A stretch of DNA of 64,000 nucleotides from Hymenobacter sp. BT559. GTDB lineage: Bacteria > Bacteroidota > Bacteroidia > Cytophagales > Hymenobacteraceae. Below, in pieces: positions 1-64,000 of this stretch. The notes below the pieces were generated by a model. It did not search any database, was not told the origin of the DNA, and saw nothing but the letters and a program-made list of their open reading frames with translations. Positions within the stretch are counted from its first letter, which is position 1, and every line of letters starts with the position of its first letter. The stretch spans positions 744,001 through 808,000 of the forward strand of contig NZ_JAELXV010000001.1 of NCBI RefSeq assembly GCF_016427535.1, given 5' to 3'. Position numbers and translations under genes: made by a program.

Positions 1-295
1 AGTCGTGCACGAGGGTAGGGCGGGGCAGCACTGTGAGGCGCAACCAATACGTGCTGTTGGTGTGCTGAATGTTGGGCGGGGCAGTGCCGGTGAGCGTAGC
101 GAAGCGCCCTGCCCAGGCCGGGCTGCTGACGACGCGCAGCGGCAGGTGCCCGCTGGTATCTTCCAGCACGCTGTAGAAGCGGTCCTCCAAAAAAAGGTTC
201 GGCTGGGCGGGCGAGACAAAAAGAGTGTCTTCGGGGGCAGCCGCCGCGCAGTGGGCTAGCAGCCCCAGTAGCAGTACCAGCCACGGGCGTACCAT
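1..295 (-). CDS. 7TMR-DISM sensor protein, N-terminal part (cut by window edge)
   Basis: I translated this directly, because the frame runs off the window. From the ATG at 295-293 it stays open for 98 codons. The first ~20 residues (MVRPWLVLLLGLLAHCAAAA) are a clear signal peptide. The following ~75 residues have the look of a 7TMR-DISM extracellular domain 2: a YSVLEDTSGHLPLR stretch, a W..RF segment and then NSTYWLRLTVLP. In Bacteroidota such domains precede seven membrane helices and a histidine kinase, a cyclase or a helix-turn-helix output; the output here lies outside the window. The gene diverges from the LytS-type kinase at 527, so the two sensors share a ~230-bp promoter region. I am confident of the domain type but not of the output. 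Confidence 0.75.
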   Translation of the reverse strand, partial: MVRPWLVLLLGLLAHCAAAAPEDTLFVSPAQPNLFLEDRFYSVLEDTSGHLPLRVVSSPAWAGRFATLTGTAPPNIQHTNSTYWLRLTVLPRPTLVHD

Positions 296-526
296 TCGGC
301 GCGCCCCGCCCCGCAGCCGCAACCACTGGGTAAGCGTAGAGCTAGGAAACACAGGAAAAGGAAAGTGGGTGGGAGAGAGTAACTGCTAAGTTAAAGCCGA
401 CCACTACACCAAGCCGCGCCAGCCCTCAAAAGCCGGTGGCAGTCGGCACAATTGGCCTGGTAGTCGGGAGTATGCGCCGGTGGGTAGGCCTCGCCAGTAC
501 TTTTGAAGCAGTATCTGCTGTAGACT

Positions 527-1630
527 ATGCCTGCTTTCATTTTTCGGCGCTATCTCACGCCCATCATCCACGTGCTAGCGTGGGGGTTGCTGGCACTGAC
601 GCTCCTCGTTTTTCAGCCTATGTCGGCCCGCATGGCCCTGCCCGTGCAGTTTTGGGTAAGGCAGGGGCTGCTGTTGCTGCTGTGGGTAGGTGTGTTTTAC
701 CTAACGGCCTACGTGAGCGTGCCGCGCCTGCTGCTAAAGGGGCGTACTGGCTGGTTTGTGGTAGTGCTGGTGCTTATGGCTGCTACTATTCAACTGCTGA
801 GCCGGGGCCTTGAAAATGCGCTGCACCTGCCCGAACTTATGCGCCAGGCCTTTCACGCGGCCGATGCCAGCCAGGGCCTGCCACGTCGCCCACCGGGGCC
901 ACCCCGCTGGCGCGGCCCTCGGTTCGATTTGGTAACCATGCTCATTACCCTGCTGGTGCTGGGTATTGCCACGGCCATTACGGTGGTGCAACACTGGCAG
1001 CACGAAGCCCAGCTGCGCGAGCGCCTCGACCAGCAGCGCACCGAGGCGGAGCTGTCGCTACTTAAGGCCCAAATTAACCCGCACTTCTTCTTCAACACGC
1101 TCAACAATATCTATTCGCTCACGCTCATCGACGGCGAGCGCGCCCGGGCGGCTCTACACCGCCTCTCACGCATGATGCGCTACGTGCTCTATGACACGGC
1201 TGCCGGTCAGGCCCAACTGAGCCAGGAGGTGGCTTTTGTGCAAGACTACATCACGCTCATGCAGTTGCGCCTCACCGACCGCGTGCAGGTGGTGTTCGAG
1301 TACCCTGAGCCGGTGCGCGAAGTGCTCATTGCACCCATGATTTTGCTGCCTTTTGTGGAAAATGCCTTTAAGCACGGCGTGGCGGCCACCCAGGCCAGCC
1401 GCATCATTATCAGTCTGAAGCAGCCCACTCCCGACCGCCTCGAAATAGAAGTGCGCAATACGCTGGTGCCCAAAACCGGTGCCGACCTAGCCGGCTCAAA
1501 TGGCATTGGCCTCGTAAACACCCGCCGCCGCCTCGACCTGCTTTATCCCGGCCGCTACGCCCTGCACGTCACCGAGCGCACGCCCGACAACGAGTTTGAC
1601 GTGCAACTGGCCCTGCAGGTGGGTGCGTAG
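527..1630 (+). CDS. LytS/YehU-type sensor histidine kinase
   Basis: This is an inner-membrane histidine kinase of 367 residues. Four hydrophobic segments (about residues 12-30, 45-65, 74-92 and 135-155) form the sensor, and a charged Pro/Arg-rich loop separates the third from the fourth. The cytoplasmic half is a His_kinase (PF06580) domain with the H-box QINPHFFFNTLNNI (phospho-acceptor His186). The N-box FVENAFKHG (Asn279) and the G-box GIGLVNTRRRLDLLY belong to an HATPase_c domain. The LytTR regulator 160 bp downstream is the expected partner. The two are separated by a long imperfect hairpin, so co-transcription may be attenuated. The chosen start gives a normal N-terminus; an overlapping ORF in another frame from 436 is a shadow. 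Confidence 0.93.
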   Translation: MPAFIFRRYLTPIIHVLAWGLLALTLLVFQPMSARMALPVQFWVRQGLLLLLWVGVFYLTAYVSVPRLLLKGRTGWFVVVLVLMAATIQLLSRGLENALHLPELMRQAFHAADASQGLPRRPPGPPRWRGPRFDLVTMLITLLVLGIATAITVVQHWQHEAQLRERLDQQRTEAELSLLKAQINPHFFFNTLNNIYSLTLIDGERARAALHRLSRMMRYVLYDTAAGQAQLSQEVAFVQDYITLMQLRLTDRVQVVFEYPEPVREVLIAPMILLPFVENAFKHGVAATQASRIIISLKQPTPDRLEIEVRNTLVPKTGADLAGSNGIGLVNTRRRLDLLYPGRYALHVTERTPDNEFDVQLALQVGA

Positions 1631-1646
1631 AAAAAGGGGATATTTG

Positions 1647-1740
1647 GTCATGCAGTGCGCACCTAAGCATCTCGCGTGCTGACGTATGGGAACGATTGAT
1701 TACTGCGCCACGTGAGATGCTCCGCTGCGCGCTGCATGAC
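1647..1740. repeat. Intergenic hairpin, GTCATGCAGCGCGC family
   Basis: Two ~34-nt arms that are imperfect reverse complements of each other (left from 1647, right ending 1740) surround a ~25-nt loop. The arms read GTCATGCAG.GCGCA...GCATCTC.CGTG. The same words recur at 6929-7019 and, shortened, at 18466-18500. It lies between the kinase and the LytTR regulator. Confidence 0.85.
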
Positions 1741-1789
1741 TGAATATAGAAGTGGATTTTAATGCGTAATAATTAAGCTGCAATAAGTT

Positions 1790-2530
1790 ATGACCGTTTC
1801 CTGCATCGCCGTCGATGATGAACCCCTGGCGCTAGCCCTACTCTGCACCTTTATCGAGCAAACACCCTTTCTAAAGCTGGTGGGCCGCTACGGCAGTGGC
1901 GTAGAAGCTCTGAAAGGACTGCACGAGCTAACGGAAAAGGTTGATGTAGCCTTTCTCGACATTCAGATGCAGGAGCTGACTGGCTTGGAGCTGGCGCGCG
2001 TGCTGGGCCAGCAGGCCACGGCGCCGCGCATCGTTTTCACCACTGCTTTCCCGCAGTATGCGCTCGAGGGCTACAAGGTCGATGCCCTAGACTACCTGGT
2101 CAAGCCCTTTAACTACGAGGAGTTTTTGCGCGCCGCCAATAAGGCCAAGGCTTACGCCGAGCTAGCCCAGGGCCAGGCCGAAGGCAATGCTCCCGCTCCA
2201 ACGCCCGAGGAAGATTATATTTTCCTGAAAGTAGAGTACCAGCTTATTCGGGTGGCGCTCAATGATATACTGTACGTAGAAGGCCTAAAGGACTACGTGA
2301 AGGTGCACCTCAAGAGCACGCCCCGCGCCCTGCTCTCGCTAATGAGCCTGCGGGCAATGGAGGAAAAGCTGCCTGCGCGTAGGTTTTTGCGCATTCACCG
2401 CTCCTTTATTGTGGCGCTCGACAAGATAGAATCGGTGCGCCGCCTCACGGTGCAAATTGGCACCGAGACCATTCCCGTGGGCGAGCAGTATAAGGAAGCC
2501 TTCGCCCAGTTCCTGAGCCGCTGGACCTAG
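1790..2530 (+). CDS. LytTR-family response regulator
   Basis: This 246-residue response regulator has an N-terminal CheY-like receiver with acidic pair DDE (residues 9-11), phospho-acceptor Asp57 in VAFLDIQMQELTG, Thr in VFTTAFPQYAL and Lys in DYLVKPF. A short linker leads to a LytTR DNA-binding domain (about 145-246: FLKVEYQLIRVALNDILYVEGLKDYVKVHL and FLRIHRSFIVALDKI; each is a family hallmark). It should be phosphorylated by the LytS-type kinase encoded just upstream. Targets cannot be told from this sequence; in this family they are usually membrane or envelope genes. Confidence 0.94.
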   Translation: MTVSCIAVDDEPLALALLCTFIEQTPFLKLVGRYGSGVEALKGLHELTEKVDVAFLDIQMQELTGLELARVLGQQATAPRIVFTTAFPQYALEGYKVDALDYLVKPFNYEEFLRAANKAKAYAELAQGQAEGNAPAPTPEEDYIFLKVEYQLIRVALNDILYVEGLKDYVKVHLKSTPRALLSLMSLRAMEEKLPARRFLRIHRSFIVALDKIESVRRLTVQIGTETIPVGEQYKEAFAQFLSRWT

Positions 2531-2577
2531 AGGGGAGGGGCCAGGGAGCCGGGGGTGGGGTAACACGAATGACAAGC

Positions 2578-2613
2578 AAAAAGCCTGCTAGCAATGTTGC
2601 TAGCGGGCTTTTT
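2578..2613. terminator. Bidirectional rho-independent terminator
   Basis: AAAAAGCC.GCTAGCAA and its complement form a stem with a 2-nt loop, flanked by A and T runs on both sides. It lies between the convergent LytTR gene and the Spy-like gene and can serve both. Confidence 0.85.
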
Positions 2614-2638
2614 AGTGGATGACAACCTAGGGCTCTGC

Positions 2639-3028
2639 CTAGTTGGCTGGTGCATCGCCGCTGGGGCGCGGGCCGCGCTGTGGGCGCATGCTTTGGTACT
2701 TGGTGAACTGCTCGGGGGTGAGGATTTCCTTGAGTTTAGCCTCCATTTCGGTGCGGCGGGTTTGCATGGCCTGGCGGTCGGCGTCGGTGGGTGGGCCCGA
2801 TTGGTTGCCGCGCATGCCTCCTTTGGCGCGCTGCTCCTGCATCAGGGCTTCGACTTTGGTTTTTTGGTCAGCCGTAAGGTTGAGGTCCTTGAACATGTCG
2901 CCGCGGCCCTGGCGGGCTTGGGCGGGCGCGTCTTGGGTGGGGGCTACTAAAGGGGTAGCGCGGGCCACAAGGCCAGTAGTGGCAAGGGCAGTGACTGCTA
3001 GGGCCAGCCGCAAAGAGTGCATGCGCAT
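2639..3028 (-). CDS. Spy/CpxP-like small periplasmic protein
   Basis: This is a secreted protein of 129 residues. I start it at the ATG at 3028, because from there the first ~25 residues (MRMHSLRLALAVTALATTGLVARA) form a signal peptide; the longer frame to 3136 adds a non-hydrophobic leader. The mature part is helical and charged and contains LNLTADQKTKVEALMQEQRA and a second LTPEQFTKY motif, spaced as the two LTxxQ motifs of Spy/CpxP-like proteins. Such proteins act as periplasmic chaperones or envelope-stress sensors. Gly/Arg/Pro-rich linkers and tail are typical of Bacteroidota versions. Confidence 0.75.
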   Translation of the reverse strand: MRMHSLRLALAVTALATTGLVARATPLVAPTQDAPAQARQGRGDMFKDLNLTADQKTKVEALMQEQRAKGGMRGNQSGPPTDADRQAMQTRRTEMEAKLKEILTPEQFTKYQSMRPQRGPRPSGDAPAN

Positions 3029-3305
3029 AGTGCTGAAAAGTAAGGTGATACTTGCACCGCTCACTAAGAAGCAGTGTCGCGATGCTGCCAAAGCTAGCGG
3101 CCTAGGGTGGGGGCAGCGTGGCCGACTCGGCGGCACTTGCTATTCTGCCGACTAACTCCACTATTTCATCGCCCCGCGCTGGCAGATATGCGCCTGCTAA
3201 CTGCTTCTGCCGATAACCTGAAGCAAAACCCCAACTCGCTGTAGCGCGTCTTTAGGCAGCGCGGGCCCGTGGTGGGCATGCCGCTTTTTCCGATACGCTG
3301 TTTTT

Positions 3306-4121
3306 ATGCCTACTCCTTCTTCACCCCGCCTGGCTGGGCAGTTTGCCCTCGTTACGGGTGCCAGCTCCGGCATTGGGGCCGCCGTAGCCGTGGCCCTAGG
3401 TGCGCATGGCGCCGCCGTGGTAGTCAACTACATTCACGACGAAGACGGCGCTAATGCCGTGGTCAAAGAAATTACCGATGCCGGCGGCACCGCCTTTGCC
3501 GTGCAGGCCGACGTCAGCGACGAAGCCGATTTGCAGGATATGTTTCGGCAGGCCATTGAACGCTTTGGCACCCTGCACATTGTGGTGGCCAACTCGGGTA
3601 TTCAGGTTGATGCGCCCTTCCTGGAAATGACCCTGGAGCAGTGGCAAAAAGTCATTAATGTGAACCTGACCGGCCAGTTCTTAACGCTGCGTGAAGCCGC
3701 CCGCGAGTTTGTGCGCCGCGGCCCGCAGCCCGAGGTAAGCAAGGCCACCGGCAAAATCATTTGCATGAGCAGCGTGCACGAAGTCATTCCGTGGGCCGGC
3801 CACGTCAACTACGCGGCTACCAAGGGCGGCATTTTGCAACTTATGAAGAGCACCGCCCAGGAGCTGGCGCCGCACAAAATCCGCATCAATAGCATCGGGC
3901 CGGGCGCCATCAAAACGCCCATCAACCACGAGGCTTGGAGCACGCCCGAGGCCGAAGCCAAGCTGCTGGAACTCATTCCCTACAAGCGGGTGGGCGTGCC
4001 CGAAGACATTGGCAACCTAGCCGCTTGGCTGGTGTCGGACGAGGCCGACTACATCACCGGCCAAACCATCTTTATGGATGGCGGCATGACGCTGTACCCC
4101 GGCTTTGAGGCGGGCGGATAA
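3306..4121 (+). CDS. Glucose 1-dehydrogenase-like SDR
   Basis: This 271-residue classical short-chain dehydrogenase probably oxidises glucose to gluconolactone in the cytoplasm. It has the cofactor motif VTGASSGIG (about residues 16-24), ANSG where most have NNAG, catalytic Ser155/Ser156, Tyr169 and Lys173 (YAATK), and the C-terminal ending DYITGQTIFMDGGMTLYPGF usual for glucose 1-dehydrogenases of the GDH family. The next genes on the same strand are a GH63-like glucosidase and, further on, gluconokinase, which supports a glucose-to-gluconate role. Substrate assignment remains an inference, since SDRs of this group also oxidise other sugars and alcohols. Confidence 0.85.
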   Translation: MPTPSSPRLAGQFALVTGASSGIGAAVAVALGAHGAAVVVNYIHDEDGANAVVKEITDAGGTAFAVQADVSDEADLQDMFRQAIERFGTLHIVVANSGIQVDAPFLEMTLEQWQKVINVNLTGQFLTLREAAREFVRRGPQPEVSKATGKIICMSSVHEVIPWAGHVNYAATKGGILQLMKSTAQELAPHKIRINSIGPGAIKTPINHEAWSTPEAEAKLLELIPYKRVGVPEDIGNLAAWLVSDEADYITGQTIFMDGGMTLYPGFEAGG

Positions 4122-4143
4122 GTCAAGAGTTGTTATGATTTGT

Positions 4144-4244
4144 TTGTCATAGCGAGGAGGCATGACGAAGTAATCACATCAGGACGAGCCTGCCTAGGTT
4201 CCGTTTCAGTGAGATTATTTCGTCGTGCCTCCCCGCAATGACAA
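4144..4244. repeat. Intergenic hairpin, GTCATTGCGAG family
   Basis: Arms TTGTCATAGCGAGGAGGCAT... (from 4144) and ...CCCCGCAATGACAA (to 4244) pair over about 32 nt with a few mismatches. The loop contains a CCTAGG. It is related to the hairpins at 43535 and 47605. It separates the SDR gene from the glucosidase gene. Confidence 0.82.
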
Positions 4245-4293
4245 GCGTTTTCTATAGCTGCTAAGCGCTTCTTAACCCTAACTATTTTCGACC

Positions 4294-6921
4294 TTGACTC
4301 CTGAACACCAACGCCTGGCCGAAGCTGACGCTAACAAGAAGCCGTGGCGGCGCTTTGGGCCTTACCTCGCCGAGCGGCAGTGGGGCACCGTGCGCGAAGA
4401 CTACTCGGCTGGCGGCGACGCCTGGAACTACACCACCTTCGACCAAGCCCGCAGCCGCGCCTACCGCTGGGGGGAGGAGGGCCTAGGGGGCTTTTGCGAC
4501 GACCGGCAGCTGCTGTGCCTGGGCCTAGCCCTGTGGAATGGGCAAGATGCCATCTTGAAAGAGCAACTGTTTGGGGTGAGCGGCGCGCAGGGCAACCACG
4601 GCGAAGACGTAAAGGAGGTGTACTACTACCTCGATGCCACGCCCACGCACTCGTACCAAAAAATGCTCTACAAGTACCCGCAAGGGGCTTTCCCGTACGA
4701 GCAGCTGCTGCAAGAGAACGCCAAGCGCACGCGCCACGACCCAGAATACGAGCTGCTCGACACGGGCATTTTTGCCGATAGCCGCTACTTCGACGTATTT
4801 ATTGAATACGCCAAGGCCGATGTTGAAGACTTGCTGATTCAGGTAACCGTGGTGAACCGCGGACCCGACGAGGCAACGCTGCACCTACTGCCGCAACTGT
4901 GGTTTCGTAATACCTGGGGCTGGGGCTACGAAGACGAAAAGCCGAACCTAGGGGCCACGCCCGAAGGTGCGGTGCGCGTGCTACACCAAGAATTAGCCGA
5001 ACTAGCCTGGTACGCTGACGAGCAGCCCGAACTGTTGTTTTGCGACAATGAGAGCAACGACGAGCGGCTGTACGGCCGGCCATCGCCGGGCGAGTTTTTC
5101 AAGGACGGTGTTTATAATTATATAGTCAACGGCGAGCAGCAAGCCGTGAACCCGGCGCGCACGGGCACCAAGGTGGCCGCGCACTACCCGCTGGTGCTGG
5201 CGGCCGGGGCTACGCGGCAAGTGCGCCTGCGCCTAGGTCCACCGGGCCAGGCCGAGCCCTTCGCTGCCTTCGATGCTGTGTTGGCACAGCGGCAACAGGA
5301 GGCCGAGCAGTTTTACGCCGAGATTCAGCACAAAATAGCTGACCAGGACGCCCGCAACGTACAGCGCCAGGCCCTGGCTGGCATGCTCTGGAGCAAGCAG
5401 TTTTATAACTACAACGTGCCGCGCTGGCTGGTAGGCGACCCTGGCCAGCCCGCCCCGCCACCCCAGCGCCTAGAGGGCCGCAACGCCGACTGGATGAGCT
5501 TCGACGCCAACGACATCATCTCGATGCCCGACACCTGGGAGTACCCTTGGTTTGCGGCCTGGGATTTGGCTTTTCATGCCATTCCGCTGGCGCAGGTTGA
5601 TGCCGAGTTTGCCAAAAGCCAGCTGCGGCTGCTCACCCGCGACTGGTACATGCACCCCAATGGGCAGCTGCCGGCCTACGAGTGGCGCTTCGACGATGTG
5701 AACCCGCCGGTGCACGCCTGGGCCACGTTTCGGGTGTATAAGATGGAACAAAAGCACCACCCCGATGGCGGCGACGCGGCCTTTTTGCAGGTTATGTTCC
5801 ACCGCCTACTGCTCAATTTTACGTGGTGGGTCAACCGCAAAGACCGCGACGGGCGCAACATCTTCGAGGGCGGCTTCTTAGGGCTCGACAACATTGGGGT
5901 GTTTGACCGCTCGGCGCCGCTGCCCGTGGGGGGCTACCTCGAGCAGGCCGATGGCACGGCCTGGGTGGCCATGTTTGCCTTGAACATGATGCGCATTGCG
6001 CTGGAGCTGAGCAAGACCAACCCCGTGTACCAGGATATGGCGAGCAAGTTCTTCGAGCACTTCCTCTACATTGCCGAGGCCATGACCAACGTGGGCGAGA
6101 CCAAACTCGACTTGTGGGACAGCGCAGATGAGTTTTACTACGACGCCCTGAACACGCCTGAAGGCGGCCACGAACTGCTGAAAGTGCGCACCATCGTGGG
6201 CTTGATTCCGATGTTTGCGGTAGAGGTGCTTGATGAAGAGGTGCTCAAGGCCGCGCCCGAGTTTGTGGCCCGCATGCAATGGCTGCTCGCCAACCGCCCT
6301 AGGTTGGCCTCGTTAGTCTCGCACTGGCAAGAGCCTGGCCAGGCCGCTACCCGGCTGCTGAGTTTGCTGCGCGGCCATCGCCTCAAGTGCCTGCTGTACC
6401 GCATGCTAGACACGGCCGAGTTCTTGTCGGACTACGGCGTGCGCAGCCTCTCGCGGGTGTACCTAGACAAGCCCTACGTGTTTCGCGATACCGACATCAC
6501 GGTGGGCTACCAGCCAGCCGAGTCGCAAAACGACCTGTTTGGGGGCAACAGCAACTGGCGCGGCCCCATCTGGCTGCCCATCAATTTCTTGATTGTCGAG
6601 TCGCTGCAGCGCTTTCACCACTACTACGGCGACGATTTTAAGGTAGAATACCCCACGCACTCGGGCCAGTATGTGACGCTGCTCGACGTGGCCGACGCCC
6701 TCACGGCGCGCCTCACCAAGCTGTTTTTGCGCGACCCCGACACCGGCCGCCGCGCCTGCTTCGGCGACAGTGATATGCTGCAGCACGACCCCAATTTCAA
6801 AGACAACCTTTTCTTCCACGAGTACTTCAATGGCGACAATGGCTACGGCCTCGGCGCCAGCCACCAAACCGGTTGGACTGGACTGATTGCCAAGCTTCTG
6901 CAACCTAGGAGCCATCGGTAG
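4294..6921 (+). CDS. GH63-like glucosidase (MGH1-type)
   Basis: This 875-residue protein resembles bacterial GH63-type glycoside hydrolases, which remove alpha-linked glucose from oligosaccharides. Family-like stretches are FCDDRQLLCLGLALWNG near residue 70, DTWEYPWFAAWDLAFH and PAYEWRFDDVNPPVHAW in the middle, and GGNSNWRGPIWLPINFLIVESL towards the end, all within an (alpha/alpha)6 barrel. No signal peptide is visible, so it is probably cytoplasmic. The start is TTG: an in-frame TAA lies 15 bases upstream and there is no ATG near. A TATTTTCG element 5-12 bases before it resembles a Bacteroidota -7 box, so the leader may be very short. The neighbouring glucose dehydrogenase would use released glucose. 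Confidence 0.85.
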   Translation: MTPEHQRLAEADANKKPWRRFGPYLAERQWGTVREDYSAGGDAWNYTTFDQARSRAYRWGEEGLGGFCDDRQLLCLGLALWNGQDAILKEQLFGVSGAQGNHGEDVKEVYYYLDATPTHSYQKMLYKYPQGAFPYEQLLQENAKRTRHDPEYELLDTGIFADSRYFDVFIEYAKADVEDLLIQVTVVNRGPDEATLHLLPQLWFRNTWGWGYEDEKPNLGATPEGAVRVLHQELAELAWYADEQPELLFCDNESNDERLYGRPSPGEFFKDGVYNYIVNGEQQAVNPARTGTKVAAHYPLVLAAGATRQVRLRLGPPGQAEPFAAFDAVLAQRQQEAEQFYAEIQHKIADQDARNVQRQALAGMLWSKQFYNYNVPRWLVGDPGQPAPPPQRLEGRNADWMSFDANDIISMPDTWEYPWFAAWDLAFHAIPLAQVDAEFAKSQLRLLTRDWYMHPNGQLPAYEWRFDDVNPPVHAWATFRVYKMEQKHHPDGGDAAFLQVMFHRLLLNFTWWVNRKDRDGRNIFEGGFLGLDNIGVFDRSAPLPVGGYLEQADGTAWVAMFALNMMRIALELSKTNPVYQDMASKFFEHFLYIAEAMTNVGETKLDLWDSADEFYYDALNTPEGGHELLKVRTIVGLIPMFAVEVLDEEVLKAAPEFVARMQWLLANRPRLASLVSHWQEPGQAATRLLSLLRGHRLKCLLYRMLDTAEFLSDYGVRSLSRVYLDKPYVFRDTDITVGYQPAESQNDLFGGNSNWRGPIWLPINFLIVESLQRFHHYYGDDFKVEYPTHSGQYVTLLDVADALTARLTKLFLRDPDTGRRACFGDSDMLQHDPNFKDNLFFHEYFNGDNGYGLGASHQTGWTGLIAKLLQPRSHR

Positions 6922-6928
6922 TCTGTTC

Positions 6929-7019
6929 TGTCATGCAGCGCGCAGCGAAGTATCTCGCGTGGTGCAATAATCAATGACGATTGCACTACGCGAGATACTT
7001 TGTTGTGCCTGTGATGACA
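6929..7019. repeat. Intergenic hairpin, GTCATGCAGCGCGC family
   Basis: The left arm TGTCATGCAGCGCGCAGCGA pairs with the right arm ending TGTGATGACA, with a well-matched inner part (GTATCTCGCGTGGTGCAA against TTGCACTACGCGAGATAC). It is followed by AT-rich repeats of the type AATTAACCATTAATAACTG up to the next start codon. It lies between the glucosidase and cyclase genes. Confidence 0.85.
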
Positions 7020-7056
7020 ATTAACCATTAATAACTGACAATTAACAATTAAAAGC

Positions 7057-7683
7057 ATGCCCATTCCTGCTCCCTGGCTCGATGCCACTACTCCCATCCG
7101 CGACAACATGGTGCACTGGCCCGACAACCTCGGCGTGACCGTGGGACGCACCCTTAGCCAAGACCGGGGCGACGCGGCCAACGTAACCGAGCTGCACCTG
7201 AGCGGCCACACCGGCACCCACGTCGATGCCCCCCTGCACTTTAGCAGCGACGGCGGCGACATCACTACCCTCGACCTAGGGCGCCTGATGGGCCCCGCCA
7301 CGGTAGTCGCCATCCAAGACTCCAAGAGCATCAGCCTGGCTGAGGTGCAGCAGCTCAGCATCAAGCCCGGCGCGCGGCTGCTCTTCAAAACCCGCATCTC
7401 GGACGGCGAATGGAGCACCGCCCCCTTCCAGCCCGATTTTGTGGCCCTCGATGGCGATGCCGCCGCCTACCTGCGCGATGCCGGCGTGGTGTGCGTGGGG
7501 GTAGATTACCTTTCGGTAGGCAAGGCCGACGCCCACCATGCCCTGCTCGATGCAGGCATCTGCGTAATTGAGGGCCTAGCCCTACAGCACATCGCGCCTG
7601 GCGAGTATGAGTTGCTGTGCTTACCGCTGCTCATTGTGGGGGCCGATGGGGCTCCGGCTCGGGTGCTGCTGCGGCCACTGTAA
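7057..7683 (+). CDS. Cyclase-family metal-dependent hydrolase (kynurenine formamidase-like fold)
   Basis: This 208-residue protein belongs to the cyclase family (PF04199). The metal-binding motif HxGTHxD appears as GHTGTHVDAPLHF near residues 51-63, and the conserved VGVDYLSVGK and IVEGL-like segment (CVIEGLALQHI) follow. Characterised relatives include kynurenine formamidase and lactone- or amide-opening hydrolases. Between a glucose dehydrogenase/glucosidase pair and gluconokinase, opening of an aldonolactone would fit, but this is only inferred from context. No signal peptide is seen. A perfect-looking terminator hairpin follows it. Confidence 0.82.
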   Translation: MPIPAPWLDATTPIRDNMVHWPDNLGVTVGRTLSQDRGDAANVTELHLSGHTGTHVDAPLHFSSDGGDITTLDLGRLMGPATVVAIQDSKSISLAEVQQLSIKPGARLLFKTRISDGEWSTAPFQPDFVALDGDAAAYLRDAGVVCVGVDYLSVGKADAHHALLDAGICVIEGLALQHIAPGEYELLCLPLLIVGADGAPARVLLRPL

Positions 7684-7751
7684 GTAGTGGCCCTAGTGCC
7701 AGTTGCTAGGGTGGTAGGATAGCCCTTTTTTAAGCCCTGCCGTAAGCGCCT

Positions 7752-7791
7752 AAGGAACCAGCGGCCCGAACAAACTGGCCGTTGGTTCCTT
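7752..7791. terminator. Stem-loop before gluconokinase start (terminator or attenuator)
   Basis: AAGGAACCAGCGGCC pairs with GGCCGTTGGTTCCTT (14 of 15 positions) over a 10-nt loop, followed by GTTCTGTTT. It ends only 11 bases before the gntK ATG, so it may end the cyclase transcript or control gntK translation. Confidence 0.7.
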
Positions 7792-7802
7792 GTTCTGTTT
7801 AC

Positions 7803-8312
7803 ATGAAGCAAGCAAACATCATCGTCATGGGTGTGTCGGGCAGCGGCAAAACCACCATCGGCGAACTCCTAGCCAAACAGCTCGGCCGGCCGTTTTACGA
7901 CGGCGACGACTTCCACTCGGCCGCCAACGTGGCCAAGATGGCCGCGGGCCACCCACTCACCGATGCCGACCGGCACGACTGGCTGGCCTCGCTGGCCAAG
8001 TACCTAGGCGAGTGGGAGGCCGCGGGCGGCGCCGTGCTGGCGTGCTCGGCCCTGAAAGAAACCTACCGCCAAACCCTGCAAGCCGGCGAGCAGCTGCCCC
8101 TGACGTGGGTGTTCCTAGAAGGTAGCCGCGAGCTGCTGGAAGCGCGCCTCGAAGGCCGCACCAACCATTACATGAAAGCCTCGATGCTCGACTCGCAGCT
8201 CGACACGCTTGAAAAGCCAACCTACGGTATTCGCATTGAGCTGACTAATAGCGAAACGCCCGAGCAAGTGGTAGCACGCATTGTAGCGCAGCTGCCAGCT
8301 GGTACCACCTAG
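7803..8312 (+). CDS. gntK: Gluconokinase
   Basis: This carbohydrate kinase of 169 residues phosphorylates gluconate to 6-phosphogluconate, feeding the pentose phosphate or Entner-Doudoroff route. It shows the P-loop GVSGSGKTTIG (residues 10-20), YDGDDFHSAANVAKMAAGHPLTD, which is a GntK signature, and LACSALKETYR. I start it at the ATG at 7803, where MKQANIIVMG gives the usual first beta strand; the frame extends to 7782 but crosses the stem-loop. Its TAG stop lies inside a CCTAGG. With the glucose dehydrogenase-like and lactonase-like genes it completes a plausible glucose to 6-phosphogluconate path. Confidence 0.93.
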   Translation: MKQANIIVMGVSGSGKTTIGELLAKQLGRPFYDGDDFHSAANVAKMAAGHPLTDADRHDWLASLAKYLGEWEAAGGAVLACSALKETYRQTLQAGEQLPLTWVFLEGSRELLEARLEGRTNHYMKASMLDSQLDTLEKPTYGIRIELTNSETPEQVVARIVAQLPAGTT

Positions 8313-8325
8313 GTGCCCCGCGCCA

Positions 8326-8622
8326 GTGGGTGGCAGGCTCAGCGTGGCCTTCATGCGCGGCCATCTGCCACGGGCAGCACCTAGGCGCCCGCGCCTAATC
8401 TCCAGTCTTGGCTATCGACACCTGCAATTCGTTTGTGCAGGCGTCGGCGTGCGCATTATTGGGCTCAATGTGGGGGTGGTGCCGCGGGGCAAGTACTACC
8501 GCCTCAACCTGTTTGTGGGCGCCATTTGGCACGATTGGCAGGCGCACCGGCAGCGGGTGCGGGGCCGGCGCGCGGCCGCTGTAGCCTCGCCGGCCACGCC
8601 TGCCCAAATGGTGAATCCTTAG
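8326..8622 (+). CDS. Short unrecognised ORF, possibly a gene remnant
   Basis: I do not recognise this 98-residue frame. It lies alone in a 386-bp gap between gntK and the next gene. The central part (residues ~25-75: IISLGYRH-like start, GVRIIGLNVGVVPRGKYYRL, NLFVGAIWHDWQ) looks like real protein and has third-position G/C typical of the neighbours, whereas the first 25 residues are Arg/Pro-rich and probably untranslated. It could be the end of a decayed membrane or envelope protein. No signal peptide or catalytic motif is visible. Confidence 0.35.
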   Translation: MGGRLSVAFMRGHLPRAAPRRPRLISSLGYRHLQFVCAGVGVRIIGLNVGVVPRGKYYRLNLFVGAIWHDWQAHRQRVRGRRAAAVASPATPAQMVNP

Positions 8623-8698
8623 GACCTAGGGCTAAAAAGCGGCACCGTATTGGCTAGGACCGGTTTTTGGGTGGACCTTTGCGCTCGTTACCTAGGCT

Positions 8699-10852
8699 AT
8701 GTGTATGCAAAAGAATGGTTGGTTATTGGCGTTGTTTCTAGTGCTAAGCGGGGTGGCCCGCGCCCAGGCGCCGCTGCTGCGTAGCCTCTCCCTCACCCTC
8801 GACACCACGCAGTATCGCCTAGGTGAGCAAATGATACCGGTGGCTGGTGAAGAGCGACTGTACTTCTATTACCACCAAGACGACCAGGCCGCCGAGCTGC
8901 GCCTGACGCCCACTCAGCCCGGCCGCCCGCCCCGCCTGCTGCCCTCGGCCGACTACGTGCTGCAAGACACCTTGGTAGCCAATGCCAACGGCGAATACCG
9001 CGGCACACTGCGCTTCCACAACCTCACGGGCCTGCCCTTTGTGCGGCTCACGTTTGTGCAGGCCGGGGCGCCGGTCGCCGACTCGGCGGGCCGGCCTGCG
9101 CTGCGGGCCACCATGCGCCAGCAGCTGGTGAGCCTGCTCCCGCTCACGCGCACCACGCTCGATGCCCGGGTGCTGGATAATGAGCTGTTTATAGGGGATG
9201 AGCGCGTTATTGAAGTCACTACCAATAACATCGCCAACATCCGGGTTAGCAATGAGTGGACCAAGGGGCAGGATATTGATTACCGCCTGTCGCGCGAGCA
9301 GGGCGGCCTGCGCCTGCACGTGGTGCCCAATGCCCTAGGGGTGCGCACGCTCACGCTCAAGACCTTGGTCGAGCGCCCGTACCTCGACCCTACGGGTCAC
9401 CTCAGCTACCAGCTGCCACCGCTGCGCTTCGACTTTGCGGTGAAGGCCAGCCGCCTGCGTTTCCTCACCGCCGAGCGCAAAGACGTGAACTACGACGAAG
9501 AGGGCCGCACCCGGGGCGTCGAGTTTGTGCTGGATGATGGCCACTCATTTGACCTGCACCGCACCTACCGCCTGGAGGCGCAGCAGGAAGCCGGCGGCGC
9601 CCTCATTGCCGAGCTCTATACCCGCAGCTACCTTTCTAATGACCGGGTGCTTTGCCAGCTGCGCGTCTATAATACCCACCGCCAGGCCGATGGCTACCTC
9701 TACATCAAGGATGGCGACCTGGCCAAGTTTATTACCAACTTCGATATTACGCCTAGGCCGCGCATTGCCAATGTGAGCGTACTGCACCGGGGCGGCGACT
9801 GGAGCTCGAACACCACCATCAACCCCGGCGAAACCGTGGACGTGCGCCTCGAAGGCGAGTCGCTGCTGAAGGGCCGCTACCATTTCGATGGGGCAAACGT
9901 CATTCCCTCCGACTCTTCGACGCGCTCCGAAAAGGCGCTCATCTACCGCGTGCAAGTGCCACTCAGCAGCGTGCGCCGCCGCATCACCATCTTCGATGGC
10001 AGCAACGCCACTGACTTTGGGCTGAGCGTGAAGGAAGCCCAGCGGCCCCACCCGCTCAACTTTGTGCAGGTAAACTACGGCGACGGGCCGCACCCCGTCA
10101 CGCAGCTCAACGGGCCGGTGCTCTACGACAAAACCATCCCCGATTTGGTGTTTAGCTTCAACACCAACGCCATCGACGAGGCGGGAAACCTCTACGGCCG
10201 CCAGTACCTGAGCATGGACATCCGGACGGTAGACGACAAGGGCAACCTCATCGACCAGCGCACCGTGGACCAGCTCGTGATTTGCCCCGGCGAGGCCTCA
10301 CCCCGCTACGCCTACTACCAAGGCGCCGAGTGCCAGGTGGGCAATTTCAGCCTCAACAGCATCCTAGGGCGCAAAACCTACGACCTCGATGCCTGGTACC
10401 GCATTATTGTCACCGTCCGCAACGATGCCCGGCAGTACAGCACCAAGGGCTACTCGCAGCAAATCGAATTGGTATTGCGCCGCCACGTCAACTTCGACAT
10501 CAGCGTCAGCTTCCCGGCCGGCTTGCTCACCAAGTACAAAGGCGAATCGACTTACAACAGCTTTGGGGGCATCAGTCTGGCTACGCTGGCGCAGCTTAGC
10601 TTCTACGCTCCCGACCGCATCAACCGCCTGCGGCCCTACCGCATCGGGGCCGGCTTTGTGGCGCTGAATGCCTTTAACTTATCTAACAATGCCAACGTGG
10701 AGCGCGACCTGGGCTTGGTTGTGATTGGCTCGGTGGTGCCCGTGCGCACCGGGGCGCGGCTCACGTTTCCGCTCTACCTAGGGGGAGGTTACCTGCTTAC
10801 TAGAGGCACCCCCTTTCTATTATTTGGGCCAGGCATCGGCGTCACGCTATAG
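8699..10852 (+). CDS. Large secreted protein of unknown function
   Basis: I do not recognise this 717-residue protein. It begins with a signal peptide (MQKNGWLLALFLVLSGVARAQ, starting at the third codon). The mature part is rich in alternating hydrophobic/polar segments, consistent with several beta-sandwich domains. The last ~130 residues (FDISVSFPAGLLTKYKG... to FPLYLGGGYLLTRGTPFLLFGPGIGVTL) resemble strands of an outer-membrane barrel. A charged stretch ERKDVNYDEEGRTRGVEF lies near residue 260. It is followed by a strong bidirectional terminator, so it is probably a single-gene unit. An envelope or outer-membrane role is inferred from the signal peptide and C-terminal strands only. Confidence 0.8.
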   Translation: MCMQKNGWLLALFLVLSGVARAQAPLLRSLSLTLDTTQYRLGEQMIPVAGEERLYFYYHQDDQAAELRLTPTQPGRPPRLLPSADYVLQDTLVANANGEYRGTLRFHNLTGLPFVRLTFVQAGAPVADSAGRPALRATMRQQLVSLLPLTRTTLDARVLDNELFIGDERVIEVTTNNIANIRVSNEWTKGQDIDYRLSREQGGLRLHVVPNALGVRTLTLKTLVERPYLDPTGHLSYQLPPLRFDFAVKASRLRFLTAERKDVNYDEEGRTRGVEFVLDDGHSFDLHRTYRLEAQQEAGGALIAELYTRSYLSNDRVLCQLRVYNTHRQADGYLYIKDGDLAKFITNFDITPRPRIANVSVLHRGGDWSSNTTINPGETVDVRLEGESLLKGRYHFDGANVIPSDSSTRSEKALIYRVQVPLSSVRRRITIFDGSNATDFGLSVKEAQRPHPLNFVQVNYGDGPHPVTQLNGPVLYDKTIPDLVFSFNTNAIDEAGNLYGRQYLSMDIRTVDDKGNLIDQRTVDQLVICPGEASPRYAYYQGAECQVGNFSLNSILGRKTYDLDAWYRIIVTVRNDARQYSTKGYSQQIELVLRRHVNFDISVSFPAGLLTKYKGESTYNSFGGISLATLAQLSFYAPDRINRLRPYRIGAGFVALNAFNLSNNANVERDLGLVVIGSVVPVRTGARLTFPLYLGGGYLLTRGTPFLLFGPGIGVTL

Positions 10853-10880
10853 CGCGAGGTAGTAGTCTAGCGAATAACAT

Positions 10881-10930
10881 AAAACAGAAAGGCCCTGGCG
10901 TCGCTAAGTGCGCCAGGGCCTTTCTGTTTT
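10881..10930. terminator. Perfect bidirectional terminator
   Basis: A 20-bp perfect inverted repeat, AAAACAGAAAGGCCCTGGCG and its complement, surrounds a 10-nt loop between two convergent genes. A and T runs on both sides suit termination in both directions. Confidence 0.93.
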
Positions 10931-10964
10931 GGGTGCGGAGCGGGTACGCAGCCCGCTGAGTTTA

Positions 10965-11345
10965 TTACTGCTTTGCGTTTTTGCCGGTCGTCACTGACGG
11001 GGCCACCAGCACTTTGCCCTTGGGGTCGCGCGTGGTGTTGTGTCCCTGGCCACCCGAGCTGACGACCTGTTTGGAAGCAGCCTTGCCTGCGCCCGCGCCT
11101 TTGCTGCTGCCGGTGCGCGTGCCGCTAGAGCCGGGGGCTACCTTGTAGTTGGGCTTGGCAGTGGTGGGGTTGTTGTTGCCGGCGCTGCTGCTCGTGTTCG
11201 AGCTATTGCCGCTGCTGACGTTTTGGTTGCCATTGGCGCCAGTGCTGTTGCCGCCATTATGAGCGCCGCCAGTGCGGCCTTCTTGCGCTGCTGCCGTGCC
11301 GACGGTAGCGGCTACGAGAGCGAGGAAAACAAATGTCTTTTTCAT
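10965..11345 (-). CDS. Small secreted Asn/Ser/Gly-rich protein
   Basis: I start this at the ATG at 11345, giving 126 residues with a signal peptide MKKTFVFLALVAATVGTAAAQ; the longer frame to 11390 adds 15 unlikely residues. The mature protein is low-complexity, rich in Asn, Ser, Gly, Thr and Ala (NGGNSTGANGNQNVSSGNSS), and turns basic in the middle (SSKGAGAGKAASKQ). No domain is visible. Such proteins in Bacteroidota are often envelope-associated and disordered. Function unknown. Confidence 0.65.
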   Translation of the reverse strand: MKKTFVFLALVAATVGTAAAQEGRTGGAHNGGNSTGANGNQNVSSGNSSNTSSSAGNNNPTTAKPNYKVAPGSSGTRTGSSKGAGAGKAASKQVVSSGGQGHNTTRDPKGKVLVAPSVTTGKNAKQ

Positions 11346-11801
11346 AACTGCATGAGGGAAGTAAGTTGGTAGCAATACGGCTGGCCTCATGCGGGCGTTC
11401 TGGCTTTTGGCTAAAAAATTTGGGGTTTAGCTATCCGGAAACTCACGCCCCGAGTAGTTGAATGTCAGACTGGCTAAGCCATAGCAAGTAGCCGAAAGCA
11501 TTGTCTAGCTAATTATCTAGAGCGGCCCAGCGCACTAACTCCAGCCTGAAAGCATCGTCTGCTAGCTATCGCTGTCGCGCTGGTAAGCCCATGCGCGTTG
11601 CGGCAGCCTAGGCCTTGACCTAGGGCATAGTTAGAAAGCTAACCCTGTTGTGCTGCGCGAGGCAGCTCGCCTAGGTGGTACCCTAGGCGAGCGATTAAAA
11701 AAATAGGAGGTGCCGTGGGCAAAAATGCAAGGCGTGGCATCCACTCTATAACAGCGCCGAGCGTCGGCGTGCCTTCAATTCCTTTCTACTTTGTATTGGA
11801 T
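11346..11801. other. 456-bp gene-free stretch with a cluster of four CCTAGG sites
   Basis: I see no convincing gene here. CCTAGG occurs at 11607, 11619, 11671 and 11682. The last two form the ends of an 11-bp perfect stem (GCTCGCCTAGG at 11665-11675, its complement at 11682-11692) with a 6-nt loop, followed by GATTAAAAAAAT. The stretch lies between divergent genes, so it should hold both promoters. A TACTTTG element lies at 11788-11794, close to the downstream start. Confidence 0.6.
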
Positions 11802-12251
11802 ATGCGTCTCACTACTGGGTTACTCGTTTGGGCAGCATTGCTGCCAGTGCCAATATTGGCGCAAAAGCCACTGCCATTGCCCGTAGACAGCGTTTCTACA
11901 GAGCCCGACCAGGAGCTCGATGACTTTAGTAGCCGTTTTAAAGGTATTCACCGCATTACGGCGAAGATGCGCGGAGTGCGGGGAGTAGGCAAAACGGCAT
12001 ACCTAGTCAGCTCTGATGGGCAGCAGTTGTCGGCATTTCGGGCAAATCATTTGTTGTGGACGACCAATGTGGTAGCGCCCTTCAAAACAAGAACTCCAGC
12101 CGCTCGCATTTCTTCGCTGGTCTTATCATCAAATATTCTGTTTGTAAGCCTAGCGAAACGCGGGATGGCCGAGGTTGACCGAAATACCGGTAAGATTGTA
12201 AGCAAGTATTTTGACCGTGACCCTAACCACATAGTAGCAGAGCCGCACTAA
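11802..12251 (+). CDS. Small secreted protein of unknown function
   Basis: Starting at the ATG at 11802 this gives 149 residues beginning with a signal peptide (MRLTTGLLVWAALLPVPILAQ). A TACTTTG promoter-like element lies shortly before. The mature part starts with an acidic, probably flexible segment (residues ~22-45), followed by a compact domain containing TAKMRGVRGVGKTAYLVSSDGQQLSAF and VAPFKTRTPAARISSLVLSSNILFVSLAKRGMAEVDRNTGKI. The latter resembles the beta-strand repeats of propeller proteins, but a single copy proves nothing. It converges on the TonB-dependent receptor with a 9-bp gap and no obvious terminator. Confidence 0.6.
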   Translation: MRLTTGLLVWAALLPVPILAQKPLPLPVDSVSTEPDQELDDFSSRFKGIHRITAKMRGVRGVGKTAYLVSSDGQQLSAFRANHLLWTTNVVAPFKTRTPAARISSLVLSSNILFVSLAKRGMAEVDRNTGKIVSKYFDRDPNHIVAEPH

Positions 12252-12260
12252 AAGTTGGCC

Positions 12261-14372
12261 TTATTGCCAGCGCCAGCCCACCTGCGCCCCGCCGTAGTAG
12301 TTGCGGCCAGGTGCGGGCTGGAAGTAGCGCCCGCCAAAGGCATTGAGGTCGTTGCCGAGACTGTAGCGGCGGTCGCCCGCGTTTTCTACGCCGGCGTAGA
12401 GGTCCACAGCCAGGCGGCCCAGCAGCGTGCGGCGCCACCCGGCGCGGCCCCCAAATACCCAGTAGCCCGCCGCGTAATCGGTGTTAGCATCGTTGAGCGG
12501 AATCATGGCCTGGTGGCTAAGCGTGGGGCTGGCGTAGAACCCTAGGTGCTCACTAAAGTCGAGGCCCGCGCTGAGCGTGTGCGGTGCGGTGCCCGTGAGG
12601 CGGTTGCCGCTAAAGCTCTGGCCGGTGGCCGATTCGTAAGTGCCAAAGCGGAAATGGTTGTAGGCGTAGCTGCCCCACAGGCGCAGCCCGGCCGGCGGGC
12701 TCAAGGCCTCGGCCGAAGTGGCGGGCCGCCACAGCCAGCCGCTGGCGGCCACTTCGGCGCCACGCTGGCGGGTGTTGCCCGAGTTGGCGTAGAGCTGGAA
12801 GCCCTGCGCATCGGTGCGCGACACGATGGTATTGCGCAGCGCAAAATCAAACAGCGCCACGTCGAAAATCAGGCGGCCGCCCAGCAGCGTGCCGCGGCTG
12901 CCCACCTCGTAGCTGGTGCCGCGCTCGGCCTGCAAGTCGCGGTTGATGCTGCCATCGGAGGGCCGGAGCTCGGCCTCGGTGGGCGGCGAGTAGCCAGTGC
13001 TCACGCTGGCATAGGCCGAGATGTTAGGCGTCAGTTCTTTCAGTAAAGCCAGCCGCGGCGATACTTCGGGCCGGAAAGTCTGCGCTACTACGTAGCCATT
13101 GGGGTTGGTAGCCGCGCTGCTCACGCGGGCAATTTGGTAGCGCAGGCGGTTGTAGCTGGCGCCCGCCGTAAGCAGGAAGCCCGCCGGCAGCTCGTAGTCG
13201 GCCTGGGCAAAGACGAAGCCCGTGCGGGTCGTAATCTCGTCGTCGTAGCGCAGCGTGGTAGGGTTGCCCAGCACGTTGAGGTAGCTACGCGAGTCGGTGA
13301 AAGAGGCCTGAAACTCGCCGCCGCCCTGCACCCGCAGCACGCGCCCGGCCAGTGCGCCCTTGTAGTTAAGCGTAGCCCGGCCGCCCCCACCTAGGGCCGC
13401 GTCGCGCTGCCAATCAACCAGATAGGGAGTGGCCACGCGGGTGCTGCGGCCGTACACGGTGGCCGTGGTGCTCCAACGCTCCGAAAAGCGGTACTCGTGG
13501 GTGAGACCTAGGAGGCCGGTTTGCGAGGAGTAACTGCCCTGCTGGGCCACCGTGCCAGGCGCCGCCGCCGTGCCCGGCCGGGCCTGGCGCGGGTTGGCCT
13601 CGAACTGCGCCCGCGTGAGGCCGCCCGGCAGCTGGTAGTAGAGGTCGGTATAAAGCGCGTGTACCGAGAGCGTCTGCTTATCGCTGGGACTAATTTGCCC
13701 ATCCACCGCAAACACGTCGCGGCGCAGGGCGCTCTGCTGGCGGTAGCCGCTTAGCTGCTGGTGCGCATACTGCGCCCGCCAGTAGTCGGTGCCCTTGCCG
13801 CTGGCCTCGGCCGAAGCCGTGAAGCGCCGCAGGCCATACGAGCCCACCGAGTAGCCCACCTGCGCCTGAGGTTGGCCGGCGGCGGGGCGGCGGTTTTCGA
13901 GGCGCACCACGCCGCCCGTGCCGGCGCCGTACACGCTGCCCGCCGGCCCCTTCAGCACCTCGATGCGGCCTAGCTGCGCGGGGTCTAGAATATTGAGCGG
14001 CGTGGTGCCGTTGGCCTCCGTAAAGGGGATGTCGAAGTAGTACAGCTTCACATTGCGCACCCCAAACGGCGAGCGCAACGTGCTGCCGCGCACGCTGATG
14101 CGGTAGCTGGCCGTGGCCCGCTCCTCGAGCCGCACGCCGGGCAGCGTGTTCACGGCCGAGGCCAGCGAGTTTTCATTAAACCGCTGAATAATAGTCTGGT
14201 CAACGACGCCGACGCCGGCGGCCGTGCGCCGCAGGGGCAGCCGCTGCCCATAGCCCACCACGGTGGCTGAGGGCAGGGCGCGGGCATTGGTGGTGTCGGA
14301 AGGGGTGGTTTGCGCGGCCGCGCGCCAAGCGGGTAGGCCAAGCAGAACCAGTAAAAAGTAAGGGGTTTGCAT
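12261..14372 (-). CDS. TonB-dependent outer-membrane receptor (siderophore/metal type)
   Basis: This protein of about 703 residues is an outer-membrane gated channel. I start it at the ATG at 14372 for the signal peptide MQTPYFLLVLLGLPAWRAAAQ. The plug domain (about 35-150) carries SASAVNTLPGVRLEERATASYRISVRG-like sequence (read: LASAVNTLPGVRLEE and ISVRGSTLRSPFGVRNVKLY) and IEVLKGPAGSVYGAGTGGVV. A 22-strand barrel follows, with YSPPTEAELRPSDGSINRDLQAERGTSYEVG, and ends in a Trp-containing strand (GAQVGWRWQ). There is no carboxypeptidase-like N-terminal domain and no SusD partner, so iron or another metal chelate, rather than glycan, is the likely cargo. A TonB-C protein diverges from it. Confidence 0.92.
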   Translation of the reverse strand: MQTPYFLLVLLGLPAWRAAAQTTPSDTTNARALPSATVVGYGQRLPLRRTAAGVGVVDQTIIQRFNENSLASAVNTLPGVRLEERATASYRISVRGSTLRSPFGVRNVKLYYFDIPFTEANGTTPLNILDPAQLGRIEVLKGPAGSVYGAGTGGVVRLENRRPAAGQPQAQVGYSVGSYGLRRFTASAEASGKGTDYWRAQYAHQQLSGYRQQSALRRDVFAVDGQISPSDKQTLSVHALYTDLYYQLPGGLTRAQFEANPRQARPGTAAAPGTVAQQGSYSSQTGLLGLTHEYRFSERWSTTATVYGRSTRVATPYLVDWQRDAALGGGGRATLNYKGALAGRVLRVQGGGEFQASFTDSRSYLNVLGNPTTLRYDDEITTRTGFVFAQADYELPAGFLLTAGASYNRLRYQIARVSSAATNPNGYVVAQTFRPEVSPRLALLKELTPNISAYASVSTGYSPPTEAELRPSDGSINRDLQAERGTSYEVGSRGTLLGGRLIFDVALFDFALRNTIVSRTDAQGFQLYANSGNTRQRGAEVAASGWLWRPATSAEALSPPAGLRLWGSYAYNHFRFGTYESATGQSFSGNRLTGTAPHTLSAGLDFSEHLGFYASPTLSHQAMIPLNDANTDYAAGYWVFGGRAGWRRTLLGRLAVDLYAGVENAGDRRYSLGNDLNAFGGRYFQPAPGRNYYGGAQVGWRWQ

Positions 14373-14608
14373 CAAATACGCTGGGAGTGTGCCTGCCAAA
14401 CGGCTAGGCGAAGTAGAAGTTTGGGTGCGGCTGGGCTGGCTGGGCCAGCGTGGTCGCCTAGGTCACGATGGGACAGGCGTCCGCGGCCGCAAGAAGGGCG
14501 ACACTTCGTCACTGCATTACGGCCGCTATCAGCGCCTTGTGCATTCACGCAGGGTACAGGCAAGCTGCCGCTTCTTGCACACCAATCACCTATCAATTTG
14601 TTGCTTAC

Positions 14609-15313
14609 ATGAACGCGCTTACGCTGCTGCTCACCTTGCTGGCCCCGCCCGCGCGGCCATTGCCCGACACCACCTTTTGGGATGGCAGCTGGCGCCGCGT
14701 GCAGCGCCCCAACGCCGTGTACTACAGCTGGACCACCCCCGCCGACTCGGGCCGCTGCCGCATCCACGACTTCTACATCACCGGCGAGCGGCAGATGGAG
14801 GCCCTAGGGTGGCCCGGCCCACCCGTAGTGAAGGACGGGCCCGCGACGTACTACTTCCGCTCGGGCGCCAAGCGCACCACGGGGCAGTTTGCCAACGGCA
14901 AGCATGAAGGCGTGTGGGAGTATTGGAACGAGGACGGCACGCTGCGCCAAAAGCTGACCTGGCGCGCCGACCACACCGTGGCCGTAGTTGCCAAGGAGGC
15001 AGATGCCGACAGCCGCGTACCGCAGCTAGTGGAGCATATGCCCCGGTTTTTAGGGCCGCTGCCCCTGGCGCAGTACCTAGGGGCCACCACGCGCCGCCCG
15101 GCTCAGGTGCCCGCGGGCGGCGGCAAGGTCTACGTGCAGTTTGTGGTAGGCCCGCAGGGTACCATTACGAGCACGCGCATCGTCAAGGGATTCGACCCCA
15201 GCTGCGACGCCGAAGCGCTGCGCGCCGTGGCCGCGCTACCCCGCTGGCAGCCCGGCCTGCAAAATGGCGAGCCCACGGCCGTGCGGTTTATCGTGCCCGT
15301 GGTGTTTAAATAA
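14609..15313 (+). CDS. TonB C-terminal domain protein with YwqK/MORN-like repeat
   Basis: I start this at the ATG at 14609 (234 residues), which begins with a short hydrophobic export signal or anchor (MNALTLLLTLLAPPARP). The middle (about 80-125) has toxin-antitoxin YwqK/MORN-like repeats: YYFRSGAKRTTGQFANGKHEGVWEYWNEDGTLRQK. The end (about 168-234) is a TonB C-terminal domain: GGKVYVQFVVGPQGTITSTRIVKGFDPSCDAEALRAV, then LPRWQPGLQNGEP and FIVPVVFK. The combination is common in Bacteroidota as 'energy transducer TonB'. It diverges from the TonB-dependent receptor and may work with it. There is no long Pro-rich spacer as in classical TonB. Confidence 0.8.
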   Translation: MNALTLLLTLLAPPARPLPDTTFWDGSWRRVQRPNAVYYSWTTPADSGRCRIHDFYITGERQMEALGWPGPPVVKDGPATYYFRSGAKRTTGQFANGKHEGVWEYWNEDGTLRQKLTWRADHTVAVVAKEADADSRVPQLVEHMPRFLGPLPLAQYLGATTRRPAQVPAGGGKVYVQFVVGPQGTITSTRIVKGFDPSCDAEALRAVAALPRWQPGLQNGEPTAVRFIVPVVFK

Positions 15314-15375
15314 GCAAGTGTCCCGATGCGGCTGGGCTTGTTCCAAAAATAAAAACCGTATCTAACCCCATCCTC

Positions 15376-15460
15376 TGTCCTGCTGAGCTTGCGAAGCATC
15401 TTCTCACGTTAGAACAAACCTTTCTAGCGTGAGAAGATGCTTCGCAAGCTCAGCAGGACA
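15376..15460. repeat. Intergenic hairpin, CTGAGCTTGCGAAG family
   Basis: The left arm begins TGTCCTGCTGAGCTTGCGAA and the right arm ends with its complement. About 33 bp pair perfectly (through GCATCTTCTCACG), with one mismatch further in and a ~7-nt loop. It lies between convergent genes and could terminate both. It is the same family as 27224-27316 and 49213-49320. Confidence 0.92.
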
Positions 15461-15515
15461 GGTGGAGCTATGCTAAAAACAACTGGCGCAGCTATTGTCA
15501 CTGGTTTGACGCAGC

Positions 15516-16799
15516 TTAATCTTCCTCTGCGCCCGGCACGGCTAGCTGGGCGTTGATAAGCGGATTTTTAGGTGCCAGAAAGAAGCCGGTGAGGCTGGCA
15601 AACAGTATCGGCACCGGCTGCTGAAACCCAGTGAGCGTAGCCAGCAAAATAGCCGTGCTGATGGGCGTGCGCGTGGCGCAGGCATTGAGGGCCGCCATGC
15701 AGCTAATCATGGCCAGCGGCAGGCTTTGTGAGGGGAAAAGGGCGTGAATGAGTAGCCCTAGGGTAGCCCCCACGAAGAATAGCGGAATAATGAAGCCCCC
15801 GCGCCAGCCTGAGGTGACGGTGAGGGCGATGGCCAACAGCTTCACCACCAGTAGCCCCACCAAAAACGATACGGTAAAGTGCTCTTCTAGTAGCTCGGCT
15901 AGCTCCTCGTGGCCGAAGTAGCGGGCCAGCGGCACGTAGTAGGCCAGCACGCCCAGTAGCAAGCCGGCGCTACCCATTTTCACATAAATAGGCACGGGCA
16001 AATGGCCGAATAGACGTCGCAACTGCCGCACCAGGGCAATGAAGGCCCAGCCCACGGCCACGCCTACCAGGCCGTAGCCCACGGCGTAAAAAGCATCGTT
16101 GAGCTGCGGCGTGCCACCCACCGGGAAGTGCCAGGTGGGCCCAATACCGATGTGAGTTATCAGAATGAAGATGATAAAGCTGGCGCAGCTCGATACGAAG
16201 GCCGGGATAAGCGCCTGAAAGTACTCGCTCAAGTGCCTGTGATGCAGTATTTCGAGGGCAAAGAGCCCGCCGCCTAGCGGGGCGCCAAACAGCGCCGTGA
16301 AGCCCGCTGCCATGCCCGCAATGCTGAGCGTGCGCAACCCCTCGCCGCGTACCCGCAGCTTCTGCGCCAGCCACGAGGCCGTGGAGCCGGTTACCTGCAC
16401 CAGCGGGGCCTCGGGGCCGGCACTGCCGCCGCTGGCAATACAGAGCAGCGACGAGAGCACCATGGCTACGCTGTGGCGCGGGTCGAGCTTGCCCCCGCGA
16501 AAGCGGATGTTATTGACCAGCAGGCTCATCTCGCCGGGGTCGCCGAGGCGATGGATGATGAGACCCGCCAGCAGGCCCGCGCCGCCCATCAGGGGCACCA
16601 CCCACCAGCCGCTTACCAAACCCAATAGCTTTAGTAGCTGCGCCAGCACCAGCCAGTAGGCACCCGCAATGATACCGCCGACCAAGCCTACCAGCACCCA
16701 CAAAAAGAAGGTGCGACTAAAAACAAAAGGGTTGAATTGAAGCGGGGCTGCCGCCTGCTGCCGCAAGCGGATGGCGCGCCGACCAGTTTGGAAACGCAT
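15516..16799 (-). CDS. ClC-family chloride channel protein
   Basis: This 427-residue membrane protein has about ten hydrophobic helices and ClC signatures: GGSAGPEAPLVQ at the selectivity region, GFTALFGAPLGGGLFALEILHH, and GWRGGFIIPLFFVGATLG for the second half of the pore. In ClC exchangers the motif is GREGP with a gating glutamate; here the equivalent is GSAGP, so the glutamate is replaced by Ala, as in some divergent bacterial ClC members. The protein lacks cytoplasmic CBS domains. Its start is 90 bp after the end of the ASCH-like gene on the same strand. Confidence 0.88.
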   Translation of the reverse strand: MRFQTGRRAIRLRQQAAAPLQFNPFVFSRTFFLWVLVGLVGGIIAGAYWLVLAQLLKLLGLVSGWWVVPLMGGAGLLAGLIIHRLGDPGEMSLLVNNIRFRGGKLDPRHSVAMVLSSLLCIASGGSAGPEAPLVQVTGSTASWLAQKLRVRGEGLRTLSIAGMAAGFTALFGAPLGGGLFALEILHHRHLSEYFQALIPAFVSSCASFIIFILITHIGIGPTWHFPVGGTPQLNDAFYAVGYGLVGVAVGWAFIALVRQLRRLFGHLPVPIYVKMGSAGLLLGVLAYYVPLARYFGHEELAELLEEHFTVSFLVGLLVVKLLAIALTVTSGWRGGFIIPLFFVGATLGLLIHALFPSQSLPLAMISCMAALNACATRTPISTAILLATLTGFQQPVPILFASLTGFFLAPKNPLINAQLAVPGAEED

Positions 16800-16889
16800 G
16801 AGCTGTAAGAAATGAATTCTTATATAACTCGCGGTTTGCCATGGGGTTATTGCTGGCTAGAGATAAGGCTGAAAACCAAGGCCCTAGTT

Positions 16890-17243
16890 TTAATAGCGGC
16901 AGTTGGTCCAGTGCACCAACTGGCCCTGAAAGGGGAGGGGCTTGTCGGCAAAAAAGGCGAACAGCTCGGCGGCCGTTGCAAAGCCATCGGCTTGGGCCAG
17001 CGCCAGTAACTCGGCGGGACCTAGGAGGCGGCCATCTACGCGCAGCTCGGTGGCGGTCAGCTCAATAGCCTGCACAAGTCGTATTACCTGTGGGGGCCAA
17101 AACTCGCGCTGCGCCGGCTGGCCGGCGTGCACGCAAAACTGCGCCACCGTGCCCGCCTGCCACCGCTGCCCTGCCCGGATGGTGTGAATCTTAGTGCCCG
17201 CCACGATGGCTGGAACAAAGTTTTCGTTGAAGCCCAGTATCAT
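16890..17243 (-). CDS. ASCH-like small protein
   Basis: This protein of 117 residues begins MILGFNENFVPAIVAGTKIHTIRAGQRWQAGTVAQF, which looks like an ASCH/PUA-fold domain (FxxxIxxGxKxxTiR, then a G.... spacing), a family associated with RNA binding or nucleoside modification. A later LRVDGRLLGPAELLALAQADGF segment fits the second half of the fold. Its ATG overlaps the TGA stop of xdhC by 4 bases, so the two are translationally coupled. Whether it helps XdhC or merely shares its transcript cannot be told. Assignment is by pattern, without a search. Confidence 0.65.
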   Translation of the reverse strand: MILGFNENFVPAIVAGTKIHTIRAGQRWQAGTVAQFCVHAGQPAQREFWPPQVIRLVQAIELTATELRVDGRLLGPAELLALAQADGFATAAELFAFFADKPLPFQGQLVHWTNCRY

Positions 17244-18364
17244 GCCTCGGCCGGAATGTGCACCGTGCCCGCCCGCTCACGCAATGGGCGTCCTTTGCGG
17301 CCACTATGCTGCGCTTGAATTTCGGCCACAATGGCCAAAGCAATTTCCTCTGGCGTTTCGCTCCCTAGGTCGAGGCCGATGGGGCTGTGCAGGCGCTCGC
17401 GCAGTTGCTGCACCTGCGCGGCGGGGAAGGCGTCCAACTCATCGAGCAGGCGCTGGGCTTTGAGCCGAGGACCTAGCAAGCCGATGTAGGGCGCGGGCGA
17501 AACGAGCAGCGTTTGCAGCGCGGCCAGGTCGTAGGCGTAGTTGTGGCTGAGCAGCACGTGGTAGGCCAGCGGGTCGGGCGTGGCCGTTTCCAGCTCGCGT
17601 ACCGGCACGATGCGCACTTCGGCCGCCTCGGGAAAGCGGGGGGCAGTAGCAAGGTTGGGCCGGCCATCAATTACCGTAATGTGCCACCCTAGGGAGGCCG
17701 CCAGGTGCACCAGCGGCTGGGCGTCGTTGCCGGCGCCGTACACCACCAAGCGCAGCGGCGGGCGCAGCACTTCGAGCGAGGCGCGCACCGGGCCAGCCTC
17801 GGTGGTAATAGTCAAAATCTGGGGTTGGCCCTGGGCTAGGGTGGCGCGGGCTGCCTCGGCCAATGGGGCGGCCAGCAGCGGGGTGCCGCGCACCAGGCCG
17901 GTTTCGGAGAGCAGCACGCGCTGGCCCACGGCGGCTTTCAGGCCGCTGGCATCGGTCTCGAACACCGTAGCTAGCACGGCCGGCGTGGGGTGCTGGGCGA
18001 AGCCGCGCAGCAGCTCTAGCGGGTTGTCGGCATTGGCAAAATCAAGTGGCTCCAGTAAGATGCGTACTACGCCTTGGCAGCCGGGGCCTAGGCCGTGCCT
18101 GGGGTCGTCTTCGTCGCGGGTATCGTAGGTAACGAGCGCCGGCTCACCCTGGAAAATGGCCCGCCGCGCCCGCTGGCGCGCATCGCCCTCTAAGCAGCCG
18201 CCGCTGATGGCTCCGGTCAGCTCGCCGTCTTCGGTTACGAGCATGCGGGCGCCGGGGCGGCGGTAGGCCGAGCCGATTACTTCCACCACCGTGGCTAGCG
18301 CGCAAGGGCGGCGCGCGGCGCGGTGCTGGTCGTAGGCCAGGAAAAGGCGTTGGAGTTCGGTCAT
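17240..18364 (-). CDS. XdhC/CoxI-family molybdenum cofactor maturation protein
   Basis: This 374-residue protein matches XdhC/PaoD proteins, which bind molybdenum cofactor, help its sulfuration and insert it into xanthine dehydrogenase-family enzymes. The N-terminal XdhC/CoxI domain shows CALATVVEVIGSAYRRPGARMLV and GAISGGCLEGDARQRARRAI (the conserved GGCLE). The C-terminal XdhC Rossmann domain (from about 205) shows LRLVVYGAGNDAQPLVHLAASLGWHITVIDGRP and later HNYAYDLAALQTLL and IGLLGPR. A PaoABC-like enzyme is encoded 3 kb away at 21.4-25.4 kb and is the likely client. An AraC regulator diverges from it. Confidence 0.92.
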   Translation of the reverse strand: MTELQRLFLAYDQHRAARRPCALATVVEVIGSAYRRPGARMLVTEDGELTGAISGGCLEGDARQRARRAIFQGEPALVTYDTRDEDDPRHGLGPGCQGVVRILLEPLDFANADNPLELLRGFAQHPTPAVLATVFETDASGLKAAVGQRVLLSETGLVRGTPLLAAPLAEAARATLAQGQPQILTITTEAGPVRASLEVLRPPLRLVVYGAGNDAQPLVHLAASLGWHITVIDGRPNLATAPRFPEAAEVRIVPVRELETATPDPLAYHVLLSHNYAYDLAALQTLLVSPAPYIGLLGPRLKAQRLLDELDAFPAAQVQQLRERLHSPIGLDLGSETPEEIALAIVAEIQAQHSGRKGRPLRERAGTVHIPAEA

Positions 18365-18465
18365 TGCAGCAAAAAAGTAACGTGGGCAATACGCCTAGGG
18401 TAGCTGCGTGGTTGTATGAACCGCCTGGCGAGAGGTAGGGTTTCTGGGCAAGAGTATTAAGTAAG

Positions 18466-18500
18466 AATGGTCATGCTTCGCTGCGCGCTGCATGACCATT
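18466..18500. repeat. Short hairpin related to the GTCATGCAGCGCGC family
   Basis: AATGGTCATGC and GCATGACCATT form an 11-bp stem around TTCGCTGCGCGCT, in the spacer between xdhC and the divergent AraC gene. Confidence 0.7.
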
Positions 18501-18565
18501 CGTTGTTTAGCTGTACCCGACAACGCTCACTCCGTTTCTTTGCCACCAGCGTGTACCTTGCTTTC

Positions 18566-19432
18566 ATGAGCGCCAACGTCCCCGTCTACCAGCTAACTGC
18601 CCTCACAGCTACGGAAGAGAAACCGGCGGCCGTGTTTTTCCTAGGTCCCAATTGTACGGCGCCGCGCCTGCCCATCGACCGGCCGTATCGCAGCGAGTAT
18701 TATAAGATTGGCATCGTGCTGCGCGGCAGCGCTCGCCTGCAAGTCAACCTCGAAACCTACGACCTAGGGCCCAATTCGCTAATGGTGCTCTCGCCCTACG
18801 TCATTAAGCAGTGGCCGCACCTGTCGGACGACTGCGATGCGCTCAGCATCTTCTTTACCAAGGAGTTTGTTTCGGCGAGCGGCCTGAACTTGGATGCGTT
18901 CGCATTTTTTGAGCGCGATGCCCGCCACGTGTTCACGCTGCCGCCGGCCGAAGCGGCGAGCATCACGGCCCTGCTGCGCACCATCGAGCAGAAATACGAT
19001 GCGCCGCACGCCTACCGCGAGGAGATTTTGCGCAGCCTCATCCACATTTTGCTGCACGAAACCGCGCCCATCTACAGCGCGCACTACACGTCGCCTACTA
19101 CCACCCTCACGCGCAGCCAGCTCATTGCTGCCGATTTCAAAAAGCTGGTTAACACCCACTACGCCACCGAGCGCAGCCTAGCATTCTACGCCGATAAGCT
19201 CTGCATCAGCCCCAAGCACCTCGCCGAAACGGTGCGCGAAACCACTGGCAAGCGCGCCGTAGCGTGGCTGGCCGAAGCGGTGCTGCTCGAAGCCCACGTG
19301 CTGCTGCAAAACCCAGCCCTCACCATCGGCCAAATTGCGGATACCCTGCACTTTGCCGACCAGTCCACGTTCGGCCGGTTTTTCCGCACCAATACGGGCG
19401 TGTCGCCGGCCGGCTACCGGCAGCGGCTGTAA
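18566..19432 (+). CDS. AraC-family transcriptional regulator
   Basis: This 288-residue DNA-binding protein starts at the ATG at 18566 (the frame extends to 18467 through the hairpin, which is unlikely to be translated). An N-terminal cupin-like sensor domain (IVLRGSARLQVNLETYDLGPNSLMVLSPYVIKQW) is followed by the two helix-turn-helix motifs of AraC (about 190-288): YADKLCISPKHLAETVRETTGKRAVAWL and TIGQIADTLHFADQSTFGRFFRTNTGVSPAGYR. It probably controls the NmrA-like gene right downstream, as such pairs often do, or the divergent xdhC operon. The effector is unknown. Confidence 0.9.
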   Translation: MSANVPVYQLTALTATEEKPAAVFFLGPNCTAPRLPIDRPYRSEYYKIGIVLRGSARLQVNLETYDLGPNSLMVLSPYVIKQWPHLSDDCDALSIFFTKEFVSASGLNLDAFAFFERDARHVFTLPPAEAASITALLRTIEQKYDAPHAYREEILRSLIHILLHETAPIYSAHYTSPTTTLTRSQLIAADFKKLVNTHYATERSLAFYADKLCISPKHLAETVRETTGKRAVAWLAEAVLLEAHVLLQNPALTIGQIADTLHFADQSTFGRFFRTNTGVSPAGYRQRL

Positions 19433-19433
19433 A

Positions 19434-19517
19434 AGAGCACTGTTGCGCGAACGTTGTAGTCCGCGACCGGCTGCCCGCTCACGAACGCAGACTACAAAGT
19501 CCGCGCAACAGTGCTCT
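19434..19517. repeat. Intergenic hairpin, GTAGTCCGCG family
   Basis: AGAGCACTGTTGCGCG and its complement form a 16-bp perfect outer stem, continued by an imperfect inner stem (GTAGTC...GACTAC). It begins 2 bases after the AraC stop codon and lies before the NmrA-like gene. Words resemble those of the hairpin at 51146-51213. Confidence 0.88.
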
Positions 19518-19589
19518 ATCCGCCCTTTCGCCCAATCTTCCCGCCCTTTCGCTCTTCCCGCGCCCCGTGGCCAGCCGGAGCTTTGTGAC

Positions 19590-20471
19590 ATGAAAATCAT
19601 CGTCACCGGTTCCCTCGGGAACATTAGCAAGCCGCTCGCAACCGAGCTCGTGCAGCAAGGCCACGCCGTCACGGTCATCAGCAGCCAGTCCGAGCGGCGG
19701 GCCGCCATCGAAGCCCTAGGGGCCACCGCCGCCATTGGCTCATTCGAAGATGCAGCCTTCCTAGCCGCCACCTTCGCCGGGGCTGACGCCCTGTACGCCA
19801 TGGTGGGTGGCGGCCACCGCGAGGCCGATTCGCGGGCCTATTTCCAGCGCATCGCTCGGCACTATGCGCAGGCTATCCAGCAGGCGGGCGTGCGGCGGGT
19901 GGTGCACCTCAGCAGCTGGGGCGCGCACCGCGACCACGGCACCGGCGGCATCCTGGGCTCGCACGATGCGGAGGAAATCTTGGCGGCGGTGCCGGGCCTT
20001 GTGCTCACACACCTGCGCCCCACGTCATTCTTCACCAACTACTACAGCTTCGTAGGCATGATAAAAGGCGCCGGATTCCTGGGGGCCAATTGCGCCGGCA
20101 GCTACCGGGTGGCGCTGGTGCACCCTAGGGACATCGCCGCCGCGGCCGCCGAGGAGCTAACCCGCCCCGCCGCCTCGGCCAGCCGCACCGTCCGCTACGT
20201 AGCCAGCGACGAGCGTACCCAAGACGAAGTAGCTCAGGCTCTAGGGGTCGCCATCGGCCAGTCCGACCTGCGCTGGGTAGCCTTTACCGACGAGCAAATG
20301 CGCACCAATCTCCTTCAAAACGGCCTGCCCGCCAGCACCGCCGCCGACATCGTGGACATCTACGCCAGCATGAACAACGGCACCCTAGCCGAAGACTACG
20401 AGCAGCACAAGCCCACCCTAGGTAAGGTAAAGCTGGAAGATTTCGCTAAGGAGTTCGCGGCTGCTTTCTGA
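19590..20471 (+). CDS. NmrA-like NAD(P)-binding protein
   Basis: This atypical SDR of 293 residues starts at the ATG at 19590, where MKIIVTGSLGNISKPLA gives a Rossmann motif (TGxxGxxS in place of TGxxGxxG, as in NmrA/TMR-like proteins). Other features are AIGSFEDAAFLAATFAGADALYAMVGG, VRRVVHLSSWGAH and a conserved LRPTSFFTNYY. The usual YxxxK pair is not obvious, which fits NmrA-like redox sensors or quinone oxidoreductases. The preceding AraC regulator is on the same strand. A terminator follows at 20502. An upstream extension of the frame to 19335 overlaps AraC and is rejected. Confidence 0.87.
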   Translation: MKIIVTGSLGNISKPLATELVQQGHAVTVISSQSERRAAIEALGATAAIGSFEDAAFLAATFAGADALYAMVGGGHREADSRAYFQRIARHYAQAIQQAGVRRVVHLSSWGAHRDHGTGGILGSHDAEEILAAVPGLVLTHLRPTSFFTNYYSFVGMIKGAGFLGANCAGSYRVALVHPRDIAAAAAEELTRPAASASRTVRYVASDERTQDEVAQALGVAIGQSDLRWVAFTDEQMRTNLLQNGLPASTAADIVDIYASMNNGTLAEDYEQHKPTLGKVKLEDFAKEFAAAF

Positions 20472-20501
20472 AGCAGCGAGTGGCAAAATAGGAAAATCGC
20501 A

Positions 20502-20535
20502 ACGCCCCGCATCTGCTAGATGTGGGGCGTTTTTA
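20502..20535 (+). terminator. Rho-independent terminator
   Basis: ACGCCCCGCATCT pairs with AGATGTGGGGCGT around a GCT loop and is followed by a T run. It ends the AraC/NmrA unit and marks the left edge of the AT-rich islet. Confidence 0.92.
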
Positions 20536-20630
20536 TAGGATACATAGGTGCTACTATGTAATATACATAATTTAGGGCTACTTTTCTTCTTAACTGTAAC
20601 TACCTGAGAGGTGATTATAATACTTTCCAA

Positions 20631-21356
20631 ATGAGATACATTGTAATATTTATGCTATGGCTAACTGCACATAGTGTTTATGCTGTAGATAAGGTTGATT
20701 CTGTTAGATATGCTTATGCCAAGAAAGCGCCACAAAATCTAGCTTTAATTACATTAGTAAATTACCTTAAAAGAGGAGCAATCAATAATCAAAAAGTAGT
20801 AGAAACCTTTTTCTATTGGATAGCATGGAATATTAAATATGACAAAGAGTTAATGCTAAAAGACAATAAGAGTATAGAAGACATTTCATTAGATGTAGTA
20901 CTGAGTAAAAAGAAAACTATTTGTTCGGGGTATTCTAATCTATTATATGAAATGTGTAAAGCTGCGAATATTGAGTGCGTTGTAATTCATGGATTCGCTC
21001 AAACTATGATAGACGAAGAAAATGGAGTACCACATGCTTGGAACGCTGTTAAAATTAATAATAAATGGTACTTAGTGGATGTAACTTGGGGAAGTGGGGG
21101 ATTTGGGCTAGGTTCTGATGAGTACACGGTAAAACTGGATATGCATTATTTCTTAGCTGACCCTAAGTTTCTATTGATTGACCACTTTCCAAATGAAGCT
21201 AAATGGCAGCTCCTGCCAAAGCCTATATCGCTAGTTGAATTTCATAATAAATACTGGGATGAAATGAGATATAGAAAATTCAATAATTTATTAGATGATG
21301 CGGTATATAAAGAACATAAAAATATGGAAAAGGAATCTATCATATTGACAAATTGA
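20631..21356 (+). CDS. Secreted transglutaminase-like protein, AT-rich and probably acquired
   Basis: This 241-residue protein has a signal peptide (MRYIVIFMLWLTAHSVYA) and a transglutaminase-like (cysteine protease-fold) domain. The triad is visible: Cys in TICSGYSNLLYEMC (about residue 99), His in VPHAWNAVKI and Asp in WYLVDVTWGSG. Relatives include periplasmic peptidases and protein-crosslinking enzymes. The gene is strikingly AT-rich, uses TTA/AAA/ATA-type codons and contains no CCTAGG, unlike everything around it. It is bounded by terminators at 20502 and 21371. I infer recent horizontal acquisition of a single-gene cassette; its substrate is unknown. Confidence 0.85.
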   Translation: MRYIVIFMLWLTAHSVYAVDKVDSVRYAYAKKAPQNLALITLVNYLKRGAINNQKVVETFFYWIAWNIKYDKELMLKDNKSIEDISLDVVLSKKKTICSGYSNLLYEMCKAANIECVVIHGFAQTMIDEENGVPHAWNAVKINNKWYLVDVTWGSGGFGLGSDEYTVKLDMHYFLADPKFLLIDHFPNEAKWQLLPKPISLVEFHNKYWDEMRYRKFNNLLDDAVYKEHKNMEKESIILTN

Positions 21357-21370
21357 GTGGGTGCAATAAG

Positions 21371-21408
21371 AAAAGTGCCCCGCAGCTAATCGGCTACGGG
21401 GCACTTTT
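21371..21408. terminator. Bidirectional terminator
   Basis: AAAAGTGCCCCG.AGC and its complement form the stem, with A/T runs outside, between the transglutaminase-like gene and the convergent molybdenum hydroxylase operon. Confidence 0.92.
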
Positions 21409-21428
21409 CTTTTCAACCTAAGCTAACC

Positions 21429-23702
21429 TTACAGCAGCTTGTCACTCGTCAGCGGCAATTCGCGGACACGCTTGCCGGTGGCGTGGTACACGGCATTGGC
21501 GATGGCGGCGGCTACGCCCAGCATCCCAATTTCACCGACGCCTTTGACGCCGATGGGACTGGCGATGTCGTCTTCCTCTTCCACGAAAATTACGTCGATT
21601 TTGTGGATGTCAGCGTTCACCGGAATGTGGTACTCAGCGTAGTTATGGTTCATGTAGCGGCCGAGCTCGTTGTTGAGGTAGGTTTCCTCCATCATCGCCA
21701 TGCTCAGGCCCCACACCGTGCCACCCAGCACCTGGCTGCGAGCCGTTTTGGGATTCATGATACGGCCGGCAGCCACAGCATTCACCACACGCGTCACATG
21801 GATGGTACCTAGGTCCTCGTCCACCTTCACTTCCACAAACACCGCGTTGTGCGAGTGCATGGAGTACTTCAGTTGGTTGATGGGGTTGGGGCCTGCTTTG
21901 CCGTCGGCCTCAATCTTGTCTTCCCCGCTGGCAGCCAAGATATCCTCGATGGCCACCGAACGGGTGATGTCCTCGTTGGCGCGGATGTGGCCGTCCACAA
22001 ACTGCGCGTCCTCGAAGTTTACGCCGGCTAGGGGCGAGTCGTCCATTTTCTGAGCCAGCTTGAGCAGCTTCTTGCCTACTTCCTGGCAAGCGTCCTTCAC
22101 GGCTGCGCCCACCGAGTTGGCGGTCCAGGAGCCGCCTTGCACGGGGGCGGCGGGCATGTTGGTATCGCCGAGGTTGAAGGTTACCTGCTGCATGGGCAGC
22201 CCTAGGGTCTGGGCGGCCATTTGGGTCATAATGACGTAGGTACCAGCGCCTTGGTCGTTGGTGGCGCTGTTCACGGTGAGGTGGCCGTCGGCTGATAGCA
22301 CGGCTTTGGCGGCGGCTTTCTGCATGGAGGCATCCCAGCAGCCAGCGGCCACGCCCCAGCCTACGAGCATACCTTTCTCATCGCGCATCGAGCGGGGCTC
22401 GGGGTTGCGCTGGTCCCAGCCGAAGCGGGCGGCGCCTTCGTGGTAGCAGTCGTCGAGGCGCTTGCTGGTGAAGGGCTTATTCTCGGTGGGGTCGCTGTAC
22501 GTGTAGTTGAGCAGGCGGAAATCGAGCGGGTCCTTGCCGGCCTTGTACGACATTTCATCGATGGCGCTTTCGCTGGCAAAGTTGCCAGTAGCCGCACCGG
22601 GCGCCCGCATATCCAACGGCGTGTACACGTCGATTTTGGACAGCTGGTAGTCAAAGTTGGTATTGGGCGAGTTATAAAGAATACCCGTCCAGTTCACCAC
22701 TGTTTCGGTCGCGTTCTCAAACTGCGAAGTCTCGGCCAACGCTTTGTGCTCTAGCGCCTGAATGTGGCCTTGGTCATCGGAAGCAATACGCAGTTTTTGC
22801 AGTGTGTGCGGCCGGTGGCCAAAGCTGAACATCTGCGTGCGCGTCATTACGACCCGTACCGAATGCTCCAGCTCCAGCGCCGCCATCACGGCCAGAAATA
22901 CCTGGTACTGGGGCCGCAAGCCCGAGCCAAAACCGCCGCCTGTAAACTTCGAGATAACCCGCGCCTCGTCGGTGCTCAACCCGAAAATCTTGGCGATGTA
23001 CTGCTGCACGTTGGGCGCGCCCTGCGTCTTATCGTAGATTTTCATCTTCTTGCCGTCGCCCAGCCAGTCCACGGTGGTCGCGAACATCTCCATCGGGTTG
23101 TGGTGCTGCGCGCGGTGGATGTACTCGCCGGCCACCTTGTGCGGAGCCTCGGCAAAGGCCTTGTTCATGTCGCCCTTGGGCTTGGGCGGGGGCACGAAGC
23201 CCGTTTTACCCTTCGGAGCATCAAAAGCTTCACCGATAACCGAATCTAGGTCAGTGTTATGCTTCTCTACATCGTACTCGATGCGCAGCACCGAAGCGGC
23301 GTAGCGGGCCAGCTCAAAGGTCTCAGCTACCACCAGCGCCACCGGCTGCTGGTTGAACATGATTTCGGGTTCGTGTAGCGGGCGGAAGGGCGAGCCGCCG
23401 GGGGCCACATCGTCCTTATAAGCGCGGTCGAACCAGGCAAAGGAGGACACATTCTCGTGCGAGAACACCTGTTGCACGCCCGGAATGGCCAGCACCTCAT
23501 CGGCGTGGATTTTGGTAATCTTACCCTTGGCCACGGGGCTGCTCACGATGTAACCGTACCAAAGCGGGCCGGTCACGCCGAACTCAGCGGCGTACTTGGC
23601 CGCGCCGCTCACCTTGGCTGGGCCATCGGTGCGGTTGATAGGTTTGCCAATCACGTCGCTGTCGAGGCGCACGGTAGGCGGGGTGGCAATAGTCTGGCTC
23701 AT
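21429..23702 (-). CDS. Molybdenum hydroxylase large subunit (xanthine dehydrogenase family, PaoC-like)
   Basis: This 757-residue catalytic subunit binds molybdopterin. It opens with IGKPINRTDGPAKVSGAAKYAAEF and contains the Moco-contacting FTGGGFGSG loop (about residue 255), MRAPGAATGNFASESAIDEM, GGSWTANSVGAA and, near the C-terminus, GVKGVGEIGMLG with the catalytic glutamate. Domain order and length fit PaoC/YagR-type aldehyde oxidoreductases rather than large eukaryotic-type xanthine dehydrogenase. It is the last gene of a three-gene operon; the FAD gene ends 6 bp upstream of its start. No Tat signal is seen, so the enzyme is probably cytoplasmic. Substrate is likely an aldehyde or N-heterocycle. 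Confidence 0.93.
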   Translation of the reverse strand: MSQTIATPPTVRLDSDVIGKPINRTDGPAKVSGAAKYAAEFGVTGPLWYGYIVSSPVAKGKITKIHADEVLAIPGVQQVFSHENVSSFAWFDRAYKDDVAPGGSPFRPLHEPEIMFNQQPVALVVAETFELARYAASVLRIEYDVEKHNTDLDSVIGEAFDAPKGKTGFVPPPKPKGDMNKAFAEAPHKVAGEYIHRAQHHNPMEMFATTVDWLGDGKKMKIYDKTQGAPNVQQYIAKIFGLSTDEARVISKFTGGGFGSGLRPQYQVFLAVMAALELEHSVRVVMTRTQMFSFGHRPHTLQKLRIASDDQGHIQALEHKALAETSQFENATETVVNWTGILYNSPNTNFDYQLSKIDVYTPLDMRAPGAATGNFASESAIDEMSYKAGKDPLDFRLLNYTYSDPTENKPFTSKRLDDCYHEGAARFGWDQRNPEPRSMRDEKGMLVGWGVAAGCWDASMQKAAAKAVLSADGHLTVNSATNDQGAGTYVIMTQMAAQTLGLPMQQVTFNLGDTNMPAAPVQGGSWTANSVGAAVKDACQEVGKKLLKLAQKMDDSPLAGVNFEDAQFVDGHIRANEDITRSVAIEDILAASGEDKIEADGKAGPNPINQLKYSMHSHNAVFVEVKVDEDLGTIHVTRVVNAVAAGRIMNPKTARSQVLGGTVWGLSMAMMEETYLNNELGRYMNHNYAEYHIPVNADIHKIDVIFVEEEDDIASPIGVKGVGEIGMLGVAAAIANAVYHATGKRVRELPLTSDKLL

Positions 23703-23708
23703 ACTAGC

Positions 23709-24746
23709 TTACGGATTAGAATTTAAAAACACGTTCGGGTTTACTACCTGGCTCATCTCGGTGGCTTGCTTGAGCGCCCGCACAATGGCGCGTTTGCCCA
23801 GCTCAATCTTAAATGAGTTGTGCAGCGAGCCTTCGCCGTAGCCCTTGGCCTCGGCAAACACCTTAGCGGCCACTTGGCGGAACAAGTCGGGCGAGGCCGT
23901 TTGGCCTTCCAGCATCTTCTCGGCCTCCTGGTCGCGCCAGGGCTTGTGAGCCACACCACCCAGGGCGAAACGCGCTTTCTCGATGGTGTTGCCGTTCATC
24001 TTCAGCCCCACGGCCACACTCACCAGCGCAAACGCGTAGCTGCTGCGGTCGCGCAGCTTGAGGTAAGTGAAGTGGTCGGCGTATCCTTCTTCGGGCAGGT
24101 CGATGGCCGTTACCAGCTCACCCGGCTTCAGGGTATTATCCTTCTCGGGGTGGTCGCCGGGCAGGCGGTGGTAGTCGTCGAACTTGATGGTCCGCTCGCC
24201 GTCAGGTCCTTGTACCCGCACCACAGCTTCTAGGGCTGCCAGCGCCACGCACATGTCGCTGGGCTGAGTGGCAATGCAGCTTTCGCTGGTGCCCAGCACG
24301 CCGCACACGCGGTTGGGGCCGGTAAGGGCCGAGCATCCTGTTCCTGGTTCCCGCTTGTTGCAAGGCGTGGCCAGGTCGTAGAAATAATAGCAGCGGGTGC
24401 GCTGGTTGAGGTTGCCGCCGTTGGTGGCTACGTTGCGCAGTTGCGGGGTGGCCCCAGCCAAAATGGTCTGGCTCAGCAGCGGGTAGCGCTTTTCTACCTC
24501 GGGGTGCCAGGCCGTGTCGGCGTTGGTAGCCAGTGCGCCCAAGCGCAGGCCGCCGTCGGGCAGGCTACTGATGTCGGTGAGCGGCAGCAAGCCTAGGCTG
24601 GTGAGGTGAGTCGGCCGCTCGAGGTTGTACTTCATCAAGTCCACGAGGTTGGTGCCGCCGCCTAGGTAGGCTGCGCCGTCGTGGCTGGTGAGGTCGCGCA
24701 CGGCCTCGTCGGCGGCCGTAGCTTGGGTAAGGGTGAAGCTATTCAT
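23709..24746 (-). CDS. Molybdenum hydroxylase FAD subunit (PaoB-like, with 4Fe-4S insert)
   Basis: This 345-residue FAD-binding subunit has the flavin loops AYLGGGTNLVDLMK (about 27-40) and ATNGGNLNQRTRCYYF (about 105-120) and a CO dehydrogenase flavoprotein C-terminal domain. A Cys-rich stretch (C at RTRCYYFYD, TPCNKREPGTGC and further Cys to SDMC) corresponds to the insertion that carries an extra [4Fe-4S] cluster in PaoB-type subunits, so this enzyme probably shuttles electrons through one more centre than xanthine dehydrogenase. It is the middle gene of the operon, 19 bp after the iron-sulfur gene. Confidence 0.92.
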   Translation of the reverse strand: MNSFTLTQATAADEAVRDLTSHDGAAYLGGGTNLVDLMKYNLERPTHLTSLGLLPLTDISSLPDGGLRLGALATNADTAWHPEVEKRYPLLSQTILAGATPQLRNVATNGGNLNQRTRCYYFYDLATPCNKREPGTGCSALTGPNRVCGVLGTSESCIATQPSDMCVALAALEAVVRVQGPDGERTIKFDDYHRLPGDHPEKDNTLKPGELVTAIDLPEEGYADHFTYLKLRDRSSYAFALVSVAVGLKMNGNTIEKARFALGGVAHKPWRDQEAEKMLEGQTASPDLFRQVAAKVFAEAKGYGEGSLHNSFKIELGKRAIVRALKQATEMSQVVNPNVFLNSNP

Positions 24747-24765
24747 AAGGAGCTAAGGCTAAGAG

Positions 24766-25353
24766 TTATTCGACCGAGCTGGCTTTGGTAGACGCGACCG
24801 GAACGGTGATGAGCACGCCGTTATCGACCACTACGTCGCCGTCGTGTAGCACTTCCATCACGGCCGACAAGATGTTGGTGTAAGCACCACAGCGGCAGAG
24901 GTTACCGCTCATGTGCTCGCGCACCTCGTCTTCGGTCTTGCAACGGCCCTCGTTGATGAGGCCCTGCGCCGAGCAAATCTGGCCCGGCGTGCAGTAGCCG
25001 CACTGAAACGCATCGTGGTCTACAAATGCCTGCTGCAGCGGCGAGAGGTTTTCTTCAGTACCTAGGCCCTCAATGGTCTGAATTTTCTTGCCTTGGTACA
25101 CCGTAGCCAGGGCCAGGCAGGAGTTAATGCGCTTGCCATCAACGAGTACAGTGCAGGCGCCGCACTGGCCGTGGTCGCAGCCTTTTTTGGTGCCGGTCAG
25201 GTCCATGTACTCGCGCAGGGCGTCGAGCAGGCTGGTCCAGGGCGCAATCTGGATGGTGTGGTCTTCACCGTTGACGTTGAGCGTCACGGCCTGGGCCGGC
25301 ACCACGTGCGGCGTGGCTTTGTCCAGGGGCTCTTGAATGAATTGGAGACTCAT
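24766..25353 (-). CDS. Molybdenum hydroxylase 2Fe-2S subunit (PaoA-like)
   Basis: This 195-residue electron-transfer subunit carries two [2Fe-2S] clusters. The plant-ferredoxin type cluster has Cys in GCDHGQCGACTVLVDG and INSCL. The second, all-helical cluster has CGYCTPGQICSA and GNLCRCGAY. The first ~20 residues are an extension without Arg-Arg or hydrophobic stretch, so I see no Tat signal, in contrast to E. coli PaoA. It is the first gene of the operon; its promoter should lie in the 25.36-25.44 kb region. The client relation with XdhC at 17240 is inferred from family knowledge. Confidence 0.93.
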   Translation of the reverse strand: MSLQFIQEPLDKATPHVVPAQAVTLNVNGEDHTIQIAPWTSLLDALREYMDLTGTKKGCDHGQCGACTVLVDGKRINSCLALATVYQGKKIQTIEGLGTEENLSPLQQAFVDHDAFQCGYCTPGQICSAQGLINEGRCKTEDEVREHMSGNLCRCGAYTNILSAVMEVLHDGDVVVDNGVLITVPVASTKASSVE

Positions 25354-25444
25354 AAGGCAGTAGGGTAGGAGAGATGAAGCGAATAGCCACCTAGGGCGAC
25401 TAGCTGTGTAATTATTCTACGCTACGGTTTAGCTTGAGCTTTTG

Positions 25445-25633
25445 ATGTTTTTATTGCGTCTAAATAAGGGGGTTAGCCCAGCGCTTGCACAGCGTACTGC
25501 GTTGATAGCTAGGCGGTGGTTTAAGCCTTTGGTGGTCTACAAGAGTGCCGAATTATATGATAAAATAGCCAGAGGCATTAGCAGTAATAAAGCGTTGTAT
25601 GCTAATGAATATAGCGCGCTGTTTCAGCAGTGA
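25445..25633 (+). CDS. Doubtful 62-residue ORF
   Basis: This is a short frame (MFLLRLNKGVSPALAQRTALIARRWFKPL...) in the gap between the molybdenum hydroxylase operon and the SAM riboswitch. It is basic at the start and less GC-rich towards the end than the neighbouring genes. It has no recognisable domain, ribosome site or operon partner. It may be a small gene or leftover sequence; I would not rely on it. Confidence 0.22.
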   Translation: MFLLRLNKGVSPALAQRTALIARRWFKPLVVYKSAELYDKIARGISSNKALYANEYSALFQQ

Positions 25634-25682
25634 GGTAGAGGTCACCTGCTGGGGGTAGTAAAAAATATTTTTTCGCCAACGC

Positions 25683-25714
25683 TTGCATTTTCAAAATTTA
25701 CGCTTCTACCTTTG
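25683..25714 (+). promoter_or_regulatory. Bacteroidota-type promoter for the riboswitch transcript
   Basis: TTG at 25683-25685 and TACCTTTG at 25707-25714 match the TTG / TAnnTTTG consensus of Bacteroidota sigma factor, with a 21-bp spacer. It lies 23 bases before the riboswitch P1 stem. Confidence 0.85.
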
Positions 25715-25737
25715 TGGCATGCTCCTTTACCGGGGCA

Positions 25738-25853
25738 CTTATCAAGAAAGGCGGAGGGACAGGCCCTGTGATGCCTTAGCAACCAGCAGTAATGTGAAGG
25801 TGCTAATTCCTGTTCTGAGACGCAGCTTCGGCTATGTTTCGGAAGAAGATAAG
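25738..25853 (+). ncRNA. SAM-I (S-box) riboswitch
   Basis: The leader shows the S-box core: CTTATCAAGA at 25738 opening P1, GGCGGAGGGACAGGCCC, GATGCCTTAGCAACC, AAGGTGCTAATTCC, and a closing GATAAG at 25848-25853 that complements CTTATC. These are hallmark conserved blocks of SAM-I aptamers. A terminator hairpin follows at 25890. High SAM should favour termination and switch off the downstream sulfur amino acid gene. The next gene is 148 bases after the aptamer. Confidence 0.94.
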
Positions 25854-25889
25854 TCTACAAGATGCCTTGCCGCGGCCGCGGTGTACGCT

Positions 25890-25917
25890 CTTCTGACTTG
25901 TCGGAAGGGCTTTTTTT
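25890..25917 (+). terminator. Riboswitch expression-platform terminator
   Basis: CTTCTGAC and GTCGGAAG form an 8-bp stem (one G-T pair) around a 2-nt loop, followed by GGC and seven T. Position directly after the SAM aptamer supports transcription attenuation. Confidence 0.8.
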
Positions 25918-26001
25918 ACGCCTTTCCGGTAAGAGATTCTTGACTAGGTGCTTGGGAAATAGGGGTTTACTGTTCCAATCAAACAATAAACTTCTCTTGC
26001 C

Positions 26002-27201
26002 ATGTCTGTTGCAACCCGCCTCCTCCACTCCATTCCCGTTGACGAGCAAACCGGCGCCATCGCCGTGCCCATCTACCAGACTTCTACCTATGTGCAGGAA
26101 GCTCCTGGTGTCAACAAAGGCTTCGACTACGCCCGCACCGGCAACCCCACTCGCCTGGCCCTCGAAAACCTGGTAGCCACCCTCGAAGGCGGCCACGCGG
26201 CCTACGCTTTCGCCAGCGGCCTCGCCGCTATTGATGCGGTAGTAAAGCTGCTGTCGGCTGGTGACCAGATAGTTGCTATCGACGATATCTATGGTGGTGC
26301 CTTCCGCTTGTTTGAGCACGTGTACCGCCGCCTAGGTATCGACATCGTGTACTGCGACACCACCAACGCCGAGAACGTCGCCAAAACCATTACCGACAAA
26401 ACCAAGCTCATCTGGCTGGAATCGCCTTCCAACCCCACGCTGAAGGTGTCGGACATTGCCGCTATTTCCGCTATCGCGAAGGCGCACAACTGTTTACTCT
26501 GCGTCGATAACACGTTTGCTTCGCCCATCTTGCAGCGCCCCATCGAGCTGGGTGCCGACCTAGTGGTGCACAGCGGCACCAAGTACCTAGGGGGCCACTC
26601 GGACCTCATCGCGGGTATCGCTGTGGCCAAGACCGAAGAGCTAGCTAAAGAGCTGAAATTCATTCAGAATGCTTCGGGTGGCATCCTGGGGCCGTTCGAT
26701 TGCTTCCTCACTATTCGTGGCATCGAGACGCTGCCGCTGCGCATCGAGCGCACCAGCACGTCGGCCCTCGAAGTGGCTAAATTCCTGGAAACGCGCCCCG
26801 AAGTGGCCCGCGTGTACTACCCCGGCCTCGAAAGCCACCCCAACCACGAGGTAGCTAAGAAGCAGCAATCGGGCGGCTTTGGCGGTATCATCGCCCTGGC
26901 CCTCACCGAGGATACCATAGAAGCCGCTACCAAGCTGGTGACTTCGACCAAGTACTTCAAGCTGGCTGAAAGCCTAGGCGGCGCGAAGAGCCTGCTCTGC
27001 CACCCTGCCACCATGACCCACAAGTCGATTCCGGCTCCCACCCGCCAAGCTTCGGGCGTGGCTGATGGCTTGGTGCGCTTAAGCATCGGTCTCGAAGATG
27101 CCGAAGACCTCATCGCTGACCTAGCACAGGCGCTTGACCAGCTGGCCGCCACCAAAGAAGAGCACGTGGTGACGAAAGAGGGAGAGTTGGTAGTAGCTTA
27201 A
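26002..27201 (+). CDS. PLP-dependent Cys/Met metabolism enzyme (cystathionine gamma-synthase/lyase family)
   Basis: This 399-residue enzyme belongs to the Cys/Met metabolism PLP family. It has the PLP lysine in [11 protein letters not shown] (Lys194), [23 protein letters not shown] and the [10 protein letters not shown] segment. The family includes cystathionine gamma-synthase, cystathionine beta/gamma-lyase, O-acetylhomoserine sulfhydrylase and methionine gamma-lyase, which sequence alone does not separate here. The SAM riboswitch before it and homoserine dehydrogenase after it favour a biosynthetic role (metB-like or sulfhydrylase). The last ~15 residues ([15 protein letters not shown]) extend beyond the usual end of the fold. 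Confidence 0.92.
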
Positions 27202-27223
27202 TTAATAACGTGTTCTAAAATAG

Positions 27224-27316
27224 AAAGCGATTGTCATGCTGAGCTTGCGAAGCATCTTATCACGCAAGGACCTAACCTGATAAGATGCTTCGCAAACTCA
27301 GCATGACAATCGCTTT
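27224..27316. repeat. Intergenic hairpin, CTGAGCTTGCGAAG family, terminator-like
   Basis: AAAGCGATTGTCATGCTGAG... pairs with ...CTCAGCATGACAATCGCTTT, about 39 bp with one mismatch around a ~15-nt loop, followed by TTAG. It lies between two co-directional genes of the methionine unit. Confidence 0.92.
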
Positions 27317-27335
27317 TTAGCGATTAGCTAGTAAG

Positions 27336-28580
27336 ATGACCCGTACTAATATTACCATCGGTCTGTTCGGCTTTGGCGTGGTGGGCCAAGGTTTGCATGC
27401 GGTGCTAGAGCGCACGCCCGGTTTGCGCGCCCGCATCGGCCGCATTGCGGTGAAGGACCGCAACAAAGCCCGCACGCTGCCCGCCGAGCTGTTTACTTTC
27501 GACAAGCAAGACCTGCTCGACGACCCGAATTTAGACGTAATCGTGGAGCTGATTGACAACGCCGATGAGGCGTATGTCATTGTAAAGCAAGCGTTGCTGA
27601 ACGGCAAAGCGGTGGTGACGGCCAATAAGAAAATGCTGGCCGAGCACCTGCCCGAGCTTATCGAACTGCAAAAAACCACAGGCGTGCCGCTGCTCTACGA
27701 AGCAGCCGCGTGCGCGAGTATTCCCGTCATTCGCAACCTAGAAGAGTACTACGATACCGACCTGCTCGACTCGGTAGAAGGCATCGTTAATGGCTCGACC
27801 AACTACATCCTGACGGCCATGAACCGCGATGGGCAGTCTTATGGCGACGCGCTAGCCAAGGCCCAAAAGCTGGGCTTTGCGGAAAGCAACTCCGCGCTTG
27901 ATGTAGAGGGCCTCGACGCTCGCAACAAGCTAGTGCTGCTGCTAGCCCACGCCTTTGGGCTGGTGGCCGGGCCCGAAGACTTGCTGGCCGTGGGCATCGA
28001 CCGCATCAGTCCGCTGGCTACAGCCTATGCCCGCGAGCAGGGCTTGGCCATCAAGCTGGTAGCTGAGGCGCGGCGGCTGCCCGAGGGCGGTATTGCGGCG
28101 GCGGTGCTGCCGACGCTGGTGGCCCCCAGCCACGAGCTGAGCAACGTGCACGACGAATTTAATGGCCTTGTAACGCAGAGCGGCTTTGCCGACCGGCAGT
28201 TCTTCCTAGGTCGTGGCGCGGGGGCATTTCCCACGGCGTCGGCGGTACTGTCCGACTTGTCGGCGCTCACCTATGGCTACCGCTACGAGTACAAGAAGAT
28301 TCAGCAAAACGCGCATCTGAACCTAGCGCCCGATGCGGCCGAAGTAGATGTGCTCGTGACGTTTATCGACGAAGCCAATGCTCCTGACGAAGCCGACTTT
28401 GCAGTGGTGCACGAGCAGTTTCGTTCGGCGCAACGGGGCAGCTACCTCACCGGCACTATTGGGCTGGGGCAGTTGGCGCGGGCGGCGTGGCTGCGCCAGC
28501 CGGGTGTGTGCGTGGTGCGCTTGGCTGTGCCGCTGCGGGCATCCGTAAGTGTGCCAGAGCTGGCCGAGGCCGAAGCGTAA
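27336..28580 (+). CDS. hom: Homoserine dehydrogenase
   Basis: This 414-residue enzyme reduces aspartate semialdehyde to homoserine, the branch point to methionine and threonine. It has the NAD(P) motif GLFGFGVVGQGL (about 8-19), TANKKMLAEH, the substrate loop SVEGIVNGSTNYIL, and LDVEGLDARNKLVLLLAHAFG with the catalytic Asp and Lys. It is the stand-alone type (no aspartokinase). The C-terminal ~90 residues are in the place of the ACT regulatory domain but do not show a clear ACT pattern. It follows the SAM-controlled PLP enzyme, though the hairpin between them may isolate it. Confidence 0.94.
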   Translation: MTRTNITIGLFGFGVVGQGLHAVLERTPGLRARIGRIAVKDRNKARTLPAELFTFDKQDLLDDPNLDVIVELIDNADEAYVIVKQALLNGKAVVTANKKMLAEHLPELIELQKTTGVPLLYEAAACASIPVIRNLEEYYDTDLLDSVEGIVNGSTNYILTAMNRDGQSYGDALAKAQKLGFAESNSALDVEGLDARNKLVLLLAHAFGLVAGPEDLLAVGIDRISPLATAYAREQGLAIKLVAEARRLPEGGIAAAVLPTLVAPSHELSNVHDEFNGLVTQSGFADRQFFLGRGAGAFPTASAVLSDLSALTYGYRYEYKKIQQNAHLNLAPDAAEVDVLVTFIDEANAPDEADFAVVHEQFRSAQRGSYLTGTIGLGQLARAAWLRQPGVCVVRLAVPLRASVSVPELAEAEA

Positions 28581-28599
28581 GCGCAAAGTTGCGCGAAGT

Positions 28600-28710
28600 A
28601 AAAAACAGGTTTCGCTAGAGAAAGCGCATGACCTTACTGCTTTGAGGGAGGCAGCTTCGCGAAGTAAAAAGAGGTTTCGCAAGGTGGCTGGTTCTACCTT
28701 GCGAAACCTC
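28600..28710. repeat. Direct repeats plus hairpin (GAGGTTTCGC)
   Basis: Two imperfect direct copies of a TTGCGCGAAGTAAAAAACAG-like block occur around 28607 and 28655, each leading into GGTTTCGC. The second continues into a 14-bp perfect hairpin, GAGGTTTCGCAAGG at 28671-28684 and its complement at 28697-28710. It fills the gap between hom and the oxidoreductase gene. Confidence 0.75.
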
Positions 28711-28735
28711 TTGCCTTTATGAACCCTTGCGCGCT

Positions 28736-29767
28736 ATGACGCTCTCCACCGATTCTGCACCTATCAAAACCGGCCTGCTGGCTTACGGCATGTCGGGCAA
28801 AATATTTCACGCGCCGTTTCTGACCCAGCACCCCAGCTTCGACCTGCAAGCGGTAGTGCAGCGCCACGAGCAGCGGATGCAGGCCGATTACCCGCATATA
28901 AAAAGCTACGGCAGCGTAGACGAGCTGCTAGCCGACACAGCCCTAGAGCTGGTGATAGTGAACACGCCTAGCTTTACGCACGCCGACCTGGCCCGCCAAG
29001 CGCTGCTGGCTGGCAAGCACGTGCTGCTCGAAAAGCCAGTGGCCACCACCGCGGCCGAACTGCGCGAGCTGCAAGCGCTGGCCCAGCAGCAGGGCCGCCA
29101 GCTGCTAGCTTACCAAAACCGCCGCTGGGACACTGACTTTAGCAGCGTGCGCGACGTGGTGAAAAGCGGGCAGCTCGGCCAGCTCATTGAGGTGCATTTC
29201 CGCTACGACCGCTTCAAGCCGGCGCTCAATCCTAAGAAGTTCAAGGAAGAGGCGGGTGTGCCGGGCTCGGGCCTGCTCTTTGACCTGGGGCCGCACCTGG
29301 TTGACCAAGCCATTAGCTTGTTTGGCCCGCCGCTGCGGGTAGAGAAGGCGCAGGGGGCGTACCGGGCGCACTCGCTGGTTGATGATTTTTTCAGCTTGCA
29401 CCTGCACTACCCGGCCGGCCTGCACGTGTACCTGACCTCGAGCCTGCTGGTGGCCGACCCTGGCCCGGCCTTTGTGCTGCACGGCACCCTAGGTAGCTAC
29501 CGCAAGGACCGCACCGACCCGCAGGAAGCCCAGCTGCAAGCCGGCCTGCAACCTACCGACCCCGGCTACGGCCAGGAGCAGCCCAGCCAGGAAGGTCGCC
29601 TCACGGTGCTTGGGCCCGATGGCGCGCTCACCACTACGCCCGTGGCCGCCGGGCCCGGCAGCTACGCCGGACTGTTTGAGGCCGTGTACCAGGCCATTCG
29701 GCGCGGCCAGCCCTACCCAATTACGGATGCCGAGCTGGAGGCGCAGCTGCGGATACTGGAAGAATAA
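28736..29767 (+). CDS. Gfo/Idh/MocA-family oxidoreductase
   Basis: This 343-residue NAD(P)-dependent oxidoreductase starts at the ATG at 28736 (or 9 bases earlier). It shows the Rossmann fold start KTGLLAYGMSGKIFHAPFL, the family's GKHVLLEKPVATTAAEL with the catalytic EKP motif (about 105-107), and GSGLLFDLGPHLVDQAISLFG. Members of this subgroup (YvaA/scyllo-inositol dehydrogenase-like) act on inositols and sugars. Substrate not determinable. It stands alone between a repeat and the antiporter gene. Confidence 0.92.
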   Translation: MTLSTDSAPIKTGLLAYGMSGKIFHAPFLTQHPSFDLQAVVQRHEQRMQADYPHIKSYGSVDELLADTALELVIVNTPSFTHADLARQALLAGKHVLLEKPVATTAAELRELQALAQQQGRQLLAYQNRRWDTDFSSVRDVVKSGQLGQLIEVHFRYDRFKPALNPKKFKEEAGVPGSGLLFDLGPHLVDQAISLFGPPLRVEKAQGAYRAHSLVDDFFSLHLHYPAGLHVYLTSSLLVADPGPAFVLHGTLGSYRKDRTDPQEAQLQAGLQPTDPGYGQEQPSQEGRLTVLGPDGALTTTPVAAGPGSYAGLFEAVYQAIRRGQPYPITDAELEAQLRILEE

Positions 29768-29908
29768 GCGCCACCTAGGGAAGGCCGTGGGGCGCTAGCG
29801 GAGATAGGCGATTGGCGCTGGGTACCGTATAGAGTAGTTTGCTCGCCGCGGGTGGGCACCCCTGGGCTGGCCATGGCGCCGGCCTAGGGCTACTTCTATA
29901 CTGGCCTT

Positions 29909-31639
29909 ATGGAGCACCTTTCCATCATCATTTTCCTCATGGCCCTGCTGGTCGGGCTGTCGGCGGTGGCCCCCAAGCTCAAGCTACCTTACCCGGTACT
30001 CTTGGTGTTGGCGGGGGGCTTGCTGGCGCTTATTCCGGGCCTGCCGCCCCTGAAGCTAGAGCCCGACCTGGTGTTCTTCATCTTCTTGCCGCCGCTGCTC
30101 TACGAGGCTAGCTATAATACCTCGTGGCGCGAGTTTGTGGCCAACCGGCGGCCGATTTTGCTGCTGGCGGTGGGGCTAGTTTTGCTCACCACCACGGTTA
30201 TTGCGGCGCTGGCGCATTATTTTATTCCGGGTTTTACCTGGGGCATGGGCTTCGTGCTCGGCGCCATCATTTCGCCGCCCGATGCGGTGGCTGCCACCAG
30301 CGTCACCAAGGGGCTAGGGCTGCCGCGCCGCATCACGAGCATCTTGGAGGGCGAAAGCCTGGTGAACGATGCCTCGGCGCTCATTGCCTACCGCTACGCC
30401 GTGGCGGCGGTGGTGAGTGGCACCTTCGGGCTCTGGGATGCCAGCTGGCACTTTGGGCTGGTGGCTGGCGGCGGCGTGGCCGTGGGCGCCGTGGTGGGCT
30501 ACGTCATGGTGCGTGTGCAAAAACTGCTCACCGACGCCACCCAGATTACGGCTCTTACGCTGCTGCTGCCCTTTGGGGTGTACCTAGGGGCCGAGCACCT
30601 GGGGGTGTCGGGGGTGCTGGCGGTGGTGGCGATGGGCCTGATGATGAGCCGCCGCTCGCACGACATCTACGACAAGCAAACCCGCTTGCTCAAGCACAGC
30701 TTCTGGAACGTGTTTGGCTTCTTGCTCAATGGACTGGTTTTCATCTTGATTGGTTTGCAGCTGCGTACCATTTTGGAAGGTATCGGTTCGAGCGCTTTCT
30801 GGCCGGTGCTGGGCTATGGGCTGCTGGTAAGCGTGGTGGCCATTGCCATTCGGTTGGGCTGGGTGTTTCCGGTGTCCTTCCTCGGCGAATGGCTAGGGCG
30901 CTGGCTGGGCCGCGAGGAGGAGCGGTCGCCCCGGCGCAATCTCTTTATCACGTCGTGGGCCGGCATGCGGGGCGTGGTGTCGTTGGCTACGGCCCTAGGT
31001 CTGCCGTTTGTGGTGCGCGGCGGGCAGCCGTTTCCGCAGCGCAACACCATGCTGTTCATTACGTTCGTGGTCATTCTGGTTACGCTGGTGGTGCAGGGCC
31101 TGAGTTTGCCCTGGCTGGTGCGCCGGCTGGGGGTGCAGGAGTCGCCGCACCAACGGGCGGCCGAAGAGCAGCAGCTCCGCCTGACGCTCACCAACGAATC
31201 GCTCCGCTACCTAGAAAGCCTTATCGCCACCGACTCGGACCCCAACCTGCTGACCTTGCGCGAAATTCAGCGCCGCCAGGCGCGGCGCTTGCACGGCGCT
31301 TTTGCCGCCAACGAGGCCACCGACCTCGATGCCCCGGCCGAAGCCGAGTCGGCCGCCGCTACCGAATTTGAAAAGCTGCTGCGCGCCCGCCTCACCATGA
31401 CCGACTACCAGCGCCAGCTGCTGGTAAAGCTGCATCGCGAAGGCGCATTCAGTGAAGAGGCCATCCGGCAGGTCGAGCTAGAGCTAGACCGCTTCGAGAT
31501 TGCGCTCGACACCCAGCTCGCCACGGTGCAGCAGCCCGAAACAGCCGAAGAAACCACCGCAGCCCTAGAGCCAGACCAGGCCGCCAGCCGGTTTCCGGGC
31601 CCTGAGAGCCGGCCCCCCAGGCTGGATGAGCACAGTTAG
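29909..31639 (+). CDS. Na+/H+ antiporter, CPA1 (NhaP) family
   Basis: This 576-residue inner-membrane antiporter has about 12 hydrophobic helices in the first ~410 residues and a cytoplasmic helical tail. CPA1 ion-binding motifs are present: GAIISPPDAVAATSV (Asp in helix 5 region), LEGESLVNDASALIAYR (Asn-Asp pair), and WAGMRGVVSLATALGLPF. The tail (about 420-576) is charged and Gln/Glu-rich, as in bacterial NhaP-like exchangers with YrkP-type tails. It helps pH and Na+ homeostasis. It converges on the response regulator gene. Confidence 0.93.
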   Translation: MEHLSIIIFLMALLVGLSAVAPKLKLPYPVLLVLAGGLLALIPGLPPLKLEPDLVFFIFLPPLLYEASYNTSWREFVANRRPILLLAVGLVLLTTTVIAALAHYFIPGFTWGMGFVLGAIISPPDAVAATSVTKGLGLPRRITSILEGESLVNDASALIAYRYAVAAVVSGTFGLWDASWHFGLVAGGGVAVGAVVGYVMVRVQKLLTDATQITALTLLLPFGVYLGAEHLGVSGVLAVVAMGLMMSRRSHDIYDKQTRLLKHSFWNVFGFLLNGLVFILIGLQLRTILEGIGSSAFWPVLGYGLLVSVVAIAIRLGWVFPVSFLGEWLGRWLGREEERSPRRNLFITSWAGMRGVVSLATALGLPFVVRGGQPFPQRNTMLFITFVVILVTLVVQGLSLPWLVRRLGVQESPHQRAAEEQQLRLTLTNESLRYLESLIATDSDPNLLTLREIQRRQARRLHGAFAANEATDLDAPAEAESAAATEFEKLLRARLTMTDYQRQLLVKLHREGAFSEEAIRQVELELDRFEIALDTQLATVQQPETAEETTAALEPDQAASRFPGPESRPPRLDEHS

Positions 31640-31707
31640 AGCAATATGCATTGTACTGGCCGCGGCGACCAACTGGCCCTAGGTAGCTGCCGCAGAGCAA
31701 GGCTGGC

Positions 31708-32349
31708 TTAGGTCAGCCAGCCCTGGCTGACGGCCGCCTTCACCAGCGCGGCGGTGTTCTTAGCCCCGGTTTTTTCCATGATACTCTGGCGGTGGGTTTC
31801 TACGGTGCGTGGGCTCGAAAAGAACTTTTCGGCAATTTGGGCCGTGGTTAGGCCGTCGGCCACTAGCTGCAAAATCTCCTGTTCGCGGGCCGAGAGGCCA
31901 CTCATGGGCTTGGCAGGCGGCTCGGGTACGCCAACCAAGAATTTGTCCAACACACTCAGCCCAAGCTCGGAGCATAGAAAGCGCCGGCCGGCCGCTACGG
32001 CCCGCACGCCCACCAGCATTTCGTCGTGACTGGCGTTTTTGAGGATGTAGCCTGAGGCGCCAGCCGCCAGCACCTGCCCAATGGCCCGCTCATTATCTAC
32101 CATCGACAGCACCAGGGTTTTAACATCGGGGAACTCGACCCGTAGCCGCTGGGTGGTGGCCAGCCCATCGAGCTCGGGCATGTGCAGGTCGAGCAGCACT
32201 ACGTCGCAGGGGGTGGTGGGCAGCTGGGCAAGCAGCTGGATGCCGTTGTCGGCTTCGCCCACCACTTGCATAGAAGCCTCTTGCTGAAAGAGGGCGCGGA
32301 GGCCGTAGCGCAGCACGGCGTGGTCATCAACTAGGAAAAGGCGTATCAT
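31708..32349 (-). CDS. NarL/FixJ-family response regulator
   Basis: This 213-residue regulator starts at the ATG at 32349. The receiver has DDH (residues 8-10), the phospho-acceptor Asp in VVLLDLHMPELDG (about 54), and Lys in SGYILKNAS. The C-terminal LuxR-type helix-turn-helix is LSAREQEILQLVADGLTTAQIAEKFFSSPRTVETHRQSIMEKTGA. Its start overlaps the end of the large PAS/GAF kinase gene by 23 bases, making it the coupled cognate regulator. Confidence 0.94.
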   Translation of the reverse strand: MIRLFLVDDHAVLRYGLRALFQQEASMQVVGEADNGIQLLAQLPTTPCDVVLLDLHMPELDGLATTQRLRVEFPDVKTLVLSMVDNERAIGQVLAAGASGYILKNASHDEMLVGVRAVAAGRRFLCSELGLSVLDKFLVGVPEPPAKPMSGLSAREQEILQLVADGLTTAQIAEKFFSSPRTVETHRQSIMEKTGAKNTAALVKAAVSQGWLT

Positions 32350-35300
32350 GGGTAGGGATAGAAGTAAGAGGAATCCGAATGCGTACATAGGCCCCGCCAG
32401 TGGGCACTAGGCCAAGCTGCAACTGGCCGCCGAGCAAGGCCACGCGGTCGCGAATGCTGCGCAGGCCCAGGCCGGGGCTAGTGGCCGCCGCTGGGGCAAA
32501 GCCGGGGCCGTTGTCTTCGGCTCGTAGCAGCACCCAGCCGGGCATGGTTTCGAGCTCTAGGCTGGCATCGGTGGCCCCTAGGGCATGCTTGGCAATGTTC
32601 TGGGCCAGCTCCTGGGCTATGCGGTAAAGTGCCATTTGCAGCGAGGCCGGGAGCGGGGCTGCCTCGCCATCAAGCGCCACCTGGCAGCGCAGCCGCAGCT
32701 GCGGGCTGCTCATCTTGCGGCAGATGTCTTGCACGGCGGCCGCTATGCCAAACTCTTTAAGCGTCATGGGTACTAGCTCGTGCGAGAGGGCCCGCGTCTG
32801 GCGGATGGCCTCGCTCAGCAACTGGTCGGCTTCTTGGCGGGCAGCCGCTAGGGCGGGGGTGGTGCCCAGCAGCGGCGCGTGCAGCCGGCCGAGGTGTAGC
32901 TTGGTGGCATACAAAAGCTGGCCGATGCCGTTGTGCAAGCCTTCGGCGATGCGCTTGCGCTCGGCTTCCTGCGCGGCTTGCACGGCCTCGAACAGGGCCT
33001 GCTGCTGCCCTAGGCGCAGGCGCAGGTTGTCGGCCTCTAGGCGCTGTAGCTCGCTGAGGTCGAGGTCTACGCCCAGCACTCGCACCAGCTGGCCCGCCTC
33101 GTCGTGCAATGCTACCGCCTTTATATGCACCGTTTTTACCTGCTCGTGCACCTGCAGGCGCAGGGTTTCTTCAAAGCCTTCTCCGGTGGCCAGGCGGTGC
33201 ACCAGCTGCCGGGCCCTAGGTCGGTCTTCGTCCAGCACGGCGTCGAGGTAGAGGCTTGGGGTTACGGCGGTGCCCACGGGCAAGCCAAAGAGGTGGTACA
33301 TGCCGTCGGACCAGCGCATGGTGCTGGTGGCTAGGTCGTAGTCCCAACTGCCTAGGCCTGCCACCGCCTCGGCCTGCTCTAGCAAGCGCAGGTTTTTGAG
33401 GCGCTCCTGCTCGGCAGTTTTGCGCTCGGTGATGTCGAGGTTGGTGGCTACTAGGCCGTCGCCCAGCTTCACAAACTGGCACGTAAACCACTGGTTAAAG
33501 CCTTCCTGGTCGTAGAAGTAATCCATGCCCTGGGGCTCGCCGGTAGCCAAGGTTTGCAGCATCAGGTCGAAGATGCCCGCCTGCCGGATGCCGGGGTACT
33601 CGGCCGCGTAGAGCTTGCCTACCAGGTCGGGGCGCCCGGTTTCGCGCTCCAGCTCTTTGTTGACCAGACCTAGGCGGAAATCCTGTATCTGCCCGGCCTC
33701 GTCGCGCACGGCGTAGAGCACCGACATGGAAATGAGGCTGGTGTCGAACACCGACTGCAGCAGGTCGCGGCTTTCCTGGAGCTGCTGGGTACGCTCGGCC
33801 ACCTGCTGCTCTAGTTGCTGGCGGTAGTGCTCTTCGGTCTGGCGCCGGTGTAGCTCGGCTTGCTTACGGGCCTGGATGTCAGTGGCGGCCCCAAACCAGG
33901 CAGTAATCTCGCCCTGCTCGTTCCGAACGGGCCGAGCCTGTACCTGAAACCAGTGGTACTCGCCCTGGGCCGAGCGGATACGGTGTTCCTGGTGCAGAAA
34001 CTGACCATTGGCCACGGCCGCTTGGTAGCGGCGCGCCGATTCGGCCTGGTCGTCGGGATGGATGGCATTCGTCCAGCCGTGGTCGGCGGCGTCTTCAGGC
34101 GTCTGTCCGGTGTACTCGTACCACTGCTGGTTATACCAAGTTGTGTCGCTAGCAGTGGTACTGCGCCAGAGCAAGTCGGGCACCAGGTTGGCTACCGTCC
34201 GAAACTGCTCCTCACTCGCCCGCAGCGCTTCTTCGGCCCGCTTGCGCACCGTGATGTCGTAGCTGACGACCAGCACAGAGCCCACCTGGCCCGCGGCGTC
34301 GAGCAGCGGCACCCCCCGCGAGATGTACGTGTGGCCGTGGGCCTCGTGCTCTAGCGAGAAGCCCTGCCCGGCCAGGGCCAGCCGGTAGTGTCGCTCGTGC
34401 TCGGCCGCTAGGCTAGGGGGCAGGGCTTCGCCTAGGGTGAGCCCGAGCAGACTGGCCGGGTTGAGGCCGGCTGTGTACAGTGCCTCGCCCTCGGCCAGCT
34501 GGTAGCGCAGGTCGGGGCCCACTATAAAGACGGCCGCGCCCGGCAGGTTGGTCACCAGGGCTTGTAGGCGCTCTTCGCTCGCCCGTAAGGCTTCCTCGGC
34601 GCGGGCGCGCTCCAGCCGCAGCCAAATGCGGCCCACCAACTCGCGCATCAGGTCCAGCTCGTCGGCCGTCCAGGTGCGGGGGCTGGCCACCAGCAGGCTG
34701 AAGTGGAAGCGCCAGTGGCCGTGGCGCAGCAGCGGCACCCCCACAAACGCGCCCACCCCTAGGGCCCCGTAGCGCGCGCCATCTACCCGCTCGTCGTGCG
34801 CGGTGTCGCCCACTACGGCGAGCCGGCCGGCGCGGAGGAGCTGCGCAAACTCCGGCGAAAAGTAGTCGCTGGTGGTGTACGCGCCCCGCATATCCGGCAG
34901 CCCAGGCTGGTGCCACTCGTGGCTGATGCGGCCCTCCTGCCCATCCTCGCTGATTTCGGCGAAAATGACGCGGTCCACGTCGAAGTGCGCTCCTAGCCGT
35001 GCTCCGAGCTGGGCCATCGTCGTGTCGATGTTGGTTAGCTGCGCCAGGTCCTGGCTCACCTCGGCTAGCAGGCCAAGGTTGCTTTCGCGCCGCTTGCGCT
35101 CGGTAATATCATTAAATACGACGGCGACTAATAGGCTGCCCGCGCCGCCCACGCGCGAATACTGCGCCGTAAACCAGCGCTTAGTGTCGGCATTGTAGCC
35201 CTCCACCCGCTCGGAGGTACCTGTTTGCTGCACGCGCGTCAGGCTGCTAAGCCACAGCGGCTCGATGCGCGGGAAAACCTCGCTGGCTCGCTGGCCTAGG

Positions 35301-37900
35301 GAGAGGGCAACCCCCGCGTGCTGTTCAAAGGCCGCGTTTACCTCCCGGTAGATGATATCCGCAGCCTGTCCGCGCTCGTCGAAGACGAGCTCCATCACGC
35401 AAAAGCCTTCGTCTATGGTTTCGAATAGCGTGCGGTACTTGGCTTCCGAGGCGGCCAGGGTTGCCTCGGCGCGGGCGCGCGCTACGGCGGCCCAGGTGCG
35501 CTCGGCCGTTTCCCGTAGCAAGGCAATTTCACCAGGCGTCCAGCGGCGGGGCTTGCCCTGGTGCACCACTAGGTTGGCTACCCAGCGCCCGCCTTTCAGG
35601 AGTGGGTGGGTGACAAAGGCCGTGGAGCCGATGGTCTGGTAGTTAAATTTCTCCTCCTCAGTCAGCTCAGCTTCGGCGGCCACGTCCTCCACAATCAGGG
35701 GCTCGCCGTAGCGAGCCCGCTCGATGATGGGGCCGTAGTCCGAGAGCGGAAACGAGCCCGTAAAGGCCGGAAATCGCCCGCTTAGGTAATTGTCCGTTAC
35801 CACCACCGTTTCGCCGTCGGGCGTAATCTCCGCATACATCGCACGGTCGAGTCCAAAGTATTCGCCCAGCACGCGGGTGGCGGTGCGCTGAATTTCCCGC
35901 GCGTCGGCAAGCGGGCGCAGCGCGTCGGTGAGCTGTAACAGAAACTGCTGGTGCTGCTCGGCCTGCTTGCGGGCGGTGATGTCGTCGTAGAACACCCCGA
36001 ACAAGTCGGCCCCGCTAACCGGCGTCACGTAGAATACATACCAGCGGTCGGTGTCCGCGACGTAGTGTTCGAAGCGTTCTGGCTGTTTGGCTTGCAGCAC
36101 GCGCTCGGCCACGGCCAACCAGTCGGCATAAAAGGTCGGGAAGAGCGTACTGGCTAACTGACCCACGGCGTGGGCGCGGTCGAGGCCGGTTTGTTGCTCA
36201 AAAGCGGGATTTAGTTCGAGGTAGCGGGCATCTACCGCGCGGCCGTGCGCATCGCGGACCAGCTGAATCAACGCAAAGCCTTCGGCCATCGCGTCGAACA
36301 GAATGCGGTACTTGTCTTCGGCTTGCTGGGCTAGCTCATCCTTGAGCTGCAAGATTTCCTGCTGGGCCTGCTTGCGCTCGGTGATTTCGCCGGTGGTCAT
36401 CACGAAGCCATCCCGCATCCGAACCAGCGTTTGGTCAAACCAGGCCTCAAATTGCTCGTGGGCATAATACTGCTCGTGCTCAATCGGAACCCCGGTTTCT
36501 ACTACTTGCACAAACAGGTCGAACAAGCCCGTTTCTACGACTCCTGGGTTTTCTTGCAGGAGGCTTTTGCCCGCCATGGGGCCCCCATATCGTTCTAGCC
36601 AGACCCGGTTGGTTAGAATCCAGGTAAAATCGACAATCTTCCCGCTGGCATCCCGCACGGCCTCAAAGGCCTGCACCACGTAGTGGGAGCTGTCTAGGGT
36701 AGCCTGCAGCAGCTCTTTCGTCTCACGCAGCTCCTGCTCGGCTTGTTTGCGCTGGCTAATGTCGTGGGTGGTGGTCGTGACGCCGTCGCCCAGCTTCACA
36801 GTAGACTGATAAAACCAGCCGTCGAACTGCTCGTGCACGTAGTGATGCTCGCGCTGGTCGGGCACGCCCGTTTCGAGCACCTGCCGGAAGGCGTCGAAAA
36901 TGCCTTCCTCCACCACGCCGGGGTTCAGCTGGCGCAGGCGCTGGCCAATGACGTCGCCGTAGTATTGCTCGGCGGCGGCGTTGTTCAGCACCCAGGCAAA
37001 ATCCACCACTGCGCCCTGCTCGTCGCGCACGGCCTCAAACACCTGCACCATATCTAGCGAGCTATCGATGGTAGCGCGCAGCAGCGCGCGGCTCTCGTGC
37101 AGCGCCTGCTCAGCTTGCACGCGCTCGGTAATGTCCTGCACCAGGCCGCGAAGCTGCCTGGCGTTGCCAACTGCGTCGGTGCGCACCTCACCGTGGGCTT
37201 CGAGGGTGCGCCACTGGCCATCGGCGCGCCGGATACGGCGGCGGTAGGTGTAGGGCTGCCGGGTGCGCACGGCCTCGTCAAGCACCTGCCGCACCAGGGC
37301 CGCATCGTCGGGATGCGAGCGGGCCTCAATAAAAGCTAGCGTGGGCACAAAGGCCTGTGGCTCCTCCCCAAACAGCCGGTACATGCCGTCGGAGAAGTAG
37401 AAACTACCGTTGGTCAGGTCAACCTCGTAGGAGCCGGTGTGGGCCACGGCCTCCATATCGAGCAGCAGCTGGCTGTTGCGCTGCCGGTCGGCCTCGGCCT
37501 GGTGGCGGTCCGTCACATCCTCCCAGAATAGCCAGTGCTGCCCGGCCGGCGCCGGACCTAGGCGCAGGCTAAGCCAGCGCTGCGAGTAAGCCAGCCATAC
37601 TTCGCGCGGTATGGCCGCGTCAGCAGCATCCAAGAGCTGCTGTATCGTGGCCCCTAGGGCCAGCGGGAGCGGCGCTTCGGCCAAGGGCTGGCCCAGCAAG
37701 GTATCAGGTGCCACGCCGCACCAGCTGGCCGCCTGCTGGTTGATGCGCTGAATAGTGCGTTGCGCATCGAGTACCAGTACTCCCCAGGGCAGCGCGTCTA
37801 GCAGCGCAGCTGTAGCAGCTAAAGGGGGCGGCGACGAAAAGTCGGGTTCCGTAGAAGGGGGCAGGTCCATACCAGGCAAGCGGCTAAAGAGACTCCGCAA
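32327..37900 (-). CDS. Giant multi-PAS/GAF sensor histidine kinase (HisKA_3 type)
   Basis: This 1857-residue protein has no signal peptide or membrane segment, so it should be cytoplasmic. By repeats of ITERK/DISQRK linker motifs I count about ten PAS domains (near 25-125, 140-265, 268-390, 393-515, 530-650, 815-935, 1105-1225, 1225-1350, 1365-1490, 1495-1615) and two GAF domains (near 650-810 and 935-1100). The third, fourth and ninth PAS are alike (HEQF..WF...V.LGDG), suggesting internal duplication. The output is a NarL-type kinase: H-box ERKRIAEGLHNGIGQLL (His1656), N-box Asn about 1768, DNGPGF about 1796. It is coupled to the overlapping NarL regulator. A (CTAA)n tract lies 115 bp before its start. 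Confidence 0.93.
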   Translation of the reverse strand: MRSLFSRLPGMDLPPSTEPDFSSPPPLAATAALLDALPWGVLVLDAQRTIQRINQQAASWCGVAPDTLLGQPLAEAPLPLALGATIQQLLDAADAAIPREVWLAYSQRWLSLRLGPAPAGQHWLFWEDVTDRHQAEADRQRNSQLLLDMEAVAHTGSYEVDLTNGSFYFSDGMYRLFGEEPQAFVPTLAFIEARSHPDDAALVRQVLDEAVRTRQPYTYRRRIRRADGQWRTLEAHGEVRTDAVGNARQLRGLVQDITERVQAEQALHESRALLRATIDSSLDMVQVFEAVRDEQGAVVDFAWVLNNAAAEQYYGDVIGQRLRQLNPGVVEEGIFDAFRQVLETGVPDQREHHYVHEQFDGWFYQSTVKLGDGVTTTTHDISQRKQAEQELRETKELLQATLDSSHYVVQAFEAVRDASGKIVDFTWILTNRVWLERYGGPMAGKSLLQENPGVVETGLFDLFVQVVETGVPIEHEQYYAHEQFEAWFDQTLVRMRDGFVMTTGEITERKQAQQEILQLKDELAQQAEDKYRILFDAMAEGFALIQLVRDAHGRAVDARYLELNPAFEQQTGLDRAHAVGQLASTLFPTFYADWLAVAERVLQAKQPERFEHYVADTDRWYVFYVTPVSGADLFGVFYDDITARKQAEQHQQFLLQLTDALRPLADAREIQRTATRVLGEYFGLDRAMYAEITPDGETVVVTDNYLSGRFPAFTGSFPLSDYGPIIERARYGEPLIVEDVAAEAELTEEEKFNYQTIGSTAFVTHPLLKGGRWVANLVVHQGKPRRWTPGEIALLRETAERTWAAVARARAEATLAASEAKYRTLFETIDEGFCVMELVFDERGQAADIIYREVNAAFEQHAGVALSLGQRASEVFPRIEPLWLSSLTRVQQTGTSERVEGYNADTKRWFTAQYSRVGGAGSLLVAVVFNDITERKRRESNLGLLAEVSQDLAQLTNIDTTMAQLGARLGAHFDVDRVIFAEISEDGQEGRISHEWHQPGLPDMRGAYTTSDYFSPEFAQLLRAGRLAVVGDTAHDERVDGARYGALGVGAFVGVPLLRHGHWRFHFSLLVASPRTWTADELDLMRELVGRIWLRLERARAEEALRASEERLQALVTNLPGAAVFIVGPDLRYQLAEGEALYTAGLNPASLLGLTLGEALPPSLAAEHERHYRLALAGQGFSLEHEAHGHTYISRGVPLLDAAGQVGSVLVVSYDITVRKRAEEALRASEEQFRTVANLVPDLLWRSTTASDTTWYNQQWYEYTGQTPEDAADHGWTNAIHPDDQAESARRYQAAVANGQFLHQEHRIRSAQGEYHWFQVQARPVRNEQGEITAWFGAATDIQARKQAELHRRQTEEHYRQQLEQQVAERTQQLQESRDLLQSVFDTSLISMSVLYAVRDEAGQIQDFRLGLVNKELERETGRPDLVGKLYAAEYPGIRQAGIFDLMLQTLATGEPQGMDYFYDQEGFNQWFTCQFVKLGDGLVATNLDITERKTAEQERLKNLRLLEQAEAVAGLGSWDYDLATSTMRWSDGMYHLFGLPVGTAVTPSLYLDAVLDEDRPRARQLVHRLATGEGFEETLRLQVHEQVKTVHIKAVALHDEAGQLVRVLGVDLDLSELQRLEADNLRLRLGQQQALFEAVQAAQEAERKRIAEGLHNGIGQLLYATKLHLGRLHAPLLGTTPALAAARQEADQLLSEAIRQTRALSHELVPMTLKEFGIAAAVQDICRKMSSPQLRLRCQVALDGEAAPLPASLQMALYRIAQELAQNIAKHALGATDASLELETMPGWVLLRAEDNGPGFAPAAATSPGLGLRSIRDRVALLGGQLQLGLVPTGGAYVRIRIPLTSIPTHDTPFPS

Positions 37901-38014
37901 GCCAATTCTACGAAGGTTTTGCTGCCCAGATTAAGGGGCTCTGTAGCAAGCAGAACAGTAGCAGCAGGAGGCCTATATGCTGCAGCGCTTCCTAAAAACA
38001 GAGGCCTAGTATCC

Positions 38015-38092
<78 letters not shown>

Positions 38093-38188
38093 CGCTTGGC
38101 CGCTGTGGTGGCTAGAACAGCCCACAGGGGCTATTCACCCCTAGCAAGTATCCCATAAAATACCTGCATTGCTATTGGTGCGACTGGC

Positions 38189-38542
38189 CTAGCGGTGGGC
38201 GGTGAGGTACGCCAGCGTTTGGTAAGAAGCGGCGTTCTCTTGCAGCGCCAGCAGCTGTTGCTGCGCCTCGGGGCTGAGCACGGGACCCAGGCTCAAGGCC
38301 AGCTGCTCGGGCGCCAGGCGCTTGGCCGCGTGGCCATGCAAGGTGCGCTGCACCGCCACCGCCTGCCTAGGCGTGAGGCGCAGCGTGGCGGCAAGGTAGC
38401 GCGTGAGCGGGCGCGCCGTGGGCCGGCCAAACAGGCAAAAGCCCCGCGGAACCAAGCGCGTAGGAGCAAGCGCGTGCGCCGGGGCCGGGCGCGTAGCCAG
38501 CATAGTGAGCAACAGCGCGACAGCAAGCGTAACAGATTTCAT
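38189..38542 (-). CDS. Small secreted helical protein
   Basis: This protein of 117 residues has a signal peptide (MKSVTLAVALLLTMLATRPAPAHA) and a helical mature part with two spaced motifs, LRLTPRQAVAVQRTLHGH and LSPEAQQQLLALQ, that resemble the LTxxQ pattern of Spy-like proteins. Function unknown. It lies alone between the kinase and the esterase. Confidence 0.65.
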   Translation of the reverse strand: MKSVTLAVALLLTMLATRPAPAHALAPTRLVPRGFCLFGRPTARPLTRYLAATLRLTPRQAVAVQRTLHGHAAKRLAPEQLALSLGPVLSPEAQQQLLALQENAASYQTLAYLTAHR

Positions 38543-38666
38543 ACTAAAGCAGGAAGGAGGGCGATGAATAAGTAATTCAAAGTTGGCCTTACTAGCTATC
38601 TTATTCTGTATCTATTGGCTCAAGCTCGCCAGGGCGCAGCTAAAAAGAGCTTTTTACTGTGCCAAC

Positions 38667-40727
38667 TCAATAATTCACTAGCCGGCTGCCTAGGGCGCGG
38701 CGAAGGTCGGGCACATCGTAGGTGCGCAGCACCCTCGGCAGCACCTCCGAGTAAGCGTCCTTGGCCGTCGGGTTTTCCAGAAAGTATTGAAAGCTAGGTG
38801 GCCCACCGCTCACCTGCACCTGCTCGATTTGAGGGTGATAGCTACCCGTAATAGCGCCCCCCTGGTTGGTGGCCTTCAATACGGAGGAGTTTGCCACCAG
38901 CGGGCTGAGCAGCGCCGCGTGCAAGGCCACCAGCGTCGCCCGGCCATCGGCCCGCAGCAAAATAGGCAGGGTCCGCAAGCGGCTGTCATTGCGCAAGAAG
39001 CTGAGGAGCGTTCGCACATCGCCCACGCGCTGAGCTAGCAGCGGGCGCCCTAGGTGCAGAGCTAGTTGGGTGGGACGATACTCTTGGTTGTAGTACTTGG
39101 GGTCGTTGAACGTGGCGGGGTCGGTGGTTTCGCCGAGGCCGCGCAAGTCGGCCAGCAGCACCGCCGTGCCCTGGCGCTGGTAGGCGGCCAGGCGGGCGGC
39201 GCTATCGCGCAGCACCGTGGCCATTCCTAGGTCGGGCAGCCACAGCACCAGGCGGGTAGGGGCGGGGCCCGTGGGCAAAAGCAAGCGCGCCGGCAGCGGC
39301 GGCTGGCCCGCGCTGCGCAGCAGGATATTCTGCCAAGCCTGACCGCTGGGCAGGCGCAAGGTGTCACGCAGGTCGATGCTTAAGGGGCCACTGCTTGTAT
39401 TAGCACTGTCGAGCTGGCGCCTTACTACCGCCGCCAGCGCCTCGGGCGAGTAGGCAGGGCGGCGTTTGGCGAGTGCCCGTGCCTCAGCCAAGTAGCCCGC
39501 CGACAGCGTTTCCTCATTCTTGAAGCTGGTGTTGACCTGCCCGGTGCTGGTGCAGCGCAGGGCGGCTTCGGGCAAGGCTACCAGAGGCGTTTCTTCGGGC
39601 ACTGCCGGCCCACTCACCCCCAGCCACCGCCGAAACCACGCCACGGCCGCTACCCGCTTGGGCGCCGAGATGCCGTGGCCATCGTCGTAGGTGAATAGGC
39701 TAGTGTGCTCGGGCTGACCTAAGGCCGCGTAAGCGCGGTGCGTATCGGCATACGCGGCCTCCATGTCGGTCTGGTCTACAAAGTCGTAGCGGCCCGTGAG
39801 CCACAGCAGCGGCTTGGGGGCAAACATGATAGGCCAATCGGCGATATCGAGGCCGACCGCCCCGGCGCCCGGCAGCTGTACGCAGCCATCGGCCGGGCCG
39901 GTGAGGGTGAGATTGCGCTCGCCGCTGGCCACGTAGCTGCACAGTGCGGCCACCTGCACACGGTCGTCGTACCCCACGAAATAGGCCGTTTGGGTAGCGC
40001 CCCCCGAGTTGCCGAGGCAGCCCACGCGAGCTGCATCTACTTCGGGCCGGGTCAATAAGTAGTCGAGGCCGCGCACGTTGTCCCACAGTTCTGCGGCAGG
40101 TAGCGAGCGACCTAGGAGCGCCGCCTGCGCATTGAGCAGCGTGTGCTCGGTGGTGCCGCCGCGGGTGAGCGGCTTGCCGCTAGCGTCGGTCAGCTGCATG
40201 CGCTCGCCCTGCGAAATCGGGTCAATCACGAGTACCACGAAGCCATTGCGGGCAAACAGCCGGGCCGTTTGCTGGTACGAGGGCGTGGCCTTGCTGGTGT
40301 TCTCGTGCCCGCAAAAGAGCAGCACCGTGGGCTTTTTACCCTTGCCCTCGGGCAGGTATAAGTTGGCCGTGACGTGGTGGCGCGGCGTGCTTTCGTAGAT
40401 AACTCTCTCTATCCGAAACCCCGCCTGCGGCACCGTGCCCACCACCCGCGCCCGCAGCGGCGTGCGTGCTGGCAGCGGCCCCAGCACCCGCCGAAAGCGC
40501 GCCCGCGCCGAGTCGCGGTAGGCCTGGGTGCCCGCCGCCGACCCTAGGGCCTTGGCTAGCTCGGCCCGCCGCGGCTCGTACTGCGCGTGCACCTGCTGCA
40601 AGAGGTAGGTAGGCAGCGTAGTAGCCGCCCGCCAGTCGATGACGGAGCTAGGCAGCTTGCCCGGCGAAGGTTGTGCCGTGGCACCTAGGGCAAGCAGCGC
40701 GAGCAGGGCGGCAAGAATCTTGGACAT
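38667..40727 (-). CDS. Secreted two-domain alpha/beta hydrolase (acetyl xylan esterase-like)
   Basis: This protein of 686 residues starts at the ATG at 40727, giving a signal peptide (MSKILAALLALLALGATAQ). The first half is an alpha/beta hydrolase: GHENTSKATPSYQQTARLFARNGFVVLVIDPISQGER, nucleophile elbow GCLGNSGGATQT (Ser), Asp in TGRYDFVDQ and His in YDDGHGIS. It resembles AXE1/abhydrolase_7 esterases that deacetylate plant polysaccharides. The second half (from about 400) has a further hydrolase-like core (LVLWLPDLGMATVLRDSAARLAAYQRQGTAVLLADLRGLGET) without an obvious GxSxG. Its location after the uronate genes suggests a role in removing esters from pectin or other glycans. Inference, but consistent. 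Confidence 0.82.
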   Translation of the reverse strand: MSKILAALLALLALGATAQPSPGKLPSSVIDWRAATTLPTYLLQQVHAQYEPRRAELAKALGSAAGTQAYRDSARARFRRVLGPLPARTPLRARVVGTVPQAGFRIERVIYESTPRHHVTANLYLPEGKGKKPTVLLFCGHENTSKATPSYQQTARLFARNGFVVLVIDPISQGERMQLTDASGKPLTRGGTTEHTLLNAQAALLGRSLPAAELWDNVRGLDYLLTRPEVDAARVGCLGNSGGATQTAYFVGYDDRVQVAALCSYVASGERNLTLTGPADGCVQLPGAGAVGLDIADWPIMFAPKPLLWLTGRYDFVDQTDMEAAYADTHRAYAALGQPEHTSLFTYDDGHGISAPKRVAAVAWFRRWLGVSGPAVPEETPLVALPEAALRCTSTGQVNTSFKNEETLSAGYLAEARALAKRRPAYSPEALAAVVRRQLDSANTSSGPLSIDLRDTLRLPSGQAWQNILLRSAGQPPLPARLLLPTGPAPTRLVLWLPDLGMATVLRDSAARLAAYQRQGTAVLLADLRGLGETTDPATFNDPKYYNQEYRPTQLALHLGRPLLAQRVGDVRTLLSFLRNDSRLRTLPILLRADGRATLVALHAALLSPLVANSSVLKATNQGGAITGSYHPQIEQVQVSGGPPSFQYFLENPTAKDAYSEVLPRVLRTYDVPDLRRALGSRLVNY

Positions 40728-40802
40728 AGGGCGGGGGTGGGAAATAGAACGGGGCCGCCTCCCTACTGGAAAACGGCCCCGAAATAAGCGTGTTAGCAAG
40801 CC

Positions 40803-42347
40803 CTAGGCTTTCTCGGGCAGCAGAATGGCGTCGGGGTAATTGCCGAGTACCGGTTGCGAGGGCGCACCTTGCGTCACGGCTTCTATCAGCAGCTTGCCGC
40901 CCACGAAGGCACCTTTCCAGCTCTCGCCCAGGCCGCCGAATACTTCCTCGCGGTCACCGCGCGAGCGCAGCTTATTGATACCTACTTTAAAGGCGCGCAG
41001 CTCCTTGGCGGTGCGGTTGGCCCACTTCTCATCATCCGACCCTAGGGCCGTCACGAGCGCGCCGTTCGAGATGTTCATCTCGCCCACTAACTCCTCCACG
41101 CGGTCTACGAGCACGATGCTGTCGATGGGGCCGAAGGGCTCCTTAAAGTACAGCTCGGCTTGGCGGGGCAGGCCCACCAGGCCGCGCGGCGCCCGGTAGG
41201 CCGAGCGGTCTTGGCCGGGCAAGAACAGCGAGTCGTCTAGCTTGCCTTGGTAGAACGGAATGGCGCCGGTCTTGGTGGCGTTGTTGAATAGCTCGTCGAG
41301 GCTCTCAGCCTGCCGGGCGTTGATGACGGGGCCAAAAGCCAGGTCGGGCAGCTTGTCGCCGGGATTGTCTACCAGCGTAGGGTTGCCCACGCGCAGGCTG
41401 CCGATGGCTTTGGTGTAGGTTTCCAAAAACTCGGGAAACAGCGAGCGCTGCACTACAAAGCGCACGTAGGCCGTGCAGCGCTGCTTGCCGTAGTCGTAGC
41501 CCTTCTTGAGCTGGTCGGCCAGCGCGTCCCACTGCGAGTAGTCCCAGATGCCGTAGGTGTTCACGCCTTCCATCTCCAACATGTAGCGCTTGTGCTCTTG
41601 GCTGAGGGCGTCGGCGATGTTGCGGCCGTTGTAGCGCCCACCCACAAAGGAGAGGCAATCCACGGCGGCGTCCTTCACCAGCACGTCGCTCAGCTCGCCG
41701 CCGGGGCCGCTTACCAGTGTCACGGGCAGGCCGCAGCGGCGGGCAATGGCGAAGGTGAGGCTCAGGGAGATAAAGCCGCCGTCAGTAGGGGTCTTGGCAA
41801 TCACGGCGTTGCCGGCCAGCACCTGCACCAGCACCGCGTGCATGAGCACCGACATGGGGTAGTTCCACGAGGCAATGTTGCTCACCAGCCCTAGGGGGCG
41901 GCGGTCGCCAAGCAGGCTCTCGATATTGTCCACGTACCACTGCACGCCCTCGATGCAGCGGTCGATGTCGTTGAAGCCCAGCTTGTAGGTCTTGCCGATT
42001 TCCCACATCAGCAATTTGCTCACGAGGTCGATGTGCGGGCGCAACTGGTCAAGGCAAGCCTGCACTTTGGCGCGGCGCTCGTCGAGGTCGGTAGCTGCCC
42101 AGGCGGCTGCTTCGCCTTTAGCAAAGCGCACGGCGCGCAGGGCCTCATCGTGCTTGAGCATGGGCAGCGAGCCAATCTCCGAGCCATCGATGGGGGAGTG
42201 GAAAGGGCGTGGGTCGCCGGCTTCCTGCCACTTGCCTTCCAGCAGGTTGAGGTAACCGCCCGCGGGCGAAAACACTTCGGGAACAGCCTGCTTGACGTCG
42301 TTCAGCAGCTTGCTGAATTCTACCTCAGGCGAAACGATTTTAGACAT
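40803..42347 (-). CDS. Aldehyde dehydrogenase family protein
   Basis: This 514-residue NAD(P)-dependent enzyme has the ALDH hallmarks: SNIASWNYPMSVLMHA (Asn162), FVGGRYNGR (NAD-contacting Gly region), LEMEGVNTYG (general-base Glu258 in place of LELGG) and catalytic Cys291 in YGKQRCTAYVR. The active-site neighbourhood YDYGKQRCTA differs from the usual F.N.GQ.C, so this is a divergent subgroup. The conserved EPFGP segment is present (KEPFGPIDSI). It lies in the minus-strand block between the FBPase-like gene and the esterase. A sugar-acid semialdehyde substrate would fit, but nothing in the sequence proves it. The stop codon lies inside CCTAGG. Confidence 0.88.
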   Translation of the reverse strand: MSKIVSPEVEFSKLLNDVKQAVPEVFSPAGGYLNLLEGKWQEAGDPRPFHSPIDGSEIGSLPMLKHDEALRAVRFAKGEAAAWAATDLDERRAKVQACLDQLRPHIDLVSKLLMWEIGKTYKLGFNDIDRCIEGVQWYVDNIESLLGDRRPLGLVSNIASWNYPMSVLMHAVLVQVLAGNAVIAKTPTDGGFISLSLTFAIARRCGLPVTLVSGPGGELSDVLVKDAAVDCLSFVGGRYNGRNIADALSQEHKRYMLEMEGVNTYGIWDYSQWDALADQLKKGYDYGKQRCTAYVRFVVQRSLFPEFLETYTKAIGSLRVGNPTLVDNPGDKLPDLAFGPVINARQAESLDELFNNATKTGAIPFYQGKLDDSLFLPGQDRSAYRAPRGLVGLPRQAELYFKEPFGPIDSIVLVDRVEELVGEMNISNGALVTALGSDDEKWANRTAKELRAFKVGINKLRSRGDREEVFGGLGESWKGAFVGGKLLIEAVTQGAPSQPVLGNYPDAILLPEKA

Positions 42348-42498
42348 GGGAAAGGGTGCGCACAGCCAGCGCCGTACAAATCGGTGAAAGAACAGGATAA
42401 AAAGCGACTTGCCCGCCGCATTGTTGGCGCTAAGTAACCTAAGCTGCGGTGTAAACCGGCTAACTAGGCTGCCTTAGCCCGCGCTACGGGGGCACCAC

Positions 42499-43509
42499 CT
42501 AGGCGTGGGCCACGGCTTGCAGCTCACGCACCAGCTCGGCCGAGCCCACAAAGAGCGGCACCCGCTGGTGCAGGTCCTTAGTAGGAGGCACTTCGAGCAC
42601 CTCGTCGGCGCCAGTTACGGCAACGCCACCAGCTTGCTCGGTTATGAAAGCGATAGGGTAACACTCGTAGAGCAAACGCAGCTTGCCGCCGGGCCACTCG
42701 GCGGTGGGTGGGTAGAGGTACACGCCGCCCGTGAAGAGATTACGGTGGTAATCGGCCGCCAGCGAGCCTACGTAGCGGGCGGTGTAGCGGCGCTCCTTGC
42801 AAGTAGTGAGGAAGGTGCGCGCAAACTCGGGAAAGTCAAACCAGTTGCCTTCGTTGCACGAAAAGACTTGGCCTTGGGCCGGGATGGTGAGCTGGGGGTG
42901 CGACAAGAAAAACTCGCCTAGGCTGGGCTCGTAGGTGAAGCCCGCCACGCCGTGCCCGGTGGTATATACGAGCATGGTGCTGGAGCCATACAGGATGTAG
43001 CCCGCCGCTACCTGCGCTCGCCCGCCCTGCAAAAAGTCTTCGGCGCGTGCCGGCCCCCCATAGCGACTCACGCGCCGATAAATGCTGAAAATGGTGCCCG
43101 TGCTTACGTTGAAGTCTAAGCTCACCGACCCATTGAGCGGGTTGAGCGCCACCACGTATTTGCCATCGTGGTTGCCCGTATCGATGATGTCGTGCCGGGC
43201 CTCGCTCAGCACCGCGCAGCACTCGCGCCCATTGGTGAGGGCCCGCACAAATCGGATGTGCGCCTCCTCACCTAGGCGGTGGCGCGGGGCACCCTGCTCT
43301 CCCTCGGGGCCTACTGCCTCCGCAATGCTATTGAGGCCCGCCCGGCTCACTTCCCGCACCATGATTTTGCTGGCCAGTGCAATGTCTCGCAACAGCTGCG
43401 ACAGCTCGCCGGTGGCAAACGGAAACTCAGCCTGCTTGCGCATGATGTAGCGCTCGAGCGTAGTGCCAACGGGGGTAGCTAGTTCGTCGTGAGTAGGGGT
43501 AGGGGACAT
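42499..43509 (-). CDS. Class I FBPase-like protein lacking metal ligands (probable pseudoenzyme)
   Basis: This 336-residue protein aligns along its whole length with class I fructose-1,6-bisphosphatase. Substrate-side elements are kept: FATGELSQLL, GYILYGSSTMLVYTTGHGV, SCNEGN, RYVGSLAADYHRNLFTGGVYLYP and KLRLLYECYPIAF. The metal site is not. The usual DPLDGSSNID is here NPLNGSVSLD (Asp to Asn at 123 and 126, checked base by base), the usual SEEE is SEAR (second Glu to Ala, 104), and KLD is RLG (Asp to Gly, 80). Three or four acidic ligands are therefore lost, so phosphatase activity is unlikely. A regulatory or binding role is possible. Confidence 0.85.
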   Translation of the reverse strand: MSPTPTHDELATPVGTTLERYIMRKQAEFPFATGELSQLLRDIALASKIMVREVSRAGLNSIAEAVGPEGEQGAPRHRLGEEAHIRFVRALTNGRECCAVLSEARHDIIDTGNHDGKYVVALNPLNGSVSLDFNVSTGTIFSIYRRVSRYGGPARAEDFLQGGRAQVAAGYILYGSSTMLVYTTGHGVAGFTYEPSLGEFFLSHPQLTIPAQGQVFSCNEGNWFDFPEFARTFLTTCKERRYTARYVGSLAADYHRNLFTGGVYLYPPTAEWPGGKLRLLYECYPIAFITEQAGGVAVTGADEVLEVPPTKDLHQRVPLFVGSAELVRELQAVAHA

Positions 43510-43534
43510 AGGTGATTATGGTAGCAGAACCGCT

Positions 43535-43617
43535 TGTCATTGCGAGCGCAGCGAAGCAATCGCACCTGTTGAGTACCGCTGTTTGGGTGCGATTGCTTCG
43601 CTGCGCTCGCAATGACA
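43535..43617. repeat. Intergenic hairpin, GTCATTGCGAG family (31-bp perfect stem)
   Basis: TGTCATTGCGAGCGCAGCGA... (43535-43565) and its exact complement (43587-43617) form a 31-bp perfect stem with a 21-nt loop. It lies 25 bases before the FBPase-like start and 7 bases after the preceding stop. Confidence 0.95.
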
Positions 43618-43624
43618 GGCTTGT

Positions 43625-44170
43625 TTACTTTGCTTCCGGCTGCTTTTGCGACTGCCACAGCACGACTTGCCAGCCCTTCTTAGGGTCTTTAATCTGCATC
43701 GTCACGTACTTAATGTGGGCCACGTTGGGCGTGCCGTCGGGCTTATTAGGCTGGTAAATAACGATTTGGCCATGCACCGCGGCGGCGGTGCCGTCATTGT
43801 AAGCCCGCACGCTAATGCTCTCCACGTCAATCTTGTCGTACACGCTTTTGCCGTCGCGGATGCTTTGGAGGTAGTCGAGTTTGCCGTTTTGCTTGCCGTT
43901 GGCGTGGGTGTACACGAGGTCGTCGGCAAAAACTTTCTCCAAGAAAGCGTAGTCCTTGCTGACCTGAGCGGCGAAGCGCTGGCGCTCCAGCTTCTCCACT
44001 TCCTGGGCTGCTGCCGCGTTTTTCTTGGTCATTTGGCCACCTAGGGGCGTGGGCAGCGTCGTGATTAGCGCCTTGCTGCTAGTAGGCTGCGGTAGCCGCT
44101 GCTCGGGCGTTTGGGCATAGGTGAGCGCGGGCAAGGCCAGCAGCGCCACGGCGATAAACGAGCGTTTCAT
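43625..44170 (-). CDS. Secreted DUF4440/NTF2-like protein
   Basis: This 181-residue protein has a signal peptide (MKRSFIAVALLALPALTYAQ) and an NTF2-like fold domain: EVEKLERQRFAAQVSKDYAFLEKVFADDLVYTHANGK and later VVLWQSQ. The SnoaL/DUF4440 family includes small ligand-binding or isomerase-like proteins. Its start is 9 bp after the transporter stop, so it is probably co-transcribed with exuT. Function unknown. Confidence 0.82.
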   Translation of the reverse strand: MKRSFIAVALLALPALTYAQTPEQRLPQPTSSKALITTLPTPLGGQMTKKNAAAAQEVEKLERQRFAAQVSKDYAFLEKVFADDLVYTHANGKQNGKLDYLQSIRDGKSVYDKIDVESISVRAYNDGTAAAVHGQIVIYQPNKPDGTPNVAHIKYVTMQIKDPKKGWQVVLWQSQKQPEAK

Positions 44171-44179
44171 AGAAGCAGC

Positions 44180-45556
44180 TTAAGAAGCGGTGGGAAGAAT
44201 ATCGTCGGCGTCGAGCTTGATAGGCTCCATGCGCGGCACCAGCGTGAACATGATAACCCAGGCCAGCAGGTAGATGCCCCCGCAAATCAGGAACATGATG
44301 AAATAGGCCTTGTTGAGTTGGCCCAGGGCCTCGTAATACACGAACATGCGCTTCTGCACCAGCGCCGACAGCGCAATGCCCCCCATGCCGCCCGCAAAGC
44401 CGCCAATGCCCGTAACCGAGCCCACGGCCCGCTTCGGAAACATGTCCGACACAGTGGTGAAGATGTTGGCGCTCCAGGCCTGGTGGGCCGCCGCCGCAAT
44501 GCCAATTACTAGCACCGCCAGCCACATATTCAGCTGCCCTAGGTACTGCGCAAACACTATCGGGAACACGCAGAAGGCAATAACCAGCATGGCCGTTTTG
44601 CGCGCCTGGAAAGCGGGCATGCCACGCTTAATAAAGCCCATCGGCAGGTAGCCGCCACCCACACTGCCGATGCTCGACAACACGTACACCGCCGCTACTG
44701 GCAGGGCAATAGCCGTGCCCGTGAGGTGGTACTGCTTGCCTAGGAAGTCGGGCAACCAGAACAGGTAAAACCACCAAATGGGGTCGGTCAGGAACTTGCC
44801 CAGCACGAAGGCCCACGTTTGGCGAAAGCCCAGCAGGGTAGCCCACGAGGTTTTGGGTTTTTCCTCCACTACCGCGCTCTCGGCCGGCAGGCCTACCGGG
44901 GTGTCGGAATTGATGTAGTCAAACTCGGCCTTGCTCAGGCGCTTGCTGTTGGCTGGCGTTTCATACACAGCATACCACAGCACCAGCCACACAAAGCCCA
45001 GCGCTCCCGTGATAAGGAAGGCCCACTTCCAGCCAATGGTTTCGGCAATGAGCGGCACCGTGAGCGGCGCTACGATGGCCCCTACATTAGCCCCAGAGTT
45101 GAAGATGCCCGTGGCCAGGGCCCGTTCGCGCTGCGGAAACCACTCGGCCGTGGTCTTGATGGCTGCCGGGAAGTTGCCGGCCTCCGTGACACCTAGGAAA
45201 GCCCGCGCCACCCCGAAGCCAAACGTGCTGCTAACCAGCGCGTGGCCCATAGCTGCTATGCTCCACAAGGCCGTTGAGATGGCATACCCCAGCTTGGTGC
45301 CGAGCTTGTCGATGATGCGACCCACACCCACCATGCCCACTGCGTAGGCCAGCTTGAAGGCAATCTCAATGTTGGCGTAGTCGCCCGCATTCCAGTGAAA
45401 CGCCGTTTCGAGGTAAGGCTTCAGCAGCGAGATAACTGCCCGGTCGAGATAGTTGATAGTTGTGGCAAAAAATACCAGCGAACAGATAGTCCAGCGGTAC
45501 TTGCCTACCACCGAGGTGTCGGTGCCGGGCGGCGAGCTGTGAAGGGTGGGATTCAT
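44180..45556 (-). CDS. MFS hexuronate transporter (ExuT/anion:cation symporter family)
   Basis: This inner-membrane carrier of about 458 residues has 12 predicted helices, starting at the ATG at 45556. The family motif NYLDRAVISLLKPYLE follows the first helix, and GNFPAAIKTTAEWFPQRERALATGIFNSGANVGAIVAPL marks the fourth-fifth helix region, both typical of the hexuronate/glucarate ACS family. Its position among galacturonate genes fits uptake of galacturonate or glucuronate. It is last before the DUF4440 gene. Confidence 0.92.
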   Translation of the reverse strand: MNPTLHSSPPGTDTSVVGKYRWTICSLVFFATTINYLDRAVISLLKPYLETAFHWNAGDYANIEIAFKLAYAVGMVGVGRIIDKLGTKLGYAISTALWSIAAMGHALVSSTFGFGVARAFLGVTEAGNFPAAIKTTAEWFPQRERALATGIFNSGANVGAIVAPLTVPLIAETIGWKWAFLITGALGFVWLVLWYAVYETPANSKRLSKAEFDYINSDTPVGLPAESAVVEEKPKTSWATLLGFRQTWAFVLGKFLTDPIWWFYLFWLPDFLGKQYHLTGTAIALPVAAVYVLSSIGSVGGGYLPMGFIKRGMPAFQARKTAMLVIAFCVFPIVFAQYLGQLNMWLAVLVIGIAAAAHQAWSANIFTTVSDMFPKRAVGSVTGIGGFAGGMGGIALSALVQKRMFVYYEALGQLNKAYFIMFLICGGIYLLAWVIMFTLVPRMEPIKLDADDILPTAS

Positions 45557-45563
45557 AGGTTGT

Positions 45564-45653
45564 AGTGCTTGGTACTTAGTGCCTGGTGCTTGGTCTTCTG
45601 TTGCAAAAGCAGCTAGCAATTGGCAGAAGACCAAGCACTAGGCACTAGGCACT
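45564..45653. repeat. Intergenic hairpin, AGTGCTTGGT family
   Basis: AGTGCTTGGTACTTAGTGCC... pairs with ...GGCACTAGGCACT over about 38 nt with few mismatches. It overlaps the 3' end of the aldolase gene (whose stop is 45638-45640) and ends 8 bases before the transporter ATG. The same words recur at 55951-56044. Confidence 0.9.
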
Positions 45654-46291
45654 GATTTAGTTAAGAACTGTATGAGCGGGGCCACGCGGGCCGTAACCAC
45701 GGCCGGGTCGCTGGCACCCTTAAACAGCTGTGAGCCAATGCCCACGGCGTTGATTCCCGCGCCAAACCATTCGGCGAGGCTAGCTTCGGTGGGCTCGACG
45801 CCGCCCGTTACCATGAGCTTGGTGGCCGGCATGGGCCCGCGCACTGCCTTAATGTAGTCGGGCCCAACCACGTTGCCTGGGAATACTTTCACTAGCTGCG
45901 CCCCGAGCTGGGTGGCCGCGTATATCTCGTTGAGGGTCATGGCGCCTGGCACCCAGGCTACGTCATGGCGCTGGCAGGCTTCAGCCACGTCGGCCGTCGT
46001 GATGGGCTGCACTACAAAGGTTGCTCCCGCCGCGATGAAGCGCTCGGCGTCGACCGCGTTATAGATGGTGCCAATGCCCAGCACGAGGTCGGGGCAGTCG
46101 GTGGCCGTGAGTTTGGCTAGCTCTTGAAACACCTCGAAGGCATTGGCCCCGCGGTTGGTAAACTCAAATACTCGGACGCCGCCTGCATAGCACGCCCGCA
46201 CCATGTCCTGGGCATGGGCCGCATCGGCATGAAAGAAAACCGGCACCAGTGGCGCAGCAAGTACTTGAGCGAGGACTTCAGAAGAAGACAT
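45638..46291 (-). CDS. eda: KDPG / 4-hydroxy-2-oxoglutarate aldolase
   Basis: This 217-residue class I aldolase splits 2-keto-3-deoxy-6-phosphogluconate into pyruvate and glyceraldehyde-3-phosphate. It has FEFTNRGANAFEVF, LGIGTIYNAVDAERFIAAGATFVVQP (Lys is replaced in sequence order by the usual VPGAMTLNEI and VKVFPG block: Schiff-base Lys in QLVKVFPGNVVG) and MVTGGVEPTEASLAEWFGAG. It follows KdgK and completes galacturonate catabolism. The last five residues (SVPSA) and the stop lie inside the hairpin repeat, so its C-terminus has been rewritten by the repeat. Confidence 0.94.
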   Translation of the reverse strand: MSSSEVLAQVLAAPLVPVFFHADAAHAQDMVRACYAGGVRVFEFTNRGANAFEVFQELAKLTATDCPDLVLGIGTIYNAVDAERFIAAGATFVVQPITTADVAEACQRHDVAWVPGAMTLNEIYAATQLGAQLVKVFPGNVVGPDYIKAVRGPMPATKLMVTGGVEPTEASLAEWFGAGINAVGIGSQLFKGASDPAVVTARVAPLIQFLTKSVPSA

Positions 46292-46298
46292 TTTTATG

Positions 46299-46406
46299 AG
46301 CTGTTAGCTATCAGCTGCTAGCTGTTGGCTATCGGTTCAAAGTGGAAAGGAAGCTGCCTTGGCCCGCCTAGGGGAGCTAGCAGCTAGCAGCTGATAGCTA
46401 ACAGCT
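46299..46406. repeat. Intergenic hairpin, AGCTGTTAGCTATCAGC family
   Basis: AGCTGTTAGCTATCAGCTGC... and its near-exact complement ending at 46406 form a ~32-bp stem. It fills the gap between kdgK and the aldolase gene and starts 8 bases before the aldolase ATG. Confidence 0.92.
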
Positions 46407-46414
46407 TAAATAGA

Positions 46415-47428
46415 CTACCGCAGGAGGCGCCCCGTCAGGTTACCCTGCATAAGGTGCTCGACTTCGGCCGGCGCTACTAGGTTGATGTCGCCGTGGATGG
46501 TATGCTTGAGGGCCGAGGCAATGGTGGCAAAAGACAGGGCTTGCTCGCGGCTCTCGTAGTGGGCATCTCCATAGATGAAGCCGGAGATGAAAGAATCACC
46601 CCCGCCAATGCGGTCTACCACGGGGCTGATGTCGTAGAACGGCGTTTCGAAAAACTCGCCCTGGTCCCAAAGTAGGCCACAAATGCGCTCGTGCGACGCA
46701 CTCTGCGTTTGGCGGCGCGTCGCAATTACGCGCTTGATTTGGGGGAAGCGCTGGGTCAACTGCTGGCTCATAGAGATAAAGCCGTTATCGGTGCCTTCGG
46801 CAGCCTTGATGCCAAATAGGTCATCAGCGTCGCCTTCGGTACAAACTACAATGTCGCAGCCAGCTACTAGGTCGGGCATTACGTCTTGGGCTTTTTGACC
46901 GTACTGCCACAGGTTGCGGCGGTAGTTCACATCGGCCGAAACCGTGATGCCGAGGCGGCGCGCCGCTGCAATAGCATCGGCGGTGGCCTGCGCAGCGGCA
47001 GCCGAAATGGCGGGCGTGATGCCCGTCCAATGCAGCCAGCCAGCATCTTTCAGCAGCTCATCCCAGTTGAAAGCAGCCGGGTCGAGGTTCGCGAAGGCCG
47101 AATCGGCGCGGTCGTAAACAATGCGGCTAGGCCGCAGCGAGGCGCCCACTTCCAGAAAATACAGCCCTAGGCGGTGGCCTTCGGTGAAAAGGCAGCGGCT
47201 CATGTCCACGCCATAGCGGCGCAGGTGGTTGGCGGCCGCATAGCCCAGCTCATTGGCCGGAAACACGCCGACGTGAGCGGCGGGCACACCCATTTGGGCG
47301 AGGGCGGCAGCCACATTGGCATCGCCGCCGCCGTAGGTGACTTCGAGAGTGGCCGTTTGGGGGAGCCGGTAGTTCAGCGGCGGCGAGAGCCGCATCATCA
47401 CTTCGCCGAAGGTTACGACTTGCTTCAT
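46415..47428 (-). CDS. kdgK: 2-keto-3-deoxygluconate kinase (PfkB family)
   Basis: This 337-residue sugar kinase phosphorylates KDG to KDPG. PfkB features are TYGGGDANVAAALAQMG (substrate region), GLYFLEVGASLRPSRIVYDRADSAF, typical of KDG kinases, and DRIGGGDSFISGFIYGD (PfkB signature 2 with the catalytic Asp). It is placed between UxaC and the aldolase. Start MKQVVTFGEVMMRL is canonical. Confidence 0.94.
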   Translation of the reverse strand: MKQVVTFGEVMMRLSPPLNYRLPQTATLEVTYGGGDANVAAALAQMGVPAAHVGVFPANELGYAAANHLRRYGVDMSRCLFTEGHRLGLYFLEVGASLRPSRIVYDRADSAFANLDPAAFNWDELLKDAGWLHWTGITPAISAAAAQATADAIAAARRLGITVSADVNYRRNLWQYGQKAQDVMPDLVAGCDIVVCTEGDADDLFGIKAAEGTDNGFISMSQQLTQRFPQIKRVIATRRQTQSASHERICGLLWDQGEFFETPFYDISPVVDRIGGGDSFISGFIYGDAHYESREQALSFATIASALKHTIHGDINLVAPAEVEHLMQGNLTGRLLR

Positions 47429-47604
47429 ATAAGGAAGAAACCAGGTGCGCGGCTTCGGCTAGTAGTTGCCAATTGGCGGCACCTAGGGAAATTTAAGACC
47501 GGAAAGGTAGGCGGTGACGAAGGCCAAAAATGCAGTTTAGAGCGAATTTATTAGCGTAATCGTTGCCGATAGCCGGTAGATAGATAACTATCTAGGTTGG
47601 TAGA

Positions 47605-47703
47605 AAAACGCCTATCAGGGCGAGCGTAGCGACGTAATCGCACTCGAACAGTGCGGCTAAACAGGTGCAATTGCTTCGCTACGCTCGCCCTGATAGACGT
47701 TTT
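47605..47703. repeat. Intergenic hairpin, GTCATTGCGAG-related family
   Basis: AAAACGCCTATCAGGGCGAG... pairs with ...CTCGCCCTGATAGACGTTTT over about 38 nt. It lies in the 305-bp gap between uxaC and kdgK, which holds no gene. Confidence 0.9.
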
Positions 47704-47733
47704 ACTTTAAGCGACTTTCGGCAAAGGACACCG

Positions 47734-49179
47734 CTAGTTTGCCACCAACTCTCCTGAACTCACCGGTGCAGGCGCAGCATCGAAGCCAAAGTATTGGCTG
47801 GCATTACCGTAGCTGATGTTTTCAACTAACTGGCCCAGCCAGGGTAGCTCTTCGGCGGGCAGTTCACCGTTTTCCACATCGCGGCCCAGCAGGTTGCACA
47901 AGATGCGGCGGAAGTACTCGTGGCGCGGGAAGGAGAGGAAGCTGCGCGAATCGGTGAGCATGCCCACGAAGCGGCTCAGCAAGCCCATGTTGCTGAGGGC
48001 ATTGATTTGCTTCTCCATGCCATCTTTCTGGTCCAAGAACCACCAGCCCGAACCAAACTGCATCTTACCGGCCACCGAGCCATCCTGGAAGTTGCCAATC
48101 ATGGTGGCAAAGATGTCGTTGTCGGCCGGATTGAGATTATAGAGGATGGTCTTGGTTAGTTTGTCCTGGTTGTCGAGGCGGTCGAGGAAGCGCGAAAGCG
48201 CCTGCGCCTGCGAGAAATCGCCAATAGAATCCCAGCCCGTGTCGGGGCCCAGCTGGCGCAGGGCGCGGGCGTTGTTGTTGCGCAACGCCCCTAAGTGAAA
48301 CTGTTGGGTCCAGCCCTTCTCCCAGTCCATAATAGCTAGCTCAACCAGCATAGCCGACTTAAACTGCTCAATCTCGGCGGGCGTCAGCCCTTGGTCAAGC
48401 CGCGCTTTGTCGAAGATGGCAGCTACTTCTACTTCAGTATAGTCGGCAGCATAAATCTGCTCTAGGCCGTGGTCCGACAAGCGCCCACCTAGGGAGGCGA
48501 AGAAGTCGTGGCGCTGGCGCAAGGCTGCCAGCAGGTCAGCATAAGCGCGAATTTCGATGCCCGCCGCTGCCCCTAGGCGCTGCAAGTAAGCGGGGTAGTC
48601 GGGCGCCTCGGGCGTCATGGCCTTGTCGGGGCGGAAGGTAGGCAGGATGCGCGTCTCAAAACCTTGGGCCGCAATGGCTTGGTGGTGCTCCAATGAGTCG
48701 GCAGGGTCGTCGGTGGTGCACACGGTCGCCACGTTCATCTTGCGCAGTAGGCCCTGCACGCTGTATTCGGGCGTTTGCAGCAGGGCATTACACTGCTCGT
48801 AGATGCGGCGGGCGCTATCCTTGTTCAGTAGCTCCGTGATGCCGAAGTAGCGGCGCAGCTCTAGGTGCGTCCAGTGGTACAAAGGGTTGCGCACGGTGTA
48901 GGGCACAGTTTCAGCCCATTTCTCAAACTTCTCCCAGTCTGACGCATCGCCCGTGATAAAGCGCTCATTCACACCATTGGCCCGCATGGCCCGCCACTTG
49001 TAATGGTCACCGTAGAGCCAAATTTGGGTGATGTTCTCAAACTGCCGGTTCTGGGCAATCTGGTCGGGCGGCAGGTGGCAGTGGTAGTCAATGATGGGCT
49101 GCGGCGCAGCGTGCTCGTGGTAGAGCTGGCGCGCGGTGGGCGTTTGCAGCAGGAAGTCGTCTGAGAGAAAGGGAGTCAT
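47734..49179 (-). CDS. uxaC: Glucuronate/galacturonate isomerase
   Basis: This 481-residue enzyme converts galacturonate to tagaturonate (and glucuronate to fructuronate). It starts at the ATG at 49179. Signatures are IIDYHCHLPPDQIAQNRQFENITQIWLYGDHYKWRAMRANGV, GNFQDGSVAGKMQFGSGWWFLDQKDGMEKQINAL and TDSRSFLSFPRHEYFRRILC, all typical of UxaC. It is the first catabolic step, acting on imported galacturonate. Confidence 0.96.
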   Translation of the reverse strand: MTPFLSDDFLLQTPTARQLYHEHAAPQPIIDYHCHLPPDQIAQNRQFENITQIWLYGDHYKWRAMRANGVNERFITGDASDWEKFEKWAETVPYTVRNPLYHWTHLELRRYFGITELLNKDSARRIYEQCNALLQTPEYSVQGLLRKMNVATVCTTDDPADSLEHHQAIAAQGFETRILPTFRPDKAMTPEAPDYPAYLQRLGAAAGIEIRAYADLLAALRQRHDFFASLGGRLSDHGLEQIYAADYTEVEVAAIFDKARLDQGLTPAEIEQFKSAMLVELAIMDWEKGWTQQFHLGALRNNNARALRQLGPDTGWDSIGDFSQAQALSRFLDRLDNQDKLTKTILYNLNPADNDIFATMIGNFQDGSVAGKMQFGSGWWFLDQKDGMEKQINALSNMGLLSRFVGMLTDSRSFLSFPRHEYFRRILCNLLGRDVENGELPAEELPWLGQLVENISYGNASQYFGFDAAPAPVSSGELVAN

Positions 49180-49212
49180 ATTATAATGAGCAATTAGCAA
49201 TGAGCAACCGTT

Positions 49213-49320
49213 TGTCATCCTGAGCTTGCGAAGGACCTTCTCACGTCAGAACTAAGACGTTGAAATAGTATCTCTGATGACTGCAACCGCGATAAGGTCC
49301 TTCGCAAGCTCAGGATGACA
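49213..49320. repeat. Intergenic hairpin, CTGAGCTTGCGAAG family
   Basis: TGTCATCCTGAGCTTGCGAA... pairs with ...CGCAAGCTCAGGATGACA (outer ~26 bp perfect, then imperfect). It lies between uxaA and uxaC, and is followed by a tandem duplication of a 20-bp unit (GATGACAGACGTATTTTGAA) at 49314-49353. Confidence 0.92.
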
Positions 49321-49353
49321 GACGTATTTTGAAGATGACAGGCGTATTTTGAA

Positions 49354-51003
49354 TTACAGCGATACCCCGCGCTTCCACGGAATGAAGTCCGTTTGGCCGT
49401 GGCGCACGGCGTGCACTTCTAGGCCGCTGGCTACCTGAATGACGTATTCGAGGATGCGCTCGCCGGCCTGCTCGATGGTTTCTTCGCCGTCGATGATGGT
49501 ACCCGTGTTCAGGTCGATGATGTCGGGCATGCGCTGGGCCAGCTTGGTGTTGGTGCTGATTTTGATGACCGGCGCGATGGGGTTGCCGGTGGGCGTGCCG
49601 AGACCGGTAGTGAAGAGCACCACGTTGGCACCCGAGCCCACTTCGGCAGTCGTACTCTCCACGTCGTTGCCGGGGGTGCAGAGTAGGTTGAGGCCGGGCT
49701 TAGTCACGAGCTCGGGGTAGTCGAGCACGGCTACTACCGGCGACGAGCCGCCCTTGCGGGCCGCGCCCGCCGACTTAATAGCATCCGTAATTAGGCCGTC
49801 GCGGATGTTGCCGGGCGAGGGGTTCATGTCGAAGCCCGAGCCCACCGCGATGGCCGAGTCGCCATACGATTTCATGAGCGAGGTGAAGCGCTGGGCCGTT
49901 TCGTGGTCTACCGAACGGTTCACCATTTCCTGCTCTACGCCGCATAGCTCCGGGAACTCAGCCAGGATAACCGAGCCACCTAGGGCCACCAGAATGTCGG
50001 AAGTATGACCCACCGCGGGGTTGGCCGAAATACCCGAGAAGCCGTCCGAGCCGCCGCACTCCAGCCCGATGCAGAGCTTGCTGAGCGGGGCCGGCTGGCG
50101 CTGCTGCTGGTTGGCCTGCATGAGACCCGCGAAGGTTTGGCGCAGGGCCGTGCTCACCAGCGTTTCCTCGGTGCCTAGGGTCTGCTGGTCCAGAATAAAG
50201 AGCGGCTTGCTGAAGTTGGGGTCGCGCAGCTTTATCTCATCTTGCAGCATGGTGGCCTGGGCGTTTTGGCATCCTAGGCTAAGCACGGTGGCGCCGGCCA
50301 CGTTGGGGTGCGTGATGTAGCCGGCCAGCAGGCCGCACAGGGCCTGGGCATCTTGGCGGGTGCCGCCGCAGCCGCCCTCGTGGTTGAGGAAGCGGATGCC
50401 GTCTACGTTCGGGAACAGTTTGGGCTTCTGGTAGTCTACCTCCGCCGATTGCAGGTCGGTGGCCAAGATTTCTTCTACCGACTTACCGGCCTGCATCAGC
50501 TCGATGAGGGCCTGGGTCTGGGGCTGGTAGCTTTTGCGGCGAGCGTAGCCTAGGTCATTCACCAGGGCTTCTTCGAGCACCTGGATGTTGCGGTTTTCGC
50601 AGAATACCAACGGAATAACCAGCCAGTAGTTGGCCGTGCCCACGCGCCCGTCGGGGCGGTGGTAGCCCATGAAGGTGCGGCCCTCAAACTGGCTCACATT
50701 GGGCTGGGCCCAGCCCTGCGAGTGCTGGCCTTCCTGGTACGAGTTGGTGGCGTGCTTGAGGTTGCCGGTGGTGAGTAGGCCGCCGGTGGCCACGGGAGCC
50801 GACATTTTGCCTACCAGTACGCCGTACATGGTTATCTCGTCGCCTACCGCGAAATCGTGCAGCGCGAGCTTGTGCTTCGCGGGAATTTTCTCGGTCGTCG
50901 TTACGGTCACCCCATCCCAGGTTACGGGCGTGCCGATGGGTAGGTCGGTGAGGGCAACCAGGACGTTGTCGGCGGGGTGGATTTTAGCAACTAAGTGCTT
51001 CAT
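49354..51003 (-). CDS. uxaA: Altronate dehydratase
   Basis: This 549-residue enzyme dehydrates altronate to 2-keto-3-deoxygluconate. I start it at the ATG at 51003 (MKHLVAKIHP). An N-terminal SAF domain (about 1-75: ALTDLPIGTPVTWDGVTVTT and AVGDEITMYGVLVGKM) is followed by the UxaA domain: FMGYHRPDGRVGTANYWLVIPLVFCENRN, FLNHEGGCGGTRQDAQALCGLLAGYITHPNVAGATVLSLGCQN, GLECGGSDGFSGISANPAVG. Conserved Cys fit an iron-dependent enzyme. Confidence 0.96.
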   Translation of the reverse strand: MKHLVAKIHPADNVLVALTDLPIGTPVTWDGVTVTTTEKIPAKHKLALHDFAVGDEITMYGVLVGKMSAPVATGGLLTTGNLKHATNSYQEGQHSQGWAQPNVSQFEGRTFMGYHRPDGRVGTANYWLVIPLVFCENRNIQVLEEALVNDLGYARRKSYQPQTQALIELMQAGKSVEEILATDLQSAEVDYQKPKLFPNVDGIRFLNHEGGCGGTRQDAQALCGLLAGYITHPNVAGATVLSLGCQNAQATMLQDEIKLRDPNFSKPLFILDQQTLGTEETLVSTALRQTFAGLMQANQQQRQPAPLSKLCIGLECGGSDGFSGISANPAVGHTSDILVALGGSVILAEFPELCGVEQEMVNRSVDHETAQRFTSLMKSYGDSAIAVGSGFDMNPSPGNIRDGLITDAIKSAGAARKGGSSPVVAVLDYPELVTKPGLNLLCTPGNDVESTTAEVGSGANVVLFTTGLGTPTGNPIAPVIKISTNTKLAQRMPDIIDLNTGTIIDGEETIEQAGERILEYVIQVASGLEVHAVRHGQTDFIPWKRGVSL

Positions 51004-51145
51004 GGCAAATATCAATTAACAAGTAGCAAGTATCCAGCTAGCGCTTGGCAGGTTTCATCCCTGCTAAACAAGGCAATGGGACAAAGGTCAGCAGTATTTG
51101 CGGCAGCGCCCAATACGATGGTAGCCTATTTGCGCTAGCTGCTCC

Positions 51146-51213
51146 GTAGCGCGGGCTTTTAATTCGCGCGTGGGTAAGCTCGTCTCCACTGGCGGATTAA
51201 AAGTCCGCGCTAC
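51146..51213. repeat. Intergenic hairpin, GTAGCGCGG family
   Basis: GTAGCGCGGGCTTTTAAT and ATTAAAAGTCCGCGCTAC form the stem, continued by a looser inner part. Its right end overlaps the uxaB stop codon (51210-51212). Confidence 0.9.
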
Positions 51214-52745
51214 ACTGCGGCTTTCTGATTCTTATTGAGCACCGTGGCCAGCGTAGCAGCGGCGCCCTCTTGCTGAAGCTGGGTGAGGTAGCGCGTTACG
51301 CTGTCGGCAAAGCCAGGCAGGGCCGTGAGGTCGGTGCCCCAGAGGGCTTGGTTGCCTAGGGCCGCTTGCACGAGTTCGGCGGTGGGTAGCCGCTGCCAGA
51401 GGTCGGCGAAGTAGCCCGCTTGCTCATCCTGAATGAGATACTCCTGGCCGTGGGCCTCGCCGTACCACTTATCGCCCTCTTGCCGGGTGCCGCGCTCAAA
51501 TAGCAGGTAGGCCGCAAAACCTAGGGCCACATACTGCGGCACGGCCCGGAAACGCTCGTAGTAGTGCAGCAGGTCGGGTACCACGCGCATGCGCAGCTTG
51601 GCCGAGTAGTTGAGCGTGATGGCCAGCCAGCGGTGCTCTACGGCAGGGTTGCGGAAGCGGTCGAGTACCTGCATGCCAAAGCGCTGGCCCACCTTTTCAT
51701 CGACGGGGTAGGGGATGCCGGGCAGCAAATCGGCCAGCATCAGGTTGCGGACGTAGGTGGCCAGGCGGTCATCTTCCATGGCTTCGCGCACGGTAGCTAC
51801 GCCGCTCAAAAAGGCCAGCCCGCAGCTGAGCGAGTGCGTGCCGTTTAGTAGGCGCAGCTTCAACTCGCGAAACAGGTCGATGTCGGGCTGCACAATCACG
51901 CCAGGGTGTATTTGCTGAAAGCTCAGTACTTCCTTCACCCGCTCGTCGCCCTCAATGGCCCACAGCAGGTATACCTCCGACATGGTTAGCAGCTCATCCT
52001 CGTAGCCCAACTCTTGGGTAAGCTTAGCATAGGTTTCTGTCGCTGGCTTACCTGGTACAATGCGGTCAACCAGTGAGTTGCAGATGGTGTTGGCTGTGGT
52101 GAGCCAATGCATAAAATCGAGACCTAGGGCGGCGCGCTCAGCCAGCTCCTGCAAAATGCCGCGCAGCTTGGTGCCGTTGTCGGGTATTAGTTCGGTGGGC
52201 ACTATCACCAGGCCTTTGTCGGGGGCGCCGCCGAAGGCCTGAAAGCGGGCGTGCAGCACCGCCAGTAGCTTGCCCGGAAACGAGCGCGGCGGGGTGGCGC
52301 CTAGGTCCTCCTTTTCGTCGAGCACGATGCCGACCTCGGTGGTGTTCGAAAGCACCACTTTTAGGTCAGGGCTGGTGGCTACTTGCAGCACCTCGGCCCA
52401 CTGGCTCTTAGCCGACAGCACGCGGCTGATACCGGCGCACACCACGTCTTCGCTGATGGTTTGGCCGTCTTCCACACCCCGCACGCACACGGTGTACAGG
52501 TTGTCTTGGCGGTCGAAGGCCGCAGCGTCGCCCCCGCCGTCGGTGCTCTTTACCACCACTACGCGGCCGTTAAAAATGCCTTGGCGGTTGGCCTGGTCAA
52601 TCAGAAAATCGGGCAGCCCGCGCAGCAGCACACCCGTGCCAAACTGCAACACTTTTTCGGGAAGCTCGAACAGCGCCGGAATAGGAAGAACAACCGAGGG
52701 CTTGGCCGCGCCGGCTTGCGTAAAAAGTTGGGAAAGGACGGGCAT
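51210..52745 (-). CDS. uxaB: Tagaturonate reductase
   Basis: This 511-residue member of the mannitol dehydrogenase family reduces tagaturonate to altronate with NADH. It shows LPEKVLQFGTGVLLRGLPDFLIDQAN (nucleotide region), VVVKSTDGG, LSNTTEVGI, VPTELIPDNGTKL and NGTHSLSCGLAFLSG. The last has the conserved Lys-equivalent region LKLRLLNGTHS. It stands between pectate lyase and UxaA. Confidence 0.94.
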   Translation of the reverse strand: MPVLSQLFTQAGAAKPSVVLPIPALFELPEKVLQFGTGVLLRGLPDFLIDQANRQGIFNGRVVVVKSTDGGGDAAAFDRQDNLYTVCVRGVEDGQTISEDVVCAGISRVLSAKSQWAEVLQVATSPDLKVVLSNTTEVGIVLDEKEDLGATPPRSFPGKLLAVLHARFQAFGGAPDKGLVIVPTELIPDNGTKLRGILQELAERAALGLDFMHWLTTANTICNSLVDRIVPGKPATETYAKLTQELGYEDELLTMSEVYLLWAIEGDERVKEVLSFQQIHPGVIVQPDIDLFRELKLRLLNGTHSLSCGLAFLSGVATVREAMEDDRLATYVRNLMLADLLPGIPYPVDEKVGQRFGMQVLDRFRNPAVEHRWLAITLNYSAKLRMRVVPDLLHYYERFRAVPQYVALGFAAYLLFERGTRQEGDKWYGEAHGQEYLIQDEQAGYFADLWQRLPTAELVQAALGNQALWGTDLTALPGFADSVTRYLTQLQQEGAAATLATVLNKNQKAAV

Positions 52746-52877
52746 GTTTTTGCAAAGATTTTATAGCAACTGCTGGTAGATAATGGATGGGTAGCCGGTT
52801 GGCCTAGCGCCTAGGTCAGTGCTTGTTCAAATGAATATCCTAAGCCTAGAGAACGCGTCATGGGCTCACCTGCTCAC

Positions 52878-53951
52878 TTACTGTTTCCACTTTTGCTGCC
52901 ATTTGGGGTACTCACTAGTCAGGAGCTTTTCGGGCCAGGTACTGGCGTACACGTAGCCGGTGCGGCGCTCATTTTCGATATCGGCTAGGCGGGCGTGCTT
53001 CACGCCATCGCGCCCCACGTAAATTGGTTGGTTGGTGTCGAGGTCGTAGAAGCGGGCCCACAGGGTGCTGCCGGGCGAGGGCACCATTACCCGGTCGCGG
53101 CCCTTAGGCTGCTTGGGGTCGGTGATGTCGGCCACGGCCATATTTTCAATTTTAGCGGCTCCGAACCAGGCTACTGCCGCTTCCACGGCGCGGCGCACCT
53201 CGGGGCTGGGCTGGTCGAGGCTCATCAAAAACTCGGTGATGCCCACCGACTCGTCGCCGCTCAGTGAGGCCAGCTCGAAGGCGCGGGCCGGGCAGGGCAG
53301 CAGCGTGCGGCGGTCGTGCTGAGCGCACCACACCGTGCGCTTGCCGTGCTGCATATACTGCGTTTTCAGGATGCACTGCACGCCTAGGTCCACTGCCCGC
53401 TGGGCTGGCGCCACGAGGGTGGGGTCTACAAGAGCGAAGTCGCCTTTTTTCTTGGCCACAGCTTGCAGCACTTTTAAGGCGTTCACCATGGCGTTGTCGT
53501 TGTAGGTAATCTGGGCGCGGTAGAGGTTGCTGAGCGGGTAATACTGCGGGAAGCCGCCGCTGGGCTGCTGCATCTTGAGCAGGTAGCGGATGCCTTTTTC
53601 GGCACCTAGGCGGTAGGCCGGGTTCTGGGTAGTTTTGAAAGCACCGAGTAGATAAGTGATTTCGCGGGTCGTGGCGTTGTTGTCGATGGTAGCATCCTCA
53701 CGGCTGGCGTCGCGGCGGGCATCCTGCAGGTCGGTGGCGCTCATGGGGCGCTTATAGTCCACCTTCACCTCGTTCACGGCCTTGGGCCAGCCACCCACGC
53801 TGCGCTGAAAGGCAAGCATCTTCTCGGCGGTGCTGTCCTGGGTTGCTGCCTGCGCCGGCTTAGGGGCTAGCACCAACGAGTGGCTGCGGCACGCGCCTAG
53901 GTTGGCAGCGGCCAGGCCAAGAGTAGCAGCAACGAGCAACGAATACTTCAT
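52878..53951 (-). CDS. Pectate lyase, PelA/PL10 family (probable lipoprotein)
   Basis: This 357-residue enzyme cleaves de-esterified homogalacturonan by beta-elimination. It starts with an export signal ending in a lipobox-like LGAC (about residue 21), so it is probably anchored in the outer membrane. PL10 features are RSVGGWPKAVNEV, ATIDNNATTREITYLLGAF, YNDNAMVNALKVLQ and RTVWCAQHDRRTLLPCPARAFELASLSGDES (conserved catalytic region). It directly follows SusD, linking the locus to pectin. Confidence 0.92.
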   Translation of the reverse strand: MKYSLLVAATLGLAAANLGACRSHSLVLAPKPAQAATQDSTAEKMLAFQRSVGGWPKAVNEVKVDYKRPMSATDLQDARRDASREDATIDNNATTREITYLLGAFKTTQNPAYRLGAEKGIRYLLKMQQPSGGFPQYYPLSNLYRAQITYNDNAMVNALKVLQAVAKKKGDFALVDPTLVAPAQRAVDLGVQCILKTQYMQHGKRTVWCAQHDRRTLLPCPARAFELASLSGDESVGITEFLMSLDQPSPEVRRAVEAAVAWFGAAKIENMAVADITDPKQPKGRDRVMVPSPGSTLWARFYDLDTNQPIYVGRDGVKHARLADIENERRTGYVYASTWPEKLLTSEYPKWQQKWKQ

Positions 53952-53974
53952 CAGTAGAAAGAAAGGCCAGCTGA

Positions 53975-54008
53975 CGCCTGAGCGGTTGCCTAGGTAGCCG
54001 CTCAGGCG
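53975..54008. repeat. Short perfect hairpin between pelA and susD genes
   Basis: CGCCTGAGCGG and CCGCTCAGGCG pair exactly (11 bp) around a 12-nt loop that contains CCTAGG. Confidence 0.85.
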
Positions 54009-54016
54009 CGTAGCAG

Positions 54017-55912
54017 TTAGTAGCCGAAGTTTTGCTTCAGGGCGGGGTCGGTATCGAGGGTGGTTTGCGGAATGGGTAGCAACTCCTTGCCTAGGCCCGC
54101 TACGTACTCGGCCGCCATGCCCGTGCCCGTGCTGTTGACGTTAGTAGTCGTAGTGGTGCCGCCCGTGGTGGTGCTGATGGGCACCACCGTGCCATTGGGC
54201 TGCAGGTTAGCCACGTAGGTGCCGTCGATGGACTGGCGCCAGTTGACGCGGACAATTCCGCTAGGTAGTGGCGTGGCTGGGGTAGTAGGCAAAAGAGACG
54301 TAGGCGTAGGCTTAAAGAACGAACGCGTCCATTGCACCTTGCCGCTCACTACCCGGTAAAACTGGTAGAGCGGCACGTTTTGGTACTGGCCTAGGCCCTG
54401 GCGCAGTAGGTTGAGGTTGGCCTTGGTCTCGCTGAGCTTAGAAGCCAGCAGGTTCCAGCGCAACAGGTCGTATTTGCGGATGCCTTCGGAGCCAAACTCC
54501 AGCAGGCGCTCGTTCACGATGGCGTTAAACATATCGGCCTTCGAGCCGGTGTTCAGGTTGGCAGCCGCAAGGTTACGGTTGTTGCCATAGCCGCGGGTAC
54601 GCACCTCCAGCAGGGCATTGAGGGCCGCCGTGGTGGGGCCATTCAACTCATTATCGGCCTCGGCAAACATCAGCAGCACATCGGCAAAGCGGATGATGGG
54701 CCAGTTGTAGCCTAGATAGTTGTTGGTGCCAGGCAGGGCCGGGCTGTGCCAGTCGCGCCGAAACTTGCCATCGTAAATCGTGTTCAGTGCCACGCCCGAC
54801 TGGTTATTGCTGCCATTAGCAAACTGGTAGGGCGCAATCGTAATATCGCGGCGTACGTCGGTCGAGTCGAAGGCGTAGAAGTAGGTCGGCACCACCGTCA
54901 CGGCGCCCTGGGTCGAGCCGTAGATGGGCGAGTTTTGCAAGCGCGGGCCGTTGTAGTAGCCCAGCTTAGAGTCGCCGGTGGCCGTGGAGCCCGCCATGCC
55001 TACCTCAAACATGATTTCGTTGGCAGCATCGCGGCGCTGCTGGTTTAGCCCTAGCCACAGGTCCGAGTAGCTCGGGTTCAGGTTGTGCTGGCTGCGCTGG
55101 TTCATCAGCTCCTGGCACTCCTGCCGGGCAATGCGGTAGTAGTCGAGGTAGTCGGTTTGGCGCGTCATGGTGTTGCCTTGCAGCGAGTAGCCACCGCGCT
55201 GGAGCGCAAGGCGCGCCCGCAGCGCTTTCACCGCACCTTTGGTAATGCGCTCGTTGCCAATACCCGCGTTCGAGCGGTAGGGCACCAGCTTCTCGGCCGT
55301 GGCCAGGTCTGCAATCAGGGTGGTCAGCGTCTGGTTGCGGTTGCCGTTGGGCAGGTTAAAATCCTGGTCGTAGCTCGAGGGCGAGAACTGCGCCGGCACG
55401 TCGCCCCAGTTGCGAATCAGCTCGTAGTAGTACTGCGCCCGCAAGGTCAGGGCTTCGCCGTAGAGGCGGTGCAGGGCTGCGGTGTCGGCGCTGGTGCCGG
55501 TGGTGTAAAGCGCCATCTGCGGAATATACTTGATGCAGATATTGGAGCGCTCCACGCCCTGGTACAGGTTATTCCAGGGGTTGATAATCTCGGTGTTGCT
55601 AGCAAAGGCCTTGTAGCGCGAGATGCCCCGGCGCCCCGTGTCGAAGGTGCCCGACGAGCCGATGAGCTCATCGGTATCGTAGGGGTAGTACATGCTAATG
55701 CGGGTGCCGTAGGTATTGTCGCCCGACAGCGGGTCGTAGGCGCCCAGCACGGCGCTGGTGGCCCCGCTCACTGTGCTGAACGTGGCCTCGGTGGTAGTGA
55801 GGGCCGTGGGCTCTATATCAAGGTAGCTTTTGCAGGAAGTGGCCAGCCCGGCCGCCCCGGCCAGCAGCACCGCCGCCGTGGCCTTCCGCGAAGTGAACTT
55901 AAAAACTTTCAT
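54017..55912 (-). CDS. SusD/RagB-family glycan-binding lipoprotein
   Basis: This 631-residue outer-membrane lipoprotein binds oligosaccharides at the cell surface and caps the SusC channel. The lipobox is LATSC (about residue 27) after a signal peptide. Typical SusD stretches include YLDIEPTALTTTEATF, GEALTLRAQYYYELIRNWGDVP, and NWPIIRFADVLLMFAEADNELNGPT near the C-terminal third. It follows its SusC partner; a hairpin lies between. Ligand inferred as pectin or galacturonide. Confidence 0.95.
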   Translation of the reverse strand: MKVFKFTSRKATAAVLLAGAAGLATSCKSYLDIEPTALTTTEATFSTVSGATSAVLGAYDPLSGDNTYGTRISMYYPYDTDELIGSSGTFDTGRRGISRYKAFASNTEIINPWNNLYQGVERSNICIKYIPQMALYTTGTSADTAALHRLYGEALTLRAQYYYELIRNWGDVPAQFSPSSYDQDFNLPNGNRNQTLTTLIADLATAEKLVPYRSNAGIGNERITKGAVKALRARLALQRGGYSLQGNTMTRQTDYLDYYRIARQECQELMNQRSQHNLNPSYSDLWLGLNQQRRDAANEIMFEVGMAGSTATGDSKLGYYNGPRLQNSPIYGSTQGAVTVVPTYFYAFDSTDVRRDITIAPYQFANGSNNQSGVALNTIYDGKFRRDWHSPALPGTNNYLGYNWPIIRFADVLLMFAEADNELNGPTTAALNALLEVRTRGYGNNRNLAAANLNTGSKADMFNAIVNERLLEFGSEGIRKYDLLRWNLLASKLSETKANLNLLRQGLGQYQNVPLYQFYRVVSGKVQWTRSFFKPTPTSLLPTTPATPLPSGIVRVNWRQSIDGTYVANLQPNGTVVPISTTTGGTTTTTNVNSTGTGMAAEYVAGLGKELLPIPQTTLDTDPALKQNFGY

Positions 55913-55950
55913 AAGGCTAGAAACTAGCTAAAGTGCGGGTGGGAAAATTT

Positions 55951-56044
55951 TGGTGCTTGGTTGTTGGTGCTTAGTGCTTAGTTGTTAATGCTTTGGCCTT
56001 CAGTAAAAAGGTCCTAAGCACTAAGCACCAGCAACTAAGCACTA
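55951..56044. repeat. Intergenic hairpin, AGTGCTTAGT family
   Basis: TGGTGCTTGGTTGTTGGTGC... (55951-55981) pairs with 56014-56044 over 31 nt with about two mismatches. It separates the SusC stop (56050) from the SusD gene and shares words with 45564-45653. Confidence 0.92.
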
Positions 56045-56049
56045 GTAAC

Positions 56050-59000
56050 CTACAGCCCTAGGTTGAGGCCAAACAGGAAGGCGCGGCTGCGGGGGTAGGC
56101 GGCGTAGTCGACGCCCGGCGTGAGCGGGGTGCTGCGGCGGGTGTTCACCTCCGGGTCGTAGCCCGAGTACTTGGTGAAGGTGTACAGGTTGTTGAGCGTC
56201 ACGTAGAAGCGTAGCGTCTGCACCTTCACGCGGCTGAGCAGGCCCTTGGGCAGCGAGTAGCCCACCGTGATGTTGTTGACGCGCAGGAACGAGCCGCTCT
56301 CGATGGCGTAGGAGTGCAGCAGGTAGTTGCCGCGCACCGGGCTCCAGATGGTAGCGTTGGCGTTCACCTGGTTAAAGGTGTTGGCATCGGTGATGAGCAC
56401 GCCGTTGTTGTCAGTGTAGCGCACCCGGTTGTTCATTTCGCTCAGCAGGTTGGCGTAGGAGGTGTTAGCCGTGCTGGTCGTAAATTCAATCTTGTTGGCG
56501 TTGTAGATGTCGTTGCCCAGCACGAAGTTGAGGAACACACTAGCGTCGAAGCCCTTGTAGGTGAACTGCTGGTTGAGGCCCCCAATCATCTTGGGGTTCG
56601 AGTTGCCAATGATGGTCTTGTCGGCTTCCGTCAGCTGGCCGTCGCCGTTCGCGTCGCGCAGCTTGAGCGAGCCGATAGCCACGGCGGTACCGGTTACGGC
56701 GGCGTTGCTGGCCACGCCATCGGCGAGCACGCCGGTGCGGGTGGCGTAGTTATACGACTTGAAGTCGTTGGCCGTGTAGTAGCCATCGGTCACGTAGCCG
56801 TACATCATGCCTACGGGCTGGCCTACGCGGGCCACGTAGTCGGGGCCCGATAGGGCAGTACCCGCCCAACCCGACTGGATGCTCGGAATCTCCGACAGCC
56901 CGCCTAGGTCCGTGATTTTGTTACGGTTGAACGTAGCGTTAGCTGTGGCCGACCAGGTGAAGTCTGGCGTCTGAATGACCGTGCCGCTCAGTTGCAGTTC
57001 CAGGCCCTTGTTCGAGGTCGAGCCGATGTTGCGGAACTGCGAGGTGTAGCCCGAGAAGCCCGGCAGTGGCTGCGCAATCAGCAGGTCGCGGGTGGTATTG
57101 TAGTACACGTCGGCCGTGAACTGCACGCGGTTGTTGAACAAGCCCACGTCCACACCCACGTCGCTGGTAGTGGTGATTTCCCAACGCAGGTTAGGGTTAG
57201 CCAAGGTCGAGCTGGCCGTGGCGGGCGTCGTTACGTGGTTGAGGGCATACGACGAGCTACCCGGCTGAAACAGCTGCGTGTACAAGAAATCGGGCACGCG
57301 GTTGTTGCCGGCCTGGCCGTAGCTCACGCGCAGCTTCAGGTCCGATACCTTGGTGAGGTAGTCCTTAAAGAAGTCCTCCTGCGAGATGCGCCACGCCGCC
57401 GAAGCACCGGGGAAAATACCACGGCGGGTAGCACCGGCCGCAAACTTCGACGAGAGGTCGTAGCGAGCCGTGGCCGACAGCAAATACTTGCCATCGTAGT
57501 CGTAGCTGAGGCGGCTGAAGCCCGAAACCAGACCATAATCGACCGGGATGCCAGTACTCGGTAGCACGGGCTGGGCCACGGTACCCACCGGCAACACGGC
57601 CTGGTTGATGTTGGCCAGGGCGCGCTCGGCGGTGATGTCGGCCGGCAAAAAGTTCGTTTGCACGAAGTTCTGGGTGGTGCGCTGGCGGTAGGTTTCCTCA
57701 CCCAGCAAAGCCGAGAACGTGTGCTTGTCTTTCTTCAGCGTGTAGGTGAGCGTGTTCGAGTTGTTGAGTGTGGTCGTGATGCCATTGGTGATGGTCACGA
57801 AGGGCAGGTTTTGGTAGCCGCCCGCCGCCTGCCGAATGGTCGGCGAGTACAGCCCGTTGAAGGTCCCTAGGTCGGTGTAAGTGATGTCAAAACCGCCCGT
57901 GGAGCGAAATGCCAGCGACGGTAGGATGTTAAATGACGCCGTAGCACCCATGTTGAAGGTGCGGCGCTTATCGGAGCGATACTCGTTGTTGATGGCCAGC
58001 ACCGGGTTTACCAGCGACGAGTTGGCGAAGAAATCGGGGTCGAAGTTGGCAGTCGGGTCTACGCCCGCCACACTCGTGGGCAGGTTAAAAGGGATGTACT
58101 GCACCGTGTTGCGCAGGCGCGACGTTACGCTGGAGCCGGTGTTCACCACTTGGCCGTTGCTGGAGGTACCTAGGGCGGCGCCGGTACCGGCGCCTAGGTT
58201 CTCCTGGTCGTTAAAGCGAGCATTGAAGCCTAGGCGAAACTTCTCGCTCGCCTTGGTGTCGATGCGGAAGTTCACCAGCTTGCGGTCGTAGCCCGAGCCC
58301 AGTTGAATGCCATCCTCCAGGTTGCGGGTCAGGCTCAGGTTGAAGGTCGTGGCCTTGGTGCCGCCGCTCACCGATACGTTGTGCGTTTGCTGCATGGCAC
58401 TGCGGCCAAACACCTGCTCCTGCCAGTCTTGGTAGGGTAGGTTGCGCAGGTTGTTCAGGGTATCGCCATTGAAGTTGAGCGAGCCGAATACTTGCCGGAA
58501 CGTGTTGATGCCGCCCGATACGCTGGCGCCCGAGCCCGTGAGCTGCGCCCGCTCGTATTCCCAGTTCAGGTAGTCGGCTGGGCCCATCACGTCGAGCTTC
58601 TTGGCCAGCTTGCGGAAGCCCCCAAAACCATTGTACGACACCGAGGTGCGGCCTTCGCGGCCGCCCTTAGTGGTGATGATAACTACGCCGTTGGCCCCGC
58701 GGGCACCGTAGATAGCGGTCGAAGAGGCGTCTTTCAGCACATCGACCGAGGCAATGTCTTGCGGCGCGATAACCGACAGTGCGTTCTCAATCTGAATGCC
58801 GTCTACGATGTAGAGCGGCGAGTTGTCCTGGGTAATGGAGCCGCCGCCGCGCACCTTCACTTGCACGCTGTTGTTGCCGGGCGTGCCTTCCGAAGAGGTC
58901 AGCTGCACACCAGCCAGGCGGCCCGTCAGGGCCTCAGCGGCCGAGTTGACAGGAATATCCTTAATCTGCTGGGCATTCACCGACGAGATGGCGCTCGTAA

Positions 59001-59358
59001 CGTCGCCGCGCCGAACCTCTTGGTAGCCAATAACCACCACATCGTCGAGCGACTGCACATCCGATACCAGCGTAACGTTGATGGTGGTTTTGTCGCCTAC
59101 GGCTATTTCCTGGCTCACGTAGCCCACGAAGCTGAAGCGCAGCGTGGTCGTTTTGCTGTCGGCGGGCACGTTGATGGTGTAGCCGCCATCAACGGCAGTG
59201 GAGGCGCCGCTGGTAGTGCCTTTGAGCAGTACCGTTACGCCCGGCAGAGTCTCGCCGTCTGACCCTTTGACGATGCCACTCACTGCACGGGTTTGGGCCA
59301 GGGCCGCGCCCACGCTGGCGCACAGCACAAGCCAGAGTAACAGGAAATGTCTTTTCAT
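56050..59358 (-). CDS. SusC/RagA-family TonB-dependent outer-membrane channel
   Basis: This large receptor of about 1102 residues starts at the ATG at 59358, giving a signal peptide (MKRHFLLLWLVLCASVGAALAQ). An N-terminal carboxypeptidase-like domain (GIVKGSDGETLPGVTVLLKGTTSGASTAVDGGYTI) precedes the plug (DDVVVIGYQEVRRGDVTSAISSV, VQVKVRGGGSI, SVDVLKDASSTAIYGARGANGVVIITTKGG) and the barrel. The order SusC, SusD, pectate lyase and uronate genes defines a small pectin utilisation locus. Ends AFLFGLNLGL. Confidence 0.96.
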   Translation of the reverse strand: MKRHFLLLWLVLCASVGAALAQTRAVSGIVKGSDGETLPGVTVLLKGTTSGASTAVDGGYTINVPADSKTTTLRFSFVGYVSQEIAVGDKTTINVTLVSDVQSLDDVVVIGYQEVRRGDVTSAISSVNAQQIKDIPVNSAAEALTGRLAGVQLTSSEGTPGNNSVQVKVRGGGSITQDNSPLYIVDGIQIENALSVIAPQDIASVDVLKDASSTAIYGARGANGVVIITTKGGREGRTSVSYNGFGGFRKLAKKLDVMGPADYLNWEYERAQLTGSGASVSGGINTFRQVFGSLNFNGDTLNNLRNLPYQDWQEQVFGRSAMQQTHNVSVSGGTKATTFNLSLTRNLEDGIQLGSGYDRKLVNFRIDTKASEKFRLGFNARFNDQENLGAGTGAALGTSSNGQVVNTGSSVTSRLRNTVQYIPFNLPTSVAGVDPTANFDPDFFANSSLVNPVLAINNEYRSDKRRTFNMGATASFNILPSLAFRSTGGFDITYTDLGTFNGLYSPTIRQAAGGYQNLPFVTITNGITTTLNNSNTLTYTLKKDKHTFSALLGEETYRQRTTQNFVQTNFLPADITAERALANINQAVLPVGTVAQPVLPSTGIPVDYGLVSGFSRLSYDYDGKYLLSATARYDLSSKFAAGATRRGIFPGASAAWRISQEDFFKDYLTKVSDLKLRVSYGQAGNNRVPDFLYTQLFQPGSSSYALNHVTTPATASSTLANPNLRWEITTTSDVGVDVGLFNNRVQFTADVYYNTTRDLLIAQPLPGFSGYTSQFRNIGSTSNKGLELQLSGTVIQTPDFTWSATANATFNRNKITDLGGLSEIPSIQSGWAGTALSGPDYVARVGQPVGMMYGYVTDGYYTANDFKSYNYATRTGVLADGVASNAAVTGTAVAIGSLKLRDANGDGQLTEADKTIIGNSNPKMIGGLNQQFTYKGFDASVFLNFVLGNDIYNANKIEFTTSTANTSYANLLSEMNNRVRYTDNNGVLITDANTFNQVNANATIWSPVRGNYLLHSYAIESGSFLRVNNITVGYSLPKGLLSRVKVQTLRFYVTLNNLYTFTKYSGYDPEVNTRRSTPLTPGVDYAAYPRSRAFLFGLNLGL

Positions 59359-59482
59359 AAGAGCAGCAGGAGAAAAATGGGTGGGAATTGAAATAAGTGG
59401 CGAGAGTGAGGGGCTGCGGACTGGCATTGCTGCCAGCGAGCCTAGGGCTAGGTAGGAGCGGGCTGCTAGCCGCCGGCCGGGC

Positions 59483-59491
59483 CAAAAACTA
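59483..59491 (-). promoter_or_regulatory. Candidate -7 element for susC
   Basis: On the minus strand this reads TAGTTTTTG, one base longer than the TAnnTTTG consensus, about 125 bases before the susC ATG in an AT-rich stretch. No clear TTG at the usual distance was found. Confidence 0.45.
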
Positions 59492-59612
59492 TTTTTTTAA
59501 ACTTTAGCAGGATAAAATGCCTAAGCGGAGCCGGGCAACTGCTATCGGATGCCTCGAAGTTTAGCGAATGATGGGCGCCTGATGAAGCCCTAGCGCGTTT
59601 TTATTTGCGCAA

Positions 59613-59630
59613 ACGTTATCGGTAACGTTC
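59613..59630. promoter_or_regulatory. LacI-type palindromic operator candidate
   Basis: AACGTTA-TCGG-TAACGTT is a perfect 7-bp inverted repeat around a 4-base centre with CG, the layout of LacI/PurR operators. It lies between susC and the divergent lacI gene, and would suit repression by the LacI protein at 59757. Confidence 0.7.
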
Positions 59631-59756
59631 CCAAAACCCGCCTCATGCGGCGGCAAAAGCCCGAGTAGCCCGCGGCATCGATTTAAGTGATACCTTTAGA
59701 TGCTAGCCCAGGGCCGGGTTTTTAGCTCAAAATTTGTATTTTAATTATATTTTAGC

Positions 59757-60785
59757 TTGGAAGCCGCCACCCTCAAAGACATTGCCCGCGAACTCAATAT
59801 TTCGGTCTCGACCGTGTCGCGGGCCTTGCGCGACAGCTATGAGATAAATGCCGAAACCAAGCGCATTGTGATGGAGTGCGCGGCTCGCCTGCACTACCGC
59901 CCCAACCCCATTGCACTCAGCCTGAAGGGTAGTAGCAGCAAGGCCATCGCGGTTATCGTGCCGCAGATTGCTAATTATTACTTTTCGCAGGCCATCAATG
60001 GCATCGAAGATGTGGCCAACCGCCGGGGCTACGACGTGCTCATTTTCCAGACCCACGAAACCTACGACCGCGAAATAGCCAACCTGCGCCAGGCCCTAGC
60101 CCGCCGCGTCGACGGCGTGCTCATCTCACTCAGCAGCGAAACCTCCGACCTGACGCACCTGCAGGAGCTACAGCAACAAGGCACGCCCATTGTGCAATTT
60201 GACCGGGTATCGGCCGAGGTGAATACGCCCCGCGTAGTAGCCGACAATTTTGGGGGCGCCTTTGCCGCTACCGAGCACCTTATTAAGACTGGGCGGCGGC
60301 GCATTGCGCACCTCACTATTCAGCCCTGGCTCAGCATCACGCAAGAGCGGCTGGCGGGCTACCGCGCGGCCCTGGAGCAAAACGGCTTGCCCTACGACGA
60401 GAGCCTGGTGCGCTTCGGTACCTTCGGCCCCGACGAGGTAGGGCCGCTGGTAGATGAGCTGCTGGCCCTGCAGCCCCGACCCGATGCCTTTTTCACGGCC
60501 AGCGACCGGCTGGCCCTAGGGTGCCTGGGGGCGCTACGCCAACGCCGCATCAGCATTCCCGATGAGGTGTCGCTCATCGGCTTCACTAATCTCAACGTGG
60601 CCGATTTGCTATCGCCCTCGATGAGCACCGTGGTGCAGCCCGCCAAGGAAATCGGCCAGACCGCCGCCGAGCGCCTGCTCGACCTCATCGAGCGCAAGCA
60701 GCGCCCCGCGTTGCCCATTACCACGACTACCATTCCCACCACCATGCAGCTGCGCGAATCGACACAACTGGCGGTAGTGGCCTAG
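59757..60785 (+). CDS. LacI-family transcriptional regulator
   Basis: This 342-residue repressor has the N-terminal helix-turn-helix LKDIARELNISVSTVSRALRDSYEINAETKRIV, the hinge YRPNPIALSLKGSSSKAIAVIVPQIANYYFSQAINGIE and a periplasmic-binding-like sensor domain. The start is TTG: an in-frame TAA lies 15 bases upstream and no ATG precedes the helix-turn-helix. It diverges from the pectin locus and probably responds to a galacturonate pathway intermediate (known regulators of such loci bind KDG or uronates; inference here). Its TAG stop lies inside CCTAGG. Confidence 0.93.
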   Translation: MEAATLKDIARELNISVSTVSRALRDSYEINAETKRIVMECAARLHYRPNPIALSLKGSSSKAIAVIVPQIANYYFSQAINGIEDVANRRGYDVLIFQTHETYDREIANLRQALARRVDGVLISLSSETSDLTHLQELQQQGTPIVQFDRVSAEVNTPRVVADNFGGAFAATEHLIKTGRRRIAHLTIQPWLSITQERLAGYRAALEQNGLPYDESLVRFGTFGPDEVGPLVDELLALQPRPDAFFTASDRLALGCLGALRQRRISIPDEVSLIGFTNLNVADLLSPSMSTVVQPAKEIGQTAAERLLDLIERKQRPALPITTTTIPTTMQLRESTQLAVVA

Positions 60786-60822
60786 GGAGGGTGGTAATCT
60801 TTGATAGCGGAATCGCCAAGCT

Positions 60823-61395
60823 ATGTATCCTGCCTTGCTGGCCAATGTGGCTCAGTACATATCCCTTACCTCTGCTGAGCAAGCCTATTTCAGCAGCTTG
60901 CTGGTGCCGCTCCGGGTGGCGCGTTTTGGCTATGTGTTGCAGGCTGGGCAGCCTACTCGCTCCCTATTTTTTGTGGTGCGGGGCTGCGTGCGCACCTATG
61001 CTACCGATGCGCACGGCCAAGAAACTGTGCTGGGCTTTGCCTGGGAAGGGTGGTGGGGTGGCGATGCCGCCAGCGCCATGGCGGCGCGTCCCGCTACCCT
61101 CACTATTCAAGCACTCGAAACGACCGAGGTCTTGCTCCTGAGCTTGGAGCGACTGGAGCAGCTTTGCACGCGCGTGCCCGCCTTCGAACGCTTCTTTCGC
61201 TTGCTGTTTCAGAATGCTTTTCTACTGGAGCAGCGCCAGCGATTGGCCTTGCTACAGTGGCCCGCCGCCGAGCGCTACGCCCGCTTTTGCCGCCAGTACC
61301 CGCGCCTTCGCCAGCGGGTAGCCCAGAAGTACATTGCCTCGTACCTGGGCATGACCCCCGAGTTTTTGAGCGCGCTGCGCACCCGGCACGGCTAG
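60823..61395 (+). CDS. CRP/FNR-type cyclic nucleotide-binding domain protein
   Basis: This 190-residue protein has an effector domain like CRP: RFGYVLQAGQPTRSLFFVVRGCVRTYATDAHGQETVLGFAWEGWW. The C-terminal part (FCRQYPRLRQRVAQKYIASYLGMTPEFLSALR) fits the short helix-turn-helix of Bacteroidota CRP/FNR proteins, which end close after the recognition helix. It lacks obvious Fe-S cysteines, so a nucleotide or other ligand is likely. It lies 37 bp after lacI on the same strand; targets unknown. Confidence 0.85.
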   Translation: MYPALLANVAQYISLTSAEQAYFSSLLVPLRVARFGYVLQAGQPTRSLFFVVRGCVRTYATDAHGQETVLGFAWEGWWGGDAASAMAARPATLTIQALETTEVLLLSLERLEQLCTRVPAFERFFRLLFQNAFLLEQRQRLALLQWPAAERYARFCRQYPRLRQRVAQKYIASYLGMTPEFLSALRTRHG

Positions 61396-61506
61396 GCGCT
61401 AATTCTTAAGAAAGCTTAAGTTTTTGGGCGTTTGCCTAGGGGAGCTTTGTGATTAGTTAGCTGCGCTAGTGATGCAGCCGCTTTTCTTCCTCTATTTCTT
61501 CTGGCG

Positions 61507-62199
61507 ATGACTCCGCTCGTATTCATTCCTGGCCTGCTGTGCACGGCCGAACTCTTTACGCCTCAGCTAGCCGCTTTGTGGCCCCACGGCCCCGTGATGG
61601 TGGCCTCTACGTTGCAAGGCGACACTATCGCGGAGATGGCCACCGCGATTCTGGCGCAAGCCCCGCCTCAGTTTGCGCTCGTGGGCTTGTCGATGGGGGG
61701 CATGATTAGCCTCGAAATTATGCGCCAAGCGCCACAGCGCGTACTGAAGCTGGCTTTGCTCGACACCTCGGCCCAGCCGGCCTCGCCAGAGCAGGCCATC
61801 TTTTTTCGCGGCCTGCTGGACCAGGCGCGCAGCGAGGACGCGGCCACCGTGCTAGGAGAAACGCTAATCTCGGTTCTACATCCGGCTCACCAACACGACC
61901 CAGCGCTACGGGCGGTCAATCAGCGCATGGGCGCGGCCGTTGGCTTGGCAGGCTTTGCCCACCAAGTAGAAGTTGTGCTCTCCCGCCCCGATAGCCGACC
62001 CAGTTTAGCCGCTATTGCCGTGCCCACCCTCGTGCTGGTAGGCGAGCAAGACCAACTGACACCGCCCGACGCCGCCAGGGAGCTAGCAGCGGGCATTCCG
62101 CACGCCAGCCTCATCATTATTCCTGACTGCGGACACGGCTCGACGATTGAGCAGCCGCAAGCCGTCAATGATGCTTTGCTGAGCTGGTTGCTTGACTAA
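61507..62199 (+). CDS. Alpha/beta hydrolase
   Basis: This 230-residue single-domain hydrolase has a complete triad: nucleophile Ser in VGLSMGGMISLEI, Asp in VGEQDQLTPP and His in PDCGHGSTIEQP. The beginning LVFIPGLLCTAELFTPQLAAL holds the oxyanion loop. No signal peptide, so it is cytoplasmic. Family members are esterases or acyl hydrolases; substrate unknown. It lies downstream of the CRP-like gene on the same strand. Confidence 0.88.
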   Translation: MTPLVFIPGLLCTAELFTPQLAALWPHGPVMVASTLQGDTIAEMATAILAQAPPQFALVGLSMGGMISLEIMRQAPQRVLKLALLDTSAQPASPEQAIFFRGLLDQARSEDAATVLGETLISVLHPAHQHDPALRAVNQRMGAAVGLAGFAHQVEVVLSRPDSRPSLAAIAVPTLVLVGEQDQLTPPDAARELAAGIPHASLIIIPDCGHGSTIEQPQAVNDALLSWLLD

Positions 62200-62280
62200 C
62201 AACTGCTTTTAGCAGTGCTATGCTGGCAGCGCGTACTATTTAAAATAGAGCATTACCCCACTTACAAGTTGTAGAAGACC

Positions 62281-62475
62281 GTGCTCAATGCGTGGAATGT
62301 TGCGCTCGGATTATTAAAAGCTAGAGGCGCGGCACCCACGGCGCGTCTCCCTCAAAGAGGCGCTCTAGAGTATAGCGCTTTGTCCCACTTGTCTTGGCTT
62401 TTTGGTTTTATGAGGGCGCCCCGCGCTGCCCACCGGCAACTGCGCGAATCGACGCAGCTGCCGGTGGCGGCCTAG
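62281..62475 (+). pseudogene. Decayed LacI C-terminal remnant
   Basis: The last codons of this frame (62437-62475, QLRESTQLPVAA then TAG in a CCTAGG) repeat the tail of the LacI gene at 60785 (QLRESTQLAVVA), and the nucleotides keep matching through the stop into CCTAGGGTGGG. The rest of the frame (residues 1-50) shows no LacI sequence. I read it as the stump of a second LacI-family gene, or of a duplicated end. The 584-bp gap 62200-62783 holds nothing else I can identify. Confidence 0.6.
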
Positions 62476-62783
62476 GGTGGGTTGCGAGTTCAGACCATTG
62501 TCGAAGGCTAGTTTAATGAGTTTTGTAAGCGCCGCTAGTAAGTGCAGCTAGGGTGAAAACCGACTGCTTGTTACGATGCTAGCGCAAACTGCAAGCTAGC
62601 CTCAGCGGGGCGGCTTGTTGGTGGAGAACGACTCGCTTTAATGCCTTGGCTACGGTAAGTTGCTGCCGCTAGGTCGCCCCGCTCGGGCTAGTCTGCAGCT
62701 TGAGTGAGCTACCTTGCACGCTGCCCGTACCTGCCAGCGGCACCACCTTATTGCCCACACTCTGGTAGCTACTCCTGCTTCTC

Positions 62784-64000
62784 ATGTGGACTTCTTCCCG
62801 CAAACGCCTACGCCGCTTAGAGGCGGCCTGGCACCAGCCAGTCGCGCGCGCTCCCCGCTACTTCTCCTTAGTGGCTCGCTACTACGACTACGTGCAGCAC
62901 GAGCCTGCCTACCAGCACCTGCCTGACCAAACCTGGGAAGACTTGAACGGCGACCTGCTCTTTGGCCTGCTCGATGCCACGGTGAGCCCGGTAGGCCAGC
63001 AATGCCTCTACCACCGCCTGCGCAGCCCGCTCGCCGACGCGGCCGCCTTGCACGAGTTTGATACGGCCACGACCCTGCTGGCGCAGCAACCCGAGGTCCG
63101 CGGGCAAGCCTTGCTCGCCCTCGACCAGTTGACGGCTGACGAGGCGTATTACCTGACCGATTTGCTGCAGGGGGAGCCTCTACCCACCTTGCCTGGCGCA
63201 CGTTTCGCGCCGCTGCTTGCAGTGGGGCTGCTCCTCACGTTGCTAGGTGGCTTTTGGCTCCCTGGGCTCTGGATGGCCACGGGGGCGTTAGCTCTCACCA
63301 ATTCTGTGTTTCACTTCTGGCAGCTCAAGCGGATTAAAAACTGTGTTCGTCCGCTGCTGCAGTTAGGTCGCTTGCGTCGGGTGGGCCAGGCGCTGCAACG
63401 GGCGGCCCTGCCTCTGCGGCCGCTGCAGTCGCTGGCCGCGCCCCTAGACCGGTTGAGGGATATCATGTGGCAAGTAACCTTCTTTCAGGTACAAGATAAC
63501 TTGCTGATACTAGACCTGCTCAAGATGCTGCTGCTGCTCGACGTGCTGCTGTATGGCCGCTGCCGAGTGGCCGTGCAGCAGTATGCGCCCGCAATTCGGA
63601 CCGTCTTTGAAGCAGTGGGCTACGTCGATTGCGCCCTGGCCGTGGCCAGCTTCCGCCAGCGCCACACCACTTGTGTGCCCCATTTTGGGCCGGCAGCCGA
63701 GGGTATTCAGTTGCACGCTGCCTACAACCCGCTGGTGCCGGGGTGCGTGCCCAATGACCTGACCCTAGACGGGCAGGGGGTACTACTCACTGGCTCGAAC
63801 ATGTCGGGCAAGACGACCTTTATGCGCACGCTGGGTGTGAACGCGCTGCTGGCCCAGACGATAGCGACGTGCCCGGCCACTGCCTACTGCGCCCCCTTTT
63901 GCCGGGTGCTCACCAGCCTTACCCTAGCCGATAGCCTACCCACGGGCAAGAGCTATTACTTAGTCGAAGCCGAAACCATGCGCCAACTGCTACTGGCCTG
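62784..64000 (+). CDS. MutS-family ATPase, membrane-associated type (cut by window edge)
   Basis: I translated this from the ATG at 62784; the frame is open to the window end (405 codons). After an N-terminal helical part (FGLLDATVSPVGQQCLYHRLRSPLADAAAL, similar to the MutS core domain) come two hydrophobic segments (about residues 140-180) and then the ATPase start with Walker A LTGSNMSGKTTFMRTLG (about 335-351). Bacteroidota carry such MutS-related proteins without the mismatch-recognition domain; their role is not settled. The rest of the ATPase is outside the window. Confidence 0.88.
   Translation, partial: MWTSSRKRLRRLEAAWHQPVARAPRYFSLVARYYDYVQHEPAYQHLPDQTWEDLNGDLLFGLLDATVSPVGQQCLYHRLRSPLADAAALHEFDTATTLLAQQPEVRGQALLALDQLTADEAYYLTDLLQGEPLPTLPGARFAPLLAVGLLLTLLGGFWLPGLWMATGALALTNSVFHFWQLKRIKNCVRPLLQLGRLRRVGQALQRAALPLRPLQSLAAPLDRLRDIMWQVTFFQVQDNLLILDLLKMLLLLDVLLYGRCRVAVQQYAPAIRTVFEAVGYVDCALAVASFRQRHTTCVPHFGPAAEGIQLHAAYNPLVPGCVPNDLTLDGQGVLLTGSNMSGKTTFMRTLGVNALLAQTIATCPATAYCAPFCRVLTSLTLADSLPTGKSYYLVEAETMRQLLLA

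What the first reader, a model, noticed from the sequence alone, without database searches (positions are those of the whole stretch)
4294..10852. CCTAGG is kept in unfavourable coding frames and even as stop codons
In frame it most often reads nnC-CTA-GGn (Leu-Gly), so the CTA Leu codon, normally poor in GC-rich genomes, appears chiefly before Gly. Elsewhere it reads CCT-AGG (Pro-Arg with AGG), as at 6298, 6904 and 9752. In the third frame it supplies TAG stops: gntK (8310), lacI (60783), the aldehyde dehydrogenase (40803) and the FBPase-like gene (42499). Use of all frames points to selection or mutation acting on DNA, not on protein.
Basis: seen in the sequence. Interest (0 to 1): 0.62.

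Follow-up and report, generated by a model that had tools for sequence, protein, structure and literature searches.

The report
Lineage-specific iterated DNA word, CCTAGG
A short DNA word is repeated about once every 670 bases through the genome of this Hymenobacter bacterium, spread recently, is kept by something acting on the DNA itself and avoids sitting close to another copy, which resembles the self-recognition words that some bacteria use when taking up DNA.

Summary
Observation confirmed. CCTAGG: 115 copies in the window (19.7 expected), 8591 in the 5.79-Mb genome, a Hymenobacter close to H. setariae (8806). H. polaris has 7530; 34 of 36 other same-genus genomes have 63-661. Leu between C and GG is spelled CTA in 405/564 cases, 43/395 in H. 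ginkgonis. Among 1402 hexamers CCTAGG is the best conserved between own genome and H. setariae (343/430); among 525 the worst against H. ginkgonis (7/154). So it spread recently and is now held. The word extends to a flanking base, and several other Hymenobacter have their own iterated word, most with CTA. Main new result: sites repel each other. A Leu-Gly pair is CCTAGG in 65/260 cases within 100 bp of another site, 251/508 at 200-1000 bp (p 5.5e-11); five other spellings show nothing in the own genome. That speaks strongly against local mutation bias and codon preference, and for redundant sites. No DNA methyltransferase shared with H. setariae was found in five families. Best reading: an uptake-sequence-like self-recognition word, inferred, not shown; a methylation/repair-linked HIP-type word is the main rival.

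The parts
1..64000 (.). 115 CCTAGG sites across the window; part of 8591 in the genome
4294..6921 (+). glycoside-hydrolase-like gene (MGH1-like domain, PF22422) with CCTAGG at 4482, 4947, 5232, 6298, 6904
6298..6303 (+). CCT-AGG (Pro-Arg) in frame
6904..6909 (+). CCT-AGG (Pro-Arg) in frame
8308..8313 (+).
9752..9757 (+). CCT-AGG (Pro-Arg) in ORF 8699-10852
40802..40807 (-). CCTAGG supplying the TAG stop of the aldehyde dehydrogenase 40803-42347
42498..42503 (-). CCTAGG supplying the TAG stop of the fructose-1,6-bisphosphatase 42499-43509
60781..60786 (+). CCTAGG supplying the TAG stop of the LacI-family regulator 59757-60785

Best explanation
CCTAGG, more exactly CCTAGG with A preferred as flanking base on one side only, is a highly iterated DNA word that spread in the lineage of this Hymenobacter and H. 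setariae after its split from H. ginkgonis and is now kept by selection or transmission drive on the DNA. Shown: enrichment in every kind of position, recent spread, reduced loss, a preferred flanking base, mutual repulsion within about 150 bp, lower density in DNA not shared by the sister species, no strand bias, related species with other words. Inferred: sites are redundant copies of one signal per DNA stretch, read by a sequence-specific protein. I think the likeliest reader is the DNA-uptake or recombination machinery of natural transformation: DNA carrying the word is recognised as self, taken up and recombined, so alleles with the word spread; a second site close by adds nothing.
For: Counts 8591 and 8806 against 63-661 in 34 of 36 other same-genus genomes. 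Best conserved of 1402 hexamers to H. setariae, worst of 525 to H. ginkgonis. CTA kept 275/311 in the motif, 178/594 in other contexts; against H. ginkgonis 12/118 and 19/197. Flank: Gly wobble T 39.8% after the motif, 17.4% in other Leu-Gly pairs, and kept 84/106 after the motif, 258/682 at other Gly codons; A on both sides 24 found, 77 expected from independent flanks. Repulsion: own 65/260 within 100 bp against 251/508 at 200-1000 bp, H. setariae 70/263 against 251/513, H. polaris 24/136 against 108/332; within-gene permutation reached by 0 of 1000 shuffles for pairs under 100 bp in own and H. setariae. H. setariae sequence that aligns with the own sample has 442 sites in 258 kb, the rest 130 in 142 kb. 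Strands of ACCTAGG balanced, 217/211. Other words in relatives. ComEC present in 17 of 17 genomes.
Against: ComEC is also in species without a clear word, so it does not discriminate. No paper on natural transformation of Hymenobacter was found. The word is shorter and more palindromic than known uptake words. The words of H. ginkgonis and G018 show no clear repulsion, so the words may not be one system. In the own genome no clear bias between gene classes (133/307, 177/441, 95/256). Gap CV is below 1 only in the own sample (0.84); it is 1.36 in H. setariae and 1.48 in H. polaris, which have motif-poor stretches. Any function needing one site per stretch, including repair initiation, would also give repulsion.
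Confidence: 0.42

Rival explanations
1. A HIP-type word as in cyanobacteria: CCTAGG is methylated by a solitary methyltransferase and serves, or is produced by, methylation-directed mismatch repair.
For: Palindromic GC-rich core, density near one per kb, sporadic replacement by other words in related genomes, as in Elhai 2015 (two sections read; passages). Elhai's repair model expects about one site per 1000 nt, and one site per stretch would suffice, so repulsion fits.
Against: The own genome has no PF00145, PF01555 or PF02086 match; PF02384 and PF07669 find one and the same gene, a type IIG enzyme on a 78-kb contig. Of the H. setariae enzymes, three of up to five were fetched; one shares a 138-residue stretch at 30% with it, the others none. 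No Vsr in own genome or H. setariae. Long asymmetric words in relatives are unlike the usual methylation sites (recalled). Not every methyltransferase family was searched, and H. polaris was not in the methyltransferase searches except the uninformative PF05063 one.
Confidence: 0.25
2. A chromosomal protein site: a nucleoid, segregation, replication or recombination protein binds the word and needs one site every few hundred bases.
For: Even spacing in the own sample (gap CV 0.84 against 1.04 +- 0.04 in a matched null), intergenic excess, conservation. Karlin's spacing argument for uptake words is of this kind (quoted in PMC1939737, passage).
Against: Such a site would hardly rise 13-fold over the other sampled species' median in one lineage and differ between close relatives unless its reader changes as fast. 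Gap CV exceeds 1 in H. setariae and H. polaris. No strand polarity, so not Chi- or KOPS-like.
Confidence: 0.22
3. Mutation bias or biased repair creates CCTAGG locally, with no function.
For: Enrichment in all positions; C-to-T at position 2 is the commonest single difference (34 of 107); C-to-A at position 1 is not clearly rarer than in the background (0.007 against 0.007-0.016).
Against: I see no way for a local process to make sites avoid one another 30-150 bp apart. At positions 2 and 3 all six kinds of difference are rarer than in the same trinucleotide elsewhere, though T-to-G only slightly. No Vsr in own genome or H. setariae.
Confidence: 0.06
4. Codon preference for CTA before Gly or AGG after Pro.
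For: Most coding sites are Leu-Gly.
Against: Needs a preceding C and a GG, occurs between genes at 2.63/kb, absent from H. ginkgonis.
Confidence: 0.01

Closest known systems
DNA uptake sequences (DUS) of Neisseriaceae and USS of Pasteurellaceae
   Same: About one copy per 1-1.5 kb, in coding and intergenic DNA, species dialects with a shared trinucleotide core (CTG there, CTA in most words here), highly conserved, absent from recently acquired genes (PMC3630211 abstract and one section; PMC2397512 passages), no orientation bias (PMC1939737 passage).
   Different: Here a 6-8 base, mainly palindromic word instead of 9-10 asymmetric bases; phylum Bacteroidota; no uptake test; no clear core-gene bias in the own genome.
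HIP1 and alternate HIPs of cyanobacteria
   Same: GC-rich word, mostly palindromic, at about 0.5-2.5 per kb, sporadic replacement by other words in related genomes (PMC4390886 abstract and one section).
   Different: Elhai found a putative cognate methyltransferase in all genomes with such words; none was found here in five families. Here a one-sided flank, while HIP1 extensions preserve the palindrome (passage), and mutual repulsion, which I did not see described in the parts I read.
Chi and KOPS
   Same: Short over-represented words (recalled).
   Different: Those are strand-polar (recalled); here 217/211 in 354 kb.
AvrII/BlnI-type restriction sites
   Same: Same hexamer; named as the site of AvrII, BlnI, BspA2I and XmaJI in PMC1939737 (passage), in a table of rare words.
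   Different: Restriction sites are often avoided (PMC4687349, listing and abstract start only); here enriched 5.4-fold over a first-order expectation.

Membership tests
DNA uptake sequence (DUS/USS) | Highly over-represented short word in coding and intergenic DNA | tested here: met
DNA uptake sequence (DUS/USS) | Asymmetric word of 9-10 bases | tested here: not met
   Core is the palindrome CCTAGG; beyond it mainly one flank base adds information, A on one side, not both (24 found, 77 expected)
DNA uptake sequence (DUS/USS) | Conserved word in permissive positions | tested here: met
   343/430 kept against 49.8% overall; most coding sites in the Leu-Gly frame
DNA uptake sequence (DUS/USS) | Scarce in recently acquired DNA | tested here: met
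   H. setariae: 442 sites in 258 kb that align with the own sample, 130 in 142 kb that do not; a 41-kb stretch inside the latter, picked because it lacked sites, has 10. Methyltransferase-bearing 20-kb stretches: own C4 4, H. setariae C14 1, C9 9. Not aligning is only a stand-in for acquired, and part of it lies beyond the own sample
DNA uptake sequence (DUS/USS) | Enriched in core genes | tested here: inconclusive
   Leu-Gly pairs spelled CCTAGG in own genes: 133/307 shared with both relatives, 177/441 with H. setariae only, 95/256 with neither; 'neither' genes may only lie outside the sampled stretches
DNA uptake sequence (DUS/USS) | Dialects with a common core among relatives | tested here: met
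   By my judgement clear words in 9 of 17 genomes, 8 of them with CTA/TAG; the G025 word is partly a local cluster
DNA uptake sequence (DUS/USS) | Raises uptake or transformation | not testable with these tools
   needs experiment
HIP (highly iterated palindrome) | Palindromic over-represented word | tested here: met
HIP (highly iterated palindrome) | Cognate DNA methyltransferase in the genome | tested here: inconclusive
   No candidate shared by own genome and H. setariae in PF00145, PF01555, PF02384, PF07669, PF02086; PF05063 search uninformative
Chi / KOPS | Strand bias | tested here: not met

The most novel reading that the evidence does not exclude
Hymenobacter (Bacteroidota) has a self-recognition code in its DNA: many lineages carry thousands of copies of their own short dialect word, most with a CTA core, read by an uptake or recombination receptor that switches specificity as species split. 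As far as my searches and memory go, it would be the first such dialect system outside Neisseriaceae and Pasteurellaceae, and the first with a near-palindromic word.
Probability: 0.33. Interest if true: 0.87.

Novelty: new variant of a known kind. Interest (0 to 1): 0.74.

Why it matters
Closely related species with, without and with other versions of an iterated word give a natural experiment on how such words arise. The repulsion test separates selection on redundant sites from local mutation bias, a question left open for HIP1 (selection or epiphenomenon) and debated for uptake words (selfish drive or selection), and can be run on any genome.

Tried and rejected
Cognate methyltransferase: searched through five Pfam families in 41 genus genomes (H. 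polaris not among them); nothing shared by the own genome and H. setariae. MT-A70 (PF05063) found nothing in 12 genomes, but the controls were silent too, so it says nothing. Vsr repair: absent from 12 of 13 genomes, own, H. setariae and G018 among them. G018 (2331 CCTAGG) first looked like a third lineage; its main word is CTAGGCCA/AGTGGCCTA and its CCTAGG, mostly flanked by G and C, looks incidental.

m5C hypermutation at position 2: C-to-T there is the commonest difference but still lower than background, 0.047 against 0.168, so not supported. Chi/KOPS rejected by strand balance. ComEC presence does not discriminate. Independence of H. polaris from the own lineage is undecided: Leu-Gly sites shared 9/19 against 3/27, few data, tree unresolved.

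Results against the main reading: of 20 control spellings one showed apparent repulsion in H. polaris (CCTCGG 0/127 against 18/303, p 0.0025) and one weakly in H. setariae (GCTCGG, p 0.027). The G025 word is strongly clustered at 8-100 bp. Repulsion of H. polaris pairs is weak beyond 60 bp (15 and 100 of 1000 shuffles at 100 and 150 bp; H. setariae 2 at 150 bp). At more than 1000 bp from another site the fraction falls again in H. setariae (7/78) and H. polaris (13/75), that is in motif-poor stretches. In one search, 2 of 150 control hexamers of the own genome were as depleted at short range as CCTAGG.

Amino-acid recruitment is only suggestive: Leu-Gly kept in H. ginkgonis 76/118 for motif pairs, 119/157 for others, p 0.045; with Pro-Arg pooled p 0.065.

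Method limits: genes are my own ORF calls (100 codons or more); 5 of 201 tested had a suspicious frame and were left out of the frame map but not of all later counts. Alignments are BLASTN pieces of at least 150 bases and 68% identity. One search used 56 of 63 loci (L112, L119, L133, L142, L168, L171, L172 left out). 'Clear word' is my judgement; G002 also shows a 9-mer (GTCCTCCGA, 12 copies) that I did not count.

Full report
WHAT IS THERE. CCTAGG occurs 115 times in the window; 100 dinucleotide shuffles gave 19.7 +- 4.0, at most 30. The genome (5,789,226 bases, 14 contigs) has 8591 copies, one per 674 bases. It is a Hymenobacter: of 63 relatives found by the FBPase protein nearly all are Hymenobacter records, and H. 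setariae Fur1 shares 99% of that protein (G032 is recognised as H. setariae by its contig length, 897,747).

WHERE IT OCCURS. Of 36 other same-genus genomes, G032 has 8806 and G018 2331, the other 34 have 63-661; 22 genomes of other families of the order have 5-807. H. polaris has 7530, while seven other genomes of the clade that were counted have 170-661. In a tree of eight neighbouring proteins the own genome and H. setariae are sisters (100/100); the place of H. polaris inside the 11-member clade is unresolved. So the word rose in one or two lineages of one clade.

On 354 kb of own sequence, Leu between a C and GG is CTA in 405/564, in the other contexts CTA is 7.7-19.3%; H. ginkgonis has 43/395. 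AGG is 46/63 of Arg codons after CCT and 99/6096 after non-CCn codons. Of all Leu-GG pairs, 405/1002 are CCTAGG (43/1259 in H. ginkgonis; sums). TAG stop use is unchanged (128/278 and 164/361), but 22 own TAG stops sit in CCTAGG against 1 (p 6e-8). By position in the own sample: 404 Leu-Gly, 46 Pro-Arg, 28 at gene edges, 117 intergenic; 2.63 per kb between genes and 1.45 inside. In H. setariae the contrast is smaller, 1.58 and 1.34.

RECENT AND HELD. Own sequence aligns with H. setariae over 254 kb (87.9% identity) and with H. ginkgonis over 96 kb (79.0%). Among 1402 frequent hexamers CCTAGG is the best conserved to H. setariae, 343/430 against 49.8% overall (GCTAGC 38/140), and among 525 the worst against H. 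ginkgonis, 7/154. CTA is kept in 275/311 motif cases and 178/594 others; against H. ginkgonis the two are alike, 12/118 and 19/197. Sites present in only one of the sister genomes are similar in number, 77 and 89, as in a steady state. A process that only raised the input would not lower losses.

THE WORD IS LONGER THAN SIX. In the own genome the Gly wobble base after the motif is T in 39.8% and G in 35.6%, while C, the usual base (61.5% in other Leu-Gly pairs), falls to 22.2%; H. setariae is alike. That T is kept in 84/106 motif cases, 258/682 at other Gly codons; C is kept less than usual, 29/48 against 3447/4093. A on one side is favoured, on both sides disfavoured (24 ACCTAGGT, 77 expected from independent flanks). 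H. polaris prefers C and G as 5' flank instead.

RELATIVES HAVE OTHER WORDS. With a third-order Markov expectation on 80-500 kb each of 17 genomes: own and H. setariae ACCTAGGGC 12- and 11-fold; H. polaris CCCTAGGGC 27-fold; BT559 GCTAGCCCC 13-fold; H. ginkgonis and UV11 CCTACCCCC 36- and 44-fold; G025 AGGGTAGGG 23-fold; G018 AGTGGCCTA 30-fold and CTAGGCCAC 24-fold; G010 GGGGGGCAA 16-fold. Seven genomes (BRD67, G020, H. norwichensis, G002, G003, G006, G060) have none that I judge to stand out; G012 shows a long repeat instead. A contrast of 56 named loci, most of about 20 kb, gives a similar picture, with CTACCCC/CCTACCC also in H. sediminis, H. latericoloratus and H. citatus. Eight of the nine clear words contain CTA or TAG.

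SITES REPEL EACH OTHER. A Leu-Gly pair of the own genome is CCTAGG in 5/54 cases when another CCTAGG lies within 30 bp, 23/93 at 30-60, 37/113 at 60-100, 32/116 at 100-150, and about half beyond 150. Under 100 bp against 200-1000 bp: own 65/260 and 251/508 (p 5.5e-11), H. setariae 70/263 and 251/513 (p 1.6e-9), H. polaris 24/136 and 108/332 (p 1.0e-3), H. ginkgonis 2/29 and 12/164 (no effect). Five other spellings per genome served as controls: none significant in own or H. ginkgonis, one weak in H. setariae, one (CCTCGG, p 0.0025) in H. polaris. Shuffling spellings within each gene gave no shuffle in 1000 as low as observed for pairs under 100 bp in own and H. setariae, 15 in H. polaris. Gene-to-gene variation should give the opposite sign. 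Neither mutation bias nor codon preference predicts this; redundancy of nearby sites does. The words of H. ginkgonis and G018 show no clear repulsion.

WHAT READS IT. No methyltransferase common to own genome and H. setariae was found in five families; the only one found in the own genome is a type IIG enzyme on contig C4. The strand balance (217/211) speaks against a polar Chi- or KOPS-like word. H. setariae sequence that aligns with the own sample has 442 sites in 258 kb, the rest 130 in 142 kb; a 41-kb stretch of the rest, of which 748 bases match the own sample, has 10. Dialects, conservation, permissive positions, scarcity in acquired DNA and lack of polarity are described features of uptake sequences (PMC3630211: abstract and one section; PMC2397512 and PMC1939737: passages). 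In Bacteroidota, Riemerella columbina prefers its own DNA in transformation, but the authors' k-mer table for three Flavobacteriaceae shows only A/T-rich words (PMC7965970, one section and passages). A search of the paper library for Hymenobacter with natural transformation and competence gave one paper, on LexA; searches joining uptake sequences with Bacteroidetes (and 'overrepresented') or Bacteroidota gave none; one search gave no paper on an iterated word in Hymenobacter among the 12 listed of 69. So uptake is the reading I prefer, at 0.42, with the HIP reading at 0.25 and an unknown chromosomal binding site at 0.22.

LIMITS. About 6% of the own genome was read; gene calls are mine; the function is inferred from the pattern alone.

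Noticed in passing
whole genome; L111-L143: GATC is almost absent in the own genome's clade: 0 NGATCN palindromes in 154 kb of own sequence, GGATCC 15 times in 5.79 Mb; 7 of 10 loci L111-L121 examined have no GATC, the others 1, 2 and 8, while more distant Hymenobacter show milder avoidance.
   Followed up: partly
L061-L066 (Hymenobacter sp. BT559): GCTAGC and GCTAGG/CCTAGC at 1333 and 1467 per Mb with CCTAGG at 125 per Mb: a related species with a different CTAG word.
   Followed up: partly
L051-L060, L091-L105 (H. ginkgonis); L198-L201 (UV11): Iterated asymmetric word CCTACCCCC, 295 in 500 kb of H. ginkgonis, 36-fold over a third-order expectation.
   Followed up: partly
L218-L221 (G012): About 30 copies of TCAATCGGA/AGGAGGAAT-type words in 80 kb, perhaps a CRISPR array or other long repeat.
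   Followed up: no
L174-L185 (H. polaris): AGAGATGCT 37 and TCAGCATGA 41 copies in 240 kb, 40- and 30-fold over expectation, unlike the CCTAGG word.
   Followed up: no
L031:8103-11315 (own contig C4): Type IIG restriction-modification enzyme of 1070 aa on a 78-kb contig; the 20 kb around it hold only 4 CCTAGG.
   Followed up: partly
L086-L088 (H. setariae C9:410551-451681): 41-kb stretch poor in CCTAGG and almost without match in the own sample, with CheB, a PAS histidine kinase, a YhcG nuclease and a beta-lactamase-family protein.
   Followed up: partly
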